A stretch of DNA of 64,000 bases from Deltaproteobacteria bacterium (GCA_016875195.1 VGRY01000014.1:1-64000), one strand, 5' to 3'; positions 1 to 64,000 are shown, counted from the stretch's first letter. Program-made: numbers and translations. Notes: generated by a model not told the origin, from the letters alone.

Positions 1-269
1 GCTGTAAATATTGCATGGTGGCCTGTCCCTATTCGGTGAGGGTGATCAGTGAAGAGCACGGCATTGTGGAGAAATGTAGGTTCTGTATTGAGATGGTTGA
101 GAAGGGGGAACAGCCTGCCTGTGTCACTACCTGCATGACCAGGGTGAGGACCTTTGGGGATCTTAGCGATCCGGCAAGCGAGGTCTCAAAAAAGATTGGG
201 AAATACAGGGCCAAGACGCTGAGGGCCGATTTAAATACAAAGCCCTCATTATACTATCGGAAAGCATAA
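1..269 (+). CDS. NrfC/PsrB-type 4Fe-4S ferredoxin subunit, 5' truncated by the window edge
   Basis: Only the C-terminal part is present; the reading frame is open from base 3 (Cys-Lys-Tyr-Cys), before the first ATG at 15. Visible are the motif CKYCMVACPY and a second cysteine group CRFCIEMVEKG...CVTTC, which are typical of the electron-transfer ferredoxin subunit of molybdopterin oxidoreductases (DMSO reductase, polysulfide or nitrite reductase families). It would pass electrons between a catalytic subunit, presumably encoded to the left of the window, and a membrane NrfD subunit. An NrfD gene lies 2.2 kb downstream on the same strand with a TorD-like chaperone between them, which supports the assignment. 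The substrate of the complex cannot be told from this fragment. Confidence 0.85.
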   Translation, partial: CKYCMVACPYSVRVISEEHGIVEKCRFCIEMVEKGEQPACVTTCMTRVRTFGDLSDPASEVSKKIGKYRAKTLRADLNTKPSLYYRKA

Positions 270-287
270 CCTTACTAAAGTTCGAAG

Positions 288-472
288 TTATTAAGAGTTT
301 TAAAATCGTCCTTACATTGGCAGCCAACGATTCAAAGACTCATAACCCTACCTAACCTCCCCTTATCTTAAGGGGAGGAATATTCCCCTCTTAAATTAAG
401 AGGGGGAAGGGGAGTTATTAAAACGATTGGACTTCTTATGTAATGTCTATTTTATTATGAGACTGTTAATAG
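288..472. repeat. MITE-like element, copy 1, about 21-bp terminal inverted repeats
   Basis: The left end (TTATTAAGAGTTTTAAAAT) is a near match to the reverse complement of the right end (TATTAACAGTCTCATAAT). A second copy with the same ends lies at 5734-5983. The interior holds C-rich palindromes of the type CCCCTTATCTTAAGGGG. No ORF lies inside. The element fills most of the gap between the ferredoxin gene and the TorD-like gene. Confidence 0.7.
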
Positions 473-490
473 AATTTCGGAGTTTTAATT

Positions 491-1147
491 TTGAAATCTG
501 AAATCTGCAATCTGAAATTAAAAAAGGCTAATATCGCACGGGCGCTTGCTTGGCTTCTGACTGAACCGGATGAGGAGATGGCCGAAGCCTTAAAGAGAGG
601 AGAGATTTACTATTTCTTCTCCAACTGTTTTAAACCGATAGACAGGAAAGATTTTAATTTAGAGAGGTTTCTCCCCAAAGGATATCAAGGCTATATCCTT
701 CCGATGATGAAGGAAGAATATCAACGACTTTTTCAAAATCCTCAATCGAATGATTTGTGGTGGGTCGAATCGGTCCATAAAGCCTGGACCAGTGATCCGG
801 AATGCCGGCTGTCCATGGCCAGGGAAAAGGGATATGTGATGGGTGATTCAGCCCTTCATATGCTGGAACTCTATCGAGCCTCCGGGATGGAGATACCGGA
901 AGCATTTTCCGGTCTTCCGGATCATATTGTCTTGGAATTGGAGTTCTTAGCCTTTCTCATCGAAAAGGGTTCCGATAAAGATGTCAGGACGTTTATGAGG
1001 GATCATCTGGATTGGGTTTCGGAGATGGTGAAACGAGTGAGGGAGTATCAACCTTCTGCTTTTTATAGTGCGGTTTTTGAAGCTCTGGAGGTTTTTATCG
1101 AATCGGAAAAGAAGGAAGTGAATAAGGAGGCCCCGTGCCATGTTTGA
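491..1147 (+). CDS. TorD/DmsD-family molybdoenzyme chaperone
   Basis: A predicted cytoplasmic chaperone that would guard folding and cofactor loading of a molybdoenzyme before export. The 218-residue all-helical protein has the family pattern: an N-terminal helix (ARALAWLLTEPDEE), a long acidic middle section with 'YQRLFQNP', and a C-terminal run of helices (HIVLELEFLAFLIEKG, FYSAVFEALEVFI), as in TorD/DmsD/NarJ. The start is uncertain: the frame opens with TTG at 491, and the first residues are encoded by a short-period repeat (units like GAAATCTG), so the real start may be an alternative codon slightly downstream. It overlaps the next gene by 8 bases. Its position between NrfC- and NrfD-like genes supports service to that complex. 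Confidence 0.75.
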   Translation: MKSEICNLKLKKANIARALAWLLTEPDEEMAEALKRGEIYYFFSNCFKPIDRKDFNLERFLPKGYQGYILPMMKEEYQRLFQNPQSNDLWWVESVHKAWTSDPECRLSMAREKGYVMGDSALHMLELYRASGMEIPEAFSGLPDHIVLELEFLAFLIEKGSDKDVRTFMRDHLDWVSEMVKRVREYQPSAFYSAVFEALEVFIESEKKEVNKEAPCHV

Positions 1148-1394
1148 AAATATCAAGACAAAGGTTCTTATCATTCTTCTTGCCGCTACCCTGATCATCC
1201 CGGCCTTTCTGATGGCTTATCAACCCAAAGAGGGCAGAAGCGCAGGACTGGCTGAGGAGTTGTGGGGCGTCACCGAATCTTCCAGTACGCCAGAGCAGAA
1301 AGCGATGGCTTACTCAAAAGATAACCCGGGAGGTTTCAGGGATGCCTCGATGGGAAAGGCGATGACCGGTCCGATTAAGGTGGAGGGAGGCTGA
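1140..1394 (+). CDS. small exported protein of unknown function
   Basis: An 84-residue protein with an N-terminal signal peptide or membrane anchor (KVLIILLAATLIIPAFLMA) followed by about 60 hydrophilic residues. Its ATG overlaps the end of the TorD-like gene and is preceded by a strong AAGGAGG site, so it is very likely translated and coupled to that gene. I do not recognise a family. The position suggests a small accessory subunit or maturation factor of the neighbouring molybdoenzyme, but this is inference only. Confidence 0.6.
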   Translation: MFENIKTKVLIILLAATLIIPAFLMAYQPKEGRSAGLAEELWGVTESSSTPEQKAMAYSKDNPGGFRDASMGKAMTGPIKVEGG

Positions 1395-1432
1395 AGTTAA
1401 ACGATTTCCGCCGGTGGCGGAAATAAAAGACA

Positions 1433-1580
1433 AAAACTCGAAGCACGAAGCACGAAATCCGAAACAATAACCAAAATTCAAGCCTCAAATGCCCCTCTCC
1501 TTTCTTGAGAGTGTGTTTCGAATTTTGAAAATTTGGAATTCGGATTTGTTTCGGGCTTCGATATTCGAATTTCGAGTTTT
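1433..1580. repeat. large imperfect hairpin, CGAAATCCGAA family, copy 1
   Basis: The left arm is built of units such as CGAAGCACGAAATCCGAAAC; the right arm carries the reverse complement pattern (CGGATTTGTTTCGGGCTTCG, then TTCGAATTTCGAG). The outermost bases AAAACTCG (1433-1440) pair with CGAGTTTT (1573-1580). Related copies lie at 10834-11000, 38632-38774 and 45794-45932. It fills the gap before the slipin gene. Confidence 0.75.
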
Positions 1581-1602
1581 AGATTTATGAAAGGGGGATC
1601 TT

Positions 1603-2361
1603 ATGTTTCAATTCACTCAGACATCAATTATCTTCATTGCTGGATTTTGGGCGCTTGTTTTGGTCGGATTGGCGATCAAGATCGTCAAGCAATACCAGAG
1701 AGGAGTTGTTCTCAGGTTTGGGAAACTGATGAGAACTCGGAATCCGGGTTTCAATCTTATCATCCCTGTCGTGGACCGGATGTTCAAGGTAGACCTTCGA
1801 GTCGTTACCATGGTCGTTGAGCCTCAGGCCGTGATTACAAAGGATAATGTGACGATCAAAGTCGATGCGGTCGTTTACTTCAAGGTGGTCGATCCGGTCA
1901 AGGCCGTGCTCCAGGTTCAGGATTATATGAAGGCCACGACCCAGATCGCCCTGACCACTTTGCGGAGTGTACTCGGTCAATCCGACCTCGATGAACTCCT
2001 CTTCGAAAGGGAGAAAATCAATAAAAAATTGCGCGAGATCATTGACAGCCATACCGAACCGTGGGGAGTCATGGTCGATGTGGTGGAGGTAAAGGATGTT
2101 CAGTTACCAGAGACGATGCAGAGGGCTATGGCAAGACAGGCAGAGGCAGAGAGGGAGAAGCGAGCCAAGGTCATTCATGCACAGGGCGAATATATGGCTG
2201 CCGAAACTCTTAAGGATGCGGCTCATATCATTTCAACGGAGCCCGCAGCCCTTCAACTGCGGTATCTCCAGACCCTGACGGAGATCGCTGGAGAGAAGAA
2301 CAGCACAGTCATTCCTCTCCCGATGGATGTGCTTGGAGCTCTGAAAAACATACAGAGGTAA
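1603..2361 (+). CDS. slipin / stomatin-like SPFH (band 7) membrane protein
   Basis: A 252-residue protein with one N-terminal membrane helix ([20 protein letters not shown]) followed by the SPFH domain: [11 protein letters not shown] near residue 35, then VTKDNVTI-type strands ([18 protein letters not shown]). The C-terminal part is a charged helix ([18 protein letters not shown]), and the end is the conserved slipin tail. Such proteins form oligomeric membrane scaffolds and are usually paired with an NfeD partner, which is absent here. Instead it sits 90 bases before the NrfD gene on the same strand. The AAGGGGG-type ribosome site precedes the ATG at 1603. Confidence 0.92.
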
Positions 2362-2450
2362 TTGTTATTTTTAATCAGGGCTAAGGCTCTGAGTTGCAGG
2401 TATGAGAGTTTGGTAACTCGGTTCTTTAGGGCGGAGTCTGGAGATTTTCG

Positions 2451-3428
2451 ATGGAACCTTTAATGAAAATTCATCCTCTCCCCATTGATTATGCGTGGGG
2501 TGTTTTGCCAGCCATCTATTTCTATCTGACAGGTTTGAGCGCTGCCTCGTTCGTCATCTCAACGCTTGCCAATGTCTTCGGGATGGTCAAATTCAAGGCT
2601 GTGGGCAGAATCGGAGCGGTTCTGGCGCCCCTCTGCCTTACGCTCGCTCCGCTTACTCTGATTACCGATCTGGAGTCTCCTGCGAGGTTCTGGTACCTGA
2701 TCCGTTACAATTTTTTCCCCTTTTTCAATCCGACCTCTCCAATGGCCTTTGGGACATGGCTCCTGATGATCTATCCCCTTGAGGCGATCATTTATGCCTA
2801 TTTCCTTTTCACTGGAGATCAGAAAAAGGCAAAGATCTTCGGAATAATCGGAATTCCCCTGGCGATTTCCGTCCATGGTTATACGGGATTTGTCCTGGCT
2901 GTGGTTCCAGGAAAGCATCTCTGGAATACTGCTCTGATGCCCTTCTTATTCTTAATTTCTGCCATGGTTTCGGGTTATGCTCTGGTCATTCTGGCAAGCA
3001 TTGCAAAAGAAAAATACATTTCCAACTCAAAGTGGCTTAAGGAGCGATATCCTCAACATCTGAGACTGTTCAATTACCATTTCCCTACGGTTGAGAAGGA
3101 TGTGATCTCCGATCTCACCAAACACCTCATTGGGTTCATCGTACTGGACCTCTTTCTCATCTTCTGCGACGTGATCGTGATGCTGGTAGCGACGGAAGAA
3201 TCGTATCATACGGTAATGAGCCTGCTGACTGGGAAGTTTGCGCCTCTCTTTCTTGGGATCGAGATGTTTTTAGGTGCGTTTATTCCCCTCTTCATTCTCT
3301 CCTATCATAGGACAAAAGCGATTCAGACCTGGCAGGTCATGGCCTCCGTGTTGGTGCTGGCAGGCATTATGGCGATGCGTTATATCGTCATCATCGGCGG
3401 TCAGAGCTTCCCCGTCCAATTGCTATAG
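2451..3428 (+). CDS. nrfD: NrfD/PsrC-type membrane quinone-interacting subunit
   Basis: A 325-residue protein with about 8-9 predicted membrane helices and the NrfD family layout: PLPIDYAWGVLPAIYFYLTG at the start, a conserved acidic/aromatic loop (ITDLESPARFWYLI) and SPMAFGTWLL. NrfD subunits exchange electrons between quinones and an NrfC-type ferredoxin. Together with the ferredoxin at the left edge it would form the membrane part of a complex iron-sulfur molybdoenzyme. It lacks heme-ligand signatures, as expected. The next gene is convergent and only 21 bases away. Confidence 0.88.
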   Translation: MEPLMKIHPLPIDYAWGVLPAIYFYLTGLSAASFVISTLANVFGMVKFKAVGRIGAVLAPLCLTLAPLTLITDLESPARFWYLIRYNFFPFFNPTSPMAFGTWLLMIYPLEAIIYAYFLFTGDQKKAKIFGIIGIPLAISVHGYTGFVLAVVPGKHLWNTALMPFLFLISAMVSGYALVILASIAKEKYISNSKWLKERYPQHLRLFNYHFPTVEKDVISDLTKHLIGFIVLDLFLIFCDVIVMLVATEESYHTVMSLLTGKFAPLFLGIEMFLGAFIPLFILSYHRTKAIQTWQVMASVLVLAGIMAMRYIVIIGGQSFPVQLL

Positions 3429-3449
3429 GTTTATCCAAAAGATGAGTTC

Positions 3450-3872
3450 TCACCTGATGACTGTGAGACCGAGGCCAGAAAAATCTTCATCGAAACTGAG
3501 GCAGGGGATGTCGTTCAGAAGAGACTTAACGACCACAAAAGAGATGGCGTCACAGTAAGAGAGATTTTTGTCTTTACTAAAAAGGCGGAAGACTCGCTCT
3601 GCTTCTTCGCGGACAGAGTCGTCGTAGCGAATGATATTTAACGCCGGCTTCATCTCGTCAAGAAAACGAATGGCGGCCTTGTAGTGAAAGCGATAAAGGA
3701 GAAGCGTAGCTGTTTCACTGATGATATCCCATGTCGCCCATAGGGAGATTTCTTGATCGCATGCTTCTTTTAATATTTGTCCTGCGCGATTGTAATTGAC
3801 ATCCTTTGGATAGAGCGACGCAAAGAAAAAAGAGGTATCACAAAAGGCCCGCTGGCCAGGGAATTCAATCAT
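3450..3872 (-). CDS. PIN-domain ribonuclease toxin (VapC-like)
   Basis: A 140-residue PIN fold. The first acidic residue is Asp12 in AFCDTSFFFA; a second group is Ser-Tyr-Cys-Asp-Ala (LSYCDAISFVV) and the last is SFDEDF. These are the expected Mg-binding acids of a PIN nuclease, which as a VapC toxin cleaves tRNA or rRNA. Its start overlaps the upstream antitoxin gene by 4 bases (ATGA type), the standard toxin-antitoxin arrangement. It is convergent with the NrfD gene. Confidence 0.85.
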   Translation of the reverse strand: MIEFPGQRAFCDTSFFFASLYPKDVNYNRAGQILKEACDQEISLWATWDIISETATLLLYRFHYKAAIRFLDEMKPALNIIRYDDSVREEAERVFRLFSKDKNLSYCDAISFVVVKSLLNDIPCLSFDEDFSGLGLTVIR

Positions 3873-4141
3873 CCAGTTTCCTTTCCGTAGAGATAATCTT
3901 TTACCTTTTTGGAGATGGGTTCCTCCGTCTTTCCCTTCGGGAGAGTGGATACTTTTTGCCTGAGGCGTATCAGTTTCTGGACTGCCTCACCAGGCTCCAC
4001 CAATCTTTTGGATGAACGTATTTCAGCAATCGTTTCGTTCCGCACCTGAACTAAAAAGACCGTTTCAGGATTTTTCTGCAATTCCTTGATCATCTTCGGA
4101 AGGTCCTTTCTCGCATTGCTGATCGAGACAATGTTTTTCAT
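3869..4141 (-). CDS. antitoxin partner, Phd/YefM-like
   Basis: A 90-residue protein beginning MKNIVSISNARKDLPKMIKEL, which matches the N-terminal DNA-binding helix region of Phd/YefM antitoxins (start 'VSISEARKNLP'-like). The middle has FLVQVRNETIAEIRS, and the C-terminal half is charged and probably disordered until bound to toxin. It is first in the two-gene operon, preceded by GGAGGAAGAAGCG. A repeated TACAAATTG operator lies just upstream, fitting the usual autoregulation by the antitoxin-toxin complex. Confidence 0.8.
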   Translation of the reverse strand: MKNIVSISNARKDLPKMIKELQKNPETVFLVQVRNETIAEIRSSKRLVEPGEAVQKLIRLRQKVSTLPKGKTEEPISKKVKDYLYGKETG

Positions 4142-4160
4142 CGCTTCTTCCTCCCATCAA

Positions 4161-4203
4161 TACAAATTGTACAAATTGTACAGTTTTGATCAGGAGAAGT
4201 CAA
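4161..4203 (-). promoter_or_regulatory. toxin-antitoxin promoter with overlapping repeat operator
   Basis: On the minus strand TTGACT (4198-4203) and TACAAT (4175-4180) are separated by 17 bases, a good sigma70 promoter. The -10 box lies inside a direct repeat, TACAAATTG/TACAAATTG/TACA (4161-4182), which contains the palindrome TTGTACAA. This is the expected position for an autorepressing antitoxin. Confidence 0.7.
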
Positions 4204-4471
4204 GGATTTTACCGAATTTGCATCCTCTGACCTTGGAAATGTGGGACATGCCTATCCTACGATGAATTTGTGGTTTAAAATCGCTCCTGAAGGGACAGCC
4301 CTTCACTCCGATGCCTTTAGGGAAGCCGCTGGTTCAGATGAAGGATGGAAGGCCACAGTCATAGCAGGGAAGATGATTACCCTGACCGCTTACGATTTAT
4401 TGACGAATCCGGATAAGGTTAAGGGAATCCAGGAGAAGTTTAAAGAATTGAAGGCCAAAGAGGGTAAATAG
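4190..4471 (+). pseudogene. C-terminal remnant of an M20-family amidohydrolase/peptidase
   Basis: The frame is open from 4190 but has no proper start (only a GTG at 4241), and a stop lies just before. The translation contains SSDLGNVGHAYPTMN, then HSDAFREAAGSDEG and MITLTAYDLLTNP. These match the last about 90 residues of M20D-type amidohydrolases (the 'S(T/S)DxGNVS...P' metal-site region, then the C-terminal helix 'ALTALDLLTDP'). The N-terminal two thirds, including most metal ligands, are missing. The break coincides with the divergent toxin-antitoxin module, whose -35 box lies in the remnant. I infer that the insertion of that module, with deletion, removed the rest. Confidence 0.75.
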
Positions 4472-4497
4472 GAGAATTTAAATGATCGGGCAGGACT

Positions 4498-4526
4498 AAG
4501 GGCGAAGAATAGTTTCGCCCTTTTTT
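4498..4526 (+). terminator. rho-independent terminator
   Basis: AAGGGCGAA pairs with TTCGCCCTT around a 7-base loop and is followed by a T run. It is placed 27 bases after the stop of the M20 remnant, so it is probably the original terminator of that gene. Confidence 0.85.
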
Positions 4527-4741
4527 ATAACCATTTAAAACTATAACTTATTGATATTATTAAATATATACTTGTGAAAAGATTTTTTTGACCTTCGGGA
4601 AAAGAGATATTATATTTATATCATATAAGAAGGGCAGGATAGCAAATCGTTTTTGCTTTTAAATATAGATCCCTCCTTCCAATCCCAATTTTTAATAATT
4701 TTTTACCTAATAGGCTAAGCCCCTATCGGAAGCTCTAAGAT

Positions 4742-5740
4742 ATGGACGAGATCAGCTATCAGAAATTTTTAACGACGAGAATCTGCGATCTGGATCTTGA
4801 TCCGGATGAGAGCCTGGGCGATTCTTTTAAGAGGTTGAAGAGAGAATTGAAGGCTCACCAGATCGTTCTCTGGCCCGATTTTTATTTCGGAAATGAGTGG
4901 GGCTGTGTGAATAAAAGGATTTCCATCAGCATTCCATTCTATTATGCCACGCCTGAATTGAGAGAGCTTGAAGGAGACCTCCCGACAAGAGAAGGAATCT
5001 TGAAGACGCTGCGCCATGAGAGTGGTCATGCCATCAACTATGCGTACAAGTTGTGGCAGAGAGAAGACTGGAAGGAGACGTTTGGCGATTTTAATAAAAA
5101 ATATCGTGATGGATATCTCTACAGGGTAAATCCCTGGTCAAAGAGTTATGTCCGTCACCTCCATTATTTAGGCGATCCACACTATGCGCAAAAACATCCG
5201 GATGAAGACTGGGCCGAGACCTTTGCCATATGGCTCGATCCGCGGTCTCACTGGGAACGCATGTACCGGAATTGGCCCAATGCCCTGGAGAAATTGGCCT
5301 ATGTGGATCACTTGATGGATGAGATAGCAGGAGAGAATCCGCTCAGCCTGAAGAGAAAGAGGGAAGGGGATTATACGACCATCGAGGAGACTGTTTCAGA
5401 ATGGTGGGGGTTGGATGGAGAGATGCTGGATCAGGAGCTCCAGGAGTACCTGAAGGATATGAATGAACTCTTCATCAAGCCGACCAATGGTCGGAGAAAG
5501 TTGCTCCCTGCATGGAAACTGATTCGAAGATATGCGAGAATGTTGACCGAGCGGGTTACCCTCTGGATCTCAGGATCAAATCAACACACTGCCCGGAAAA
5601 CACTTCGCCGATGGGAGGCCATCTGCCAGAATGAATCTCTGGGATACCTTCCTGAAGATGAGCAGCGGAAACTGATTGAGCTATCAACCCTTCTCACCTA
5701 TCATGTGGTGGATGGCGTCCACCACCTCCGCAGTTATTAA
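4742..5740 (+). CDS. putative zinc metallopeptidase with HESGH motif (Peptidase_Mx-like)
   Basis: A 332-residue protein with a zincin motif H92-E93-x2-H96 (LRHESGHAINYAY) and a downstream conserved segment HPDEDWAETFAIWL (152-165), whose acidic residue at about 159 is likely the third zinc ligand. This combination is seen in the putative zinc-binding metallopeptidase family (Peptidase_Mx). The length fits. The C-terminal 150 residues are helical and basic. No signal peptide is seen, so it is probably cytoplasmic. It stands alone, about 215 bases after the upstream terminator. Its TAA stop lies inside the end of the following MITE-like element, so the last residues may have been altered by insertion. 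Substrate unknown. Confidence 0.7.
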   Translation: MDEISYQKFLTTRICDLDLDPDESLGDSFKRLKRELKAHQIVLWPDFYFGNEWGCVNKRISISIPFYYATPELRELEGDLPTREGILKTLRHESGHAINYAYKLWQREDWKETFGDFNKKYRDGYLYRVNPWSKSYVRHLHYLGDPHYAQKHPDEDWAETFAIWLDPRSHWERMYRNWPNALEKLAYVDHLMDEIAGENPLSLKRKREGDYTTIEETVSEWWGLDGEMLDQELQEYLKDMNELFIKPTNGRRKLLPAWKLIRRYARMLTERVTLWISGSNQHTARKTLRRWEAICQNESLGYLPEDEQRKLIELSTLLTYHVVDGVHHLRSY

Positions 5741-5983
5741 GAGTCTCAAAATAGTCCATACATGGGAAACCAAAGGCTCAAAGACTCATAACCCCACCTA
5801 CCCTCCCCTTATTTTTCCGCCCAGAGCGGATCCGCCTCTGGCGGAAAGGGGAGGAATATACCCCCTCTTAAATTAAGTCGTTGCGACTCGAAACCGAGAG
5901 GGGGGGAGGGGGAGTTATTTAATTGATCGAACCCTTTAGGTTCATGCCAACGAATGTCTTTTCTATTATGAGACTGTTAATAA
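5734..5983. repeat. MITE-like element, copy 2
   Basis: The terminal inverted repeats TTATTAAGAGTCTCAAAATAG (21 bases, at 5734) and the complement of the right end (5963-5983) differ at only two positions. It shares both ends and the C-rich palindromic interior with the copy at 288-472. It carries extra small hairpins (CCGCCAGAGGCGGA-like and a CGACTCGAAACCGAG segment). It supplies the stop codon of the upstream peptidase gene. Confidence 0.75.
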
Positions 5984-6024
5984 ATGAGTTGACGAAGACT
6001 TCAGGAATCAATTAAAAAGGAGGT

Positions 6025-8190
6025 ATGATTTCCTCCAGAATGCATCGCCCCCTTGCGGCGATCATTTTTTTATCTCTCCTTTTCATTCCTATTTTCCCCC
6101 TTCATGCAACAGAATATTACGCCCTCCGCGTCACAGGTTCTGATTGTCTTCTCTGCCATATCGCTCCGGAGATTGGAACATTAAATGAGACAGGAGTTCG
6201 ATTTCTGGAAGGGGGATACCGGTATCCGCTCACCTTCAAAGGCATGCTCTTCCAGGTCCTGGGCGGCCTGATCCTCTTTATCTTATGCTTTGGTTTTTGC
6301 AGACGATATCGGCTCTGGCATATCGGGACAGGGAGAATCCGATGGGGTCAATGGAGAGAAAGATGGAAAGGCCTTTTCGTAAATGTCTTAGGGCATGGGG
6401 CCATTTTTAAAAAATTTTTCCCCGGATTGAGTCACTTCCTGCTTTTTTGGTCCCTCCTTATCTTAGGTCTGGGAGTTATAACTGTAATCGTCCAGGAATA
6501 TCTCTTTTTCCCACTTTTAAAGGTAAGAATTATCGATTCCATGACATATCCTTACCTGCGTCTCCTGTTTGATCTATTTGGAGTCTTGGGCGGGTTGGGG
6601 ACCATCTTGCTCATGATCAGAAGATATATCCTCAAACCAAGAGAGTTGGATGAACAGCGAACGGACCTCTTTTCCCTCATGGTTCTCTTCTCCCTTTTTA
6701 TAACAGGGTTTCTAATAACCGGCATCCGAAATCAAATCTATCATTCTCCCTATTCGTCTTGGTCGCCTGTGGCTGACAGCATGGCTTCCTTTTTGATGTT
6801 ATGGAAGATGGATGAGGGGAGACTGCTGGTATTCTTCTCTCTCTTCTGGTGGAGTCATCTTTTTCTTTCCGTAGTGTTTTTTTCTTACATCCCATTCTCG
6901 AAACTCCTCCACCTCTTTTCTTCTCCGCTCAGTATCCTTCTGCGCAACTTAGAACCCAAAGGTGTCCTTAAAAAAATCAACCTGGAGGCCTCGGATTCAT
7001 TCGGAGTCACACATCTGGGAGAGTTCACCTGGAAAGACCTGCTGGAGCTGGATGGTTGTACCCGATGCGGCCGGTGCCAGGAGAACTGTCCGGCCCATCT
7101 TACTGAGAAGCATCTCAACCCCAAAGGAGTGATCCAGAATCTCAAGCGACACCTCGAAACTTTTTCACAAACAGAGGACAGATCTAAACTCATTGGAGGC
7201 GTGGTGAAGGAGGAAGAGATATGGGAATGCACAACCTGCAGGAACTGTTTGGAACATTGTCCTGTTTTTATTGAACCGATGAACAAATTGTTGGAGTTCC
7301 GGAGGAGTTTAGTTCTGAATCAGGGCAAGGTTCCGAGAGAGACCCATTCTGCGTTTCGGAATATTGAGAGGAAAGGAAATCCCTGGGGATTTGATTCTTC
7401 TAAGAGGATGTGGTGGACGAAGGAGTTGGGAGTGAAGGAAGTTGTCCCGGGAGAGAAAACCGATCTTCTCTTCTGGGTCGGGTGTTATGGTTCTTACGAC
7501 GACCGGAATATCAAGGTGGCGGAATCGCTCGTTCGAATTCTGAATCAGGCTGGAATGAACTTTGGAGTTCTTGGAAATTCGGAATGGTGTTGCGGGATCG
7601 ATCTCAGAAGGATGGGAAATGAATATCTGTTTCAGGTTAATGTGGAGAAGAATATCGAACAACTCAAGCGGCTGGACTTTAAAAAGATGATCACCCTATG
7701 CCCACACTGTTTTAATACCCTGAAGAATGAATACGCCCAGTTCGGCGCCAATTTTGAGGTGATCCACTATTCCACTCTGGTTGAGGAACTGATACAGCAG
7801 AATAAGGTCCGGATTCGAAGAGGAGATGAAAAAATAAAGATCACTTACCATGATTCATGTTATCTGGGTCGTTATAATGACGGTTACGAACCGCCCCGTC
7901 AGATTCTAAGAGCGATGGAGGATTTTTCTTTTGCAGAGATGGAGAGGAACCGTGATAAGGCATTCTGTTGTGGGGGAGGAGGATGTCATATGTGGATGGA
8001 GGAGAGGGCAGGGAAGCGAATTAATGAGACGAGAATCCGGCAGGCATTGGACAAAGAGGCCGATATTCTTGCGACCGTCTGTCCGCTCTGTCTTACCCAG
8101 CTTGATTCAGCGGTTAAGGTCCTGAACGTGGATGACCGAATTCGTGTCAGGGATATTTTGGAATTGGTTGTAGAGAGGATGGAGGTTTAA
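6025..8190 (+). CDS. membrane HdrD-like iron-sulfur oxidoreductase with cytochrome b-like domain and N-terminal c-heme motif
   Basis: A 721-residue multi-domain protein. Residues 1-29 are a signal peptide; C41-x2-C44-H45 (CLLCH) is a c-type heme site. Several membrane helices follow in a NarI/HdrE-like cytochrome b region (about 70-305). Then come two 4Fe-4S motifs (CTRCGRCQENCP near 345, CTTCRNCLEHCP near 395) and two CCG domains (EWCCGID, AFCCGGGGCHMW) of HdrD type. The layout resembles membrane (Fe-S) oxidoreductases that link EtfAB or other cytoplasmic donors to menaquinone in syntrophs and sulfate reducers; the heme motif is an addition. No etfAB genes lie nearby, so the donor is unknown. 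It is a single-gene unit with the ATG preceded by AAAAGGAGG. Confidence 0.85.
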   Translation: MISSRMHRPLAAIIFLSLLFIPIFPLHATEYYALRVTGSDCLLCHIAPEIGTLNETGVRFLEGGYRYPLTFKGMLFQVLGGLILFILCFGFCRRYRLWHIGTGRIRWGQWRERWKGLFVNVLGHGAIFKKFFPGLSHFLLFWSLLILGLGVITVIVQEYLFFPLLKVRIIDSMTYPYLRLLFDLFGVLGGLGTILLMIRRYILKPRELDEQRTDLFSLMVLFSLFITGFLITGIRNQIYHSPYSSWSPVADSMASFLMLWKMDEGRLLVFFSLFWWSHLFLSVVFFSYIPFSKLLHLFSSPLSILLRNLEPKGVLKKINLEASDSFGVTHLGEFTWKDLLELDGCTRCGRCQENCPAHLTEKHLNPKGVIQNLKRHLETFSQTEDRSKLIGGVVKEEEIWECTTCRNCLEHCPVFIEPMNKLLEFRRSLVLNQGKVPRETHSAFRNIERKGNPWGFDSSKRMWWTKELGVKEVVPGEKTDLLFWVGCYGSYDDRNIKVAESLVRILNQAGMNFGVLGNSEWCCGIDLRRMGNEYLFQVNVEKNIEQLKRLDFKKMITLCPHCFNTLKNEYAQFGANFEVIHYSTLVEELIQQNKVRIRRGDEKIKITYHDSCYLGRYNDGYEPPRQILRAMEDFSFAEMERNRDKAFCCGGGGCHMWMEERAGKRINETRIRQALDKEADILATVCPLCLTQLDSAVKVLNVDDRIRVRDILELVVERMEV

Positions 8191-8194
8191 TGAA

Positions 8195-8284
8195 GATCGG
8201 AGTTTGGAGTTCGTAGTTCGTAGTTCGGAGCCCTAATACCTTTAATATTTTACTCCGAACACCGAACTGAGTTACTCCGAACTA
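8195..8284. repeat. tandem-armed hairpin, GTTCGGAG family, copy 1
   Basis: The left arm (8195-8230) is made of AGTTCGGAG/AGTTCGTAG units; the right arm (8251-8284) has ACTCCGAAC and ACCGAACTG units, the inverted complement. It lies exactly between two convergent genes, 4 bases from one stop and abutting the other, where it may act as a two-way transcription end. A second copy lies at 9071-9140. Confidence 0.75.
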
Positions 8285-8941
8285 TTACAATATAACCGTT
8301 TTTTTGATGGTTTTGACGATCTCTTCCGGGTCATCGATCAATTGAAAAATCCCCAGTTCTTCCTGGGAGACCCTTCCTTCCTTTACAACCACCTCTTTAA
8401 TCCAGTCCAGGAGGCCTTTCCAATAATTCGATCCTACCAGTATGACCGGGAAGGGTTTGATTTTGTGGGTTTGAATCAGGGTGACGGATTCGAAGAGTTC
8501 GTCCATCGTTCCAAAACCACCGGGTAGGATGATATAGGCTACCGCGTATTTAACGAACATGACCTTCCGGACGAAGAAGTAACGGTATTTTAATGTGATA
8601 TTGGCATAGGGATTGGGTTTCTGTTCGAGCGGAAGTTCGATATTCAGGCCGATCGATTTTCCTCCTGCGGAAGAGGCTCCTTTATTTGCAGCCTCCATGA
8701 CTCCCGGTCCTCCGCCCGTGATCACACTGAATCCATTCTCTGCGAGAAGCTGGCCAATCCGCTCCGCTCTCTGGTAGACCTCATCTTCGGGTTTAGCACG
8801 GGTGGAGCCGAAGATAGAAACAGCCGGATGATATTGAGCCAGTGCATCGAAACCTTCTACAAATTCAGCCATAATGTGAAACATCCGCCATGACTCATGG
8901 GCTGATATCCTATCAACGACATACTGATTATGGTTTGTCAT
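8285..8941 (-). CDS. LOG-family protein (TIGR00730 Rossmann fold; cytokinin riboside phosphoribohydrolase-like)
   Basis: A 218-residue protein with the two LOG signatures: TGGGPGVMEAANKGA (nucleotide site) and PGGFGTMDELFE (catalytic Arg/Glu motif region, with the usual PGGxGTxxE). Members hydrolyse nucleoside 5'-monophosphates to base and ribose phosphate. The start at 8941 has a good AAGGAGGAAAT site. It is alone on the minus strand, flanked by GTTCGGAG-type hairpins on both sides. Confidence 0.9.
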   Translation of the reverse strand: MTNHNQYVVDRISAHESWRMFHIMAEFVEGFDALAQYHPAVSIFGSTRAKPEDEVYQRAERIGQLLAENGFSVITGGGPGVMEAANKGASSAGGKSIGLNIELPLEQKPNPYANITLKYRYFFVRKVMFVKYAVAYIILPGGFGTMDELFESVTLIQTHKIKPFPVILVGSNYWKGLLDWIKEVVVKEGRVSQEELGIFQLIDDPEEIVKTIKKTVIL

Positions 8942-9070
8942 ATTTCCTCCTTAACAGCATCATTATGGGCTCTTCTGTGTCAATCGTCAATAGTCTCTAT
9001 CTTTCATTATCGGCATATTTTATTGAAAATTGAGGGGTTTTATATTAGGAAGAAGGGGGTTTTAAATAAG

Positions 9071-9140
9071 AAGTTCGGAGTTTGGAGAAAAACAGATATC
9101 AATTAGAGACTCCGAACTACGAACTCCTAACTCCGAACTA
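9071..9140. repeat. tandem-armed hairpin, GTTCGGAG family, copy 2
   Basis: The left arm AGTTCGGAGTTTGGAG pairs with the right arm built of ACTCCGAACTACGAACTC units. It shares unit sequence with 8195-8284 but the arms have different lengths. It lies 15 bases before the MBL-fold gene, between divergent genes. Confidence 0.7.
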
Positions 9141-9154
9141 TTTGTAAGGGTGAA

Positions 9155-10771
9155 ATGATGAGAATTGAATTCCTCGGTGGAGTCAGGACTGTCACTGGTT
9201 CAGCCACTCTTTTTGAAAAAGATTCATTGAAGTGGCTGGTTGATTGTGGGATGTTCCAGGGTGGGAAAGAGATTGAGAGAAAAAATTATCATACAGGCTC
9301 TTATCACCCGAGAGACCTCTCCTTTATCCTTCTGACTCATGCCCATATCGACCATAGCGGACTCATCCCAAAGTTAGTGAGAGAAGGTTTCAGGGGAAAG
9401 GTGATCTGTACAAAAGCCACCCTTGATCTATGCGAGGTGATGTTCAGAGATAGCGGCCATATTCAGGAGACGGAGGCGGAGTGGCAAAACCGGAAGAACA
9501 GGAGGTCCGGCACAAAAGGGACTGCTCCGCTCTATACGGTTAAGGATGCGGAAAGGAGTCTCCACTTCTTTTCTCCTACCCAATATAATGAGATAATCAC
9601 TCTGAACGATGGGCTAAAGGTCCGATTTCAAGATGCTGGACATATCCTGGGGTCGGCAATCATTGAGCTCTGGGTTGAAGAGGGAGGAGAAGAGAAAAAA
9701 TTGGTCTTCTCAGGAGACCTCGGGAATTCAGGACAACCCATTGTCAGGGATCCTTCATGGATCAGAGAGGCGGACCTCCTTTGGTTGGAGTCAACTTACG
9801 GAAACAGGTTGCATAAATCGAGGGAAGAGACCGCTCAGGAGTTGTTACAGATCGTTCAAGAGGCGATTGCCCATCAGGCCAAGGTGATCATTCCGGCCTT
9901 TGCTGTGGAACGGACCCAGGATATCATCTACACGCTTGGCCAATTTATAAGAGATGGTCACATTCCGTCTGTCCCTGTTTATATTGATAGCCCGCTGGCG
10001 ATCTCAGCCACTCAGATCTTCAAGAAGAATTCAGATTACTATGACCAGGAAACAGCAGAAATTCTTTCGCAAGGGGAAAATCCCTTAGACCTCCCGGATA
10101 TCATCTACACAAAGACCACTGAGGAGTCCAAAGCGATCAACGAGGATGAGAGACCGGGGGTCATCATCTCTGCCAGCGGCATGTGCGATTCTGGAAGGAT
10201 CAAACACCATCTGAAGCACCACCTCTGGCAGGAGAAGTCCCATATCGTCTTTATCGGCTATCAGGGAGAGGGAACGATCGGTAGAAGGATTGTCGATGGG
10301 GCGGAGAGTGTCAAGCTCTTTGGAGAGGCGGTTGCGATCAAGGCCCATATCCATACCCTGGGGGGATTCTCCGCTCATGCCGATCAAAAAGGGCTCCTCG
10401 AATGGCTCTCTCACTTCGAGAATCCAGAGCTTGAGGTCATTATCAACCACGGTGAAGAGAAGATCTCGATGGAATTGGGTCGGATCATCGGCGAACAATT
10501 TCATTTGAAGGCCAGCATTCCTCGATGGAGAGAGAAGAGGATCCTTTTCGGCCCTGAAGAAAAGCAGGTCTTTGAAGAGGCCATCGAAGAAGAAGTGGCG
10601 CCCGCAGAAACGTTTCACCTCCTCCTGAGGCATCTGGATAGAAACTATAAGAGACTTCGCAGAAAAATGAAGAGATGGAAGGGGATGGGGGAAGAGGCTC
10701 AGGATCCTCATCGGTTGAAACAGTTGGAGGAAGTGAACAGAAGGATTGAAGAGTTGGATTCGGAGTTATAG
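9155..10771 (+). CDS. MBL-fold / beta-CASP RNA-processing exonuclease-like protein
   Basis: A 538-residue protein. The metallo-beta-lactamase core has the zinc motif THAHIDHSG (near residue 66), a conserved GSAIIEL strand, and SGDLG. The beta-CASP part follows (IPAFAVERTQDI, ISASGMCDSGRIKHHL) and the final HTLGGFSAHADQ carries the last metal histidine. This is the CPSF73/YSH1-like family of bacterial RNA metallohydrolases. A charged coiled-coil tail of about 50 residues (LLLRHLDRNYKRLRRKMKR) follows, longer than the minimal family form. The role is probably RNA maturation or decay in the cytoplasm. Confidence 0.92.
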   Translation: MMRIEFLGGVRTVTGSATLFEKDSLKWLVDCGMFQGGKEIERKNYHTGSYHPRDLSFILLTHAHIDHSGLIPKLVREGFRGKVICTKATLDLCEVMFRDSGHIQETEAEWQNRKNRRSGTKGTAPLYTVKDAERSLHFFSPTQYNEIITLNDGLKVRFQDAGHILGSAIIELWVEEGGEEKKLVFSGDLGNSGQPIVRDPSWIREADLLWLESTYGNRLHKSREETAQELLQIVQEAIAHQAKVIIPAFAVERTQDIIYTLGQFIRDGHIPSVPVYIDSPLAISATQIFKKNSDYYDQETAEILSQGENPLDLPDIIYTKTTEESKAINEDERPGVIISASGMCDSGRIKHHLKHHLWQEKSHIVFIGYQGEGTIGRRIVDGAESVKLFGEAVAIKAHIHTLGGFSAHADQKGLLEWLSHFENPELEVIINHGEEKISMELGRIIGEQFHLKASIPRWREKRILFGPEEKQVFEEAIEEEVAPAETFHLLLRHLDRNYKRLRRKMKRWKGMGEEAQDPHRLKQLEEVNRRIEELDSEL

Positions 10772-10833
10772 TTTTCTGACGATTAAATTTTGTACAGAAT
10801 AACAACAGAGGTTATTCACTGTCGTTTGGGCCT

Positions 10834-11000
10834 AAATCCGAAGCACGAAATCCCCCGATAGAATCGGGGAAACAATCTCAAATGACCAAATTTCAAATGT
10901 TCAAAAAATAAGTTTGAGACATTTGGTTTTTTGAAAATTCGAATTTGTTTCGGATTGGTCCTAAGAGGACGCTTCGCCCGATATTCGGATTTCGGATTTT
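10834..11000. repeat. large imperfect hairpin, CGAAATCCGAA family, copy 2
   Basis: The left arm starts AATCCGAAGCACGAAATCC; the right arm ends CGATATTCGGATTTCGGATT. The right arm carries an extra module, GGTCCTAAGAGGACGCTTCG, which appears in the opposite orientation in the left arm of the copy at 45794-45932. It lies just before the DUF401 gene; an upstream in-frame extension of that gene through the element is not credible as protein. Confidence 0.75.
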
Positions 11001-11062
11001 CGTACTCTTCCATCAAAGCGGGATTTGATTGCGGCTATGCTGAGAGGGTACAAAAAATCGCT

Positions 11063-12280
11063 ATGGTTGAGCTGATCAAAATAGGAATTGTCTTTTCTGT
11101 CATCATCATTTTGATGTACCGGAAGGTCAGTCTCTGGTTAAGCCTTCTATTGTCCACCTTTTTACTCGGGATTCTCTTTCGCCTCCCCCTTTCTAAAATT
11201 TCAATGGACATCGTCGCTTCGATCATCGATACGAAGACGCTTTTTCTCGTCGGAGCCTTCGTGTCCATTCTTTTCTTCAGCAACCTCCTCAAGGAAACAG
11301 GCAGGATGAACCAGATCATGGAAGGATTCCAGTCAACCTTAAAGGATGTCCGGTTGGTCATCGCCTTGCTTCCGGCCATCATCGGTTTGATGCCCATTGC
11401 GGGAGGCGCATTGGTCTCAGCTCCCATGGTCGTAGATGGGTCGGATGAGCTGAAGCTGACACCGGAGCGGAGGACCTTCATCAACTACTGGTTTCGGCAT
11501 CTCTGGGAATATGTGCTTCCCACCTATCCAGCCCTTGTCCTGGCTGCCTCTCTGATCGGCATTCCTGTCAGAAAGCTTTGCTGGCTCAACCTTCCCCTGA
11601 CGCCTGCTGCCATCCTCAGTGGAATCCTGGTGGGCTACTGGGGCGTGTCGAAATCGGCAAAGGAATATAAAAACTTATCAGGAAGAAGAGCCTTCTCGAT
11701 TTTGATGAAAAACCTCACCCCACTCCTTTTTGCCCTCATTCTGGTGGTGGGATTTAAGATGGAGCTTGTCTATGCCTTTGGCATTACGATTGCAGGGATG
11801 ATCCTTATCTTCCGTATCAATAGGAAAACCATTCTAAAAGGATTTAAGGATAGCATCGGGGTTGAACTCCTTTTGGGGGTGGCCTTTGTCATGGGTTTTA
11901 AAAGGGTGCTGGAATCGTCTCAGGCCATTCCTGCTGTTTCTGAGGTCCTATCTTCTCTGGGGATTCCGCTCTGGTTGATCGCCATGTTGGTTCCTCTGCT
12001 GGTGGGGGTGGTAACCGGAGTGACCATCGCACCGATCGGAATTGGTTTTCCTATACTCATTCCTTTGCTTCACGATCATCCCGACTTTCTATATTATATG
12101 GCACTGGCCTTTGCCGGAGGGATAGGCGGAGTGTTGCTCTCTCCCCTCCATCTCTGTCTCATTCTGACGAAAGAATATTTTCGGGCCGATTGGAAAGGGG
12201 TTTATCAATTGGTTTGGTTTCCAGTTGTTTCGATCCTGCTTGCCGGCCTTGTATGGCTTGCCCTTTTTAGTGCTTCTTAA
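11063..12280 (+). CDS. DUF401-family integral membrane transporter
   Basis: A 406-residue protein from the ATG at 11063 with about 10-11 hydrophobic helices. DUF401 features are a glycine- and proline-rich segment PIAGGALVSAPMV in the first half and its counterpart GVVTGVTIAPIGIGFPILIPLL in the second, suggesting an inverted-repeat transporter fold related to the ion-transporter superfamily. Substrate unknown. The frame is open to 10931, but the earlier part translates a repeat element, and GAGAGG before the internal ATG makes a sensible start. The next gene follows 25 bases later on the same strand. Confidence 0.82.
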   Translation: MVELIKIGIVFSVIIILMYRKVSLWLSLLLSTFLLGILFRLPLSKISMDIVASIIDTKTLFLVGAFVSILFFSNLLKETGRMNQIMEGFQSTLKDVRLVIALLPAIIGLMPIAGGALVSAPMVVDGSDELKLTPERRTFINYWFRHLWEYVLPTYPALVLAASLIGIPVRKLCWLNLPLTPAAILSGILVGYWGVSKSAKEYKNLSGRRAFSILMKNLTPLLFALILVVGFKMELVYAFGITIAGMILIFRINRKTILKGFKDSIGVELLLGVAFVMGFKRVLESSQAIPAVSEVLSSLGIPLWLIAMLVPLLVGVVTGVTIAPIGIGFPILIPLLHDHPDFLYYMALAFAGGIGGVLLSPLHLCLILTKEYFRADWKGVYQLVWFPVVSILLAGLVWLALFSAS

Positions 12281-12305
12281 AACGAAAAGGAAGAATGAGG
12301 AGATC

Positions 12306-13028
12306 ATGATGAAAAAGATAGTTCTGTTTTTATTCGGATGGTTCGTATTTCTTTTATCTCAGAATTTAGTTCAAGATTGCTGGGCCGGAGTGGTCATTGA
12401 AGAGGTTCATAGAGATACAGATGGCAGGATGAGCAGGGTCATCCGATACTATTCAGGAGAACAATTTCGCACAGATCATCCTGAGGGTGGAATATCCACC
12501 ATCATTGATTTCAAGGAAGACAGGATCATGATGATCGACCATGCATTGAAAAGTTATGTTGATATAAAATTCTCACGGTGGGAGAAAGAGGTGGCAGAGA
12601 GACTTAAGAAATCGATGCCGGAAATGAAACCAAAGGATAGGAAAATCAAGGTGAATAGGACCGGTGAAAAGGCATTGTTCAATGGATTTCAAACAGAGAA
12701 AGTCGAAATTCGGGCAAATGGAGAGTTGATCGAAGAGAACTGGATGACGCGAGATGTGGATTTTAGAGAGGTAGAAAAGGTCATGGAGAGGGTTGCAAAG
12801 GGGTTTGCAAAAGATTTCAAAGTTGAAATGAAAGAAGGTCGGGAGATTTACGAAAAACTGAAAACATATGGCATCCCGGTTTTAATCAGAGATTATACAA
12901 TTACCTATGGTCTGGGTTCCGTGGTTGTGATGGAGGTTAAAAAAATAGAGAAGAAAGATCTGGAGAGCCAGACCTTTCTTCCCCCTGCCGGCTACCAACG
13001 CATCATCCCCGAAGCCCCTAAGAAATAG
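12306..13028 (+). CDS. exported DUF4412-like protein
   Basis: About 240 residues with a signal peptide (IVLFLFGWFVFLLSQ, cleavage near DCWAG) and a periplasmic domain. Visible features are GRMSRVIRYYSGEQFRTD, IIDFKEDRIMMID and VVIEEV, which fit the DUF4412 pattern of a protein with repeated beta strands measuring 'iDlkkkkii'. The tail LPPAGYQRI is also typical. The function is unknown; probably an outer periplasmic or lipid-associated protein. A double ATG at 12306/12309 after GAGGAGATC gives the start. It follows the DUF401 gene closely and may be co-transcribed. Confidence 0.65.
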   Translation: MMKKIVLFLFGWFVFLLSQNLVQDCWAGVVIEEVHRDTDGRMSRVIRYYSGEQFRTDHPEGGISTIIDFKEDRIMMIDHALKSYVDIKFSRWEKEVAERLKKSMPEMKPKDRKIKVNRTGEKALFNGFQTEKVEIRANGELIEENWMTRDVDFREVEKVMERVAKGFAKDFKVEMKEGREIYEKLKTYGIPVLIRDYTITYGLGSVVVMEVKKIEKKDLESQTFLPPAGYQRIIPEAPKK

Positions 13029-13031
13029 TCT

Positions 13032-13140
13032 CACGAATGGCACGAATGACAGCCAATGATACGCTTGGGGGCAGAAGCACTAAAGCGCGCAAGCGCAAAT
13101 AAGTTTAATTTGTGGAATTCGTTATCATTCGTTTAATTCG
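13032..13140. repeat. tandem-armed hairpin, ACGAATGAC family, copy 1
   Basis: The left arm has CACGAATGGCACGAATGAC units; the right arm has AATTCGTTATCATTCG units. The central part holds a small GCGCGCAAGCGC palindrome. It lies between two convergent genes, 3 bases after a stop codon. A related element is at 42756-42824. Confidence 0.65.
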
Positions 13141-13148
13141 CCAGAGCT

Positions 13149-13640
13149 TTAAAATTTTACATCGATCTGGTTGAGTCTGGGATCGATCCCTGCCCGGATA
13201 TTGGTGTCCTCAATTACGCCAATCACAATCACGACTTTAATGGAGGTCAACGTTCCTGGTGTGAGATGTCCTCCCAGGGTGACAACCTGGTCGTTCATCA
13301 CTGTTGAAGCGGAAAAATGGGCATGGATCTCCGTTCCACCATCTCCACGGGTTGCAATCCAGCCCGTCAGGGAAACGATCTCCATGGGTTGCTCAAGATC
13401 GAAGTAGAGACGATGGTGTTTTTCCACCTTTAAATCAGGAGGCAATACCTTTAAATTCCTGAAGGTGGCCTTTTTTAAAGCACCAATGCCCGAAAGGATT
13501 ACCCCGGTTTGGATGCTTTCCTTTTTAACCAGTTCTTCGAGTCCCCCCAATAGGTCAACACCCATGGCCAGCTTTCCCATGACCACACGGCCAATCCGGC
13601 CCCTTCCCGCACCCTCCAGCAGATTGCCTGCGTTTTTCAT
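13149..13640 (-). CDS. PPC-domain (DUF296) protein
   Basis: A 163-residue protein with the PCC/DUF296 fold. Signatures are GVILSGIGALKKATFRN, EIVSLTGWIA, then EIHAHFSAS (metal-binding His-x-His) and GGHLTPG. Bacterial homologs are trimers; some bind DNA, and the function is mostly unknown. The sequence starts MKNAGNLLEGAGRG after an AGGGAGATAAAG ribosome site. It is transcribed alone, convergent with the DUF4412-like gene. Confidence 0.85.
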   Translation of the reverse strand: MKNAGNLLEGAGRGRIGRVVMGKLAMGVDLLGGLEELVKKESIQTGVILSGIGALKKATFRNLKVLPPDLKVEKHHRLYFDLEQPMEIVSLTGWIATRGDGGTEIHAHFSASTVMNDQVVTLGGHLTPGTLTSIKVVIVIGVIEDTNIRAGIDPRLNQIDVKF

Positions 13641-13828
13641 CTTTATCTCCCTTCAGTTTCTATTTACTTGATAGCCATCATTGATTAGGTTTTTACTGAA
13701 TCTAAGGTGTTCTGTCAATCCTATAATACAATCTGGAATCTGAGGGGGCAGGTCTCAACATTGAACAAGCGTTTGATGGAAAGGGGAGGCTTCTGAAATT
13801 TATTGTCTCAGTCGGGGAGAAAAACCCT

Positions 13829-13887
13829 TACCTTTAGCTGACTTCAGTCAGTCGTGAATCCACCAGCTTGTGACTGGTGGTAGTTCA
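13829..13887. mobile_element. IS200/IS605-like right-end hairpins, orphan
   Basis: Two hairpins in tandem: CTGACT-TC-AGTCAG (13838-13851) and CCACCAG-loop-CTGGTGG (13860-13866/13874-13880), followed by TAGTTCAA. This arrangement (TTTAGCTGACTTCAGTCAG, then GTGAATCC + stem + GGTAGTTC) closely resembles the right end and omega-RNA scaffold of TnpB-carrying IS200/IS605 elements. No tnpA or tnpB ORF is nearby. The rest of the 341-base gap (13641-13981) shows no gene. Confidence 0.55.
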
Positions 13888-13981
13888 ATTGAAAGACATT
13901 GACTCTTGCGAATCCACTTTCTTTTTTGTATCATCATGCTATGAGAAGGATAAAAAGAGAGAGAGTTAAGGATAAAACGGG

Positions 13982-14911
13982 ATGCATTCCATGATTCATT
14001 CCTTTGGATGTTTTTTACGGCTTCTCATTTTGATCACAATTTTCCTGGTATGGACGGTTCCATCTGTTCATGCAGAGGATCCTTTTCGCGCCGTGACTCT
14101 CCCGAGAGCGGCCAGGCAGGGAGAGGCCTGTCTCATCAGGGTCACAGGCCCGGCATCGCCTCATTCCATCTCGATGGAGTTTGAGGGCGTAAGATATCCC
14201 ATGGCGTTCAGCGAAGAGAATGGAACCTATGAGGGGCTCCTTGGAATTGACATGGGCACCCAACCCGGCCTCTACGATATCAAGATTGTCTCAACCGACG
14301 GAGGGAGAGGGGGCTACCGGGGCGTCTTTTCATTCAGGGTGGAAAAAGTTGATTTCGGGATCCAGAAGCTTTCGCTTCCCTCTTCCATGGTGGATCTGGA
14401 TGCGAAGACTCTGGAACGAGTCAACCAAGAGACAAAACGGTTAGCAGCCCTGTTTCAGGCCTTTCGGGATGAACGGCTCTGGAAGGGGGCTTTTATCCGT
14501 CCAGTGGAAGGGAAAGTTTCCGGGGCGTTTGGATTGAACCGGATTATTAACGGGCAGGAGCGAAGCCCCCATACGGGGGTTGACCTGGAAGCGGGGGAAG
14601 GTACCCCTGTTTTGGCCTCTAATCGCGGCAGGGTGGTCCTGGTTGACGATCTCTTCTTCTCCGGAAGATCGGTTGTTCTCGATCATGGGTGGGGTCTCTA
14701 TTCCATGTATTTTCATCTCTCAGAAACATTGGTCAAGGAAGGGGATCGGATCGGCAAGGGAACCATGCTGGGCCGGGTGGGGTCCACAGGGAGATCGACC
14801 AAGCCTCACCTCCATTGGGGAATTCGGATGAACGGGGCGCGGATCGATCCGTTTTCACTCCTGGGCGCAACAGAGACTGCAGATTCAGGTTTTGGCCTGA
14901 AGCAACAATGA
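13982..14911 (+). CDS. M23-family (LytM) metallopeptidase, exported
   Basis: A 309-residue protein with an N-terminal signal peptide (ending near SVHAEDP), an immunoglobulin-like beta region (about 40-120) and a C-terminal M23 domain. Zinc ligands are H197 and D201 in SPHTGVDLEAG and H278 in KPHLHWGI; the catalytic histidine is H276, and DHGWGLYSMYFHL is also conserved. It would cleave peptidoglycan cross-bridges, or act as an endopeptidase activator, in the periplasm. The length and two-domain layout are usual for deltaproteobacterial M23 proteins. No partner genes are close. Confidence 0.93.
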   Translation: MHSMIHSFGCFLRLLILITIFLVWTVPSVHAEDPFRAVTLPRAARQGEACLIRVTGPASPHSISMEFEGVRYPMAFSEENGTYEGLLGIDMGTQPGLYDIKIVSTDGGRGGYRGVFSFRVEKVDFGIQKLSLPSSMVDLDAKTLERVNQETKRLAALFQAFRDERLWKGAFIRPVEGKVSGAFGLNRIINGQERSPHTGVDLEAGEGTPVLASNRGRVVLVDDLFFSGRSVVLDHGWGLYSMYFHLSETLVKEGDRIGKGTMLGRVGSTGRSTKPHLHWGIRMNGARIDPFSLLGATETADSGFGLKQQ

Positions 14912-15008
14912 TCCTGTCATAGGGGCCATGTGGTCTGCCACCGATTTGGACTGGGTTCAGGCCAATTCTATGCAATCCTGATTGAAAACGACCGCGTGGG
15001 CTTTTTTC

Positions 15009-15251
15009 ATGGATGACAATCGAGCAAATTGGAGGGGCGGACTTTTAGGGTCTCTGAAGACGACTTTTGTCTTATCCCTCCTGGTAGGAATAGGCCTTCC
15101 CATTTTTATGAATTTTGAGCGGTCAATGGCCTGGGGAAAACTTTTCCTCATCGGCCTGGCCGGTTTTATTGGATTTTGGATCATCTTGCTTACAGGATTG
15201 GCAATGGTTGCTCTCGTCACGCGGAGATCGAAGGGCAATAGAAACCCCTGA
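15009..15251 (+). CDS. small two-helix membrane protein, unknown
   Basis: About 80 residues from the ATG at 15009 (a TTG at 14982 would add nine). There are two hydrophobic helices (TTFVLSLLVGIGLPIFM and LFLIGLAGFIGFWIILL) and a basic tail (VTRRSKGNRNP). No family recognised. It lies between the M23 peptidase and the K+ channel on the same strand and may belong with either. Confidence 0.45.
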   Translation: MDDNRANWRGGLLGSLKTTFVLSLLVGIGLPIFMNFERSMAWGKLFLIGLAGFIGFWIILLTGLAMVALVTRRSKGNRNP

Positions 15252-15452
15252 ATCGATCGTTGGAAAAGGCCAGGGTCGGAATTTTTAGGCTACGGGGTTT
15301 CATCGTTACGTCATTGATCAACCTCGGCAAATCATCAACCGCGGTCTCCTTTGTGGCAACCGCTTATGAAAATTGAAAAGATTAGGTGAAAGTTGTACTC
15401 TTTTTTTAAACTTTTCCGGACTGGCTAAAGTCAAGAAACAAGCCTGACCCCG

Positions 15453-17186
15453 ATGGGTATGAAGTTTATTTATTCCTCCATTGTCAGTTCCTTCCTCGAA
15501 AGCAAGAGCAACAAGCAGAATATTCGCCTGCTGGTGCGGTTCCTTCTGGTGGTGGGGGGCATGGTGACCCTCTACAGCATTGTCTTCCATTTTCTCATGG
15601 CGGCCGAGGGGAGGGAGTACTCCTGGATCACCGGTTTTTACTGGACGCTGGTCGTGATGACGACCCTGGGGTTTGGCGATGTGACCTTTACCGGAGATAT
15701 CGGTAAAGCCTTTTCCATTCTGGTGCTCCTGTCCGGCGTGGTGTTTCTGATGGTCCTTTTCCCGTTCACTTTCATCAAATTCTTTCTGGCCCCCTGGATG
15801 GCAGCCGAGACCCGGCGACGCACTCCTGCCGAACTGCCGGGAGAGACGCGCGACCATATCCTCATTACCTCCTATGACGCCGTCACCGCGACCTTGATTG
15901 ATAAGCTCAAGGTGTACAAGCAGGATTACGCGGTGATCGTGGAGGATCTCGACCGGGCCACGGAGCTTTACAACCGGGATGTCCGGGTGGCCCTGGGACA
16001 TATCGACGACCCGGAGACCTACCGGAAGATGCGGATTGACCAGGCTGCGCTCATCGTGGCCACGAACAGCGACGAGATCAATACCAACATCGCCTTCACA
16101 GTCCGGGAGTTAAACGAGAAGGTCCCCATTCTCACTACCGCCGATTCTCCCCATTCGCTCGATATCCTTTCGATGGCCGGAAGTTCGAGAGTCTTGCAGT
16201 TGACGGATATTATGGGCCGTTCCTTTGCGGGATGGACCCTCGGGGGCGATTGCCGAGCCAACATCGTAGGCCGTTTCGACGAGCTGATCATTGCGGAGGC
16301 GCCCGCGATTCATACCCCGCTGGTCGGGCAGAGCCTGATCGAGAGCAACCTGCGGGACCGCGTCGGGGTGACGGTCGTGGGAGTCTGGGAGAGGGGAAGG
16401 TTCGATATCCCCGCGCCCGACAGGGTGATCAACCGGAACACCGTGCTCATCTTTGCCGGGACCGAGGAGCAGATAGCCGCCTACAACGAAGTTTTTTCAT
16501 TCTACCAAATGTTCAAGCATGCCGGAGATCCCGTGATCATTATTGGCGGGGGAAGGGTGGGAAAAGCGATATCCGAAAGGCTGAAGGAGAGAGAGATCGC
16601 CCATATCATCGTCGAGAAGAACCCAAGAAAAGTGACCGGTGGAGACCACTATGTGCTGGGAGATGCCGCGGATATCGATACGTTGAAAAAGGCCTGGATC
16701 GAGAAAGCCCCTGCTGCGCTGATCACGTCGCATGACGATGCGGCCAATATCTACCTGACCAAATATTGCAGGAGCCTTCGGCCTGATATGCAGATCATCA
16801 GTCGGGCGAATCAGGACCGGAACGTTTCAACACTGCACCGCGCCGGAGCCGATTTCGTCATCTCCTACCCTTCACTGGGCGCCAATGCGATCTTTCACTT
16901 CCTGATGAAGAAGGATATCCTCCTGATGGTAGAAGGGTTGGACATCTTTCAACTCCCCGTCCCCAGGCGGCTGGTCGGACTAACCCTCGCCCGGTCAAAA
17001 ATCCGCCGGGAGACAGGCTGTACCGTGGTTGCGTTTAAGAACGACGGGGTCTTGTCGATCAACCCCGATCCTCACCTTCCTATCCGGGAAGAAACGGAGA
17101 TGTTCCTGATAGGCACCTATGAGGCTGAACGACAATTCCTTCGGGTCTTCCAATCGGGACCCCTCCGTCTCGAGACTGTATTGTAA
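15453..17186 (+). CDS. potassium channel with two RCK (TrkA-N/TrkA-C) domains
   Basis: A 577-residue protein. Two membrane helices (about 25-50 and 85-110) flank the pore loop with the selectivity filter TTLGFGD (residues 70-76). A first RCK domain begins near 115 (DHILITSYDAVTATLIDKL); a second begins near 353 with the Rossmann motif VIIIGGGRVGKAISERL. The C-terminus is a TrkA-C-like domain. It would conduct K+ under control of nucleotide or ion binding. The gene is visibly richer in G+C than its neighbours, with many GCC/CGG/GTC codons, which may indicate transfer. No good ribosome site precedes the ATG at 15453; the ATG at 15459 is an alternative. Confidence 0.9.
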   Translation: MGMKFIYSSIVSSFLESKSNKQNIRLLVRFLLVVGGMVTLYSIVFHFLMAAEGREYSWITGFYWTLVVMTTLGFGDVTFTGDIGKAFSILVLLSGVVFLMVLFPFTFIKFFLAPWMAAETRRRTPAELPGETRDHILITSYDAVTATLIDKLKVYKQDYAVIVEDLDRATELYNRDVRVALGHIDDPETYRKMRIDQAALIVATNSDEINTNIAFTVRELNEKVPILTTADSPHSLDILSMAGSSRVLQLTDIMGRSFAGWTLGGDCRANIVGRFDELIIAEAPAIHTPLVGQSLIESNLRDRVGVTVVGVWERGRFDIPAPDRVINRNTVLIFAGTEEQIAAYNEVFSFYQMFKHAGDPVIIIGGGRVGKAISERLKEREIAHIIVEKNPRKVTGGDHYVLGDAADIDTLKKAWIEKAPAALITSHDDAANIYLTKYCRSLRPDMQIISRANQDRNVSTLHRAGADFVISYPSLGANAIFHFLMKKDILLMVEGLDIFQLPVPRRLVGLTLARSKIRRETGCTVVAFKNDGVLSINPDPHLPIREETEMFLIGTYEAERQFLRVFQSGPLRLETVL

Positions 17187-17705
17187 TTCCGTTCAGGAAG
17201 GCTTCAGCGTCAGGCCTTGAATTGTGAATTTAGAGAAAGGATCCTGGCTGGCAACAATAATTCGGTATTGGCGATTCCAGTTACGGAATGCGGAATTCAA
17301 AACAAAAGAGCAAACCGGCCCTTTTTAGATCCTACGTAATTTATTAAGTCTGACAATCCAAATCTCGAACCTGGACCGTGATACGTGACTGAAAAATTCA
17401 GTCAACTTATTCAAAGATGTAATGTGTCATTCTTAAAAAAGTTGGTCTGCCCATTGAGAAGGTAGACGAGGGGAAGCGGAGATACCAAAAGAGTTTCGTT
17501 TATATAGATAACGGTCGCTTTTCGGTCTTTCTTGGCAAGTTTGTTACTAAACACCTGCATCGTCTTCATTATCCATATTTCGTCAATTCATCTGTCCATC
17601 AATTGACAAGAATAGGTCGTTCGGGATAAATCAACACCATAAAGTTCTTTAACAGGAGAGGGGTTAGTCCAAACGTCAATGGGTTGACCCTATGGATCAT
17701 TCGTT
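17187..17705. other. intergenic region, no gene assigned
   Basis: 519 bases. A frame of 66 codons is open at 17429-17629 but has no standard start codon, no ribosome site and no recognisable family, so it is not called. No clear repeat or terminator was seen. GGAGAGG near 17657 is too far from the GTG start of the next gene to serve it. Confidence 0.5.
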
Positions 17706-18956
17706 GTGAAGAGAAACTCATTTTTCTATGGGTACTACATCATTGTGGCCTGTGCTGGAATTCAAGCAATCGGAGTCGGCACCTATGTGGCATTTGGTGT
17801 TTTCTTTAAGCCCCTCCTTGAGGAGTTTACCTGGTCAAGGGGAATACTCTCTGGAGCCCATTCCTTGGCTTTTCTCATCGCGGGTGGTTTGGGGATTCTC
17901 GTCGGCAGGCTGGTCGATCGATTTGGCCCACGCTTCTTGATGACAGTGGCAGGACTCTTTTTTGGTTCTTCACTCCTTCTCTTTTCCACGATCCATGCCC
18001 CATGGCAATTGTATCTATTCTACAGCCTCTTTTTCGGTATGGGATTGAGTGCCGTGGATGTCATCGCCCTGAATACAACGGCAAGGTGGTTTGTTCGACG
18101 ACGTGGGGTCATGACAGGCATCGTAAAGATGGGTACGGGATTTGGACAGATGCTCATCCCCTTTTTGGCAAATGTTCTCATCGCTGGTTTAGGATGGCGT
18201 CAGGCTTATGCGATCATCGGGGGTGTGGGAATGATGTTGCTTGTGCTCATCGCCCAGGTTTTACGCCACGATCCCTTTCGCATGGGACTTTTTCCGGACA
18301 ATTCACGGGCTGAAACATCGGGGAGCGGGTTTCGTGAAAGAGAGATCCCCTTATGGAAAGTGATGAGTGGCAGAGCATTCTGGATGATTTTCTTTGCCAA
18401 CCTTTCAGCCTGTTTCTGCCTGATGAGCATCATGGTACACATCGTCCCACATGCCATTGACATGGGTATTTCACCACATGCATCTGCCATGATCCTTTCC
18501 ACCATCGGTGGTGCCAGCATCCTGGGGCGATTTTCCATTGGCAGTGCCATCGATCGCATCGGCAATCGGCGCTCGATGATCTTATGTTTTATCTTGCTCA
18601 TCCTCATGCTCCTATGGCTTCAACTTTCAGATGAACTCTGGATGTTTTACCTTTTTGCAGTGATATATGGGTTTGCCCACGGAGGCCTCTTCACCGTGAT
18701 TTCACCGATTGTTGCTGAGTACTTCGGGATTCGGTCGCATGGTCTCCTCTTCGGTGTAGCCGTCTTTGCAGGCACAGTGGGAGGCTTTATCGGCCCCATC
18801 TTCGCAGGTTCTTTGTTTGATATCACGGGAAGCTATAGGATTGCTTTTTGGGGGTATGTCATTGTGGCCATCATTGGTCTTGGACTTATTTTTTCCCTGC
18901 GTCCATACGCGTTAGGAAGAAGTCATCGGGAAGACAAAGAGGGCGCTGGTGACTGA
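17706..18956 (+). CDS. MFS transporter, oxalate:formate antiporter / monocarboxylate-like
   Basis: A 416-residue protein with 12 predicted helices. MFS loop motifs include GRLVDRFGPRFL (between helices 2 and 3), the related SAIDRIGNRRSM in the second half, and RHDPFRMGLFPDN in the central loop. The N-terminus (YGYYIIVACAGIQAIGVGTYVAFGVF) is typical of the OFA/MCT branch that moves small carboxylates. In this setting formate, oxalate or another monocarboxylate is plausible but unproven. The start is GTG at 17706. Confidence 0.85.
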   Translation: MKRNSFFYGYYIIVACAGIQAIGVGTYVAFGVFFKPLLEEFTWSRGILSGAHSLAFLIAGGLGILVGRLVDRFGPRFLMTVAGLFFGSSLLLFSTIHAPWQLYLFYSLFFGMGLSAVDVIALNTTARWFVRRRGVMTGIVKMGTGFGQMLIPFLANVLIAGLGWRQAYAIIGGVGMMLLVLIAQVLRHDPFRMGLFPDNSRAETSGSGFREREIPLWKVMSGRAFWMIFFANLSACFCLMSIMVHIVPHAIDMGISPHASAMILSTIGGASILGRFSIGSAIDRIGNRRSMILCFILLILMLLWLQLSDELWMFYLFAVIYGFAHGGLFTVISPIVAEYFGIRSHGLLFGVAVFAGTVGGFIGPIFAGSLFDITGSYRIAFWGYVIVAIIGLGLIFSLRPYALGRSHREDKEGAGD

Positions 18957-19086
18957 GTTGAATTGCTCCATAAAGTTTATCGAAAAAGAATCTCGGTGAC
19001 TGGCGCCGGTGATTCGGTATGGCCCATTCTAATTGCTGAGTTGAGATTATAGATTTCTGAGTTAGATCAAGTGTTCCTCTAAAAAT

Positions 19087-19220
19087 GTCATTCCTGTCCC
19101 GATCTTTATCGGGAAAATCCAGTCCCGCTTTTGACGGGACGAAATAACTCGGTTTCGAGTCGCAACGACTGGACTCCCGCTGGAGTTTATCCCGTACTTG
19201 ATACAGGGCGGGAGTGACGA
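19087..19220. repeat. composite palindromic repeat, TGTCATTCC type
   Basis: Contains nested inverted pairs: TGTCATTCCTGTCCCG with CGGGCGGGAGTGACGA at the ends, CCCGATCTTTATCGGG and GTCCCGCTTTTGACGGGAC inside. Related ends occur at 53094-53176. It lies downstream of the MFS gene and may end its transcript. The rest of the 18957-19480 gap holds the metF1 promoter region. Confidence 0.7.
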
Positions 19221-19329
19221 ATTCGGAATTATTAGAGGTTCCCTTATATTTGAAACTTTTTAGTTGTACTAAAAAGGCTAATTAAATTCAATATGTTGCT
19301 AAAATAATGGCTGACCAATAATTTTGCGC

Positions 19330-19384
19330 TTGACAAACGGTAATTTTTGTAATATTAGTAAATTCTGTAATAACAGTAATTTCT
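19330..19384 (+). promoter_or_regulatory. metF1 promoter with five 9-bp-spaced GTAA boxes
   Basis: TTGACA at 19330-19335 is a perfect -35 box; a weak -10 (TATTAG, 19353-19358) follows at 17 bases. Overlapping it, GTAA occurs at 19340, 19349, 19358, 19367 and 19376, exactly every 9 bases, four of the five extending to GTAAT. This looks like an array of regulator sites covering the core promoter. The regulator is unknown. Confidence 0.5.
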
Positions 19385-19480
19385 AGACTTGTTCGATGGA
19401 GTAATTTTTTCTGACTTTTTTAAGCTTGTTTGGTTTTATCTGTTCTGATTATGTTTCTGAATTGAGAAAAGGAGGAAACC

Positions 19481-20356
19481 ATGAAATTGCATGAGCGTCT
19501 TAAGAAAGGATTTGTGGTCACCTCTGAGATTCAACCAGCGATTGAAACAGATGCCAAAGATCTCATTCGAAATATCAACCGTATTCGCGGGAAGATCGAC
19601 GCCCTTACCGTCCCAGATTTGGAAATTGAAGGATTAGTAACAGATACAATGGGGACCTGCCGTGTCCTTAAGGAACAAGATTTCGACCCCATTTTTCAGA
19701 CCGCCTGCAGGGAAAAGAATCGGATGGACATTCAGAGGCAACTCCTGAAAGCCGCGGAATCAGGCATCGAAAACATCCTTACCTTTACTCAGGATTACCG
19801 TATTACCGGGGACAGCCTCCAGGAGATCATGTACTTCCATGTGGATACGGGAAAACTGTACTCAGTGATCAACAGCCTCCAGGAAGGACATGATATCTCT
19901 GGAAACGAAATCGGTTTGAAACCTAAGTTTTGTATCGGCTCCGGAGTAGATTCCAGTTGGGGCAAGAAAGTTCCGGATATGGAGCTGAAAGAGATGGAAA
20001 CGCTGGCTGGCCTGGGAACAAACTATTTTCTGACAACCCCGGTCTTCGACCTCGATTCTTTCCATCAATTTATGAACAAGGTGGGACCCATCAATGTTCC
20101 AGTTATCGCAGAGGTTATTTTAGTGAGGTCGGCAAGCATGGGCCTCTTTCTCAACAAGTATGTGAGACCCGGCCTGGTGCCGAATCATATCATTGAAAGA
20201 TTGGCGAAAGCACCCGACAAAGAGGCTACCAGTATTCAGATCGTCCGGGATCTGGTGAAGGGATTGAAAGAGGTGTGCCAGGGTGTCCATTTCATTCCTG
20301 TTGGATCTGTGGATAGGCTTCCACCTTACCTTGAAGCAGCGACTGATCCTTTCTGA
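19481..20356 (+). CDS. metF: MetF-like methylenetetrahydrofolate reductase paralog 1 (divergent)
   Basis: A 291-residue TIM-barrel protein of the MetF flavin family, which reduces 5,10-methylene-THF to 5-methyl-THF in the methyl branch. Conserved parts are VVTSEIQPA (catalytic Glu region), ACREKNRMDIQ (family motif C-R-x-x-N-R) and FTQDYRITGD. In the last, the Asp that contacts flavin N1 is kept, but the usual Gly before it is Gln, unlike the three other paralogs in this window. It may therefore have a different electron partner or role. Strong AAAGGAGGAAACC site. The next gene (receiver-MetF-MetV fusion) follows on the same strand after 286 bases. Confidence 0.82.
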   Translation: MKLHERLKKGFVVTSEIQPAIETDAKDLIRNINRIRGKIDALTVPDLEIEGLVTDTMGTCRVLKEQDFDPIFQTACREKNRMDIQRQLLKAAESGIENILTFTQDYRITGDSLQEIMYFHVDTGKLYSVINSLQEGHDISGNEIGLKPKFCIGSGVDSSWGKKVPDMELKEMETLAGLGTNYFLTTPVFDLDSFHQFMNKVGPINVPVIAEVILVRSASMGLFLNKYVRPGLVPNHIIERLAKAPDKEATSIQIVRDLVKGLKEVCQGVHFIPVGSVDRLPPYLEAATDPF

Positions 20357-20642
20357 AAAGGTTTTTTTCCTCTTCCTGTTTTCTCTGCACTATTGGGCGA
20401 TCGGATAAGGACCGCTTAAATCCCCTGTTCTACTAAATTTCCACAAATGCTATGTTGTCATCCCGTTCGTCCATCCTTTGAGAACCTCAGTGTGAACAGC
20501 TCATTAAGAAGTCGTCGCCCACCAGGATAGGTTCTTGGTTGGATGGAAAGTTACTGATAAATGTTGTATATAGAACGTTGATTATACAGACTTAAACGCG
20601 CCATATAATGAATCAATCAAGATAAGCGGTCGGGGGATCTCA

Positions 20643-22652
20643 ATGGAGAATTCGAAAAACCGAAAAGTACTCGTCATTGGCAGTGTCCCAGAATTTCATG
20701 AGCTCATTGGAGAATCGCTTCACGCTGAATGCGAAGTGATGGATGCTTTCAATGAAAATGAAGGGCTTGCCAGGGCAAGAGGCGAACGCCCTGATATCAT
20801 CCTTCTGGGATATGTGGAACCCCGTGGGAGTTCATTCAGACTTCATAAGAAATTGAGAGAGGGGTGGATCACCAAACACATCCCTCAGCTGATCGTGGAT
20901 GCCCATTTTCCAGGGCAACCGGAGAAGGCCTGGACCCCTCAGGAAGCCATGCAGATGGATGCGGAAGAATATCTGATGATTTCTCCTGACGATGCCGGCT
21001 CCGTGGCTGAGTCCGTCAAGGCGTTGAAGTTGCTTGAAAGAATTGATACCCAGATTGAAGAGAGGGCCAACCCGCTTAAAGAAGCCATTCTCAACCCAAA
21101 GGTTTTCTGTGTGACCTGGGAACAGATTCCGGGGAGGGGCGCCTTTGAAATGCAGCAGGAGCATGTCTTCGAGAATATCCGGATGGCGGCTGGTCTTGGA
21201 AAGATCCATGCGATCAGCGTCACCGACAACCCGGGAGGAAATCCCGCTATCTCTACGGAGATGTTGTGTGCGGAGGTGAAACGGGTAGGCACTGAGCCTC
21301 TGGTGCATCTTGCGTGCCGGGATAAGAACAGGAGCCAGATCGAGAGCATGCTCTATGGGCTGGCGGCCAGCGGTGTGAGAAATATTCTCGCCCTTACCGG
21401 CGACTATCCCTCGGCAGAGGGATTTGAGGGAAAGCCCAAGCCTGTGTTCGATATGGATCCAGTTAACGTAGTCCGGCTGGCCGAAGCCATGAACAACGGG
21501 CTGGAACACCATTCCATGGGGAAGAAGGTAGTCCTTGCCAAGACCGATTTATTCGTCGGTGTTTGTGTTTCTCCGTTCAAACAATTGGAATCGGAGCTGA
21601 TGGCGCAGTACTACAAGCTCAAGAAGAAAATCGAAGCCGGAGCCAAATTCATTATCACCCAGATCGGCTACGATGCCAGAAAGTATCATGAGCTTTTACA
21701 ATGGTTGCGGGTAAATGGTTATAACATTCCGGTCCTGGTCAATGTTTATATCCTGCCTTATCCCACGGCCAAGATGATGAACAGCAACAAGATCCCGGGC
21801 TGTGTCGTCACAGACAGGTTAGTCTCTGAATTAGGAGAAGAAGCCAAAGCTTCGGATAAGGGAAAAGGGACCAGGCTGTTGCGTGCGGCAAAGCTTTATG
21901 CGATTGCCAAAGGGATGGGGTATGCAGGTGCTCACATCGGAGGGCATGGCATTACTCCGGACCAGGTGGAATACATCATCAACAAAGGCGAAGAGCTCTC
22001 CAAGGACTGGGAAAAACTGGTTCCTGAGTTCGATTATCCCCAACCCGATGGATTTTATCTCTTCGAGAAAGATCCGAAGACCGGCCTGAACACGGATGTT
22101 TTTGCGAAGAGACCTTCAAGACCATCAGTTCCCCTGATTTACAAACTTTCAAGGCTTGCCCATGTGACGCTTTTTGAAGAGAAGAGCTGGGTTTTCCAGA
22201 GTCTCAGTCCATTTGTAAAATGGATTGATGGGACCCACCGAGCAAAAAAGGTTCTGGAATTTTTTGAGCATATAGCAAAGACTGTTCTCTTCCATTGCCT
22301 CAATTGCGGTGATTGCGCCCTCTTTGATGTCGCCTTTGTCTGCCCCATGTCACAGTGTCCGAAGAACCAGAGAAATGGCGCCTGCGGAGGAAGCTACCAG
22401 GGCTGGTGCGAAGTTTATCCGGAGGAGCAGAAATGTGTTTGGGTTCAAGCATACGACCGGCTCAAACCCTACAAGGAGGAAAGCAGTTTATCCGAATATA
22501 TCGTTCCTCCATGCAATTGGGAGTTGTGGCAGACCTCTTCATGGATCAATTTTTACATGGGCAGGGATCATACGGCAAAACGACTCGGCATCAAACCTCC
22601 CCCAGAGAAACCTCGTAAAGATTCAAAAGAGACAAAGAAAGTCAACGGATAG
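20643..22652 (+). CDS. fusion: degenerate response-regulator receiver + MetF + MetV zinc domain
   Basis: A 669-residue three-part protein. Residues 1-130 have the alternating pattern of a CheY-like receiver (VLVIGSVPEFHELIGESL; PDIILLGYVEPRG), but the phosphorylated Asp position is Gly56 and the acidic N-terminal pair is missing. Residues 150-450 are MetF, with LACRDKNRSQIE (224-235), LTGDYPSAEG with D254, and AKFIITQIGYD. Residues 549-600 are the MetV cysteine cluster (HCLNCGDCALF...VCPMSQCPKNQRNGACGG...WCEV...CVW). MetF and MetV are normally separate subunits of the methylene-THF reductase of acetogens; here they are one chain with a pseudo-receiver in front. The ATG at 20643 follows a weak GGGGGATC site. 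Confidence 0.88.
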   Translation: MENSKNRKVLVIGSVPEFHELIGESLHAECEVMDAFNENEGLARARGERPDIILLGYVEPRGSSFRLHKKLREGWITKHIPQLIVDAHFPGQPEKAWTPQEAMQMDAEEYLMISPDDAGSVAESVKALKLLERIDTQIEERANPLKEAILNPKVFCVTWEQIPGRGAFEMQQEHVFENIRMAAGLGKIHAISVTDNPGGNPAISTEMLCAEVKRVGTEPLVHLACRDKNRSQIESMLYGLAASGVRNILALTGDYPSAEGFEGKPKPVFDMDPVNVVRLAEAMNNGLEHHSMGKKVVLAKTDLFVGVCVSPFKQLESELMAQYYKLKKKIEAGAKFIITQIGYDARKYHELLQWLRVNGYNIPVLVNVYILPYPTAKMMNSNKIPGCVVTDRLVSELGEEAKASDKGKGTRLLRAAKLYAIAKGMGYAGAHIGGHGITPDQVEYIINKGEELSKDWEKLVPEFDYPQPDGFYLFEKDPKTGLNTDVFAKRPSRPSVPLIYKLSRLAHVTLFEEKSWVFQSLSPFVKWIDGTHRAKKVLEFFEHIAKTVLFHCLNCGDCALFDVAFVCPMSQCPKNQRNGACGGSYQGWCEVYPEEQKCVWVQAYDRLKPYKEESSLSEYIVPPCNWELWQTSSWINFYMGRDHTAKRLGIKPPPEKPRKDSKETKKVNG

Positions 22653-22682
22653 CCAATCGGCAGGACTGTCTCGAACTTCCCC

Positions 22683-24182
22683 TCAAGGAGTTGGGTTCGA
22701 TTCTCTGGGGAGGAGAACGGTGAAGGTTGTGCCTCCTCCTTCTTCGCTCTCCACGGAGATGGAGCCCAGGTGGGCGTCCACGATGCTCTTGACGATGGAC
22801 AGGCCGAGACCTGTGCCGACAATCTGACGGGTTTCCACGGTCTTGACCCGGTAAAATTTATCGAAGATCCTTGGAAGATCCTCCTTCTTGATGCCAATGC
22901 CTGTGTCCGAGACCACCGCTTTGGCAAACCCTCCCTCCTCCCCCAGGTTCACCCAGACCTTTCCTCCCTCCGGAGTATATTTGATGGCATTGGAGATGAG
23001 GTTGGTGAACACTCCCTCCATGCTGACCCGGTCGGCGTGGATGAGAGGGTTTTGGGAAGGGGGAGGGAACTCAAGATCGATCTTCTTGTTTTCAGCCTCC
23101 GCTTTCATCAGGTCCACCACTTTCTGGATGATCTCCTGAAGCGTGAGCGGTTCCTTGTACTGCACCATTCTGCCCGCTTCGATTTTTGAAAGATCGAGCA
23201 GGTCCTTAATCAGGTTGAGCAGCCCTTTTGTTCTCTCCTTGGCGCGGACGAGCAGTTTCTCCTGCTTTTCTGAGACGTCTCCGGCTACGCGGTTCAGAAT
23301 GACATTGAGCTGCTGTTCAACGGCTGCGATCGGAGCCCGGAGCTCATGGGCCACCATCGCGATAAACTCCGATTTCATCTTGTCCAGTTCTTTCAGATGG
23401 CTGATGTCCTGAAGAACGGTGACGGACCCCATGGTTTCCCCAAGATCACTCCGGACCGGCGCTGTGTGAGCGCGCAAAAAGATTTCTCCGGCTTCACCAA
23501 TGCTCAATTCCTGGGAGACAGAGGTATAACTGAGATCTCCGGACTTCAAACTTTCTCCGATTGTTTTGGAAAGCTCCCCATCGAGGTCACACTGGGAAAT
23601 GAAGTTTCCCATCAGGCAGGGTTCGGAAACCTTCAGCATGCGGCAGGCAGCGGGATTGGTGAGAACGATATAGCCATCACGGTCGCAGACCAGAACACCG
23701 TCGCCCATACAGTTGATGATCGTTTTAATCTTCGATTTTTCCGTGGCAATATCCCGGAGGGATTTCTCCCGTTCCTGCCGGAGGAATTCCGCCTCCTTTT
23801 GAAGGCTCCTTTTTTCCAAAGCCCTTCTGACGACAATACGGAGCTGGTCGGGCGTGAAGGGTTTGGGGATAAAGTCGTAGGCTCCCTTCTTCATCGCCTC
23901 CACAGCGGATTCCACGGTTGCAAAACCGGTGATAATGATGACGAGGAGGTTCGGGTCGAGCGAATGAACTTTCTCCAGCACTTCCATTCCGCTCATCCCC
24001 GGCATCATCAGGTCCAGCAGGATCACATCGATCTGGTCAGGGCGGCTTTTAACGATCTCCAGCCCCTGTTGTCCATTCTCCGCTGTGATGACTCCCCATC
24101 CGCCTTTGGAAAGGATGCGGGACGAGCCATCCCTCATGATCTGCTCATCGTCAATGACTAAGATTTGGACCTGGGTTTGCAT
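22683..24182 (-). CDS. receiver-PAS-histidine kinase hybrid
   Basis: 499 residues from the ATG at 24182 (AGAGGTTTCA ribosome site). Domains in order: receiver (1-125) with phospho-acceptor D57 in VILLDLMMPGMSG and Lys in FIPKPFTP; coiled-coil linker; PAS (about 150-260, GDGVLVCDRDGYIVLTNPA); HisKA with the H-box MVAHELRAPIAAV; HATPase with NLISNAIKYTPEGG, DTGIGI and GTGLGLSIVKSIV. No membrane helix, so it is cytosolic. It ends 30 bases from the convergent receiver-MetF-MetV gene. It is third in an apparent operon metF2 - PAS kinase - response regulator - this gene. Confidence 0.92.
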   Translation of the reverse strand: MQTQVQILVIDDEQIMRDGSSRILSKGGWGVITAENGQQGLEIVKSRPDQIDVILLDLMMPGMSGMEVLEKVHSLDPNLLVIIITGFATVESAVEAMKKGAYDFIPKPFTPDQLRIVVRRALEKRSLQKEAEFLRQEREKSLRDIATEKSKIKTIINCMGDGVLVCDRDGYIVLTNPAACRMLKVSEPCLMGNFISQCDLDGELSKTIGESLKSGDLSYTSVSQELSIGEAGEIFLRAHTAPVRSDLGETMGSVTVLQDISHLKELDKMKSEFIAMVAHELRAPIAAVEQQLNVILNRVAGDVSEKQEKLLVRAKERTKGLLNLIKDLLDLSKIEAGRMVQYKEPLTLQEIIQKVVDLMKAEAENKKIDLEFPPPSQNPLIHADRVSMEGVFTNLISNAIKYTPEGGKVWVNLGEEGGFAKAVVSDTGIGIKKEDLPRIFDKFYRVKTVETRQIVGTGLGLSIVKSIVDAHLGSISVESEEGGGTTFTVLLPRESNPTP

Positions 24183-24270
24183 TGAAACCTCTTTCAATCG
24201 GAAATCCAAATATAGGGCAAGGCTACCCGAAGGGGTCCATCCGATGTTGTGCCTCGGGTGTTCTCACGCT

Positions 24271-24654
24271 TTACTTGGAGAGCAGAGCTTCAATCCTCTT
24301 CACCAGCACATCCGGTTCCACGGGTTTATCGATGTAATCGTCTGCTTCGGTTTCCATGCCCATCTGCTGGGTATAGCGGGTGGTGGCGATCTTGGAGACG
24401 ACTGCCGTCAGAAGAAGGATGGGGATCCGGCTCAATTTAGGGTCGGCTTTCAATTCTTTGCACACTGCGTATCCGTCCTTGTCCGGCATCATCACATCGA
24501 GGACGATGAGATTGGGATTTTCGGTCTTTGCCTTCTGCAATCCCTCCAATCCACCATAAGCGGCGGCAACGTCATAATTCTTTGACTCCAGAATCATCGT
24601 GACCGCTTCCACCAAATCCGGATCGTCATCCACAATCAATATCTTCTTCGCCAT
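24271..24654 (-). CDS. single-domain response regulator
   Basis: A 127-residue CheY-like protein, from MAKKILIVDDDPDLVEAV; the in-frame extension to 24810 overlaps the upstream kinase gene and lacks a start signal. The acidic pocket is D10-D11-D12, the phospho-acceptor is D53 (LIVLDVMMPDKDG) and the Lys is in DYIDKPVEP. No output domain. It starts after AAAGGAGGGAAAAAAG. It lies between two histidine kinase genes and is the obvious phosphotransfer partner. Confidence 0.93.
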   Translation of the reverse strand: MAKKILIVDDDPDLVEAVTMILESKNYDVAAAYGGLEGLQKAKTENPNLIVLDVMMPDKDGYAVCKELKADPKLSRIPILLLTAVVSKIATTRYTQQMGMETEADDYIDKPVEPDVLVKRIEALLSK

Positions 24655-24694
24655 CTTTTTTCCCTCCTTCTGCGATGTTTGTCTTGGTCCCTGC

Positions 24695-26629
24695 CTATTT
24701 CTCAGCCGGGCTGTTTCCAGGGTGAACGGGGAGCTCGATCGCAAACGTCGCTCCCTCGCCGACTTTACTCTGGACGCTAATCTTTCCTCCATGTTCCTCA
24801 ATGATTCCAAAAGAGGTGGCCAAACCCAATCCCGTCCCTTTCCCTACGTCCTTGGTCGTGAAAAAGGGGTCGAAGATACGGGAGAGATTTTCATCGGGGA
24901 TGCCCTCGCCCGTATCCGTAAATTCTATCCACACCATCTTTCCCTCCGGAGAGAGTGACGTCTTGATGGTTAAGGTTCCATTGCCATACATGGCTTCCGC
25001 CGCATTGACGATGATGTTCATGAAGACCTGTTTCAACTGGCTCGCATTTCCCTGGACCAAGGGTAAGAAAGGGTCAAACTCTTTGACAATCCGGATGTTG
25101 TGAAAAAGAGCCTGATTGACCAGGAAGAACAGTCCGTCATTGATGGCCCGGTTAATATCCGCAGGCTCTTTCTTCGGTTCTGTCTGACGGGCGAATTCGA
25201 GCAGACTTTTCACAATGTCTTTACATCGTCCGGCTTCCTGGACGATGCGAGCCAGATCATTTCGCTTTGGGTCCTCCTCGGGCAGGTCTTCCATCATCAG
25301 GCTGGAGTAGATGAGGATGCCGCCCAGGGGATTGTTGATCTCATGGGCAATGCCAGCGGCCAGTTTTCCAAGGGAGGCCATTTTTTCGGAGCTGACCAGC
25401 TGGAGGTGGGTCTCCTGAAGTTTCTTTTCCATCAATAAACGCTGCCTTAAATCTGTAAAGATACCGACGCTGGCCAGTTCCTCTCCCGCCCGGTTGTAAA
25501 TGAGGGAGGCAGAAATCTGTATGGGTATCATGTCCCCATGTTTATTGACGATGTTGAATTGATAAGGGAGGAGTTTTCCGACCCCTCCGTATTCCGGGCT
25601 TCGCAGCCTGTACATGATTTCTTTGGCAATCCCCGGAGGGTAGATCTGGGTGATATGAAGCTTCCCGATCACTTCTTCAGCCTTATATCCGGTCAGGGTT
25701 TCCGCTCCTTTATTGAAGATGATGATGTTTCCCTTCATATCCGTCGCGATGATTCCGTCAACGGAACTTTCAATCAGGTTTGTGAAGAATTCATTGGCCT
25801 CGCGGAGTTCATCTTCGATCCGCTTCCTGTCCGTGATATCGAGGTTGATTCCTTCATAACCGACGATTTGCCCTGCATCAGTTAAAATGGGATAGCCGGT
25901 GAGCAGAATCGTAATATTTTCCCCATCCTTCTTCTTGAATTCCACTTCCATATCTTTGACAAAGCCGTCCCTCTTAATTCTCTCCATGAAAATTTCACGG
26001 TCTCTGGGGTTGGCATAGACCTCTCTGACAATATCAATTCTGAGAAACTCTTTTTTGTTGGTATAGCCCAGCATGTCGAGGAGGGCCTGGTTGCATTCCA
26101 TGAACCTGCCTTCCCTCGAGCTAATGAAGAGCCCGTGCCGTACCCTCTCGAAAAGTCTCCGGAGCCGTTCTTCAGAATTTTTTAAATCCCGCTCGAATTT
26201 TTTCCGGTCCGTAATGTCTTTGAGATAGGCGTAGCCTTTTCGGACCTGATGGGAGGTCCGGGCGAGAGCAATGCAAATTTCGACTTCTTTCATCTGGCTA
26301 TCGGAGGTGATCAGACGAACTTCCGAGCAAACCTTTTCTCCGTATCGCTCGGGATGGATGAAGATATTCTCGACAAAAGCTTGCTGGGGTTTATCCAGAA
26401 GCGAGAAAATATTCATCTTCAATAATGCATCATGGGAAAAACCGGTGATTTCCGAAGCCATCCGGTTGGCGAATTCAATCTGGTAATTACTATTGAATAC
26501 AAGGATCCCATCGTTTCCGAGTTCGGCAATGGCCTGAAACATCCCGGCCTCTCCCTTCCCGTTGACGAGGGTAAGGCGATGGGTGTTCCTTTTTCTTTTA
26601 TTAGGTGGAGATAAATTCTTGGCCATCAT
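24695..26629 (-). CDS. multi-PAS histidine kinase
   Basis: A 644-residue soluble sensor kinase with three PAS domains (about 30-145, 155-275 and 280-400; each ends in a DITDRK/DLRQR-type PAC motif) and a HisKA/HATPase core: H-box LAAGIAHEINNPLGG, N-box NIIVNAAEAMYG, DTGEGI and GKGTGLGLATSFGII. No periplasmic sensor or membrane helix is seen, so it senses an internal redox or small-molecule signal. Its start lies 78 bases after the metF2 stop with no terminator between, so it is probably co-transcribed with metF2. Confidence 0.92.
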   Translation of the reverse strand: MMAKNLSPPNKRKRNTHRLTLVNGKGEAGMFQAIAELGNDGILVFNSNYQIEFANRMASEITGFSHDALLKMNIFSLLDKPQQAFVENIFIHPERYGEKVCSEVRLITSDSQMKEVEICIALARTSHQVRKGYAYLKDITDRKKFERDLKNSEERLRRLFERVRHGLFISSREGRFMECNQALLDMLGYTNKKEFLRIDIVREVYANPRDREIFMERIKRDGFVKDMEVEFKKKDGENITILLTGYPILTDAGQIVGYEGINLDITDRKRIEDELREANEFFTNLIESSVDGIIATDMKGNIIIFNKGAETLTGYKAEEVIGKLHITQIYPPGIAKEIMYRLRSPEYGGVGKLLPYQFNIVNKHGDMIPIQISASLIYNRAGEELASVGIFTDLRQRLLMEKKLQETHLQLVSSEKMASLGKLAAGIAHEINNPLGGILIYSSLMMEDLPEEDPKRNDLARIVQEAGRCKDIVKSLLEFARQTEPKKEPADINRAINDGLFFLVNQALFHNIRIVKEFDPFLPLVQGNASQLKQVFMNIIVNAAEAMYGNGTLTIKTSLSPEGKMVWIEFTDTGEGIPDENLSRIFDPFFTTKDVGKGTGLGLATSFGIIEEHGGKISVQSKVGEGATFAIELPVHPGNSPAEK

Positions 26630-26707
26630 CTCTTGTTGAACCCTGGTAGAAAGGCCACTCCTCTTGTTGAGATTAGAGCAATAAGGCTATACCCATTCTA
26701 ACAGGGG

Positions 26708-27580
26708 TTATAATCCGACCCGATCGAGAAGGGGAATGACCAGGTTCTCCCATCCAATGGGGATGATCTGAATCCCCTGGCATAGAGGTTTCACGTCCGC
26801 AATGAGATCTGCGGCGATTTCGATGCTTGTTGCCTGTTTGTCCTGGGCCCTGAGCAAACGATCGATTATGGCATCCGGGATAGATGCCCCTTCCACATGT
26901 TTACTGATATATCGGGCCATCCCGACTGATTTGAGCAAGGTGATGCTTGCTATGATGGGGGTTTTGAAATGGGCCGCCTTCTTCATAAAGTCTTCAAGCA
27001 GGCTTGGATTATAGATGGAACCGGCAAAGAAGAAGCTGGCTCCCTCCCGGATCTTCTTCTCCATATTCACGAGCTCGGCCTCGAGTTGGGCCCCCTGAGC
27101 CGCTGCATTGATCTGTGTTCCGACAAAGAAGGCGGGTTTCCCCTTGAGGTCATTCCCCACAAGATCATAGCCTTCCTGGAGTCGTTTGGCGGCGCCGAGC
27201 AAACCCATCACATCGAGATCGAATACCGGTGGGGCTTCAAAGTGATCCCCGATGGAGGGAGGGTCTCCTTGAAGGAGGAGGAGATTCTTCAGGCCAAAGG
27301 CAGCAGCATTGAGGAGTTCCGATTGAAGGGTCAATCGATTTCGGTTACTGCAGGAGAGATTGTAAATGACCTCCATCCCCTTTTCCTGCAGAAGGGCAGA
27401 TGCCGAGAGAGACCCCAGCCTCATGATAGCCCCTTGAAGGTCGGGGACGTTGATGGCGCCGAGACGGCCTTTCCATCGTTTCGCTTGTTCAAAGAGTTCG
27501 GAGAGATCGATTCCTTTGGGGGGCTGAAGTTCAGCCGTTACCACAAACTTGCCTGAATCGAGTTGTTCCTTGAATGACAT
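26708..27580 (-). CDS. metF: MetF-like methylenetetrahydrofolate reductase paralog 2
   Basis: 290 residues from MSFKEQLDSGK at 27580 (AGGAGAAAGCCC site); the longer frame runs into repeat DNA. Family motifs: VVTAELQPPKGID (catalytic Glu), SCSNRNRLTLQSEL, LLLQGDPPSIGD (flavin Asp) and GASFFFAGSIYNP. It would reduce methylene-THF to methyl-THF using reduced flavin. It heads the transcription unit with two kinases and a response regulator, driven by a strong promoter at 27841-27868. MetV, its usual partner, lies 540 bases upstream on the same strand. Confidence 0.88.
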   Translation of the reverse strand: MSFKEQLDSGKFVVTAELQPPKGIDLSELFEQAKRWKGRLGAINVPDLQGAIMRLGSLSASALLQEKGMEVIYNLSCSNRNRLTLQSELLNAAAFGLKNLLLLQGDPPSIGDHFEAPPVFDLDVMGLLGAAKRLQEGYDLVGNDLKGKPAFFVGTQINAAAQGAQLEAELVNMEKKIREGASFFFAGSIYNPSLLEDFMKKAAHFKTPIIASITLLKSVGMARYISKHVEGASIPDAIIDRLLRAQDKQATSIEIAADLIADVKPLCQGIQIIPIGWENLVIPLLDRVGL

Positions 27581-27658
27581 GGGCTTTCTCCTCTCGCATC
27601 CCTGAAGTTGAAAATGTCGTAACACTTTAGTTGTTTGAAAATCTTTGTAAAATCCCTC

Positions 27659-27727
27659 CCGACCTCCCTTTTCCAAAGGGAGGAGAAACATTTCCCCCTT
27701 TTGACAAAGGGGGATGAAGAGGGATTA
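27659..27727. repeat. C/G-rich palindromic repeat
   Basis: CCTCCCTTTTCCAAAGGGAGG followed by CCCCCTTTTGACAAAGGGGG, within outer complementary ends (CCCTCC, GAGGGATTA). The same type occurs at 28873-28924, 36692-36764, 50272-50321 and 51660-51784 and inside the MITE-like elements. Here it lies in the long leader of metF2. Confidence 0.7.
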
Positions 27728-27801
27728 GATAAGTTTTTTCAAAGCGCTAAAATGTTACAAAATGTCTTTGTTTTTTAATACGTTCGCCCCCTGATTGAAC
27801 A

Positions 27802-27868
27802 GCGCCTCTTGTTAACGGCAAGAGAGCGAAAAGTCGGAACATTATATAATTTAGAGGGAAAAAGTCAA
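27802..27868 (-). promoter_or_regulatory. metF2 promoter and leader hairpin
   Basis: On the minus strand TTGACT (27863-27868) and a perfect TATAAT (27841-27846) are separated by 16 bases. Just downstream the leader has a hairpin CTCTTG-CCGTTAA-CAAGAG (27805-27823 on plus). The start of transcription should lie near 27834, giving a leader of about 250 bases that carries a C-rich palindrome. Confidence 0.7.
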
Positions 27869-27920
27869 TGCCCTGTTATTGTCTGTATTGCCTTATTGTT
27901 CTTTGGCCACCCGTCGGAAT

Positions 27921-28072
27921 TCCGTTCATGGTTCGATCCTGAGCGAACCGTTCACCCTTCGAGAGCCTCAGGGCGAACGGTGAGTCGAAAGGCTCACCAT
28001 GAACGGACTACAACATGTTATAAAACTATCATTTAACCGTTCGTCCTGAGTGTGTCGAAGGACGAATGGCTG
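27921..28072. repeat. palindromic repeats, CGTTCGTCCTGAG type
   Basis: A first unit (27921-28007) has TCCGTTCATGGTTCGA paired with CTCACCATGAACGGA and inner CCTCAGGGCGAACGG; a second, smaller one (28036-28072) has CCGTTCGTCCTGAG with GTCGAAGGACGAATGG. They separate metV from the metF2 promoter. A fragment of the same kind is at 20450-20500. Confidence 0.65.
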
Positions 28073-28116
28073 GTTACAACACAATCTGCCTCCGGCAGAA
28101 ATGGAGGAGTCGGGTT

Positions 28117-28791
28117 TTATCTGGCATATCTTTTTTGATAGTCTTCGTGGACCATGGTTCCACGGGTCTGGTTTTTCCACTCCCTGGCGGGTTTGACCTT
28201 CAGGATGTTTTCCAGACGGTTTTGGTCCTTCAAACGCTTAAAAATTTCATACCAGGCGCAAGGAGTATCTTTGCTCACCTCACACTTTCCTTCCCGGGAG
28301 GTGCCTCCGCAGGGACCATTGAAAAGGGTTTTTGCACACCTTGTGATGGGACAGATTCCTGCCGTTTCACCGAGGACACATTCCCGACAGGTTCGGCAAT
28401 TTTCCTCAAACCAACCGAGATCCCGGTCAACCCCGACAAAGACGGTATTGAGGGCTGGAAAGACGGGCTTGGCAGGGTATCGGTCAGCCAGGAACTGGGC
28501 GCCAGCGCCACAAGCCATGGACAGGATGGCATCATAATTCTTTGCGATCTCATCCAATTCAGGATAGAAATCTCCGTTGCATTGGCGTTCGATGGTAAAG
28601 CCCTCCGGCCGAAGCGCGATGCTTTCCTGCTGTAGTACATTGGCGAGGTCTTCATTTAATTGGTTGACCTCCTTCTGCCCGCCCGTAAAACAGATGGAGG
28701 TGCACCCGCCACAACCCACATTTAAGACCTTTTTGTAACCCTTGATCATCTCTTTGATCTCTTCTAAAGGTTTTTTCTCGGCAACGATCAT
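28117..28791 (-). CDS. metV: MetV, zinc-containing partner of methylenetetrahydrofolate reductase
   Basis: A 224-residue protein. The N-terminal part has VGCGGCTSICFTGGQ (cysteines 27, 30, 34); the C-terminal cluster has CRTCREC (132-138), ICPITRC, LFNGPCGG, GKCEV and CAWYEI, the MTHFR C-terminal (MetV) signature. MetV forms the MetFV methylene-THF reductase core of acetogens and links MetF to other redox subunits. The same cluster forms the C-terminus of the fusion protein at 20643-22652. It lies downstream of the cytochrome/HdrC-like genes on the same strand, separated by 226 bases with a C-rich palindrome. Start ATG at 28791 with GAGGAGAACA. Confidence 0.9.
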   Translation of the reverse strand: MIVAEKKPLEEIKEMIKGYKKVLNVGCGGCTSICFTGGQKEVNQLNEDLANVLQQESIALRPEGFTIERQCNGDFYPELDEIAKNYDAILSMACGAGAQFLADRYPAKPVFPALNTVFVGVDRDLGWFEENCRTCRECVLGETAGICPITRCAKTLFNGPCGGTSREGKCEVSKDTPCAWYEIFKRLKDQNRLENILKVKPAREWKNQTRGTMVHEDYQKRYAR

Positions 28792-28872
28792 TGTTCTCCT
28801 CCCGTTGGTTGAATGTTTAAAGTTATTAAGGGGTTCATAATTGAAAAGACATGTTATTCGGAAAATCTCCCG

Positions 28873-28924
28873 TAACCCCCCTTTCTCCCCCCCTTAATTT
28901 AAGGGGGGAATAGAGGGGGGTTAT
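28873..28924. repeat. C/G-rich palindromic repeat
   Basis: TAACCCCCCTTTCTCCCCCC pairs with GGGGGGAATAGAGGGGGGTTA around TTAATTTAA. Upstream bases AGTTATTAAGGGGTTCATAAT (28823-28843) resemble the MITE-like end, so this may be a truncated copy. It lies between the cytochrome c gene and metV. Confidence 0.65.
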
Positions 28925-29017
28925 AAGAGAGGCCCTTCATCCCTTTGACAAAGGGAACGAAGGAAAGAATTATCTTCCGTGTCTATACAATTTTGGACTG
29001 ATTAATAGATGATTCCT

Positions 29018-29422
29018 TCACTTCCGCACATGGCATCCGCCACAATAGCGGGGCGGAGTTTTCTTCTGATCCTTCATGGGTTTCTTGTGGCAGCCGATGC
29101 ATTGCCCATGATAGGCCTCTTCGAGATTAAGTTTGGATTTGGACCCGTGGCAGGCAGAGCACTGAATCTCCTTACTTCCCTCCACCAGTTTACTTTCATC
29201 AAGGACATTTTCGCCCTTTTCATAGAGGTGGTGGCAATCCTTGCAGGACAGTCCCTTTTCAGCATGGAGGTTATGCTGAAAGATCACAGCAGGCCGCTTT
29301 TTCCCTGCCCCACCCTTTGACGAATCAAGGGTCATTTTGTCTGATTGGGCCATGAGGGCAGGGGCTGCTAACAAGGTCATGGTGATGGTGATGAATCCGA
29401 TATAGAATCCTAACCTTTTCAT
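29018..29422 (-). CDS. tetraheme cytochrome c (class III, c3/c7-like), exported
   Basis: A 134-residue protein with a signal peptide (YIGFITITMTLLAAPALMA) and four CxxCH sites: CKDCH, CSACH, CIGCH and CGGCH. Distal histidines (FQHNLHAEKG, HHLYEKG, EAYHGQ) match the bis-His pattern of class III cytochromes. It would be a periplasmic electron carrier. It is third in line after a cytochrome b-like membrane gene and an HdrC-like gene, an arrangement resembling the Tmc (TmcA/B/C) complex of sulfate reducers, and it precedes metV. Start ATG at 29422, with GGAGAATAGGAT upstream. Confidence 0.92.
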   Translation of the reverse strand: MKRLGFYIGFITITMTLLAAPALMAQSDKMTLDSSKGGAGKKRPAVIFQHNLHAEKGLSCKDCHHLYEKGENVLDESKLVEGSKEIQCSACHGSKSKLNLEEAYHGQCIGCHKKPMKDQKKTPPRYCGGCHVRK

Positions 29423-29453
29423 ATCCTATTCTCCCGCAAGAAGTGATTCGTCG

Positions 29454-29867
29454 TTACAACCAGCTTTCCGAAGAGTTTTCGTTTCGTTGGGGATAAACCT
29501 CTTGAGACCTCAAGACAGCTCGGGCAAAGGCGATCATGTTCGGGACATGAATGCCGATCGGGCAGTAACAGCGGCTGCAGAGCACGCAGTTTCTCCAGAC
29601 GATCCCCCTCATTTCATCTAAAGCTTTTTGGTCGACCTTCCCTCTCTTTCGATAGAGTTTTCCCAGGGAGTTGATGACTTTGTAAGAGGGCATGTACTGG
29701 GGATCTTTTTTATGTTTCATGTAGAGGAAACAGCTTTCCGCACAGAGACTACAGTGGGCGCAGTAGGAAAGAAACCGTTTCATCTTCCCTTTTCTGCGGT
29801 CAAGCATTGTTTTGATTTTTTTCGTATCAATTTTTTTTATTTCCCGATTCGAGATGACCTTATCCAT
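29454..29867 (-). CDS. HdrC-like dicluster 4Fe-4S protein
   Basis: 137 residues from MDKVISNREIKK at 29867 (AAGGAGACATGCT site). Two cysteine groups, CAHCSLCAESC and CVLCSRCYCP, fit a HdrC-type two-cluster protein. There are no CCG domains, so it corresponds only to the ferredoxin part of TmcB/HdrD proteins. It sits between the cytochrome b-like and cytochrome c genes with short gaps (58 and 31 bases). It probably carries electrons between the membrane protein and a cytoplasmic partner; MetV/MetF are the candidates by context. Confidence 0.82.
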   Translation of the reverse strand: MDKVISNREIKKIDTKKIKTMLDRRKGKMKRFLSYCAHCSLCAESCFLYMKHKKDPQYMPSYKVINSLGKLYRKRGKVDQKALDEMRGIVWRNCVLCSRCYCPIGIHVPNMIAFARAVLRSQEVYPQRNENSSESWL

Positions 29868-29887
29868 AGCATGTCTCCTTGTCGCTT

Positions 29888-29923
29888 CCGTTAGGCATGA
29901 TCGACCGTTTAACTGTCTAACGG
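29888..29923. repeat. small hairpin with CCGTTAG/CTAACGG ends
   Basis: CCGTTAG (29888-29894) and CTAACGG (29917-29923) flank 22 bases. The same terminal stem closes the larger element at 43719-43809. It lies just upstream of the ribosome site of the HdrC-like gene. Confidence 0.5.
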
Positions 29924-29925
29924 GT

Positions 29926-30591
29926 TTACCAAGTCCTGGAGCCCCGGAGGAATCCGTATTCTCCCCCGAGGAAGAAGCGGTATAGAAAGAAAAAAAGCAT
30001 GTGTCCCAATTTGGTGAAGGGAATCGTGATGAGCATGATATTCCCCGATAATATGTGGAGCATGATGATTGTTTCGTAATGGAACCACTGACGGTAGGCA
30101 AAATATCCTGTCAGAAAAGGAGCGACAGCGATGAGCAAGACCACATAATCGTAAAGCGTTGTGATTGCCCTGACCCGGGCAAGAAAGAGCCGTCGCCCGA
30201 GAAAATAGGCTCCGCAGAATAGAATGATCAGAGTCAACCCATCGGAAAGCGTTTCGGGCAGGCTGAACAGGCTCCATCCACAGGATTGATTTAAGAGGAT
30301 GTTGTGCCCGAGGAGAAAAAGAGGGGTGATGATCAGGAGAAGATGGAAAACCGAGGTAACGATCGTCAGGACAGGATCGGTTTTCCAGAGCGTTCCGTTC
30401 AGCGAAGTCAGGCATGAAGCGATGATTGTTTTTGCTGTTTTCTTTTCCGGCTTGATCTCCTGGGGAAGGGGGGGACGACCCCACTCCTTCTTTTGGGTCA
30501 GTCTGAAAAATTGAATCAACTGGAAGAGGAGCCCCAAAATAAAGACGATAAAAGCAATCGTGATCAACGGCCCTTGAATAAATTCATACAT
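29926..30591 (-). CDS. cytochrome b-like membrane subunit (TmcC/NarI/DsrM-like)
   Basis: A 221-residue protein with about five to six helices. Histidines inside helices (VFHLLLIITPLFLLGHNI; FHYETIIMLHILSGN; FTKLGHMLFFF) suggest two b hemes as in NarI, DsrM and TmcC. It would exchange electrons with menaquinone. It is the first gene of the Tmc-like set membrane protein - HdrC-like - tetraheme cytochrome. Start ATG at 30591 after AGGAGAAGGTC. Confidence 0.8.
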   Translation of the reverse strand: MYEFIQGPLITIAFIVFILGLLFQLIQFFRLTQKKEWGRPPLPQEIKPEKKTAKTIIASCLTSLNGTLWKTDPVLTIVTSVFHLLLIITPLFLLGHNILLNQSCGWSLFSLPETLSDGLTLIILFCGAYFLGRRLFLARVRAITTLYDYVVLLIAVAPFLTGYFAYRQWFHYETIIMLHILSGNIMLITIPFTKLGHMLFFFLYRFFLGGEYGFLRGSRTW

Positions 30592-30650
30592 GACCTTCTC
30601 CTTCTCTCTGCAAGAATAAGTTACTTCTCCTCATGCTTTTTGCATCTCAC

Positions 30651-30779
30651 GCGTTTAACGTTGGCGAAGCTCGTATCGAGGCTCGTATATAGATACTGGA
30701 TGCTCGAGTTTCTAACTTTGAGCTTCTTGACACGATACTAGCATCGGTACCGTTTACCGATTGAAGTTAGCCGAGCCTC
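30651..30779. repeat. CTCGTATCG-type palindromic element, copy 1
   Basis: Begins CGTTTAACGTTGGCGAAGC, continues CTCGTATCGAGGCTCG and ends CGAGCCTC two bases before the metF3 stop codon. GAGGCTCG (30679-30686) pairs with CGAGCCTC (30772-30779). The CGTTTAACGTTG...GAGGCTCG module occurs inverted at 62187-62220, while GGATGCTCGAGTTTC occurs in direct orientation in both copies. Confidence 0.7.
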
Positions 30780-30780
30780 T

Positions 30781-31698
30781 TTAGACCACAGGCCTGGGCA
30801 GGAGTTTTGCGCGCTCGGCAATTTCCGGCACCTTGTGCTCCCATTCAATAGCCATGAGATGAACGCCATGAACTCCTTTCATCTCCTTTAACTCCTGAAT
30901 CTGTTCCACGCAGAAGTTAATCCCTTCTTCAGCTGCTTTTTTCGCTTGTACGATCCGATTGATGACCTCATCCGGGATGATGATGCCGGAGACGTTCTTC
31001 GCCATATAGCGGGCCATACCTCCAGATTTGAGAGGGGTGATCCCCGCCAATATATGGACCTTTTCAGTCAAACCCATGTCATTGGCCTGCTTGATCCATT
31101 CGCGGAACATCTTCATGTCATAGATACACTGGGTCTGTATGAAGTCGGCCCCTGCTTCCACTTTTTTAGCAAGGCGATAAACTCGCCACTCATAAGGTTC
31201 GGCAAACGGGTTTTCAGCCGCACCAATAAACATCCGGGGAGGGCCATCAATCTCATCGCCATTGAGAAATTTTTTCTCATCCCTCATCTTTTTAACGAGA
31301 CTGATGAGCTGAATGGAATCGATGTCAAAGACGCCTTTGGTCAAGGGATGGTTTCCGAACTGTTGATGGTCGCCCGAAAGGCAGAGCATATTCCGGATGC
31401 CATGGGCGTAGGCTCCGAGGATATCGCTCTGGATGGCAATGCGGTTACGGTCCCGGCAAACCATCTGATAATTGGGCTCTAACCCCTCCTGGAGGGCGAT
31501 GAGGCCAGCGCCCCAGCTCGACATGCGCACGACAGCGGTCTGGTTATCTGTGATATTGACCGCATCGACGAGGCCTTTCAGGTAACCTGCCTTTTTCCTG
31601 ACGTGGTCTCCATTGGCTCCCTGAGGAGGGCCAAGTTCTCCGGTAAATGCAAAATGTCCCGCTTCGAGAGTTCTTTCAAGACGGCTTCCTGATTTCAT
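30781..31698 (-). CDS. metF: MetF methylenetetrahydrofolate reductase paralog 3 (operon copy)
   Basis: 305 residues from MKSGSRLERT at 31698 (GGAGAAGGAGTGCCT site). Motifs: FTGELGPPQGAN (catalytic Glu), VCRDRNRIAIQ, LCLSGDHQQFG (flavin Asp), ADFIQTQCIYD and LAGITPLKSGGMARYM. This copy most resembles MetF of acetogens and lies at the end of the CODH/ACS-diaphorase transcription unit, so it is the likely main Wood-Ljungdahl enzyme. It starts 39 bases after the 134-residue unknown protein. The nearby NuoE/F/G-like genes suggest NADH supply, perhaps as one complex. Confidence 0.92.
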   Translation of the reverse strand: MKSGSRLERTLEAGHFAFTGELGPPQGANGDHVRKKAGYLKGLVDAVNITDNQTAVVRMSSWGAGLIALQEGLEPNYQMVCRDRNRIAIQSDILGAYAHGIRNMLCLSGDHQQFGNHPLTKGVFDIDSIQLISLVKKMRDEKKFLNGDEIDGPPRMFIGAAENPFAEPYEWRVYRLAKKVEAGADFIQTQCIYDMKMFREWIKQANDMGLTEKVHILAGITPLKSGGMARYMAKNVSGIIIPDEVINRIVQAKKAAEEGINFCVEQIQELKEMKGVHGVHLMAIEWEHKVPEIAERAKLLPRPVV

Positions 31699-31737
31699 AG
31701 GCACTCCTTCTCCTTTTGATAAGGATTTCACATATCT

Positions 31738-32142
31738 CTATATAACACTGCATATCTCGGGCAATGATTTTTCGGAGGATGTATTCCGGATATAATGAAT
31801 CATGTGATTGATGGTGGCAATGGCCAGGACAGAAAGATCGTCCCCTTTTAACTCCCTCACCTTTTCTCCTGCGAAAAGGACCTGCATGGAAGAGGGGAAT
31901 TCCTCGTCTTTCCGGTTATAGAGAAAATAGATTTCCACCCCCGGATAAAATACCTTCTTCACCATCCAGTCGCAACGGATGGGAGGGGTAGCCACCTGTT
32001 CTCCTCCTATATATTGAATCATCTTCTCCACATCACCCAGATATTCAAAGATCTCCGCCCTCCGAGCCACCTCTTTTTTTAGATAAAGATCGTGGACAAC
32101 GACCCCTTCGATTTCCTTCAGGGTTAAGAACTCTTTATCCAT
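31738..32142 (-). CDS. uncharacterised 134-residue protein of the diaphorase-MetF operon
   Basis: No family recognised. It is acidic/hydrophobic mixed, begins MDKEFLTLKEIEG, has no cysteine cluster (single cysteines only), no signal peptide and no membrane helix. It contains IRCDWMVKKVFYPGVEIYFLYN and a C-terminal helix VLAIATINHMIHYI. It overlaps the NuoG-like gene by 8 bases and precedes metF3 by 39, so translation is probably coupled. A structural adaptor between the diaphorase and MetF is a possibility from context only. Confidence 0.7.
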   Translation of the reverse strand: MDKEFLTLKEIEGVVVHDLYLKKEVARRAEIFEYLGDVEKMIQYIGGEQVATPPIRCDWMVKKVFYPGVEIYFLYNRKDEEFPSSMQVLFAGEKVRELKGDDLSVLAIATINHMIHYIRNTSSEKSLPEICSVI

Positions 32143-32794
32143 CTGCTTTGCCTCCTGTTTCTTTTAGGTAGAGAGCGCCTGTCGGACAGACTTTCACACA
32201 CTCCAGGCAGGACTCACATCCGACGGAAGCGAGCGGAAGGTGGTCAAATGTGGTGACCACCATTTCGAACCCCCGATGGGCAAAATCAAGAAAGGATTTT
32301 CCCATCCCCTGACACATCAGGACACACTTCCCGCACTTAACGCACTTTCTCGGGTCATGAGTGAAGAGCGGATGGGAATCGTCGATCGGGAGATCACGAG
32401 CGAGACTCCTCAGGGTTTTAGGCTGAAGGGTCATCTTGAGGGATGAAGCCAGTTTGATCAGGTGACAGGTCTTTCTCTTTGCGCAATTTTTACAATCGAT
32501 CTGGTGGTCGCTCATGATGAGTTCAAAAGCCATTCTCCTCATCCTCTCGACCTTTTCCGTATGGGCATAAACTTTCATCTTGTCGCGAACTGGTTCTGAA
32601 CAGGCGGTCGTCATCTCCCTGCGGCCGCTGACTTCAACTTCTACCAGGCAAAGGCGGCATCCTCCGAAAGGAAGTTCGTCGTGCTCGGTGGCGCAGAGAT
32701 GGGGAATGTAGATCCCCGAACGGAGTGCGGCCCAGAGAATCTTTTCTCCTGGCTCTGCTGTTATCTCCTGACCATCAATCGTAAAAGAAGGCAT
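32135..32794 (-). CDS. NuoG/HoxU-like iron-sulfur subunit of an NADH diaphorase
   Basis: A 219-residue protein corresponding to the N-terminal part of NuoG/HydA. There is a 2Fe-2S ferredoxin fold (IPHLCATEHDELPFGGCRLC ... TACSEP), a His-ligated 4Fe-4S motif (HQIDCKNCAKRKTC) and two 4Fe-4S motifs (CVKCGKCVLMC, CESCLECVKVCP). There is no hydrogenase H-cluster or molybdopterin domain, so it ends as an electron-wire subunit. With the NuoF- and NuoE-like proteins it forms a HoxEFU/HndABC-like module that would move electrons between NADH and ferredoxin or a partner enzyme. Start ATG at 32794. Confidence 0.9.
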   Translation of the reverse strand: MPSFTIDGQEITAEPGEKILWAALRSGIYIPHLCATEHDELPFGGCRLCLVEVEVSGRREMTTACSEPVRDKMKVYAHTEKVERMRRMAFELIMSDHQIDCKNCAKRKTCHLIKLASSLKMTLQPKTLRSLARDLPIDDSHPLFTHDPRKCVKCGKCVLMCQGMGKSFLDFAHRGFEMVVTTFDHLPLASVGCESCLECVKVCPTGALYLKETGGKADG

Positions 32795-32809
32795 AGTTTT
32801 TTAGTCCCG

Positions 32810-32900
32810 TAGTCTTATAGTCTAATCGTCTTGTAGTCGTATAGTTTTGATTTACGATTATTTGACTATGCGACGATGCGACTTTCTGACGATACGACTA
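32810..32900. repeat. tandem-armed hairpin, ATAGTC family, copy 1, running into the upstream gene
   Basis: The left arm has TAGTCCCGTAGTCTTATAGT-type units; the right arm has GACTATGCGACGATGCGACT-type units, inverted. The right arm extends past the stop codon of the NuoF-like gene (TAG at 32866-32868) into its coding sequence, so about the last 11 codons (VSSESRIVA) are made of the repeat. Second copy at 44791-44879. Confidence 0.75.
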
Positions 32901-34764
32901 TCTTCGGTGATACCTTAATGACCGCCCGGTACTCCTTTGGGCAAACCTCAAGACAGATGCCGCATTTGACACATTTCGTCTGATCGATGATCTTGATGTT
33001 TTTCTGGTCCGGATGGATGGCTTCTGCCGGGCATTTGAGAACGCAATGTTCACAACTTCTCTGACACTTATCGTAGACGATCAGATAAGAGATAAGATCA
33101 TGACAGACCAGGGCCGGGCATCGTTTTTCAACCACATGAGCGATGTATTCCTCCTCGAAATACCTCAATGTGGTCAGGATAGGATTGGGAGCGGTCTGGC
33201 CCAGTCCGCACAAAGAACCTTCGATAATGGTCTCGGACAGTTCTTTGAGCAAGCGAATGTGATCGAGTGTTCCTTCTCCCTTGGTGATTTCCTCAAGCAG
33301 GAGAAGGAGGTGTTTGGTTCCGACCCTGCAGAAGGTGCACTTTCCGCAACTTTCACTCTGGGTGAAGGAGATAAAGTATTTAGCAATATCGACCATACAG
33401 GTTTCTTCATCGACAGCGATCAGTCCGCCGGACCCCATCATCGAGCCCAAAAATTTCAGAGAGTCGAAATCGACCGGAGTATCGATGTATTGAGCCGGGA
33501 TGCATCCGCCTGATGGACCTCCTACCTGGATGGCCTTCAGTTTTTTCTCCTCTTTGACCCCGCCTCCGATCTGATAGATGACTTCTTTCAAGGTGGTTCC
33601 CATCCTTACCTCGGCGAGACCCGATTCCTTGATTTTACCGGCCAGTGCAAAGACGGTTGTTCCCTTTGAACGAAGAGTTCCTATTCTTGAAAACCACTCC
33701 GATCCTTTTGAGAGAATAGGGGGGATACAGGAAAACGTCTTGACATTATTTAAAAGGGTAGGTTTTCGAAAGATGCCCTTCTCCGAGGAATGGGGCGGTC
33801 TCACCCTGGGCATGGGTCTTCTTCCTTCGATGGAGTACATCAGGGCAGTTGATTCCCCGCAGACGAAAGCCCCTCCTCCTGGAAAGACCTTGATGTCGAA
33901 GTCAAACCCTTTCCCGAGAATGTTTCTCCCTAATAATTGGCATTCCCTTGCCTGAGTTAACGCAAGATTGACCCTTTCGATGGCAAGGGGATATTCGGAC
34001 CGGATGTAGATATAGCCCTGATGGGATCCGAGGACATAACCTGCGATGGCCATCCCTTCGATCACTTGATGAGGCGAGCTCTCCAGGATCACCCTGTCCA
34101 TAAAGGCTCCGGGATCACCTTCGTCTCCGTTACAGATCACATATTTTGGAGATCCATCAGCTCTGAAACATGCTTCCCATTTTGTTCCTACGGGAAAACC
34201 GGCGCCTCCTAACCCCCTCAGCCCGGATCGCTTCACCTCTTCGATGATTTCTTCCTTTTTCATGGTCAGGGCCTTATCCAGGGCTTCATAGCCGCCTAAG
34301 GCGATATAATCCTTGATCTCCTTAGGGTCAATATAGCCGGCATAACGGAGGATGATTCTCTCCTCTTTTTCAAATTTTTCAAGCTCGGGGATATAGGGAA
34401 TGTCTCCCTCTTTCATCTCCAATGTTCCGATGGCGAGGTCGAAACAGGGGTCATCTTCGATCAGATAGTTGTAAACGATTCTGGAGGCATCTTCCGGTGT
34501 CAGGTTTTTATAGCAGATCGTGGGGTTGCCCTGTTTCATGATATAGACGAGAGGCTCGGCAAAGCAGATTCCCAGGCATCCGACTTCGATGATCTCCCCC
34601 GGGAGGTCATGTTTTTTCAACTCTTTGTCAAAGGCTTTGGCCACTTCAAGAGCGCCCACCGATATCCCGCAGGTGGCGCTCCCGATGAAGATTTTGGTTG
34701 TCCCATCGTTCAACTTATCATCATAGAATTTGTTTGCGTGTTCCCTGATCTGTTGATAATTCAT
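32866..34764 (-). CDS. NuoF/HydB-like NADH-binding diaphorase subunit with extra ferredoxin domains
   Basis: A 632-residue protein. An N-terminal thioredoxin-like 2Fe-2S domain (SATCGISVGA; GCLGICFAEP) is followed by the NuoF core with the FMN/NADH glycine motif GLRGLGGAGFPVGTKWE (near 190), CNGDEGDPGAFMDR and the 4Fe-4S site ESCGKCTFCRVGT. The C-terminal domain has two more 4Fe-4S motifs (CQRSCEHCVLKCP and CVKCGICLEVCP). This is the architecture of HndC/HydB subunits of bifurcating hydrogenases, although no hydrogenase gene is here. The last residues are encoded by an ATAGTC-type repeat. It would oxidise or reduce NAD(H). Confidence 0.93.
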   Translation of the reverse strand: MNYQQIREHANKFYDDKLNDGTTKIFIGSATCGISVGALEVAKAFDKELKKHDLPGEIIEVGCLGICFAEPLVYIMKQGNPTICYKNLTPEDASRIVYNYLIEDDPCFDLAIGTLEMKEGDIPYIPELEKFEKEERIILRYAGYIDPKEIKDYIALGGYEALDKALTMKKEEIIEEVKRSGLRGLGGAGFPVGTKWEACFRADGSPKYVICNGDEGDPGAFMDRVILESSPHQVIEGMAIAGYVLGSHQGYIYIRSEYPLAIERVNLALTQARECQLLGRNILGKGFDFDIKVFPGGGAFVCGESTALMYSIEGRRPMPRVRPPHSSEKGIFRKPTLLNNVKTFSCIPPILSKGSEWFSRIGTLRSKGTTVFALAGKIKESGLAEVRMGTTLKEVIYQIGGGVKEEKKLKAIQVGGPSGGCIPAQYIDTPVDFDSLKFLGSMMGSGGLIAVDEETCMVDIAKYFISFTQSESCGKCTFCRVGTKHLLLLLEEITKGEGTLDHIRLLKELSETIIEGSLCGLGQTAPNPILTTLRYFEEEYIAHVVEKRCPALVCHDLISYLIVYDKCQRSCEHCVLKCPAEAIHPDQKNIKIIDQTKCVKCGICLEVCPKEYRAVIKVSPKIVVSSESRIVA

Positions 34765-34767
34765 ATT

Positions 34768-34848
34768 GAAACAATGAACATTAAACGATGAACGATGAAC
34801 AGTGAATCGATCTATAAGTTCATTGTTCGTTGTCCATCGTTCATTGTA
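34768..34848. repeat. tandem-armed hairpin, GAACGATGAAC family
   Basis: The left arm (34770-34806) has AACAATGAAC, AAACGATGAAC and GATGAACAGTGAA units; the right arm (34819-34847) has TTCATTGTTCGTTGTCCATC units, inverted. It fills the 87-base gap between the NuoE-like and NuoF-like genes. Confidence 0.75.
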
Positions 34849-34851
34849 TTC

Positions 34852-35325
34852 CTAATGGGTTTTGTCTTTGTCACGAAGGTTGATGATCACCTCCTCAACC
34901 TTGCCCGGTGTCATCTTTGGATAGATCTGGTTGTTGATCTTGACCACCGGGGCGACATTGCAACAGCCAAAACAGGCTGTCCCGTCGAGACTGAAACTCC
35001 GGTCCTCTGTGGTGTCTCCCCTGGTGATCTGGAGTTCCCTTGAGAAGGCGTCAAGGATCAGGTTTCCCCCCTGGAGGTGGCAGGCCGTTCCCAAGCAGAC
35101 ATTGACGGGGTGGCGGCCGAGAGGTTTTCTTCTAAACTGATTGTAGAACGTGACAATACTAAAAATTTCAGAAGGTGGAAGATGGAAAAAGTGGGCTACG
35201 CTCTCCATAGCCTCTCTTGAGAGATAACCCACTTTTTCCTGAATTTCGTGTAACACGGGGAGTAAATATTCTCTCTCCGGAAGGAACCTCCTCAGGATTT
35301 CCTCTATTTGGTTTGACTCTTCCAT
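34852..35325 (-). CDS. NuoE/HoxE/HndA-like 2Fe-2S subunit
   Basis: A 157-residue protein of thioredoxin-like 2Fe-2S type. The N-terminal helices have LLPVLHEIQEKVGYLS and FSIVTFYNQFR. The four cluster cysteines are in CLGTACHLQGG and GTACFGCCNVAP. It is the smallest diaphorase subunit. Its ATG lies 22 bases inside the 3' end of acsC, so it is translationally coupled to a CODH/ACS subunit. This ties the diaphorase to the Wood-Ljungdahl operon rather than to a respiratory complex I. Confidence 0.93.
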   Translation of the reverse strand: MEESNQIEEILRRFLPEREYLLPVLHEIQEKVGYLSREAMESVAHFFHLPPSEIFSIVTFYNQFRRKPLGRHPVNVCLGTACHLQGGNLILDAFSRELQITRGDTTEDRSFSLDGTACFGCCNVAPVVKINNQIYPKMTPGKVEEVIINLRDKDKTH

Positions 35326-36674
35326 TTCTCAATCATTTGGGGTAGAAAGGCAGGGAGATCGCTTGCCTCACGGGGTCCGACGACCACTTCCCAGCCCTGT
35401 AATTCCTCTTCGAGTTCTCCCTTGATTCTTGCAGCAAATCCAGGGATGATCACCCTCTTACTTTTGACTTTATCTCCCACACCAATTTTTTTGAGAAATG
35501 GTCCGGCCGTATCTCCACTGAACTTTCCCGTTGACCAGGCTGCAAGGACACAGAGACCTTCTGTATCTTTTACACAGAGGTAGGCAGGGATCTTGCTGTT
35601 TTCGATTTCACTGGCCACTGCAAAATAGGTCAATGCAAAGTTGGTCGTCAGGAGCACCGGCGATTCCGGGGAGACTGCGCCAATCTCGTAAATCTTCTGC
35701 TCCACGGCAAGTGGAACTCTCGGATCGGTGAAGATATTCTGTCTCAGAACAAGAAGGGGGTAGAGCTTCTCTTTTTCGAAATCGGATAGCACGACGATCC
35801 CGGCATATTTGATCACCCCTGCTGATGCAAGAAGTGTCTCTTCCATCTTATCTTCCGTAAGCTGACACGGTAGAGAAAGAATGGGGTAGCCAAGAGGGCG
35901 GAACGTCTTCTTCAGGGCGGCCCTGCGGATGATTGTATAATCCCTGATCATCTCCTTCAACGATTTAGGAGAGGGATCGAGAGCGATGTCCTGAATCCCC
36001 TCCGCCTTGAGCCGTTGGGTGATGGGAATGATCTCTTCAACTCCATTGGTTTTTACTCCAATGGGCGAGGGTTTTGCCTTGAGCTTTGGAATAGCAGCAT
36101 CAAGATTCTCTTTGGTGATGGGGTAGAGAAGGGGATTCTTATCCGCGATCAGATCCCTCGCTTGAAACAGGATGTCCAGATTCTCACAGATTAAAACAAT
36201 GGGGAATCCTTCTGCCGCCACTCTCTTCACCAGCCCGAGATACTTATCGCTATTTCCGGCATACTTCAATGCAAAGAGATTAGCGCGGAGTTTCTGGCCC
36301 ACACGGTCGAACTGAAGTGTCTTAATTTTATTGATCTTGGCGGAGATAACTCCTTCCTCTTCCTTGTCAGTGATGAGGATGGCGACCCCCGAAGGTCTAT
36401 AAAACGTTTTCTCGTGACGGTAGATGACCTCTTCCTCGCCCATGCTGAAAGCATTTTCCCCTGCCCCGATGGTTACCAGCTTGATCGGGGGAGCCAATCC
36501 CTCCTCAAGCTCGGTTTTGACCTCTGCGGGCAGATAGGGGCATTTCTGAACGGAAACTGCGCCCGATGCCAGTTTCATGGCAAAGGCAAAGCAGGTTGGA
36601 AAACCGCACTCCTTGCAATTCTTTTTACCGCCATCCGGCAATTTTTTCTGAATGTCAGATGCCTTAAGTGCCAT
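35304..36674 (-). CDS. acsC: CODH/ACS corrinoid iron-sulfur protein large subunit (gamma)
   Basis: 456 residues from MALKASDIQKKLPDGG at 36674 (AAAAGGAGGATTT site). The N-terminal 4Fe-4S domain has CKECGFPTCFAFAMKLASG and a fourth Cys in QKCPYLP; a TIM-barrel and a C-terminal B12-binding domain follow. With AcsD it carries the methyl group from methyl-THF to the acetyl-CoA synthase A-cluster. It corresponds to CdhE of archaea. It overlaps the NuoE-like gene by 22 bases and follows cdhC after about 125 bases with a C-rich palindrome. Confidence 0.94.
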   Translation of the reverse strand: MALKASDIQKKLPDGGKKNCKECGFPTCFAFAMKLASGAVSVQKCPYLPAEVKTELEEGLAPPIKLVTIGAGENAFSMGEEEVIYRHEKTFYRPSGVAILITDKEEEGVISAKINKIKTLQFDRVGQKLRANLFALKYAGNSDKYLGLVKRVAAEGFPIVLICENLDILFQARDLIADKNPLLYPITKENLDAAIPKLKAKPSPIGVKTNGVEEIIPITQRLKAEGIQDIALDPSPKSLKEMIRDYTIIRRAALKKTFRPLGYPILSLPCQLTEDKMEETLLASAGVIKYAGIVVLSDFEKEKLYPLLVLRQNIFTDPRVPLAVEQKIYEIGAVSPESPVLLTTNFALTYFAVASEIENSKIPAYLCVKDTEGLCVLAAWSTGKFSGDTAGPFLKKIGVGDKVKSKRVIIPGFAARIKGELEEELQGWEVVVGPREASDLPAFLPQMIEKWKSQTK

Positions 36675-36691
36675 AAAATCCTCCTTTTGTA

Positions 36692-36764
36692 AAATCACTC
36701 CTTCCCTCCCTTTTCCTAAGGGAGGAATTACCCCTCTTTGGCAAAGAGGGGTAAGGGGAGATTT
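36692..36764. repeat. C/G-rich palindromic repeat
   Basis: AAATCACTCCTTCC opposes GGGGAGATTT at the ends, with CTCCCTTTTCCTAAGGGAG and CCCCTCTTTGGCAAAGAGGGG inside. It lies in the acsC leader, right before its ribosome site. Confidence 0.7.
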
Positions 36765-36800
36765 TCCAATGGCTAAATCAATTCAATTTTGACAATCTTA

Positions 36801-38003
36801 TTAACCTGTGACCCAGGGATGGCCCACGCGATTCATGAATTCGGTCAGTTCATCCACGTTTTTCACATCTTCTTCGGTTGCAATCTTGTCGTATAGGTTG
36901 GCCTCTTCAAGGACATCTTTCACCTGTTCCTTGACCGATTTGGGGAGCCAGACGATCCTCTTCAGGCCTCCGTCTGTTTTGAGAAACTTCTTCGATCTCA
37001 TATAGGAGATGGCCATCCCGAGCATTCCCTCATTCTGCCTTCCGCCCGAAGCCTCTCCGGCGATGCCTGAGAACTTCTGGCCGTTGACCGCCTCGCCGAG
37101 AAAGTCCCGGTGGACGACACCGAACGCATCCACCTCCGGAATGTAGAAGCAGATGGCCTGGAAGCATCCACAGGAGGTATGGGGGGTTTCCAGCGCGCTA
37201 TGGAGACAGAAGGTGCTGTTTGCCCCAAGGGACTTCTCTGCCACAATGGCATTGACCCCGGAATAGATAAACTTCTCCGGATCGAGGAGGTCGCCTTTTT
37301 TCACTGCAAACTGGGGGCCTTCCGGATCCATCTTGTAAGCGGCCCTTCCATCGAACCAGTTGATGGCCCCGCAAAGCGAGACCCTCTCGGGAGTAACGAC
37401 GCAGACATGGGTGGGCGCAAACGATTGGCAGAGTGAGCATCCATAGAATTCGTCCACTTCTTCTTCGGTGATTCCTTTGAGCCGGTCATCTCTCTCTTTA
37501 TAAACCTTTCGAGCTTCGAGGACCTCTTTTTCCACCTGAGCGGGATCAGTGATAAAAGTGATCTGGATCTTTTCGATGATCGAGAGCTCGTTCTTATACA
37601 GCATGACGAGGATTCGTCCGATTTCGTCGAGGGAGTTGAGGCCCTTCTTAAAACTGTCCTTGTGAACCCTCATCCAGATCTCATCCCTCTGAGCCATGTG
37701 CCAGAAGCCTTCAATATAGTTGATGTACATGTGAACCCTGCGCTCAAAGACGGGCTCCATGTCTTTTTCCAGCTGTTCACCCGACACTAAGATCTTGATA
37801 AAAATGGGGACGGAGGCTCCTTCTTCAAACTCCTTGATGTCCTTTCCGATGATCTCAATCTTTTCGTCCTCTACCTCAGCGGCGGGTCTGACAGACACCA
37901 GCTCCGCTTTGAACTTGTGCTTCGGTCCTCCGAATTCGATTTGGAAATCTTCCTTCCTTACTGTTTCGCCTTCGTACTGGGGTCCAACATCGACTGAAAA
38001 CAT
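36801..38003 (-). CDS. cdhC: acetyl-CoA synthase, short archaeal-type (CdhC) form
   Basis: A 400-residue protein that makes acetyl-CoA from a methyl group, CO and CoA at the nickel A-cluster. Cysteines 189, 192, 201, 211, 278 and 280 have exactly the spacing of the A-cluster and adjoining cysteines known in the Moorella enzyme (506, 509, 518, 528, 595, 597). The start DVGPQYEGETVRKEDFQIEF matches the N-terminus of archaeal CdhC. The roughly 310-residue N-terminal domain of bacterial AcsB, which binds CODH and lines the CO tunnel, is absent, so it is complete as CdhC rather than truncated. Gene order cdhA-DUF166-cdhB-cdhC-acsC on the minus strand. AAGGAGGAAGAAA precedes the ATG. Confidence 0.93.
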   Translation of the reverse strand: MFSVDVGPQYEGETVRKEDFQIEFGGPKHKFKAELVSVRPAAEVEDEKIEIIGKDIKEFEEGASVPIFIKILVSGEQLEKDMEPVFERRVHMYINYIEGFWHMAQRDEIWMRVHKDSFKKGLNSLDEIGRILVMLYKNELSIIEKIQITFITDPAQVEKEVLEARKVYKERDDRLKGITEEEVDEFYGCSLCQSFAPTHVCVVTPERVSLCGAINWFDGRAAYKMDPEGPQFAVKKGDLLDPEKFIYSGVNAIVAEKSLGANSTFCLHSALETPHTSCGCFQAICFYIPEVDAFGVVHRDFLGEAVNGQKFSGIAGEASGGRQNEGMLGMAISYMRSKKFLKTDGGLKRIVWLPKSVKEQVKDVLEEANLYDKIATEEDVKNVDELTEFMNRVGHPWVTG

Positions 38004-38018
38004 TTTCTTCCTCCTTTC

Positions 38019-38552
38019 TTATTTCACACTATTGATTAGATTTTCTAAATATTCTTTCCATTTATCCGCCTTCAGATTGGCAAGGGAGAAGCTTGCATGG
38101 GGATAGACAAAGGGGCAGAGCGTGACTGTTTTCAAATGGGCGGCATAATGTTTCAATGTGGAAAGCCCCTGGTTTCCAAAGTCCGTTCTCATCCCTAAAA
38201 ACATGACCACGTCATGGTTTCCCTGTTTCTTGACTCCCTTCCATTCGGGGTCCTTCAAATGGTTGATGATCTCGACGGCATCATAAGTCGAATCAGGGGT
38301 CACACCGCATGCAAGCAGTTTCTTCTTGGTGTGGGCCGTGGCGCAGGTTGCAGCGCCAAGCGTTTTTGCTAACTCAATGCCGTATTCGATCGCCTTTTTC
38401 CCGCCCAGATCAATATCGATGCATCTCGGGCCAAAGACGAGCAGGGGTCTCTCTGCCTTCTTGATGATCTTTCCCAGAGCCGCTGCATCTTCGATGACCC
38501 GGCATCCCTTCAATCCTGTTAAGACATTGACATAATGTAATGGTAAGCTCAT
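38019..38552 (-). CDS. cdhB: ACDS complex epsilon subunit CdhB
   Basis: 177 residues from MSLPLHYVNVLTGLKG at 38552 (GGAGGTAATCAA site). Rossmann-like (RPLLVFGPRCIDIDLGG); motifs of the archaeal CODH/ACS epsilon subunit are YVNVLTG at the start, a central ATAHTKK and the last part LKHYAAHLKTVTLCP. In archaea CdhB binds CdhA to form the alpha2-epsilon2 CODH component. Classic bacterial CODH/ACS lacks it. Its presence between cdhA and cdhC marks the cluster as ACDS type. It ends 15 bases before the cdhC start. Confidence 0.85.
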   Translation of the reverse strand: MSLPLHYVNVLTGLKGCRVIEDAAALGKIIKKAERPLLVFGPRCIDIDLGGKKAIEYGIELAKTLGAATCATAHTKKKLLACGVTPDSTYDAVEIINHLKDPEWKGVKKQGNHDVVMFLGMRTDFGNQGLSTLKHYAAHLKTVTLCPFVYPHASFSLANLKADKWKEYLENLINSVK

Positions 38553-38631
38553 TTGATTACCTCCATTTGGTTGTTTTCTATTTCTACCCCTCTTCCAATT
38601 TTGCCCGAACTCAAAAGGTTTTGGAGTTGAT

Positions 38632-38774
38632 AAAATCCGAAATCCGAATATCGAAATCCGAAACAAATTTAAATTTCAAAAATTCAAATGTTTTAAATTT
38701 TTATTTGTTTTGAGCATTCGAATTTATGTCATTTGATATTGTTTCGAAATTCGAATTTCGTGCTTCGGATTTTT
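38632..38774. repeat. large imperfect hairpin, CGAAATCCGAA family, copy 3
   Basis: The left arm AAAATCCGAAATCCGAATAT and the right arm ATTCGAATTTCGTGCTTCGG are inverted, with AT-rich inner complements (AAATTTAAATTTC with AATTTTTATTTG). It fills the gap between the DUF166 gene and cdhB. Confidence 0.75.
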
Positions 38775-38839
38775 TTGATCCGATCAATGACATATCATCC
38801 TGCTATAGCCATTTTGCACACAATCTTATCCGTAAGTGC

Positions 38840-39529
38840 CTATTTTTTCCCTTTGATCGCCTCTTCCATGGCCAGCTTCATCTGCAAGCCGGCGTGGTGC
38901 ATCAAGGTATCTCCCAATTCCGGATCCATGACCATGGTGGCCATGCAGGGATGGTTGTGATGCAGGATGCCTGAACTTTCGACGGCATCCTTCATGTGCG
39001 TTCCAATCAGATGTTCGGCCACGTACCTTGTATTTCCACAGGGGGCATCCCTGATGACCCTAACCTCTTTTACCTTTTCGTTCTCAAGCTCGATGTCCAC
39101 TTCCGGCCTGCCGAAATATTTCAGGAATTCAAGGATCAGGTCGTTTTTCGTCATCTTCTCCGACAGGGTACAGAAGGTCATCGGGTGAAGAAATTCGACC
39201 CCCGCTTGTTCCAGTTTCTTTTTGAGCTGTCTGGCCAGTCCCGTGGAGAGGTGAACCTTGTTATCAACAGGGGCGATCACCGCGCGAGCCCCGATCTGCT
39301 TGATGAATAGCGGAATCATCTCAGCCACGACCGGATGCTCCTGAACCGAGATGAGGAGATCACAGGAGGGAAGGCCCTGGGGAAGGTAATCGGAAAGTTC
39401 CTCAACAAACGTGGGGATCTTCTTTGTATAGTGAAATCCCTTGACCTCCCATGCCGCAGGTCCATGCTGGCTGATATTGTCCCAGAACCTCTTCCCGTAA
39501 TCTCCCTGGTAAAGGATGAGCACTTTCAT
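38840..39529 (-). CDS. DUF166-family protein in the CODH/ACS operon
   Basis: A 229-residue protein starting MKVLILYQGDYGKRFWDNIS, with CDLLISVQEHPVVAEMIPLF and an APCGNTRYVAEHLIG segment near the C-terminus. This is the DUF166 pattern (family best known from methanogens, where it carries an old thymidylate-synthase label without good support). It has several Cys and His residues near the end (SSGILHHNHPC) that could bind metal. It overlaps cdhA by 4 bases and lies before cdhB, so it is translationally coupled to CODH. A role in CODH assembly or metal handling is a guess from context. Confidence 0.75.
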   Translation of the reverse strand: MKVLILYQGDYGKRFWDNISQHGPAAWEVKGFHYTKKIPTFVEELSDYLPQGLPSCDLLISVQEHPVVAEMIPLFIKQIGARAVIAPVDNKVHLSTGLARQLKKKLEQAGVEFLHPMTFCTLSEKMTKNDLILEFLKYFGRPEVDIELENEKVKEVRVIRDAPCGNTRYVAEHLIGTHMKDAVESSGILHHNHPCMATMVMDPELGDTLMHHAGLQMKLAMEEAIKGKK

Positions 39530-41823
39530 TTGACCACCGCATCAATCGGGATATTGCTTTCGTAGGTGCCGATCAGGGTGGGCAGGGTGAGCAGAGGTTT
39601 CGGCTTCCACCCAACGTTCTTCAGGTATTCGGATACTTCCTTCTTATAGACAATGGGAATGTCCTTATCGTTTCTGACAAAATTCTGGAGGTCATCCGGA
39701 AGCGTTCCCATGTGCTGTTTGTAGAGAGAAATATAGTGATTCAATTTAAGCTGTCTTCCCTGAGCCGTATCGTTCTTCCGGATACAAAGCTTTGCCAGGG
39801 TGATGATGGCTCGCTCTTTGCTCTCGACGACGAGGGAAAGATGCTCCGGAGAAGGTTCTTCCGTATTGACCAGCTCCTTCTTTCTTCCGTCCATGACGGT
39901 CCAGTCATCCTCTTCCTTTCTGGAGAGGTAGAGCCTTCGGTATTTAGCGGAATGGGGGCCGAGGACTACCGGGATACCCATTCGATTGCATCCTGAACCG
40001 ATACAGAAGGCTTTCTGGGAGTAAGATCCCCAGACGAGACCGACCGCACCGACTCTGTTCAGGATATAGTCTGCAATGACTTCATAGTTTGCGCGGAGGG
40101 GAAGCTTCGCAAAGATGTTGGCGACTTTCATGGCGGCCCCCGTGATATGGGCGTTGGCTACACAGCTTCCCACATTCAGGACTCCGCCTGCATCGAATTC
40201 AGGCTTAAATTTATCGTAGATCGTCTTTCCTTCAGCATCCTTCTTCATGCCGGCAGCCATGGCTGCGCAACCGGAAAGTACGACAATATATTTCCGTTTT
40301 GCAAACTCTTCGGCAATTTCAGCGACTTCATCAGCCTCTTCGGGGTAGTTCGAACAGCCGACGATGGCGATAATGCCGGGGATGGTCCCTAAGACGATGG
40401 GCGCTCCGACTTTTCTGATCTCCACGTCCTGGATGGGGCCTCTTCCCACGCGGATGTTAAAGGTGTCCCATGCGGTAGCCGCCTGCATGGTCGTGACGAT
40501 CGGAATGCCCTTGGGGCACTCCTGCTCGCATTTGCCACAGCCGATGCATCTTGCAAAGAGGTCGGCCATTTTTTCGAATTTGCCGTCTCTGAGGTCTGAA
40601 GTAGCTGCTGAAATATTAAGGAGGTTGGGGCATACCCTGTCACAGAGCCCGCATGCCTTACACTCTTTGGCAAGTTCCTGAGCCTGTGCCTTGGTGATGA
40701 TCTCTTTCTTTCTGCCTTTGGCCACGATGGGAAGGACTTTTGCAGCCACCTCTCCTGCCTTATCCACATCGCGGATGAGCACCTGTTGCCCTTCCTGGGT
40801 GATCAGCCGGACGATCTCATCGACTTCCTTATGCGTTACATCATCAAGGCCATAGCTGATCTTGTCCGAAGTGGCGATGAGTGCGCTTCCTGCGGCTTTG
40901 GCCAGTGCGGGAATATCACATCGGACGCACTGCTCATCCGATATCACGAGATCTGCAATGCCGGTTCTAAGGAAGAAAAGTTGCTTCGAAAGGGGACCGA
41001 TGATCTTCGCCTTGCCCGAATACCGGATATTGTCATGGGCGGTGCAGCAGATCCCTGTCACTTCCACCTGGTCATAAATCCCATCCTTCATCAGATGGTC
41101 GATCATCACAGTGGCGACCGCGGCATTATGGCCGACACAGGTAACAACAGGTTTTGACTTATCGACAGATCCCCAGCCTAGACCGGCAAGAGGAGTGTCG
41201 GCCACTGAGGTCGGAAATTTAAATCCGATGGTTTGGGCAATATCGGCAACCTCCATGGCCACATGGTCGAGCATGCCGATATGGAGCGACTTCGACTCGA
41301 AATCGATTTCGCTTCCTTCCTGACCCATATGGGTAGCAGAGACACCGTGGATGATGCCCCGCTCCACGTACTCAATGCCTTTTCTCAGATCTCCGAGGGT
41401 CTCCGGTTTAAGACCCATGACGGTTCTCATATGGGGGGCTTCTACGGCTACCTGTCCGCCCAGATCGATCCTGTAATCCTCGCCGTATTTATCGATGAGG
41501 TAATCCACCAGATGGCGACCGTGGGCTCCATGGGCGGAACACCCCATCAGAGAGAAGATCAATGCCCATCTTCCCTGTTGTCCGGAGATGTCGATCCCGC
41601 AAGCCCCTTTCTTATCCCCTGTCAAATCGCATTTTCCAAAGGTGCAGAAACAACAGAGGTCGCAGAAGGGGGCATAGAACGGTTTGTAGGTTTTTAGCAG
41701 CCGCCTGTCCCAACGCCTTAGATCGGATATCTCCGGCATGGGGGTGGGGCCGATCGGTTCCCAGTTATCTTCAGCCCGAATGGTCTTGTTGATCTCTTCA
41801 TTCTTTATCTTTCCTTTACTCAT
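39526..41823 (-). CDS. cdhA: CO dehydrogenase alpha subunit, archaeal CdhA type
   Basis: A 765-residue protein. The N-terminal B/D-cluster cysteines are 54, 57, 58, 60, 65 and 75 (FCDLCCFC, KCDLTGDKKGACGID). Two ferredoxin motifs sit in the middle: Cys 388/391/394/398 (CKACGLCDRVCP) and 426/429/432/436 (CIGCGKCEQECP). C-cluster residues include VGHNAAVA, ICCTAHD, VGSCVANAH and GSGCNRMG. The extra ferredoxin domain and the length are features of archaeal CdhA; bacterial CooS/AcsA proteins are about 630-670 residues and lack it. It reversibly converts CO2 to CO for the acetyl-CoA synthase. It follows acsD by 12 bases and overlaps the DUF166 gene. Confidence 0.95.
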   Translation of the reverse strand: MSKGKIKNEEINKTIRAEDNWEPIGPTPMPEISDLRRWDRRLLKTYKPFYAPFCDLCCFCTFGKCDLTGDKKGACGIDISGQQGRWALIFSLMGCSAHGAHGRHLVDYLIDKYGEDYRIDLGGQVAVEAPHMRTVMGLKPETLGDLRKGIEYVERGIIHGVSATHMGQEGSEIDFESKSLHIGMLDHVAMEVADIAQTIGFKFPTSVADTPLAGLGWGSVDKSKPVVTCVGHNAAVATVMIDHLMKDGIYDQVEVTGICCTAHDNIRYSGKAKIIGPLSKQLFFLRTGIADLVISDEQCVRCDIPALAKAAGSALIATSDKISYGLDDVTHKEVDEIVRLITQEGQQVLIRDVDKAGEVAAKVLPIVAKGRKKEIITKAQAQELAKECKACGLCDRVCPNLLNISAATSDLRDGKFEKMADLFARCIGCGKCEQECPKGIPIVTTMQAATAWDTFNIRVGRGPIQDVEIRKVGAPIVLGTIPGIIAIVGCSNYPEEADEVAEIAEEFAKRKYIVVLSGCAAMAAGMKKDAEGKTIYDKFKPEFDAGGVLNVGSCVANAHITGAAMKVANIFAKLPLRANYEVIADYILNRVGAVGLVWGSYSQKAFCIGSGCNRMGIPVVLGPHSAKYRRLYLSRKEEDDWTVMDGRKKELVNTEEPSPEHLSLVVESKERAIITLAKLCIRKNDTAQGRQLKLNHYISLYKQHMGTLPDDLQNFVRNDKDIPIVYKKEVSEYLKNVGWKPKPLLTLPTLIGTYESNIPIDAVVK

Positions 41824-41835
41824 GGGTCACTCCTT

Positions 41836-42729
41836 TCAAGAAATTAATTTTTTAACCAGTTTCAAACTCTCCGGATGGCGCAGAATCACAAGGTTTGCGC
41901 CCGACAAGATAAGGGTGAATGCGGTGATCGCTTCCCAGAGGATACCCTGGGTTTTATCTTCCTTGGCTTCTTTGGTCTTCCAGCAATCCTTACCAATGTT
42001 GGCAACCATGGGCATCTTCATCATTTCATCATTATGGATGACGGCCACCTGTTTGACACGCTCCATGATCGAAAAAGAGTAGTCGATCCCATAACCGATG
42101 GCTGCGGAAAGGGGATCAATGGCCATCTTCTCTTTGGGGAAGAATTTGGTCAGCTTCACATTCAGTTCCTTGCAGAGGTTGATATCGAGGGGGCTCTGGG
42201 GGATGATGCCGTGTCCACCTTCCAGTGCAGCCTTGGCGATTTCCTCATAGTTTTCTTTTACCAGGGGGCCAAGGAGGAGATTCTTTCCCTTACAAACCTT
42301 GGCAATCTCAACAAACGCTTTGGCATCTTTGTCCTTATCTCCAATCCCCATCACAACGAGAGGAACAGAGACCTGATCCGCGATCTTCTTCACATTCTCA
42401 GCAATTTTGGCCGCATCGAAGTTATCGTTGTCAAGACTCGCCAGATAGAGGGAGATGATGTCCGCCCCGAACTGTTTTACACATTTGTCCGCCCAGGCGA
42501 CCGGGTTTCCAAGAACATCAGCATAAGAAGAACGGAGGTGTTCCGGCCAACCTTCTGGAGGGGCATCAAAGACCTCGAGTGCGAATTTTACAGGTCCTCC
42601 TTCCGCTCCTTCAAAACCGTGGAAGGGAAGGGTTTTTTCTCCTCCAATCTTAACCGTCTTTCCTTCCGAGCCAATAGCTACCTCTTTAACGTCGCCCTTA
42701 TAAGGTTCAAAAAAGTCAGTCGATTGCAT
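41836..42729 (-). CDS. acsD: CODH/ACS corrinoid iron-sulfur protein small subunit (delta)
   Basis: A 297-residue TIM-barrel protein that pairs with AcsC (CdhD in archaea). Landmarks: GGEKTLPFHGFEGAEG at the N-terminus, the central DIISLYLASLD and PLVVMGIGDKDKD, and IDPLSAAIGYGIDYSFSIMERVK near the end, all typical of AcsD. There is no added domain; bacterial and short archaeal forms both have this length. An ATG at 42729 with AAAGGAGGATGTTA gives the start. It lies between acsE and cdhA. Confidence 0.95.
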   Translation of the reverse strand: MQSTDFFEPYKGDVKEVAIGSEGKTVKIGGEKTLPFHGFEGAEGGPVKFALEVFDAPPEGWPEHLRSSYADVLGNPVAWADKCVKQFGADIISLYLASLDNDNFDAAKIAENVKKIADQVSVPLVVMGIGDKDKDAKAFVEIAKVCKGKNLLLGPLVKENYEEIAKAALEGGHGIIPQSPLDINLCKELNVKLTKFFPKEKMAIDPLSAAIGYGIDYSFSIMERVKQVAVIHNDEMMKMPMVANIGKDCWKTKEAKEDKTQGILWEAITAFTLILSGANLVILRHPESLKLVKKLIS

Positions 42730-42755
42730 AACATCCTCCTTTGTTTAAAAAAGTT

Positions 42756-42824
42756 ACGAATGACACGAATGAAAGCGAATGGCTCGAATATTCGTGTAAT
42801 TCGTTTTCATTCGTTATATTCGTT
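42756..42824. repeat. tandem-armed hairpin, ACGAATGAC family, copy 2
   Basis: ACGAATGACACGAATGAAAG-type units in the left arm, TTCGTTTTCATTCG and ATATTCGTT units in the right arm, meeting at CGAATATTCG in the middle. The element occupies nearly all of the 98-base gap between acsD and acsE. Confidence 0.8.
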
Positions 42825-42827
42825 GTT

Positions 42828-43700
42828 TTATGATTCCAGCCAGGAATGGGAGTAGAGATTCCTTCCCATCAGCACGTTGACCGTCTTCACAATATCAGCC
42901 TCTTTTTTGGGAAGACCGGAGATGTTCAACTCTTCATCCATCGCTCTGTAAATCAAATCTTTGACGTCCTGTAGTCCGCCCCTCATCAGTGAGACCAGTT
43001 CTGTGTCGAAGCTATCCACAATGGCGGAAAAGCAGTTATATCTTTCGAGCATCACTAAGCAGATGCGGTTCAATATCCCTCTTAAATGCTCCGGAGCCCC
43101 ATTGGAAAGGTTGGACAGTCCCAAAGTTGATTTGGCTCCCGGACAGATATCCTGGAGGATCTTCATAAATTCAAAGAGCTCTACGACCTGCGGTTGGTCC
43201 ACAGAGATGGGCATCATGATGGGGTCAACCCAGATTCTTTCATTGGGGATTCCAATCTCATTGGCATAAGCGACCGTCTCCATGATGGCCTCTGCCCTTG
43301 TAGAGGAATCGGTTGGTATTCCTGCATCAATCAACACTGAAACGACAACATCACAATTATATTTAGCGGCGAGGGGAAGCATCTTCTCTTTGCTCTCCTG
43401 TTTGCCGGATGCAGAGTTGATCAGCGGGGGAATCTTGCACACAGAGAGGCCAGCTTCCATGGCAATAGGATTGGTCGTATCCAGGGAGAGAGGTTTATTG
43501 ACGGCTTCCTGGATGACCCCTGCGAGCCACTTCATGACATCGGGGTCTTTTCTCGCAGGCCCGACATTGAGATCAATATAGTCAGCGCCGGCATTTGCCT
43601 GTTTAATTGCAAGTTCCTGCAATGGTTTTTCATCTCTTTCTTTTAGGGCCGCGGAAACGACTTTTGACAGAATTTGAAGATTTTCCCCAATTAGAATCAT
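42828..43700 (-). CDS. acsE: methyltetrahydrofolate:corrinoid iron-sulfur protein methyltransferase
   Basis: A 290-residue TIM barrel of the pterin-binding family (dihydropteroate synthase-like). Motifs: DYIDLNVGPARKD near residue 40, PLSLDTTNP, PLINSASG, KSTLGLSNLSNGAP. It moves the methyl group of methyl-THF to the cobalt of AcsC/AcsD. This is the bacterial type, acting on THF, whereas the neighbouring CODH and ACS are archaeal type. It is first in the CODH/ACS unit; AAAGGAGGAGAGT precedes the ATG. Confidence 0.95.
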   Translation of the reverse strand: MILIGENLQILSKVVSAALKERDEKPLQELAIKQANAGADYIDLNVGPARKDPDVMKWLAGVIQEAVNKPLSLDTTNPIAMEAGLSVCKIPPLINSASGKQESKEKMLPLAAKYNCDVVVSVLIDAGIPTDSSTRAEAIMETVAYANEIGIPNERIWVDPIMMPISVDQPQVVELFEFMKILQDICPGAKSTLGLSNLSNGAPEHLRGILNRICLVMLERYNCFSAIVDSFDTELVSLMRGGLQDVKDLIYRAMDEELNISGLPKKEADIVKTVNVLMGRNLYSHSWLES

Positions 43701-43718
43701 ACTCTCCTCCTTTTTACT

Positions 43719-43809
43719 CCGTTAGAAATAATGCCCCACTGCTCTGCAGCGGTGTAACATCTCAGAATTATTCCGGCGGAACTTAATGGCCCGCTGGAAC
43801 TTCTAACGG
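43719..43809 (-). repeat. multi-hairpin element in the acsE leader, CCGTTAGAA/TTCTAACGG ends
   Basis: A perfect 9-bp closing stem (43719-43727 with 43801-43809) encloses two hairpins: CCACTGC-TCT-GCAGCGG (43736-43752) and TTCCGGCGG with CCGCTGGAA (43771-43799). AATAAT/ATTATT can extend the first. It could fold as a three-way structure in the acsE mRNA, 5-10 bases before the ribosome site. It is either a repeat element or a regulatory leader RNA; smaller relatives with the same ends occur at 29888-29923. Confidence 0.6.
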
Positions 43810-43833
43810 GGTTAACGAAATATTTCACAAGTA

Positions 43834-43863
43834 GTTGTACAACTTTTTACAAATTGTTGTCAA
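43834..43863 (-). promoter_or_regulatory. probable promoter of the acsE-cdh operon with palindrome
   Basis: On the minus strand TTGACA (43858-43863) and TACAAC (43834-43839) are 18 bases apart. The perfect palindrome AGTTGTACAACT (43833-43844) covers the -10 box and could be an operator. The remaining AT-rich DNA to 43990 shows nothing else. Confidence 0.5.
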
Positions 43864-43993
43864 TGAAATTGTTGAGATTTCTGAGAAGGTTCAGAACTCT
43901 CTGATTACATTGATTAAAAACCGATTTTTCAGATTAGAACATATTAAAATTAAAGAAGAATCTATGTAATCTTTTTTGAAATCCAAGTAATCA

Positions 43994-44024
43994 AGAGAGC
44001 GCTAAGTAGTTTTTAGCGCTCTCT
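43994..44024 (-). terminator. hairpin after cooC, possible terminator
   Basis: AGAGAGCGCTAA pairs with TTAGCGCTCTCT. On the minus strand it lies 9 bases after the cooC stop, but only a short T-poor stretch follows (CTTGATTACTT), so termination may be weak and some read-through into acsE is possible. Confidence 0.55.
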
Positions 44025-44032
44025 AACTTTAT

Positions 44033-44782
44033 TTATAAAAATACCTTTGTCAGGGCCTCCCTTATTTTGATTACAGAGGGGCTTGATTCCTCCAGATTGA
44101 GCATGGGAATTCCTTTCAGCTCATGGTCAACAACGTTCTCGTCCTCCGGGATGATTTCGAGCAGATTAAGGTTCAATCTCTTTACCTCCTCCATAATTTG
44201 GGGAGGAGGTTCATGGGTAACCCTGTTGATCAGGAGGAATATCTTTTTTATGTTTAAACCCAATTCGTTGACTAGGTTTTCAAGTTTCTTACAGGTCCTG
44301 ATTCCCTTCATGGATGGGTCGGAAACCAGTAGCAGGGCATCAAGGCTCCCATTCGTCCTTCGCGAGATATGTTCCATACCCGCTTCGTTGTCAATGACCA
44401 CATGTTTGTAGTTGGAGGCGAGTTTTTCTATATAATTCCGGATGATGGTATTGGGATAACAGTAACAACCCGGTCCTTCTCCTTGGCCCATGCTAATGAG
44501 ATCAAAACCCTTCTCTTCGACCAGGATTTCAGAAAGTTTGTAGTCGATCAAGGATTCTTTGACCACCCCCATGGGAAGGCTTTCTTTATCCTTTAAAAAA
44601 CCATCCAGCACTTTTCCGACGGTACTTTCCACCTTTACGCCCAGGGCGTCGCCGAAGTTCGAGTTAGGATCGGCATCAACAGCGAGGATGGGTTTAAAGT
44701 TTTTGAGGAGAAGGTAACGGAGAACCAACGATGCTATAGTGGTCTTCCCCGTTCCGCCTTTACCGGACACTGCAATCTTCAT
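44033..44782 (-). CDS. cooC: CooC-type nickel-insertion ATPase
   Basis: A 249-residue MinD/CooC ATPase with the deviant P-loop KGGTGKTT (residues 8-15), DADPNSNFGDALG, a switch region VIDNEAGMEHISR and a cysteine pair in GPGCYCYPN (CxC, the metal/dimer site of CooC). It loads nickel into the CODH C-cluster. It lies between folD and acsE; the gap to folD is entirely an ATAGTC-type repeat. Start ATG at 44782. Confidence 0.93.
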   Translation of the reverse strand: MKIAVSGKGGTGKTTIASLVLRYLLLKNFKPILAVDADPNSNFGDALGVKVESTVGKVLDGFLKDKESLPMGVVKESLIDYKLSEILVEEKGFDLISMGQGEGPGCYCYPNTIIRNYIEKLASNYKHVVIDNEAGMEHISRRTNGSLDALLLVSDPSMKGIRTCKKLENLVNELGLNIKKIFLLINRVTHEPPPQIMEEVKRLNLNLLEIIPEDENVVDHELKGIPMLNLEESSPSVIKIREALTKVFL

Positions 44783-44790
44783 GTTTCGTC

Positions 44791-44879
44791 CTATAGTCCT
44801 ATAGTCTTATAGTCCAATAGTCTCATAGTCTTTTAGCCTTTCACTATACGACTAATCGACTATTTGACTATCTGACTAT
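44791..44879. repeat. tandem-armed hairpin, ATAGTC family, copy 2
   Basis: Left arm: ATAGTC repeats at an 8-base period (ATAGTC plus two variable bases, five to six units). Right arm: GACTAT plus two bases, four to five units, inverted. The hexamer is kept while the two spacer bases differ between units and arms. The folD stop codon TAG (44876-44878 on plus) is part of the first unit. Confidence 0.85.
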
Positions 44880-45763
44880 TTAATCCCTGCAAACACCTTG
44901 GCTGCTTTGACCGTATTCATCATCAGCATGGTGATGGTCATTGGCCCCACACCGCCCGGGACTGGAGTAATGGCGCTGGCTTTCTCCTTGACGCCATCGA
45001 AATCGACATCGCCGCAAAGCTTGGCTTTTCCTTCGGGGGTCATGCCAATCCGGTTGACACCCACATCGATCACGACCGCTCCTTCCTTCACCATATCCGC
45101 CGTAATGGCCTTAGGTTTTCCAGCGGCAACGATTAGGATGTCGGCTCTTTTTGTATGGAAAGCCATGTCCCTCGAACCGGTGTGGCAAATGGTCACAGTT
45201 GCATTGGCCCCTTTCTGTTTCTGGAGAAGAATATTGGCAATGGGTTTTCCGACGATGTTGGACCGTCCCACGACAACAACCTCCGCACCATCGATCTTTG
45301 CGCCGCAGCGGATCAGAAGCTGCTGAATCCCGGCTGGGGTGCAGGGCAGATAATCGGCTTCGCCGATCATCAGTTTTCCTACATTGACAGGATGAAAACC
45401 ATCCACATCTTTCTTCGGATCGATCGCATAAAGGACTTTGGTCTCATTGATATGCTTGGGCAGCGGCAACTGAACCAGAATCCCATGGATCTTTGGGTCT
45501 TTGTTATATTTATCGATCAGGCCAAGCAATTGTTCTTCTGTAATGTCCGCAGGCTGGTTGTCCTGAATGGAGTAAAACCCCAAGTCCTTTGAAGTTTTTT
45601 GCTTTGCTGTCACATAGCTGACCGAGGCAGGGTTTTCACCCACCAGGATCGTCACCAAACCCGGTGTAACATTGTACTTCTCTTTGATCTCCGTCACTTC
45701 CTTTTTCAGCTCTTCTCTGATTTGCTGTGCAACCTCGTTTCCATTGATCAATTTCGCTGTCAT
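44876..45763 (-). CDS. folD: methylenetetrahydrofolate dehydrogenase/methenyltetrahydrofolate cyclohydrolase
   Basis: A 295-residue FolD of usual length. Motifs: SVSYVTAKQKTSKDLG (catalytic Lys), VQLPLPKHI, KDVDGFHPVNVG, the Rossmann segment VVVGRSNIVGKPIA and the C-terminal TPVPGGVGPMT. It performs two consecutive steps of the methyl branch, methenyl-THF to methylene-THF. It is placed between acsV and cooC. ATG at 45763 is preceded by AAAAAGGGGGATAAAAAG. Its stop codon belongs to the adjacent ATAGTC repeat. Confidence 0.96.
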   Translation of the reverse strand: MTAKLINGNEVAQQIREELKKEVTEIKEKYNVTPGLVTILVGENPASVSYVTAKQKTSKDLGFYSIQDNQPADITEEQLLGLIDKYNKDPKIHGILVQLPLPKHINETKVLYAIDPKKDVDGFHPVNVGKLMIGEADYLPCTPAGIQQLLIRCGAKIDGAEVVVVGRSNIVGKPIANILLQKQKGANATVTICHTGSRDMAFHTKRADILIVAAGKPKAITADMVKEGAVVIDVGVNRIGMTPEGKAKLCGDVDFDGVKEKASAITPVPGGVGPMTITMLMMNTVKAAKVFAGIK

Positions 45764-45793
45764 CTTTTTATCCCCCTTTTTTTAAGTGCAAAC

Positions 45794-45932
45794 CCGAAGC
45801 ACGAAATCCGGGCGAAGCGTCCAGCAGGACCAATTCGAAACAATCTCAAATGACCAAACTTCAAAAAAAGAAAAGTTTAGAAAATTTGAATTTTGAACAT
45901 TCGAATTTGTTTCGGATTTCGATATTCGAATT
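45794..45932. repeat. large imperfect hairpin, CGAAATCCGAA family, copy 4
   Basis: The left arm has CCGAAGCACGAAATCCGGGC plus the module GCGAAGCGTCCAGCAGGACC; the right arm ends TTTGTTTCGGATTTCGATAT. It fills the gap between folD and acsV. The GAAGCGTCC module is found inverted in the copy at 10834-11000. Confidence 0.75.
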
Positions 45933-45948
45933 TGGTATTTCTTCACTC

Positions 45949-47955
45949 TTAACTCATCACTCTTAACTCTTGTTCTCCTTTCTTCATCTGACGGAGCCTT
46001 TCTATCACCTGCGGAAAGGCAGAGGCGTCCGTATGGGGAAGAAACATTGCCGCGACGAATTCATTCATGAACGTTGGGTGATTGCTTAACTCCAGGTTCG
46101 TCATCATCAAAGCAATTCGCTCCGTCTCTTTGATAAGATTCTTGGAGAAGGAGAGAAGTCTCGTCCCCAGAAGGGAACCATTTCCCACGAAAATAAATTG
46201 ATCGATGTCCAGTTCAGGCAGGAGACCGATAAAAATGGCCTTCTCCAGGTCGAGATGGCGTCCAAAACCGCCGGCGATGATCACCTGTTCCAGATCCTTA
46301 AACCTCAAACCGACGCTCTCCAAAAGGACTTTGCAGCCCGCATAGATCGCCGCTTTGGTGCGGATCAAGTTTTCGATGTCAATCTCCGTGAGGACGATGT
46401 CTTCCTGGACTGCTGTCTCTCCTTTTTTGGCAAGGATATATTCATAGCCGTCCGGTCCTTTTCGAATCCGGTCCGTCTGGAGGTCTCTACGGAATTTTCC
46501 GTTGGGGTCGATCATCCCTGCTTCGAGAAGGGCGGCAACCGTATCGATTAATCCGGATCCGCAGATGCCAATTGGTTTTGTTCTCCCGATCGTAAGGATC
46601 ATCGGTTCATAAGTTCGATGATTGATATTGACTTCTTCAATCGCCCCCCGGGTGGCTCTTATTCCGAATTTGATGCCGGCTCCTTCAAAGGCAGGGCCGG
46701 CAGAGCAGGAGACGCTGGCTAGCCAGTCCTTGTTTCCGAGAACGATCTCTCCATTGGTGCCGATGTCCATATAGAGGGTGAGCGTTTCTCTCTGAAAGAC
46801 TCCGGAGCCGAGAATCCCTGCAACAATATCTCCTCCCACATAACTTGCCACCATCGGAAAAATATAGGTGTGAACATGATCCGGGAGATCAATTCCAAGG
46901 TGGATCGCCCGGACCGGTGGAATGAAATTGGCTGTGGGAACATAAGGAGCTTCCCGAATAAATTTGGGGTCGAGGTCCAGGAGAAGCTGGGTCATTGTGG
47001 TATTTCCGGCAATGACCATATGAGAGATGAGGGAGCGATCGATTTTGCTCATCTCAAGCAGCTCATCGATGATCTTGTTGATGGTTGAAACCACAACCTC
47101 CTGCAATTTTTTGAGCCCTCCGGGTTTCTGAGAATAGACGATCCGGGTGATCACGTCTTCCCCGTAGCTGATCTGTCCGTTGTAATCAGAAGCTTCTGCA
47201 AGGGCAAAAAGGGTGGTTCCGTCGCATTGTCCATCTGGACAGGCGACAACGACGCAGCTGTTCAAATCGAGAATCTGGCCATAAATCGTCGTCGTTCCGA
47301 TATCGACAACAATCGAATAGTTCTGACGTGTGGTATCCCCGGGCTCCACTTTGATCAATTTATAACCCTTCCTCGTCAGGACAAGGGTTGCAGTCACTTT
47401 CCAATCCGATTCCCGGAGGATTCGACTCAACTTCATGATGACCCGGAAATCTGAGGAGATGCCTCCGATGCCGTGGTGTCGCTCCAGTCCATTGGTCAAC
47501 CGGGTGAGGTCGCTCATATTATCTTTCTGAGTTGGAGGGGCGAGCTGGACATATTTCTTAAAGACGGCTGGATCGACCTCCCACCCCTGAACCAACTGGT
47601 AGATGTCCTGAGGAGCCAGAAGGTATTTATGAGCGGTTCGGTCACCTTTGAGTTGAAGAACCGATTTGTCTACCTGCGATTCGAGAGGGATCTCAACATC
47701 GAGGTCTCCATGAATGGAGGTGAGGCAGGCAAGTCGAATCCCTTGATCATATTCCTGCTGTGTGGTTTTGGGATGTTTCGGAGAGTCGGCCATCCCTTGC
47801 AGAAGATGGATCTTACACTTCCCGCAGGTGGCGCTTCCCCCGCAAGAAGCATTGATATGAATTCCTGCTTCCATAGCGGCCTGGAGGAGGTTCTCCCCCT
47901 CGTTGACTGAAATTTTCTTTTCACCGGGATGAAAGGTAATCAGATGCTTCGGCAT
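45949..47955 (-). CDS. acsV: corrinoid protein reductive activator (ASKHA/RACo-like)
   Basis: 668 residues from MPKHLITFHPGEKK at 47955. The N-terminal 2Fe-2S ferredoxin domain has CGGSATCGKCKIH and LACLTS; a linker follows, then a C-terminal ASKHA ATPase region (VVDIGTTTIYGQILD, GDIVAGILGSG, MDIGTNGEIVLG, ICGSGLID). It reduces inactive Co(II) corrinoid protein back to Co(I) at the cost of ATP. The frame could start at 47994, but the internal ATG fits family N-termini. It lies right after the fhs terminator and upstream of folD-cooC. Confidence 0.92.
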   Translation of the reverse strand: MPKHLITFHPGEKKISVNEGENLLQAAMEAGIHINASCGGSATCGKCKIHLLQGMADSPKHPKTTQQEYDQGIRLACLTSIHGDLDVEIPLESQVDKSVLQLKGDRTAHKYLLAPQDIYQLVQGWEVDPAVFKKYVQLAPPTQKDNMSDLTRLTNGLERHHGIGGISSDFRVIMKLSRILRESDWKVTATLVLTRKGYKLIKVEPGDTTRQNYSIVVDIGTTTIYGQILDLNSCVVVACPDGQCDGTTLFALAEASDYNGQISYGEDVITRIVYSQKPGGLKKLQEVVVSTINKIIDELLEMSKIDRSLISHMVIAGNTTMTQLLLDLDPKFIREAPYVPTANFIPPVRAIHLGIDLPDHVHTYIFPMVASYVGGDIVAGILGSGVFQRETLTLYMDIGTNGEIVLGNKDWLASVSCSAGPAFEGAGIKFGIRATRGAIEEVNINHRTYEPMILTIGRTKPIGICGSGLIDTVAALLEAGMIDPNGKFRRDLQTDRIRKGPDGYEYILAKKGETAVQEDIVLTEIDIENLIRTKAAIYAGCKVLLESVGLRFKDLEQVIIAGGFGRHLDLEKAIFIGLLPELDIDQFIFVGNGSLLGTRLLSFSKNLIKETERIALMMTNLELSNHPTFMNEFVAAMFLPHTDASAFPQVIERLRQMKKGEQELRVMS

Positions 47956-48019
47956 TGATAATCTATTTATAACCTGTATTCCCGGGTGGTGCAAAACTCA
48001 ATCTGGGTCCGTCTTATAA

Positions 48020-48051
48020 AAAAAGAGGCACGGCAATGCCGTGCCTCTTTT
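48020..48051 (-). terminator. strong rho-independent terminator of fhs
   Basis: AAAAGAGGCACGGC pairs with GCCGTGCCTCTTTT; on the minus strand the stem is followed by seven T's. It lies 5 bases after the fhs stop, so fhs is probably a separate transcript from acsV. Confidence 0.9.
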
Positions 48052-48056
48052 CGATC

Positions 48057-49844
48057 TTAGAAAAGCCCGCTGACCTTGCCCGTATTCACATCGACATCGA
48101 CTCTTCGATAGGCAGGATCAGAGGCAGTCCCGGGCATCAGGCTGATGGTTCCGGCCATGGGGCAGAGGAACTTTGCGCCAGAAAAGACCAGGACATCCCG
48201 GATCGGAAGAATCCAGCCCTTGGGCACTCCCTTTTTGGTCGGATCATGGGAAAGACTCAGATGGGATTTGACCATCATAGTATTATAATCCTTCATCTCT
48301 GGGTTGGCTTCAAAACGCTTGGCTTTGGCTTCGGCGTCGGGCAACCAGGAAACTCCATCCGCTCCGTAAACTTCCTTGGCAACCATTTCAACTCTCTGCC
48401 GCAAGGGGGTCTCCAGAGGATAGAGAAATTTAAAGTTGCTCTTATCATTGCAGGCATCCATCACGACATCAGCCAGCTCTAGCGCGCCATCTCCTCCTTT
48501 AAGCCAGTGCTCAGAGGTCGCAACGCGGGCTCCTGCTTGCTCGGCTGCCTTCCGGACAATAGCGATTTCATCTTTTGTGTCGGTATGGAACGCATTGACG
48601 CAGACCACTGGATTAATCCCCGCCTTCTTAATCACACCGATAAGGTGGACCATATTAGCACACCCTTTTTCCACCAGGCTGAGATTCTCTTTGGTATATT
48701 CTTCCGGAAGAGGTCTTCCTGGAACCACGGTGGGGCCGCCGCCATGCATCTTCAACGCCCTGATCGTTGAAACCAGAACCGACACATGAGGAGTTAGGCC
48801 ACTCAGCCTGCATTTCACATTCCAGAACTTTTCAAAGCCGATATCTGCGGCAAACCCGCTCTCCGTTACATTATAATCAAACATCTTTAAAGCAATACGG
48901 TCGCCAATGATGGAGGACTGTCCAACAGCGATGTTGGCAAAGGGGCCGGCGTGAACCAGGATGGGCTGGAATTCCACGGAAGTCATCAGGGTGGGGTTAA
49001 TCGTGTTTCTCATCCAGGCGGTCATGGCGCCTGCCACATCAAGGTCCGAAGTGGTTACAGGGTTTCCTTTCTTATCGTAGGCAACGGTGATTTTACCGAT
49101 CCTCTCCCTCATGTCTTTTAAATCCCGGACGATGGAAAGGATGGCCATCAGCTCAGAGCTGACGGCAATGCCGAACTTGGATTGCATCAAGAAACCATCC
49201 TGTTTTCCACCGATACCGATGAGAATATTTCTCAGAGACTGGGCACAAAAATCCATGATCCAGCCCATTTCAATATTGGTTGGATCCACATCGAGACGCT
49301 TCAGTCCTCTTTTAGTTAATTCGGCATCATCGTAATTTCTTTCGTGCTGCATCCTCGATGTAAGGGCGACCATAGCGAGGTTATGGGCATTCATAATATC
49401 GTTAATGTCGCCGGTAAGACCCAGTGAAAACTCGGTCATCGGGATGAGGAGCGCCTTTCCGCCCCCTGCTGCGGTTCCTTTAACGTTCATTGTTGGGCCA
49501 CCGGAAGGCTGGCGAAGGACTGACCCAACATTCTTTCCTCTTTTCCCAAGTCCCTCGATTAAGCCGAGACTGGTCGTTGATTTCCCTTCTCCGAGAGGAG
49601 TCGGAGTAATAGCAGTGACTTCAATGTATTTCCCGTCGGGTTTATTTTTTAGACGATCAATGATTTTCATGAAATCCAGTTTGCACAATTTTCCCATAGG
49701 GATAATTTCTTCTTTTTTAAGTCCCAACTTTTCCTGCCACTCCTCTACGCTGGGCATGTTTTCTTCGGCGATTTCGGCAATCTGCCAATCCATCAACTTC
49801 CTCGGGTCTGCATCGATGTATTTCTGTGAAATCTTAAATCCCAT
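48057..49844 (-). CDS. fhs: formate-tetrahydrofolate ligase
   Basis: A 595-residue enzyme that makes 10-formyl-THF from formate, ATP and THF, the entry of the methyl branch. Motifs: the ATP site [12 protein letters not shown] (about 81-92), [38 protein letters not shown], and the end [14 protein letters not shown]. It is slightly longer than the 555-560 residues common in Firmicutes. AAGGGGGAGACTGAAAC precedes the ATG. It has its own promoter (49943-49999) and terminator. Confidence 0.96.
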
Positions 49845-49942
49845 GTTTCAGTCTCCCCCTTTCTTTTTTATTTTTAATTTTGAACTTTAAACTTTGAACT
49901 TTGCATTCCCCCCTTTCTATAAAGACGGTTCAGTATTTTCTA

Positions 49943-49999
49943 TGTGACAAGTATCACAATGTCGTTTGGGATACTAAAATAATAGGTTTTTTTTGTCAA
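49943..49999 (-). promoter_or_regulatory. fhs promoter with a CRP/FNR-family palindrome
   Basis: On the minus strand TTGACA (49994-49999) and TAGTAT (49971-49976) are 17 bases apart. Downstream, TGTGA-N6-TCACA (49943-49958) is an exact CRP-type inverted repeat, at about +5 to +20, a position suited to repression. The rest of the 49845-50382 gap is AT-rich, then holds the repeat at 50228-50340. Confidence 0.7.
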
Positions 50000-50227
50000 G
50001 GGAAATTTTTACCTAAAGATGGTAGGAGAAGCACCGGGTAAAAAATATTGAAATTATTAATGAAATTGATTATGTTTGATTAATTCAAAATGGTATCTAA
50101 ACTCTTGTTAAACCCAACAATAGAGCATAAATTTTTTATTCGTCATGTGAATTTTTGAATATTTAATAACTATTTGAAATTAAATGATATTTTTTGTGTG
50201 ATGATCCTGTTTTTCTTTCTTGTCTCC

Positions 50228-50340
50228 TAATGGCCGATGTCCGGATGACACCCACGAACCATGGAAATCCGTAACCCCCCTCTATTCCCCCCTTAGTTTA
50301 AGGGGGGATGAAGGGGGGTTAAAGATTTTATTTTCTAGCT
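50228..50340. repeat. composite element, TAATGGCC...TTTTCTAGCT flanks with C-rich palindrome cassette
   Basis: Outer parts TAATGGCC and ACCCACGAACCATG, and the end ATTTTCTAGCT, are shared with 62061-62238. The interior differs: here it is the C-rich palindrome TAACCCCCCTCTATTCCCCC with GGGGGGATGAAGGGGGGTTA (50272-50321). Confidence 0.65.
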
Positions 50341-50382
50341 AAAGCAGAAAGAAGATTCATTTATATAGGATGAAACGACCCA

Positions 50383-51513
50383 TCATCCATGCATGAGGAA
50401 TTTTTTCAAACTCTGTTTATCCATTCTGGAAATACCCAGTTCCTTAGTCCCTCTGCCGGTTTTCCAGTAATCGGTTCGGTTTATGACTGAAGATAGTTGT
50501 ATAACGGCATCGTGAGTCGGAGTAGGGATGCCAAGGAGGTGGCCCAGAGTGGAGAGAAGAACCATTCCATAGGGGACATCTTCGGTGATAAAGCGGTCTT
50601 TAAGATGTTCAGGACCTTTCATCTTGATCCCAGCATAGATTCCATCCTTTCCAAATGCAGCATCCATGCTCGTATTGAGGATTCGGTAGCGGCACTCTTC
50701 TTCGGTTTCACCGAGGCTATAATTTTTAAATTCAAGATTGTCCCAATGGTGTAGTTTGTAACCCATGGCCTTGCATAAGGAGATCCTTTCCCCGTTGAGA
50801 GATTCAAAAGCCCGAGCAACAGAAGGGGTCATTCCCTCTGCATAGAGGTAGAATTCGCCCTTTGAATGCTCGATCCGGGTGGCGCTCAATAAAGTTGCGA
50901 CAGGATGGACAATGGGGTTGGGATTATTGATGGCGGCTTCGAGGACATCTTTGGCCGGCGTGATGGTAGGGTAAAACTGCTTTAATTTAGAGATAACCTT
51001 ATCTGTCTTTCTGGCAGGAAAGACACCCGTGGGAAGCACTACAGCATGGATCAGCACAGAGACATGGCCTGAACCTTTAAGCCGGGCTCCGTAGGGTAGG
51101 GTGCAGCTTTCAGCAAAAGCGACTTCCTTCTTGATTTTTTTCTGTTTGAAAATCTTGACAAATTCAAGACTCCCCCCTGACCCAGGCATCAAGACGATGA
51201 TCTGACCATCCTGAACAAAAGGAGCGCAGCATTCAGCCATGGCCTTATGGCCGAAAGCAGGAGTGATCACAAAGAGAACTTCCGCATTTTTGATAGCCTG
51301 CTGTATATCGGTGGTAGCGAGATTCAACTTGGCTGTTCCATCAATGGAGACCCCATCAATTCGGATCTCCTTTGTCCGAAGGACTCTTTCAAAGGATTCT
51401 GCAAACTGAGGAAGTTCAAAAAAGTTAACTTTATATCCATTCAACGCGAGGTTTGCCGCTACCGCGTGTCCTCCGTTGCCTCCACCCAATACAGCCACAA
51501 GATCCTTTTCCAT
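50383..51513 (-). CDS. NAD(P)-dependent octopine/opine dehydrogenase-family protein
   Basis: A 376-residue protein. The Rossmann motif VLGGGNGGHAVAANLALNG (residues 8-26) leads a GPD-like N-terminal domain (LFVITPAFGHKAMAECCAPFV), and the C-terminal helical domain has NPNPIVHPVATLLSATRIE and PTPTHDAVIQLSS, as in octopine/nopaline dehydrogenases. These enzymes condense an amino acid and a 2-oxo acid with NAD(P)H; the substrates here are unknown. It is a single gene on the minus strand; its start codon is at 51513 with GGAGGGTGAATCC. Confidence 0.85.
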   Translation of the reverse strand: MEKDLVAVLGGGNGGHAVAANLALNGYKVNFFELPQFAESFERVLRTKEIRIDGVSIDGTAKLNLATTDIQQAIKNAEVLFVITPAFGHKAMAECCAPFVQDGQIIVLMPGSGGSLEFVKIFKQKKIKKEVAFAESCTLPYGARLKGSGHVSVLIHAVVLPTGVFPARKTDKVISKLKQFYPTITPAKDVLEAAINNPNPIVHPVATLLSATRIEHSKGEFYLYAEGMTPSVARAFESLNGERISLCKAMGYKLHHWDNLEFKNYSLGETEEECRYRILNTSMDAAFGKDGIYAGIKMKGPEHLKDRFITEDVPYGMVLLSTLGHLLGIPTPTHDAVIQLSSVINRTDYWKTGRGTKELGISRMDKQSLKKFLMHG

Positions 51514-51659
51514 GGATTCACCCTCCAGCCCTCAATTTAAAAGTCATGATCCTTAACTGCTCATTAAATTACCCCATTTTTTTCAGAATGACAAGAGTTG
51601 AAAATCGTCCCCTTTGGCTTTATTATAAAGAAGTGGTTCATCAGGGAATTGAGTGGGTA

Positions 51660-51784
51660 GTCTCCCCTTAGGTTAAGGGGAGGTGGGGAGGGGTTACTCT
51701 TCGCCGTTACTTGAATGCCGGGTCATTCTGAACTGAAGGAATTTCATAACTCCCCCTTCCCCCTCTTATCTTAAGAGGGGGAAA
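51660..51784. repeat. two C/G-rich palindromes in the 51514-51842 gap
   Basis: CTCCCCTTAGGTTAAGGGGAG (51662-51682) and CCCCCTCTTATCTTAAGAGGGG (51759-51780) with related flanks (GAGGGGTTA, TAACTCCCCC). They resemble the interior of the MITE-like elements, perhaps as two inverted halves. The rest of this 329-base gap shows no gene. Confidence 0.6.
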
Positions 51785-51842
51785 ACATCCATATGAAAGC
51801 CGGAAGAACCTAAAAGTATACAATGTTTGAGGGAGGTGACTC

Positions 51843-52463
51843 ATGAGAGCAGAACGATGGGTGATACTGGGTTCGATACTGTTGATTCTCGGGACAGCCG
51901 GCCTGACCCAAGCTCAAGAAGGTGCTATCACCGATAAATCTCAGGTTGCTTTTCAAAAAGACGCCACAGGATATACTTATTTGGGACCGGGTGTAGATCT
52001 GAAAAGTTATGATACGATCGTGATCGGCAGTTTCAGCACGACAGGGCTTCCGGACATCGGGCCGGGGAAATTGGAAGAATATAGGGAAACCTATCGGGTC
52101 CAACTCAGAACGAAATTAGCTGCGGCTGGAATATTTAAAGAAGTGACGGATGATCAGTCGAAAGCCTCCGGTCCCAATACACTGGTCATCTGGGGAGATA
52201 TCCTGGCGATGCATCCTGGTTCTGCGGCAGCAAGATTCTGGGTCGGGATGGGCGCAGGTAAGGCAGTGGTAGAGATCAAAACCTATGTGAGCACTCCCGA
52301 TGAAAAGAAGATTTTATTGGGGCATCATCTCCGGCCAACCAGTGGAGCCCGTGGCGGGGGGCTGGGTGCGAGAGAAGGATATGGTTTTCTCAGTCAGGGG
52401 GTAGATCGAATTTCTACCTTCTGCGTAGAATATATTAAGAGAGTGTATCAGACAGGAAGATAG
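51843..52463 (+). CDS. exported DUF4410-family protein
   Basis: A 206-residue protein with a signal peptide (ILGSILLILGTAGLTQAQ). The conserved block LVIWGDILAMHPGSAAARFWVGMGAGKAVV... is the DUF4410 signature (Gly-Ser-Ala-Ala-Ala-Arg...Gly-x-Gly-Ala-Gly-Lys). A likely periplasmic or outer-membrane associated protein of unknown role. It forms a pair with the following gene, 30 bases downstream, which seems a diverged relative. Start after GGGAGGTGACTC. Confidence 0.78.
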   Translation: MRAERWVILGSILLILGTAGLTQAQEGAITDKSQVAFQKDATGYTYLGPGVDLKSYDTIVIGSFSTTGLPDIGPGKLEEYRETYRVQLRTKLAAAGIFKEVTDDQSKASGPNTLVIWGDILAMHPGSAAARFWVGMGAGKAVVEIKTYVSTPDEKKILLGHHLRPTSGARGGGLGAREGYGFLSQGVDRISTFCVEYIKRVYQTGR

Positions 52464-52493
52464 GGGGAATACGTCGAAGAAAGGAGGAATACA

Positions 52494-53042
52494 ATGAAGT
52501 ACGATCGAATCATCACCATCATACTTGTTCTGGGATTAGTGGTTGGAGTCAGTGGGTGGACTGGTGCTCAGGAGGCGAATTTAAGGGATTATCATGTCTT
52601 GGTTGTGAAGGATCTTGAGGTTCCTCCTGGTTCTCCGGCACCGGAGTCGGCAGGAATGCAGATGGCTGAAAAGGCGATCTATCAACTTAAGAGATACTCG
52701 GAGAAGTATAAACTGTTTGATACGATCGTCAAAGAGGGAGGCAAAGGAACTGCTGGCATTCCCTCTGGACAGAAAACCCTCATTCTGAAAGGAGAGGTCA
52801 AAGAGTATTCGAAGGCAACCGTTGGACGACGGATCGGACGCTCTTTTATTCCGGGAGGCGAATACACAGGCACCTCTGCCTTTGCAGCCAACTACCAGTT
52901 CGTTGACAGAGAGACCGGAAAAGTAGTTTATGAAACCAACCTGAGGACAACCTCAACCGGCTCTGAGGATACCGTGGAGTATGCCATGGACCGTAATGGT
53001 GAAGCCCTGGCTAAGACCATCCTGAAATTGAAGGGGAAATAA
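52494..53042 (+). CDS. exported DUF4410-like protein, second of pair
   Basis: A 182-residue protein with a signal peptide (ITIILVLGLVVGVSGWTGAQ). The mature part starts NLRDYHVLVVKDLEVPPGS and carries LILKGEVKEYSKATVGRRIG and FVDRETGKVVYETNLRTTSTG, resembling the first gene's fold with a weaker signature. Probably a paralog with linked function. A strong AAAGGAGGAATACA site. It is followed by a repeat and a two-way terminator. Confidence 0.68.
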   Translation: MKYDRIITIILVLGLVVGVSGWTGAQEANLRDYHVLVVKDLEVPPGSPAPESAGMQMAEKAIYQLKRYSEKYKLFDTIVKEGGKGTAGIPSGQKTLILKGEVKEYSKATVGRRIGRSFIPGGEYTGTSAFAANYQFVDRETGKVVYETNLRTTSTGSEDTVEYAMDRNGEALAKTILKLKGK

Positions 53043-53093
53043 ACCGGTCTGAAAAATCTATTAAATAGAATCTGCCTATAAAATCTCCCAGTG

Positions 53094-53176
53094 TGTCATG
53101 CCGGACTAGATCCGGCATCCAGTCCTGTCCTTCATGGGATGGAAAAGAATGGATTCCGGCCTTCGCCGGAATGACG
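53094..53176. repeat. palindromic repeat, GTGTCATGCCGG type
   Basis: GTCATGCCGGACTAGATCCG and TCCGGCCTTCGCCGGAATGAC ends are partly complementary, with CATCCAGTCC / GGATTCC inside. Related to the element at 19087-19220. Confidence 0.65.
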
Positions 53177-53213
53177 TTTTTTATAAAGGGTGCATTTAAG
53201 GATAGACATTAAT

Positions 53214-53253
53214 AAAAAAGCCCCCATTCCTTATCAAGGGATGGGGGCTTTTT
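53214..53253. terminator. bidirectional rho-independent terminator
   Basis: AAAAAGCCCCCATTCC pairs with GGGATGGGGGCTTTTT; A and T runs on the two sides let it work on both strands. It lies between the convergent DUF4410-like and pilY1 genes. Confidence 0.9.
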
Positions 53254-53269
53254 AGGTTTTGACAGGTTT

Positions 53270-56200
53270 TTATTTTGTGACCGTTTTCCAGTTGATGGGA
53301 ATGATGCTTTTGATCTTTTTCATGGGCGGCTGATAGACGCCTCCTCCGACTCCTGCATAGGCTACAGAACGATTTGCAATAAAAGTGATGATCACTCCGG
53401 ATGGGATCGAGGGCCCAATCTCCTTGGATCGGTCTTCTTTCTGGATGGAAACCCCGTTTGTATCATTGAGCAGATCCAGATTAAACACCGCCTCCCCAGT
53501 TTTATAATTTAGCGCATAGAGCCTTCCTTTTCCTTCGCTAAGGAAGCAGGGGTCTCCAGGATCACCGAATTCCGGTGTGAATGTGGTGTAATAGATCACT
53601 CCATAGAAGAGGACGGAATTGGAGAGGACTTTTTCACCAGCATTCTGATCCAGCTTGATATACCAGCCATTTTTCGTACTTAATGCATTCATGATGGTTG
53701 TCTTTTGGGTTGAAGTCGTTCCTGGATCCTGAAGTAAGTCGTCTGTCACATCCAGTAGATCGTTTTCCGTTAAAGTGGTTGAGGGGTTTTTATCCTTGAT
53801 TGCATAGATCCTGTTTACGACAGTCGTTTCTTTTGGCGCTTCCCGGTTGCCTGTCCCGAAGAAGAGCATCTCGTAGTTGCCTCTTTCAAGAGAGACGTCC
53901 GGGGGATAGAATATCTTCCTTTTGTTGGATAATCCGGGATTCGAATCGAAGATGATCTTTGCTGTCCAGTTGGCCGGATTGGAATCTCCGATATTGAATC
54001 GCCACATCTGGCCGCCCATATCGCCTACATAGAACCGGTCAATATAGCCATCTCCGTTCGTATCCACTCTTGCGATATCGCTTGGGATGGAGTATTGCAT
54101 ATTCGTATTCTGGGCACGGGAGTAACCCCATATCAATCCGCCAGTTAGGATGTCGATGACATAGACTGCCCGTCCCTTGGTATCGTTGGCAGCGACCGGG
54201 ATATTGTCCTGATTTGTATCATACCCTCCTCCGATGAATGCCACCCACTTTTCTCCGGCTCCATATTTGATCTTCCCCAATTGCGGTGTGGACCAGGTCT
54301 GGCCTAATTCTCCGAATCCCGCGGTTGAAGGGCTGATCTCCCAGAGGAGTTTAGGGGCATCCGGATCTTTGACGTCGAGAGCATAATACCGGTCTCCTCC
54401 TCTGCGAAGACCAAAGATGAGGATGGCTTTTTCAAGCGTTCCATCACTCTTTCTTTCCAAATAGATCCTCGGTGCTCCATCGACCATGAACTGAATGGCT
54501 TCACCGGTTAAATTTTTCAGATTGGGTAAAACGGTAGGAGGGATGAATGCCCACAGTTCCTCTCCGGTTGTATTATCAAAGGCATGAAGCAACCCATCAT
54601 TGCTTCCGGCGAAGACGATGGATTGTGATCCTGAGGTTGTACCATAGTGAATAACCACGGGTCTCGAATGGATGAACGATCCTAAAATCCACTCTCTTTT
54701 TTCAGAGGTGTCTCCATTCGCATTCTCGTCATAGGCATCAAGTCCATGGATGAACTTAATGACATTATCTCTTCCGGTTGTATCACCGGATGAGAGACCA
54801 AGAAGGGTAGGGGTAATAGTGTTGTTGGAAAGACTGAAGGCATTGGAGGAATCGGAAAGAGTAGTGTTGCCTCCGAGATAAGTATAGATATTTCTCGCCC
54901 CGGACCTGCTTTTGAGGATCTCACCCACACCTCCTTTTTCGACGTCATCCCCATCCTCTATGCCACTCCAATAGGATTTTGCACTTATCTTGATATTGTT
55001 ATTGGAGGGGTCTATTGCAAGACAACCTCTGGCATCGAGGACATCTCCGATATTGACCGGAGTACTTGAATTACAGTCTGTAGTGGTTTCCGTAGCGATG
55101 CCATATTTCTTAATATTCCCTTTCCAGAAACTGTTTGGGGTCGGTTTAAACATGGCGAGGTACATCTGGTTTCCCGACCTGAAATTCTCCATCTGGCTGA
55201 TTGGTACCACGGGCGCCACGTAAGATGTGCTTTCCTTTAAAACCTCAGCGATGAAGGTCTGAAACGCAATGTTGAAACTCTGCGAACTCCACACATAAAA
55301 ATATTTTCCGCCTCCTGCCCTTGCAGTATTTTCAAGGGTTTGATGTGTTATGCTGAATCCGATTGTGTAAGTCTTGATGTTCTGACCGGAAGAGGACTGC
55401 CCATTGCTTAAATCGAGCCCATAGAGGTTTCTTGCCACCTCCTCCAGACTTCCTGTGTCCTTTGTCTGGTCTCCGTCCGAGATGATGAGGACGTAATTTT
55501 TCTGGCAGTAATATTGAATAGGACTATTAAATCCGTTCAGGCCTGTTCGAAAGTAACCCTCTGTCATACTCAATGTTTCTGCCAGTGGGGACCAGGTCTC
55601 ATTTTTCATACCTGAAAGGTTCTGGAAAAGGGCGGTCTTGCCATTCTTATTTTCATCTACAAATCCGAGAACCCTTCCTCCTTCGGCATCTTCATTGCCA
55701 GCAGAATTAATAACATACTCTTTCTCTTCTAAGCTGCTATTATATTTGACGGTCTTGCCGGTTGTGTCATTATTAAACGTCATTACCGCAAAACGAACTC
55801 CGCCTGTGGTATTGATGTAACTGTGGATGATCCCAGTGGCCAGGCCGAATCTGGGTCGGCTTCCACCCGGACCCCCGCTGAGCTGAAGAAAATTTCTGAA
55901 ATTTCCAGTTTGAAAGTCTTTTTTTGTGATTCCACAACCTGGGCCTGAATTGGAGTAATTGATCGCTTCACCAAATATCCCAAGGTAATTTTCTCTGAGG
56001 TCCACACATGTGATGGTATTTACATCATTAGCCCATAACACCCATTTGCTACCTGATTTGGTATAAACAGCATTGTTTGGATATACGGTAGCCGGCGCAT
56101 AGGCACTATAATCAATAGCCGGATCATAGATTTGACCTGAACTGACTTCATCCATACTGGCGGAGTTGTCGAGGATGATTAATACATTCGGAGGGATATT

Positions 56201-56311
56201 TGCGCCCGTGACGACATACAGGTCGGTGTCTAATCCGTAGCTGACCGTAGCGGTCATCAGAAGTATTAGGGTAGTTAACAAACTTGTTTTTATCGGATGG
56301 TTTTTTTTCAT
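53270..56311 (-). CDS. pilY1: PilY1/PilC-like type IV pilus tip-associated protein
   Basis: A 1013-residue exported protein. After the signal peptide (LLTTLILLMTATVSYG) a von Willebrand A-like domain begins with the metal site VLIILDNSASMDEV and extends to about 370. The C-terminal half is the PilY1 beta-propeller: IVFAGSNDGLLHAFDNTTGEELWAFIPP, YALDVKDP, and DTNGDGYIDRFYVGDMGGQM, the calcium-binding loop conserved in PilY1. It primes pilus assembly and takes part in adhesion and surface sensing. It is last in the pilV-pilW-pilX-pilY1 order and begins 3 bases after the pilX-like gene. Confidence 0.93.
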   Translation of the reverse strand: MKKNHPIKTSLLTTLILLMTATVSYGLDTDLYVVTGANIPPNVLIILDNSASMDEVSSGQIYDPAIDYSAYAPATVYPNNAVYTKSGSKWVLWANDVNTITCVDLRENYLGIFGEAINYSNSGPGCGITKKDFQTGNFRNFLQLSGGPGGSRPRFGLATGIIHSYINTTGGVRFAVMTFNNDTTGKTVKYNSSLEEKEYVINSAGNEDAEGGRVLGFVDENKNGKTALFQNLSGMKNETWSPLAETLSMTEGYFRTGLNGFNSPIQYYCQKNYVLIISDGDQTKDTGSLEEVARNLYGLDLSNGQSSSGQNIKTYTIGFSITHQTLENTARAGGGKYFYVWSSQSFNIAFQTFIAEVLKESTSYVAPVVPISQMENFRSGNQMYLAMFKPTPNSFWKGNIKKYGIATETTTDCNSSTPVNIGDVLDARGCLAIDPSNNNIKISAKSYWSGIEDGDDVEKGGVGEILKSRSGARNIYTYLGGNTTLSDSSNAFSLSNNTITPTLLGLSSGDTTGRDNVIKFIHGLDAYDENANGDTSEKREWILGSFIHSRPVVIHYGTTSGSQSIVFAGSNDGLLHAFDNTTGEELWAFIPPTVLPNLKNLTGEAIQFMVDGAPRIYLERKSDGTLEKAILIFGLRRGGDRYYALDVKDPDAPKLLWEISPSTAGFGELGQTWSTPQLGKIKYGAGEKWVAFIGGGYDTNQDNIPVAANDTKGRAVYVIDILTGGLIWGYSRAQNTNMQYSIPSDIARVDTNGDGYIDRFYVGDMGGQMWRFNIGDSNPANWTAKIIFDSNPGLSNKRKIFYPPDVSLERGNYEMLFFGTGNREAPKETTVVNRIYAIKDKNPSTTLTENDLLDVTDDLLQDPGTTSTQKTTIMNALSTKNGWYIKLDQNAGEKVLSNSVLFYGVIYYTTFTPEFGDPGDPCFLSEGKGRLYALNYKTGEAVFNLDLLNDTNGVSIQKEDRSKEIGPSIPSGVIITFIANRSVAYAGVGGGVYQPPMKKIKSIIPINWKTVTK

Positions 56312-56314
56312 CTC

Positions 56315-56809
56315 TTAATTCCCTCCTTGCAGGGTTGGGACGATCCTAACTACCTTCTGCTGGATGGTAGTAGTCGACCTATTGGTACCCGTATCAACTT
56401 GGTCCTGGCCTGTTGATTCCATCAGAAAATGTTTAAATTCATAATTTCCTGTAGCGCTGAATCCGAGACCTCTCGGTGATCCATGCTGAACCGTATCGTA
56501 GGTGATCGTCATCTTGGCATTGGTGGGATTTGGATTATTAGGGTCGGTATAAGGATTGTATTTGTTGTTGACATATTTCGTTGCATCACCTTGGTCAAAA
56601 TTATCAACATTGGCAACCACGATCTGAATCCCGCTATCGGCAGAATAAAAAGCATCTGTAGAACCCCGTTTGTGGCCGGAGATGATGATTTCAAAGATAG
56701 AGGTGAAAGAGCCAGCGATCCCAATCAATGTCAGCACAACCATCATGATGAGGGCGACGACCAGGACAGCGCCGGATTCCTTTTTTAATAAATTGGTCTT
56801 CTTTGTCAT
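56315..56809 (-). CDS. pilX: PilX-like minor pilin
   Basis: 164 residues from MTKKTNLLKKESG at 56809 (AAAGGAGTTTTAAAA site). A prepilin-like start with a short basic leader and hydrophobic helix (SGAVLVVALIMMVVLTLIGIAGSF), then SADSGIQIVVANVDNF, typical of PilX N-terminal domain proteins ('AeaGi' region). The C-terminal domain is polar and rich in Asn/Thr. It would enter the initiating minor pilin complex at the pilus tip. Between pilW and pilY1. Confidence 0.85.
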   Translation of the reverse strand: MTKKTNLLKKESGAVLVVALIMMVVLTLIGIAGSFTSIFEIIISGHKRGSTDAFYSADSGIQIVVANVDNFDQGDATKYVNNKYNPYTDPNNPNPTNAKMTITYDTVQHGSPRGLGFSATGNYEFKHFLMESTGQDQVDTGTNRSTTTIQQKVVRIVPTLQGGN

Positions 56810-56832
56810 TTTTAAAACTCCTTTTCGATTCA

Positions 56833-57474
56833 TCATCTCATGCATAAGTTTCTTAGGGTTACCGCTGTTTCCAAGGTTCTCGGCGACATCATCTTCTGGT
56901 CTTCCGGTGCCAACTGCTGAGGTCTTGCAGTTAAGCGGGCCTTAATGGCAACTACCCTTAAACCAGCGGTTGCTCCTGCCTGAACCCATCCGCCTTCCAT
57001 GGCAAAGTCATCATTTGTATCTACGCCATAAGTGAAATTTAACTCTTCCACATTCTCCAGAAGGATTTCCTCAGCTCCAGCCACGCTTGATCCGTCATCT
57101 TTGATGGTGGTCAACTGCCGTTTCAGCGACCCCTCGTGTCTCCGGTAACGGATCGAATATTGGGTGGTGTTGTCAAATTCATAATCGATGGTGATTTGAT
57201 CCGTTCCAGCAATCAGGGGAGTGACGATGTCCATCTTCGAATCAGGGCTGTCACTATCGAATCCAGTCATCCTGAGATCGCGTAATAGGATCTCCATGGC
57301 CGACCGAATCGTCTGCTGGGTTTCGACAACACGCTCCTGAACAGTGTGGGCTCGGCTTTGTGCGATAAAGAGGCGATACGTTCCAGCAATGACCAATGAA
57401 AAGATGACCAGTGCCACCAGAAGTTCAATGAGTGTGATTCCATTTTCTTTCTTTATTATTTTAATCATTTTCAT
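56833..57474 (-). CDS. pilW: PilW-like minor pilin
   Basis: About 213 residues from ATG 57474 or 57468 (GGGATGGGGAAGGA precedes). The prepilin cleavage motif is KKENG-ITLIELLVALVIFSLVIAG with Glu5 after the cleavage. The middle has MEILLRDLRMTGFD, a PilW hallmark, and IRYRRHEGSLKRQL. It is a minor pilin of the type IV pilus initiation complex. It ends 23 bases before the pilX-like gene and starts 17 bases after the pilV-like gene. Confidence 0.9.
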   Translation of the reverse strand: MKMIKIIKKENGITLIELLVALVIFSLVIAGTYRLFIAQSRAHTVQERVVETQQTIRSAMEILLRDLRMTGFDSDSPDSKMDIVTPLIAGTDQITIDYEFDNTTQYSIRYRRHEGSLKRQLTTIKDDGSSVAGAEEILLENVEELNFTYGVDTNDDFAMEGGWVQAGATAGLRVVAIKARLTARPQQLAPEDQKMMSPRTLETAVTLRNLCMR

Positions 57475-57491
57475 TCCTTCCCCATCCCCTT

Positions 57492-57869
57492 TCATCTGGA
57501 TAGCGCTGAAAAGAACCGCAACGAGTGAGAGGCTGTCTCTGTCCAGCGAATGTTAATTTCAATCTCTTTAATATCGGCATTTGTGGGATTCAGTCTTACG
57601 ACCCAGGTCCGTTGATATTGGATTCCAGGTCTGCTTTCCGGCGCGTCACTTGCTTGATTCAAAGGAATGCTGTCCCATGGTATTGCCCTTAATTCTTCTA
57701 ATTTGTCCTGAGCGAGTGTTGCGGCCTCTGTTAATCGTCCACCAACGGAGTTGTTTTTTGTTGTGGTTGTCATTAAACCAGCTAAAGCGAGCAATGATAT
57801 AGCTAAAATGACAAGGGAAACAAGAACCTCTATAAGAGTAAAACCTTTTGATTTTAAAGAGTTTTTCAT
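57492..57869 (-). CDS. pilV: PilV-like minor pilin
   Basis: 125 residues from MKNSLKSKGFTLIEVLVS at 57869 (AAAGGAGATATATCT site). The prepilin peptidase site is KSKG-FTLIEVLVSLVILAISLLALAGL, with Glu5 after the cleavage. The rest has TEAATLAQDKLEELRAIPWDS and a C-terminal WVVRLN...IEINIRWTE, as in PilV/type IV pilus modification proteins. It is first of the four-gene pilus unit. A FimT/GspH-type gene often found here is not visible. Confidence 0.9.
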   Translation of the reverse strand: MKNSLKSKGFTLIEVLVSLVILAISLLALAGLMTTTTKNNSVGGRLTEAATLAQDKLEELRAIPWDSIPLNQASDAPESRPGIQYQRTWVVRLNPTNADIKEIEINIRWTETASHSLRFFSALSR

Positions 57870-58464
57870 AGATATATCTCCTTTGAAATGGGTAAAATGC
57901 AAAACGCATACCAATTCAATTGGACGGGCAGAGTATAAGGGAACAGAGCTTATAAACAGAAAAATCTTTTATTTTTGGTGGCTTATGGTTTTGCGAGCAG
58001 ATGGCTAAAAGTTTTTCATTCTTAATTAAGGCGAAATGATTTTGAAAAAAATTTTTAATTTCTGACAAAATGTCTAAATCTTTTTGAGCTCCTTGAATTT
58101 CAGCAAGATTTATTACATAATTTATACCAATAATACGGATATCAGGTAGCTTAGTGCTTCGATTCGCAAATACGGTCACGTATTCTTAAAGCTGAAAAGC
58201 AAAGCAAATGCTCACTCAGCACTAAGTCCTGAGTAGATAAATTCGTTACCGAATTTATGAATCGATGGACTTAGGATATTAGGTTGCATGACACCGGGAA
58301 TTCAGGGTTTCAGTTAAATTTCCCATTCCCTCCCTCCAGCTAATCTACATGATTTGATCATTGCTTTCCTCAAAGTCGTGTGAAATCGTGTAAGTTGTTA
58401 GTTTGGTAAATAAAAAATGAGAACAACTCTATTCAGTTAGAAAGGAACTATTTAAAGGTAAGAA
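57870..58464. other. intergenic region with a nested hairpin at 58222-58274
   Basis: 595 AT-rich bases before the helicase gene. An 87-codon minus-strand frame (57916-58179) has no ribosome site and no recognisable family, so it is not called. A nested hairpin is clear: CTAAGTCC (58222-58229) pairs with GGACTTAG (58267-58274) around an inner perfect stem ATAAATTCG-TTAC-CGAATTTAT (58237-58258). Its role is unknown. Confidence 0.5.
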
Positions 58465-59721
58465 ATGAAGTTTTCAGAATTAGATTTAAATCTGGATATT
58501 GTAAAGGCACTCGATGAGATGGGCTACCAGGATTTAACGCCCATTCAGGAGAAGACGTTCTCGCATATCATCAATGGCGGGGATCTTTTAGCGCGGGCGG
58601 AAACTGGTTCGGGTAAAACAGCGGCCTGCGGTATTCCGCTGGTTCAAATGATCGATCCTTCTCTCAATGCGATTCAGGTCCTCATTTTGGTTCCTACCCG
58701 TGAACTGGCTCTCCAATATGTAGACGAGGTCAATAACATCGCGAGACATACAGGCGTTATCCCCTTTGCGATCTTTGGCGGGATCCCGATGGAGATTCAG
58801 AAAGCCAAGTTAAAAGACAAGGTCCATCTCCTCGTTGCAACTCCAGGACGGTTGATCGATTTTCTATATAACACCTCCTTGATCAACCTCTCTTCTGTGC
58901 GTACGCTGGTTTTGGATGAAGCGGATGAGATGCTGAAGATGGGCTTTATTGAGGATATTGACTTTATTATGTCCAGCCTGATTCACGAACATCAGACTCT
59001 GTTCTTTGCGGCGACGATGCCCCTGGAGATCGAAAAGTTAATCCGTCTATATCTGAAGGATCCTGTTCGAGTGGAGTTGAATAAAGAGCAGATATCTCCG
59101 CAAACCCTTGCCCACCATTTTCAATATACGGAGCGACGTAATCGGTTCAATGCCCTGACCCAATACTTGAAAAAGGAAAATATTTCCCAGGCGATCATCT
59201 TTTGTAATTCACGGCACCACGGTGAAAAGTTGACCAAGGAGTTGGAAAAGAATTTCAAATCGATCAGGTATATCCATGGGGGGCTGGAGCAGTCGAAGCG
59301 AACTACCATCTTTGAACGATTTCGTCAGAAAAAGATTGACTACCTGGTGGCCACTGATCTTGCGGGACGGGGACTCGACTTCAGCCATGTGAGCCATGTG
59401 ATCAATTACGACTATCCTTATGGTGTGGAGTCCTATACCCACAGGACAGGAAGAACTGGAAGAATGGGACGGTCAGGCATTGCAATGACCTTTGTGACCG
59501 ATCAGGAACTGGGGGTCCTGAACTCCTTATTGAAAACGAATCATATCGATCCTGTTTGGCACGGCGATATTCCCAATCTGCGAGCGGCCCATAAATCCTA
59601 TGGTAAACGGAATGGAAATAAATTTTTTCCGAAGCGGTCCAGGCCGATCCCAAAAGCCAAACCCTATCACATTCCAGAAAGTGGTCCCACTCCTCTCTCA
59701 TATGCAAAATCCGATTTATAA
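58465..59721 (+). CDS. DEAD-box ATP-dependent RNA helicase
   Basis: A 418-residue helicase core: Q-motif (LTPIQEKTFSHI), motif I AETGSGKTAA, Ia PTRELALQ, TPGRLID, motif II VLDEADEM, motif III variant FFAATM (Ala replaces the usual Ser), YIHGGLEQSKR, motif V DLAGRGLDF, motif VI HRTGRTGRMG. A short basic tail (GKRNGNKFFPKRSRPIPKAK) may bind RNA. It unwinds RNA in ribosome assembly or mRNA decay. It is followed by a hairpin repeat and then typA. Confidence 0.93.
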   Translation: MKFSELDLNLDIVKALDEMGYQDLTPIQEKTFSHIINGGDLLARAETGSGKTAACGIPLVQMIDPSLNAIQVLILVPTRELALQYVDEVNNIARHTGVIPFAIFGGIPMEIQKAKLKDKVHLLVATPGRLIDFLYNTSLINLSSVRTLVLDEADEMLKMGFIEDIDFIMSSLIHEHQTLFFAATMPLEIEKLIRLYLKDPVRVELNKEQISPQTLAHHFQYTERRNRFNALTQYLKKENISQAIIFCNSRHHGEKLTKELEKNFKSIRYIHGGLEQSKRTTIFERFRQKKIDYLVATDLAGRGLDFSHVSHVINYDYPYGVESYTHRTGRTGRMGRSGIAMTFVTDQELGVLNSLLKTNHIDPVWHGDIPNLRAAHKSYGKRNGNKFFPKRSRPIPKAKPYHIPESGPTPLSYAKSDL

Positions 59722-59724
59722 AGT

Positions 59725-59806
59725 TGTCATTGCGAATGAAATGAAGCAATCTCATAAGGAAGCGGAAATAAAGAGATTGCCACGTCGCTTCGCTCCTCGC
59801 AATGAC
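59725..59806. repeat. hairpin repeat GTCATTGCGA...TCGCAATGAC
   Basis: GTCATTGCGAATGAAATGAA pairs with the end GCTTCGCTCCTCGCAATGAC, with AGCAATCTC/GAGATTGC inside. A type common in intergenic DNA of many bacteria. It follows the helicase stop by 4 bases. Confidence 0.8.
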
Positions 59807-59857
59807 TGCTTTCTGGAATGACTCACTATAATTTGAAATTTGGGCCATAGTAAACCC

Positions 59858-61675
59858 ATGAACCGTGAAGATCTGAGAAACATTGCTTTAATTGCCCATG
59901 TGGATCATGGAAAGACCACGATCGTTGACGGCTTGCTCAAGCAGTCAGGGATTTTCCGTTTGAACGAAAAGGTCCAGGAAAGAGTGATGGACAATATTGA
60001 CCTGGAGCGGGAACGCGGCATCACCATCATGGCCAAGAATACAGCAATCGAGTACCAGGGGGTGAAGATCAATATTGTCGATACGCCAGGCCATGCTGAT
60101 TTTGGCGGTGAGGTGGAAAGAACGCTCAAGATGGTGGATGGGGTGCTACTCCTCGTCGATGCTTCAGAAGGGCCTTTGCCCCAGACCCGGTTCGTCCTGA
60201 AAAAGGCGCTTGAGTTCAATCTTCCTCCCATCCTGGTCATTAACAAAATCGATCGGGCAGATGCCAGGATTCAGGAAGTGCTCAACGAGGTCTATGATCT
60301 CTTTATTGACCTCGACGCCACGGAGAAACAACTTGAATTTCCGATCGTCTATACTAATGGTAAGCTCGGGATTGCGAAACTTCATCCTGATCAAGATGCG
60401 AAAGACCTTCGATGCCTGTTTGAACTCATTCTTAATGCCGTTCCACCGCCTGAAGGGAATAGGAAAGGACCGCTGAAACTTTTAGTCACCAATATCGACT
60501 ATAGCGATTATGTAGGCAGGCTTGCCATTGGAAGGATCTTCTCGGGCTCGGTCAGGGCTGGAGAATGGGTATCGATGATCAACGGCAAAGGGGAGCCCGT
60601 TAAAAGCAAGGTGACATCCCTCTATGGATTTCAGGGGCTCGAACGAGTAGAGGTCAAAGAGGCTTTTGCAGGAGATATCGTTGCCGTGGCCGGCATAGAA
60701 GGGGTGGGGATAGGCGACACGATTGCCAGCATGGAAGATACGGAGCCTCTTCCGAGAATCGCAGTGGATGAGCCGACGATTTCAATGATCTTTTCTGTTA
60801 ATACCTCGCCATTTGCCGGCCAGGATGGCAGGTATGTCACCTCGAGAAACCTGCGTGAGCGGCTTGAAAAGGAACTTCTGTATAATGTTTCCATCCGGGT
60901 TGACTTTGATGCGACCGATTCTTTCAAGGTGATGGGAAGAGGGGAGTTGCAGCTTGCCATCCTGATCGAGATGATCCGGAGGGAAGGCTATGAACTTTCG
61001 GTCTCCATGCCGGAGAGCATTACAAAAAATATCAATGGGGTTCTCCATGAGCCCATGGAGCACCTGGTCATTGATGTTCCGGAGGAATTCATTGGAGTGG
61101 TGACACAGCAGATCGGAATCCGCAAGGGCAGAATGCAGAAGATGAATAATAACGGCCACGGCAGGGTCCGACTTGAGTTCAGGATTCCATCAAGAGGGCT
61201 GATCGGGTTTCGTTCTCAATTTCTCACCGATACCAGGGGGACAGGGCTCTTCAACCATATTTTCGATGGGTATGAACCATGGCACGGTCCACTTACTAAA
61301 CGCGCCACCGGAACCCTTGTTGCAGACCGGGCAGGGAAAACGACGACGTATGCGCTTCACCATCTTCAGCCCCGTGGGACGCTCTTTGTCAAAGAGAACA
61401 CGCCTGTCTATGAGGGCATGGTGGTGGGCGAGAATTCCAAAGAGAACGATCTTGATGTCAACGTAATTAAAGAGAAGAAACTGACCAATATCCGGGCAGC
61501 AGGGTCAGACGACGCCTTACAACTGATTCCGCCCAGGCTCCTTAGTCTTGAACAGGCGATTGAATTTATCAAAGAAGACGAACTGGTCGAGGTTACTCCG
61601 TCCTCCGTGCGGATTAGAAAAAAGATCCTCGATTCCAACAAACGCCCCAGATACAGGAACTCAGAAAAAAATTAG
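59858..61675 (+). CDS. typA: translational GTPase TypA/BipA
   Basis: 605 residues from [20 protein letters not shown] at 59858 (an upstream TTG in frame is not needed). GTPase motifs: [36 protein letters not shown]-like domains III and V and the TypA-specific C-terminal domain follow ([32 protein letters not shown]). It binds ribosomes under stress and aids 50S assembly. Length is normal. Confidence 0.96.
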
Positions 61676-61787
61676 ACCCTCTTTCGTTTCCTGATCATCT
61701 TTTTTATTGACATTTTTTCAAGATTTCTGCTAAACTATCAACAAGTGGGTTTAAACATCAATCGTTTGTTTGCGGATGGGCGGAAGC

Positions 61788-62063
61788 ATGATCGTCTATA
61801 AAGTCTTTTGTAAGAATTATGGACTTAAGAAAGGTGACCTGATCGGTATTTTAGTAGAGAGAAGAAAGGATTTACGAGGATTAACGCAGATTGAATCGGG
61901 GTTAAGATGGGCGAAGTTGGCCTTCACCCATTCAATAAAAGATAAAAATGCAATGTTCGTTGTGCCCAAAGAGTTGCAGATAGGATTCCATACCCAATCG
62001 CTCGTGGAAAAAGGGGTGTTTACCCGCGAAGAGTTGCTCGGGATATCCGAGCTGTTGAGCTAA
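61788..62063 (+). CDS. uncharacterised 91-97 residue protein
   Basis: Read from MIVYKVFCKNYGLKKGDLIG at 61788, or from 61770 with six more residues; GGGCGGAAG is the only ribosome-site-like sequence. Small, basic, alpha/beta-looking (DLIGILVERRKDLRG, ESGLRWAKLAFTH, FVVPKELQIGFH). I do not recognise a family. The final TAA coincides with the first bases of a composite repeat element. Coding potential is judged from composition and position only. Confidence 0.55.
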   Translation: MIVYKVFCKNYGLKKGDLIGILVERRKDLRGLTQIESGLRWAKLAFTHSIKDKNAMFVVPKELQIGFHTQSLVEKGVFTREELLGISELLS

Positions 62064-62238
62064 TGGCCCATTCCCGGAGGGTACCCACGAACCATGAAAA
62101 TTGGTAGTCAAACGGTTATGGGTAACGATGCTCGTATCGTATCCCAAAGCTCGACGCAGGATGCTCGAGTTTCAAGTTTCGAAAGCCGAGCCTCGATACG
62201 AGCTTCGACAACGTTAAACGAGATTCTATTTTCTAGCT
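62061..62238. repeat. composite element with CTCGTATCG cassette
   Basis: Flanks TAATGGCC, ACCCACGAACCATG and ATTTTCTAGCT match 50228-50340. The interior (62125-62220) is a CTCGTATCG palindrome related to 30651-30779, ending CGAGCCTCGATACGAGCTTC and ACGTTAAACG. The element starts exactly at the stop codon of the 97-residue protein. Confidence 0.65.
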
Positions 62239-62287
62239 GATGGATTGCGGGAGAGAGGGGAGGGTTTTATCCCTTTTGAACAAACTT

Positions 62288-62323
62288 AAAAGGGGTTACC
62301 CCGGTAGGGGTAACCCCTTTTTT
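62288..62323. terminator. rho-independent terminator
   Basis: AAAAGGGGTTACCCC pairs with GGGGTAACCCCTTTT across GGTA, followed by T's. It terminates plus-strand transcription after the repeat. Confidence 0.85.
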
Positions 62324-62692
62324 AGTTCTGGATCCCATGGAGAGATCTAACCCGACTTCCGCAGGTTACTGAAGAAAATCTCCTGTTTATGCGGGGTTGG
62401 GATTTTTTTCAATCACTTCCGGGCGCTTGAAAAAAAAGAAGATGGATATTAGCTCCGGGCGTGTTATCTGCTTAGCAGAACAAATTCTTTTACTCACCTC
62501 TTCTACACAATCCATCCCTATTTCTGCGCTCTGAGAAGGATTTAGGAACTTCTACCCTTCGCGCTCCGATTGCTTCATTAATATTATTCCCTATGCGACA
62601 GTAAGTCGGGCAATAAAAAGGGCTGAGGGGGTAAGAAAGTCAAAGGTATGATTGGAATCCTACTCAGGCAACCCGGTAATCCAACCCTCAGA
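62324..62692. other. intergenic region without recognised gene
   Basis: 369 bases downstream of the FAD enzyme gene. On the minus strand a frame of about 55 codons is open near 62410-62550, but without a fitting start or known family. No repeat family of the window is present. Confidence 0.4.
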
Positions 62693-63823
62693 TTATAGAA
62701 AAGATTTCAGCAGGGCCTTTGCTCCAAGCTTGATCAACCGGGGTTCGGTCCAAATCAATCTCAAAAAACTTTGTGTCAGTTCATCCCGGTTCCATTCTTC
62801 AAGAGTTTCCTTCAGCCTACCGTGAATCATACCGATCAATTGATCGTAATCCTCTCCGCTGAACCGGTTGAGTATCTGCCTGATCAAAAGGTGGAGGTTG
62901 AGTTCTATTTTTAATTTACGCAATGCCTTGGGGTAATTTCTGCCGTTGAGAATGGCATCGGTCAGAGCCCTTGCGCCGTGCAGACCGGTAACCACCCCTC
63001 CGACTGTCGTCACCTTGACCTGAGCCGCCGCATCCCCCACTGCAAAGACATTTCGTTCTTCAGATAGAACATCCCCGCCATATCTGAATCGGTGCATCGG
63101 AACAAGGGCTGATTGAAATTCAAAGGGCTCCAGGTCTTTGCTCTGGAGAAATTCAGTTAAACAAGCTTCGGCCTGCCGGGAATCATTGGCAATCAGACCC
63201 ACGGCGGCGGTCCTATCCGATTCCGGGATGAGCCAGTAAAAATATTTCGTTTGGTCGGGGCGGAACCAGATCTGGGTTGTATCAGCACTCATGGATTGGG
63301 GTAAGGTCACCCGTGCCTGAAGCAAAGTCACAAGGGGATGACCATCCAGCGATGCGAAACGACCGACCGTACTCAGCGCACCATCGGCGCCGACGAGAAC
63401 ATCTGTGCTGACCTTGATCGGTTCATTGATTTTGAGGTTTCGAAGACTCACCAGAGTCTTCTTTCCAAACTGGGCAAACCCTTCGAATCGGTGCCGAAAC
63501 AGAATCTTTGCCCCAGCCTCTTCAGCCAGATGGGCAAGGAGGGATAAAAGTCTTCCTCGTTCAATCACCAGGTCAGGGTCTTTGAGTTCGAGCCGGAGGG
63601 TTTGCGACCTCGAAGAGAGTTCAAGATGTTTGATCTTATTGAGGATCGATTCCTCCGGAATAAACTCCATAGCCTCATAGATCTTGCTGGTCACAATAAG
63701 GGTACGAAGAGATCCATGGGCGTTTTCCTCCTTCTCAAAGATCTCGACCTCAACACCCTCTTTTGCTAAAAGGTAGGCCAAAAAAAGGCCGGAGACAGAA
63801 GCTCCAATGATCGTAACTTTCAT
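62693..63823 (-). CDS. FAD-dependent oxidoreductase, geranylgeranyl reductase/PHBH-like
   Basis: 376 residues from MKVTIIGASVSGLFLAYLLA at 63823 (GAGGAAT site). The N-terminal FAD motif is IIGASVSGLFLAYLLAKEG with EIFEKEE; a second FAD contact is DVLVGADGALSTVGRF, and the third is FAVGDAAAQVKVTTVGGVVTGLHGA. This is the group of FAD-linked reductases/monooxygenases that includes geranylgeranyl reductases, which saturate isoprenoid chains of quinones or lipids. The exact substrate is unknown. Monocistronic on the minus strand; nothing further to the right edge. Confidence 0.85.
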   Translation of the reverse strand: MKVTIIGASVSGLFLAYLLAKEGVEVEIFEKEENAHGSLRTLIVTSKIYEAMEFIPEESILNKIKHLELSSRSQTLRLELKDPDLVIERGRLLSLLAHLAEEAGAKILFRHRFEGFAQFGKKTLVSLRNLKINEPIKVSTDVLVGADGALSTVGRFASLDGHPLVTLLQARVTLPQSMSADTTQIWFRPDQTKYFYWLIPESDRTAAVGLIANDSRQAEACLTEFLQSKDLEPFEFQSALVPMHRFRYGGDVLSEERNVFAVGDAAAQVKVTTVGGVVTGLHGARALTDAILNGRNYPKALRKLKIELNLHLLIRQILNRFSGEDYDQLIGMIHGRLKETLEEWNRDELTQSFLRLIWTEPRLIKLGAKALLKSFL

Positions 63824-64000
63824 ATTCCTCGAAAATCCCCCACCCATCAGTTTCGTCTCAAAGTTTAAACGGTCGTTTCTATTTCGGCAGGCTAAGGCTT
63901 GATAAGCATCACATAATTAATCGATTCAGATTACCTTGTCAACTCTCCTTCCACCTACGAAGTGGAGGGATGGTTGGCAAGCTCTTGGCGATCATAGGGG

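Follow-up and report, generated by a model that had tools for sequence, protein, structure and literature searches.

Archaeal ACDS is a stable 2.2 MDa assembly, known structurally from the Methanosarcina CODH/ACS (PDB 9c0q-9c0t, 3cf4), and the bacterial AcsA-AcsB enzyme is represented by that of Moorella (PDB 1oao). Between them stands a six-subunit hybrid, in which archaeal-type cdhABC accompany bacterial-type acsC, acsD and acsE. A hybrid CODH/ACS was described in Unc8 of NPL-UPA2 (PMC6305446), in Hakuba Actinobacteria with the gene order acsED-cdhABC-acsC (PMC7325909), and, at Hakuba and The Cedars, in every putative homoacetogen (PMC9751293). Published hosts comprise NPL-UPA2 Unc8, Ca. Desulforudis, Chloroflexi RBG_13_51_36 and the Hakuba Actinobacteria (PMC6305446, PMC7325909, PMC9751293). 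Bacterial clade-A CODHs have been reported too (PMC6344411, PMC13240472), and Adam et al. 2018 is cited by the papers on the hybrids for a transfer from archaea.

Here we analysed a 64,000-nucleotide stretch of DNA (the window) from a Deltaproteobacteria bacterium (GCA_016875195.1, VGRY01000014.1:1-64000) that carries a locus of this hybrid type. The type is already known and is not peculiar to the window genome; given the published cases, we rejected the description of the locus as an unprecedented hybrid. The archaeal-type CODH/ACS genes were all found where the initial annotation had placed them, on the minus strand, in the order acsE-acsD-cdhA-DUF166-cdhB-cdhC-acsC (35304-43700). The wider minus-strand run comprises fhs, acsV, folD, a CooC-like ATPase, acsE, acsD, cdhA, DUF166, cdhB, cdhC, acsC, a NuoE/NuoF-like pair and metF. 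AcsE, Fhs, FolD and AcsV are thus present as first listed, and MetF as well, while the DUF166 gene, the CooC-like ATPase, the NuoE/NuoF-like pair and a second, bacterial-type acsA-acsB locus are additions to that list. The features are as follows.

48057..49844, minus strand: fhs, formyl-THF synthetase (named from sequence reading; ortholog adjoins in relatives)
45949..47994, minus strand: acsV, corrinoid protein reductive activator (NF040756, 668.7 bits, under its 800 cut-off; RACo domains)
44876..45763, minus strand: folD (named from sequence reading; ortholog adjoins in relatives)
44033..44782, minus strand: CooC/AcsF-like nickel-insertion ATPase (CbiA/MinD-family matches and position)
42828..43700, minus strand: acsE, methyl-THF:corrinoid protein methyltransferase (PF00809, 61 bits; NF005719, 211.9 bits, under its 259 cut-off)
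41836..42729, minus strand: acsD/cdhD, small (delta) subunit of the corrinoid protein, lacking the N-terminal extension of archaea (NF003376, 355 bits; TIGR00381 match from model position 68)
39526..41823, minus strand: cdhA, alpha subunit of an archaeal-type Ni-CODH, carrying the E and F cluster motifs (TIGR00314, 1036 bits)
38840..39529, minus strand: DUF166 protein (PF02593, 197.7 bits; 4-base overlap with the end of cdhA)
38019..38552, minus strand: cdhB, CODH epsilon subunit (TIGR00315, 107.6 bits; start set at ATG 38552)
36801..38003, minus strand: cdhC, short acetyl-CoA synthase of domains A2-A3 only, without A1 and without the archaeal C-terminal tail (TIGR00316, 571 bits; 9c0s match; tree; tail census)
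35304..36698, minus strand: acsC/cdhE, large (gamma) subunit of the corrinoid protein, on the bacterial side (NF003195, 548.6 bits; with bacterial AcsC in the tree, 95* branch)
34852-35325 and 32866-34764, minus strand: NuoE-like and NuoF-like proteins (PF01257, PF01512, PF10589)
30781..31731, minus strand: metF, methylene-THF reductase (PF02219, 138.5 bits)

In profile searches, CdhA, CdhB and CdhC each passed the cut-off of the corresponding archaeal equivalog model (781, 101.2 and 356 bits, respectively), in keeping with the earlier call of a cdhB epsilon gene, and CdhC did not reach the cut-offs of the full-length AcsB models (528 vs 800). The two extra ferredoxin motifs previously noticed in CdhA were located at residues 388-398 and 426-436 (C388/391/394/398 and C426/429/432/436), and among the rows compared every archaeal one, and nearly every bacterial hybrid, retains both four-cysteine motifs. 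The A-cluster cysteines of CdhC lie at residues 189, 192, 201, 211, 278 and 280; their steps of 3, 9, 10, 67 and 2 agree, as had been claimed, with those of the Moorella enzyme, whose cysteines we take to be C506/509/518/528/595/597. M. thermophila CdhC (9c0s) aligned over the full length of the window CdhC, and Moorella AcsB aligned from its residue 322, so that about 320 N-terminal residues are missing from CdhC, close to the 310 or so first estimated. The start of CdhC corresponds to AcsB model position about 299-304, domain A1 is absent, and CdhC is about 35-46% identical to the full-length AcsB rows. The locus shares with bacterial AcsA-AcsB, including a second copy in its own genome, the A-cluster cysteines, domains A2-A3 and AcsC/AcsE-type partners, but differs from it in that bacterial AcsB has A1 and bacterial AcsA is without the E/F cluster insert. 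With archaeal ACDS it has in common a CdhA with E/F clusters, CdhB, an A1-less CdhC and largely kept contact residues, but it has THF and AcsE instead of the archaeal methyl branch.

We also examined the corrinoid and methyl-branch proteins, using from the AcsC and AcsD trees, which include conventional-Acs loci L127-L156, the topology alone and no group tallies. AcsC of the hybrids grouped with bacterial AcsC, apart from archaea, on a 95* branch in a tree with just two archaeal rows. For AcsD, the root branch of the delta-subunit tree has a support of 27; the protein has no archaeal N-extension and scores 235 against the bacterial AcsD model cut-off of 430. AcsE was assigned to the bacterial type by family match. 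Judging from these sequences, the locus very probably encodes a hybrid CODH/ACS that joins an archaeal carbonyl branch to a THF-based bacterial methyl branch, as the initial annotation had it, and the CdhA and CdhC trees together with the gamma subunit uphold this reading. We are similarly confident that the enzyme's setting is the Wood-Ljungdahl pathway of an uncultured Thermodesulfobacteriota ('Deltaproteobacteria') lineage. In such a pathway, CdhA with CdhB would use the C-cluster to interconvert CO2 and CO, exchanging electrons via the E and F clusters. For the methyl step, CdhC would leave CdhA and take a methyl group from (or give one to) the bacterial-type corrinoid protein AcsCD, which AcsE would load from methyl-THF, with AcsV reactivating the corrinoid and the CooC-like ATPase aiding nickel insertion. 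Unlike the genes, their order, the cluster motifs, the contact residues and the phylogeny, the direction of flux is something that we infer. The NuoE/NuoF-like pair (32866-35325) lies downstream of acsC and is a likely electron partner; of 80 loci fetched, 44 have NuoE downstream of cdhA, the Bacillota loci seen not being among them.

These 80 loci, obtained by a scan of genome contigs, come from Chloroflexota, 'Deltaproteobacteria'/Thermodesulfobacteriota, Bacillota, Actinomycetota, Bipolaricaulota, NPL-UPA2, one Nitrospira-labelled MAG and three archaea. The survey of gene order suggested earlier recovered the order AcsE-AcsD-CdhA-CdhB-CdhC-AcsC in 46 of them, the remainder being mostly cut by contig ends or without a detected cdhB. 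The closest CdhA proteins (88-93%) belong to MAGs such as K_DeepCast_250m_m2_302, RBG_16_49_23 and DeMMO6_17. Compared with the published acsED-cdhABC-acsC order, the window differs in having DUF166 inserted after cdhA, before cdhB; its host is also a member of the Thermodesulfobacteriota, and the MAGs of its relatives are, by name, from lake water or the subsurface and not only from alkaline serpentinite sites. The hybrid combination is stable within a genus and occurs widely among bacterial phyla, and the archaeal carbonyl module and bacterial methyl module of this LUCA-traced enzyme appear interchangeable.

The phylogenies that the initial annotation had proposed as a check were run for CdhA and CdhC. 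In the CdhC tree, rooted on AcsB, a 100/100 branch sets full AcsB apart from the short forms, on whose side the hybrid CdhC all fall into a single clade (100/100). The branch that nests this clade inside archaea has support of 93/95, and 6% of bootstraps recover archaea as a single clade. In the CdhA tree, which has no outgroup, a 100/100 branch divides the bacterial hybrids from archaea, and the window CdhA falls in the same clade as the published hybrids Unc8 (L068), Hakubella (L070) and RBG_13_51_36 (L087). Both the separation of CdhC from full AcsB and these groupings bear out the hybrid reading. From the sequences, cdhABC most likely reached bacteria from archaea, a transfer to which the CdhC nesting lends moderate support; it was perhaps a single event, most likely followed by spread among bacterial phyla. 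The separation in the CdhA tree would also suit an ancient hybrid inherited vertically, in which bacteria received the short ACS and CdhAB from a common ancestor and other bacteria lost them, but that tree is unrooted and fits either history. As the distribution is patchy inside one family, hybrid CdhC is nested in archaea in the AcsB-rooted tree, and published trees favour transfer (PMC6305446), we consider vertical inheritance improbable. That archaeal genes came to lie on a bacterial contig by a binning or assembly chimera is hardly credible: the assembly has 187 contigs and 5.1% estimated contamination, but archaeal- and bacterial-type genes alternate within one operon, a pattern that recurs in each of the ten genus genomes and at about 70 further loci. 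We rejected contamination on the strength of this repetition across genus-mates.

The window genome itself holds a second synthase, and we weighed which of the two enzymes is the main one. A PF03598 search of the assembly found one further ACS, on contig C36, where acsA and an acsD stand ahead of an acsB that has the N-terminal domain and is broken off by the contig end. The composition of C36 resembles that of the window (tetranucleotide correlation 0.979), and a genus-mate (G009) carries the hybrid and acsAB operons on one 42-kb contig, so the co-occurrence is real. All of this would accord with AcsA-AcsB being the working carbon-fixing complex and the hybrid an auxiliary copy for other conditions, such as low CO2 or the acetate-oxidising direction. 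However, all ten genus genomes have the short hybrid CdhC and five of them AcsB as well, four genus genomes of 97-98% completeness have the hybrid only, and the hybrid adjoins fhs, folD, acsV, acsE and metF, which together make an auxiliary role for the hybrid unlikely. Thus, the separate full-length acsB that the initial annotation had named as telling against its reading does have a counterpart on C36, but its presence does not make the hybrid secondary. At the family level, some genomes have only the hybrid and others only AcsB. Two further CODH-family observations were made: a third, divergent frame of 588 aa with 168 bits to the CooS model lies outside the window in the same genome (G000:C2:364-1989), and genus-mate G001, a MAG with 6% estimated contamination, has two hybrid-type CdhA of different subclades (L020 = G001:C213; L167 = G001:C157).

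Lacking the AcsB N-terminal domain, the enzyme had been thought to need a way of delivering CO other than the classic bacterial tunnel. The A1 route is indeed ruled out, but the alternative is not new: the 2024 structure of M. thermophila CODH/ACS shows A1 replaced by the second Rossmann fold of CODH, which forms the CO channel, and CODH residues R500, L504, V507 and F601 sit over the A-cluster (PMC11474084). As this structure supplies a route, we rejected the idea that CO delivery is unexplained. By alignment, the equivalent residues of the window CdhA are R470, A474, V477 and F571. The R and F columns are invariant in 125 CdhA rows, bar one ambiguous residue; bacteria have either V or T in the V507 column, and the L504 column varies, archaea included; the ACS contact F195 is retained in the window CdhC. 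In a BLAST comparison, a stretch of the A1 domain of AcsB matched CdhA 462-523 (62 residues, 42%, E 5e-6), as would be expected if A1 and the second Rossmann fold of CODH are related. The CO route here is most likely the archaeal one: the conserved contact residues and the likeness to Methanosarcina suggest that the short CdhC docks on CdhA and that a short channel within CdhA's second Rossmann fold would lead CO straight to the A-cluster of the docked CdhC.

The window enzyme also departs from archaeal ACDS at two protein ends, the C-terminus of CdhC and the N-terminus of the delta subunit. Judged by tail length and by reading of the sequence ends, a tail extending 43 to 125 residues past A3 is present in 41/41 archaeal short CdhC, the only tailless archaeal rows in the group being two long proteins of ~690 residues that group with AcsB, and in 0/74 hybrid-type CdhC from the fetched loci and relatives, a set that has same-genome duplicates. 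The archaeal tail usually ends in a basic motif, e.g. GGIKIILKNAKIEIGQVIL or GGFKIILKDAVITAKKVVIRK; M. thermophila CdhC has the tail, which is not resolved in the structure. In four archaea the CdhC itself ends differently and the tail motif (GGIKxxLKNAKIxIxQVI) belongs to a small ORF of its own beside cdhC (L188 2911-3126; L192 1062-1310; L193 2951-3232; L194 1187-1525). At its N-terminus archaeal CdhD is extended by ~69-133 residues, as read from stop to stop, and this extension contains an acidic motif, e.g. VELEDVKIKGDVEIEL, whose rhythm is that of the CdhC tail motif. In our census this extension was absent from bacterial and hybrid CdhD, and the window CdhD begins at TIGR00381 position 68.

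We hypothesise that the CdhC tail and the CdhD extension dock to each other as a beta-delta pair of archaeal ACDS with which the hybrids dispense, an idea drawn from the very sequences that show the tail and the extension, with a charge contrast assessed by eye and simple counts on related rows. Archaeal ACDS may tether ACS to the corrinoid protein by these matched flexible ends, basic on CdhC and acidic on CdhD; the hybrids would have lost or never acquired both, and their CdhC would be a minimal A2-A3 synthase that works untethered with a free corrinoid protein of bacterial type; we advance this tentatively, as a proposition whose chances fall slightly below even. No structure exists of ACS bound to its corrinoid protein (PMC11474084), and we found no archaeal CdhD structure in the PDB. 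The joint absence of tail and extension in hybrids is possibly a new point. If the two ends are a docking device, the hybrids would be natural deletion mutants that separate the archaeal parts for the tie to the corrinoid protein from the catalytic parts.

A single archaeon was seen with hybrid-clade CdhC, and in it both ends are absent. The MAG 'Methanophagales archaeon ANME-1-LC' (G061) has cooC-DUF166-cdhA-cdhB-cdhC (L065 8429-14106, contig JACGMN010000099.1) among archaeal neighbours, namely AglJ, an archaeal shikimate kinase and the RFAP-synthase family. Its CdhA lies within the bacterial clade (AU test against placement with archaea, p 2.5e-5), its CdhC also lies within the hybrid clade, and a search of the MAG gave no hit to a further CdhA or CdhC; CdhD and CdhE are on other contigs. 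The CdhC is tailless, and the CdhD is without the acidic extension that two order-mates retain. Possible explanations are a back-transfer from bacteria to archaea, a relic of the donor lineage, or a chimeric contig.

The DUF166 gene occurs in the cdh operon of 19 of the 80 loci, at no fewer than four different positions and in several phyla; all ten genus genomes have it, and only 5/49 other relatives. Residues C120, C164, C195, H191 and H211 are invariant in 19 sequences. An AlphaFold2 model was confident (pLDDT 92.7) and matched no PDB fold at E 0.001, no sequence relative was found in the PDB, and a literature search on DUF166 returned only unrelated longer DUF numbers. Our guess would be a role in CODH/ACS metal or cluster maturation. 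Beside the main metF, the window also encodes another MTHFR-like protein (26708-27691), as well as a DUF5981 protein of the MTHFR C-terminal type (28117-28791).
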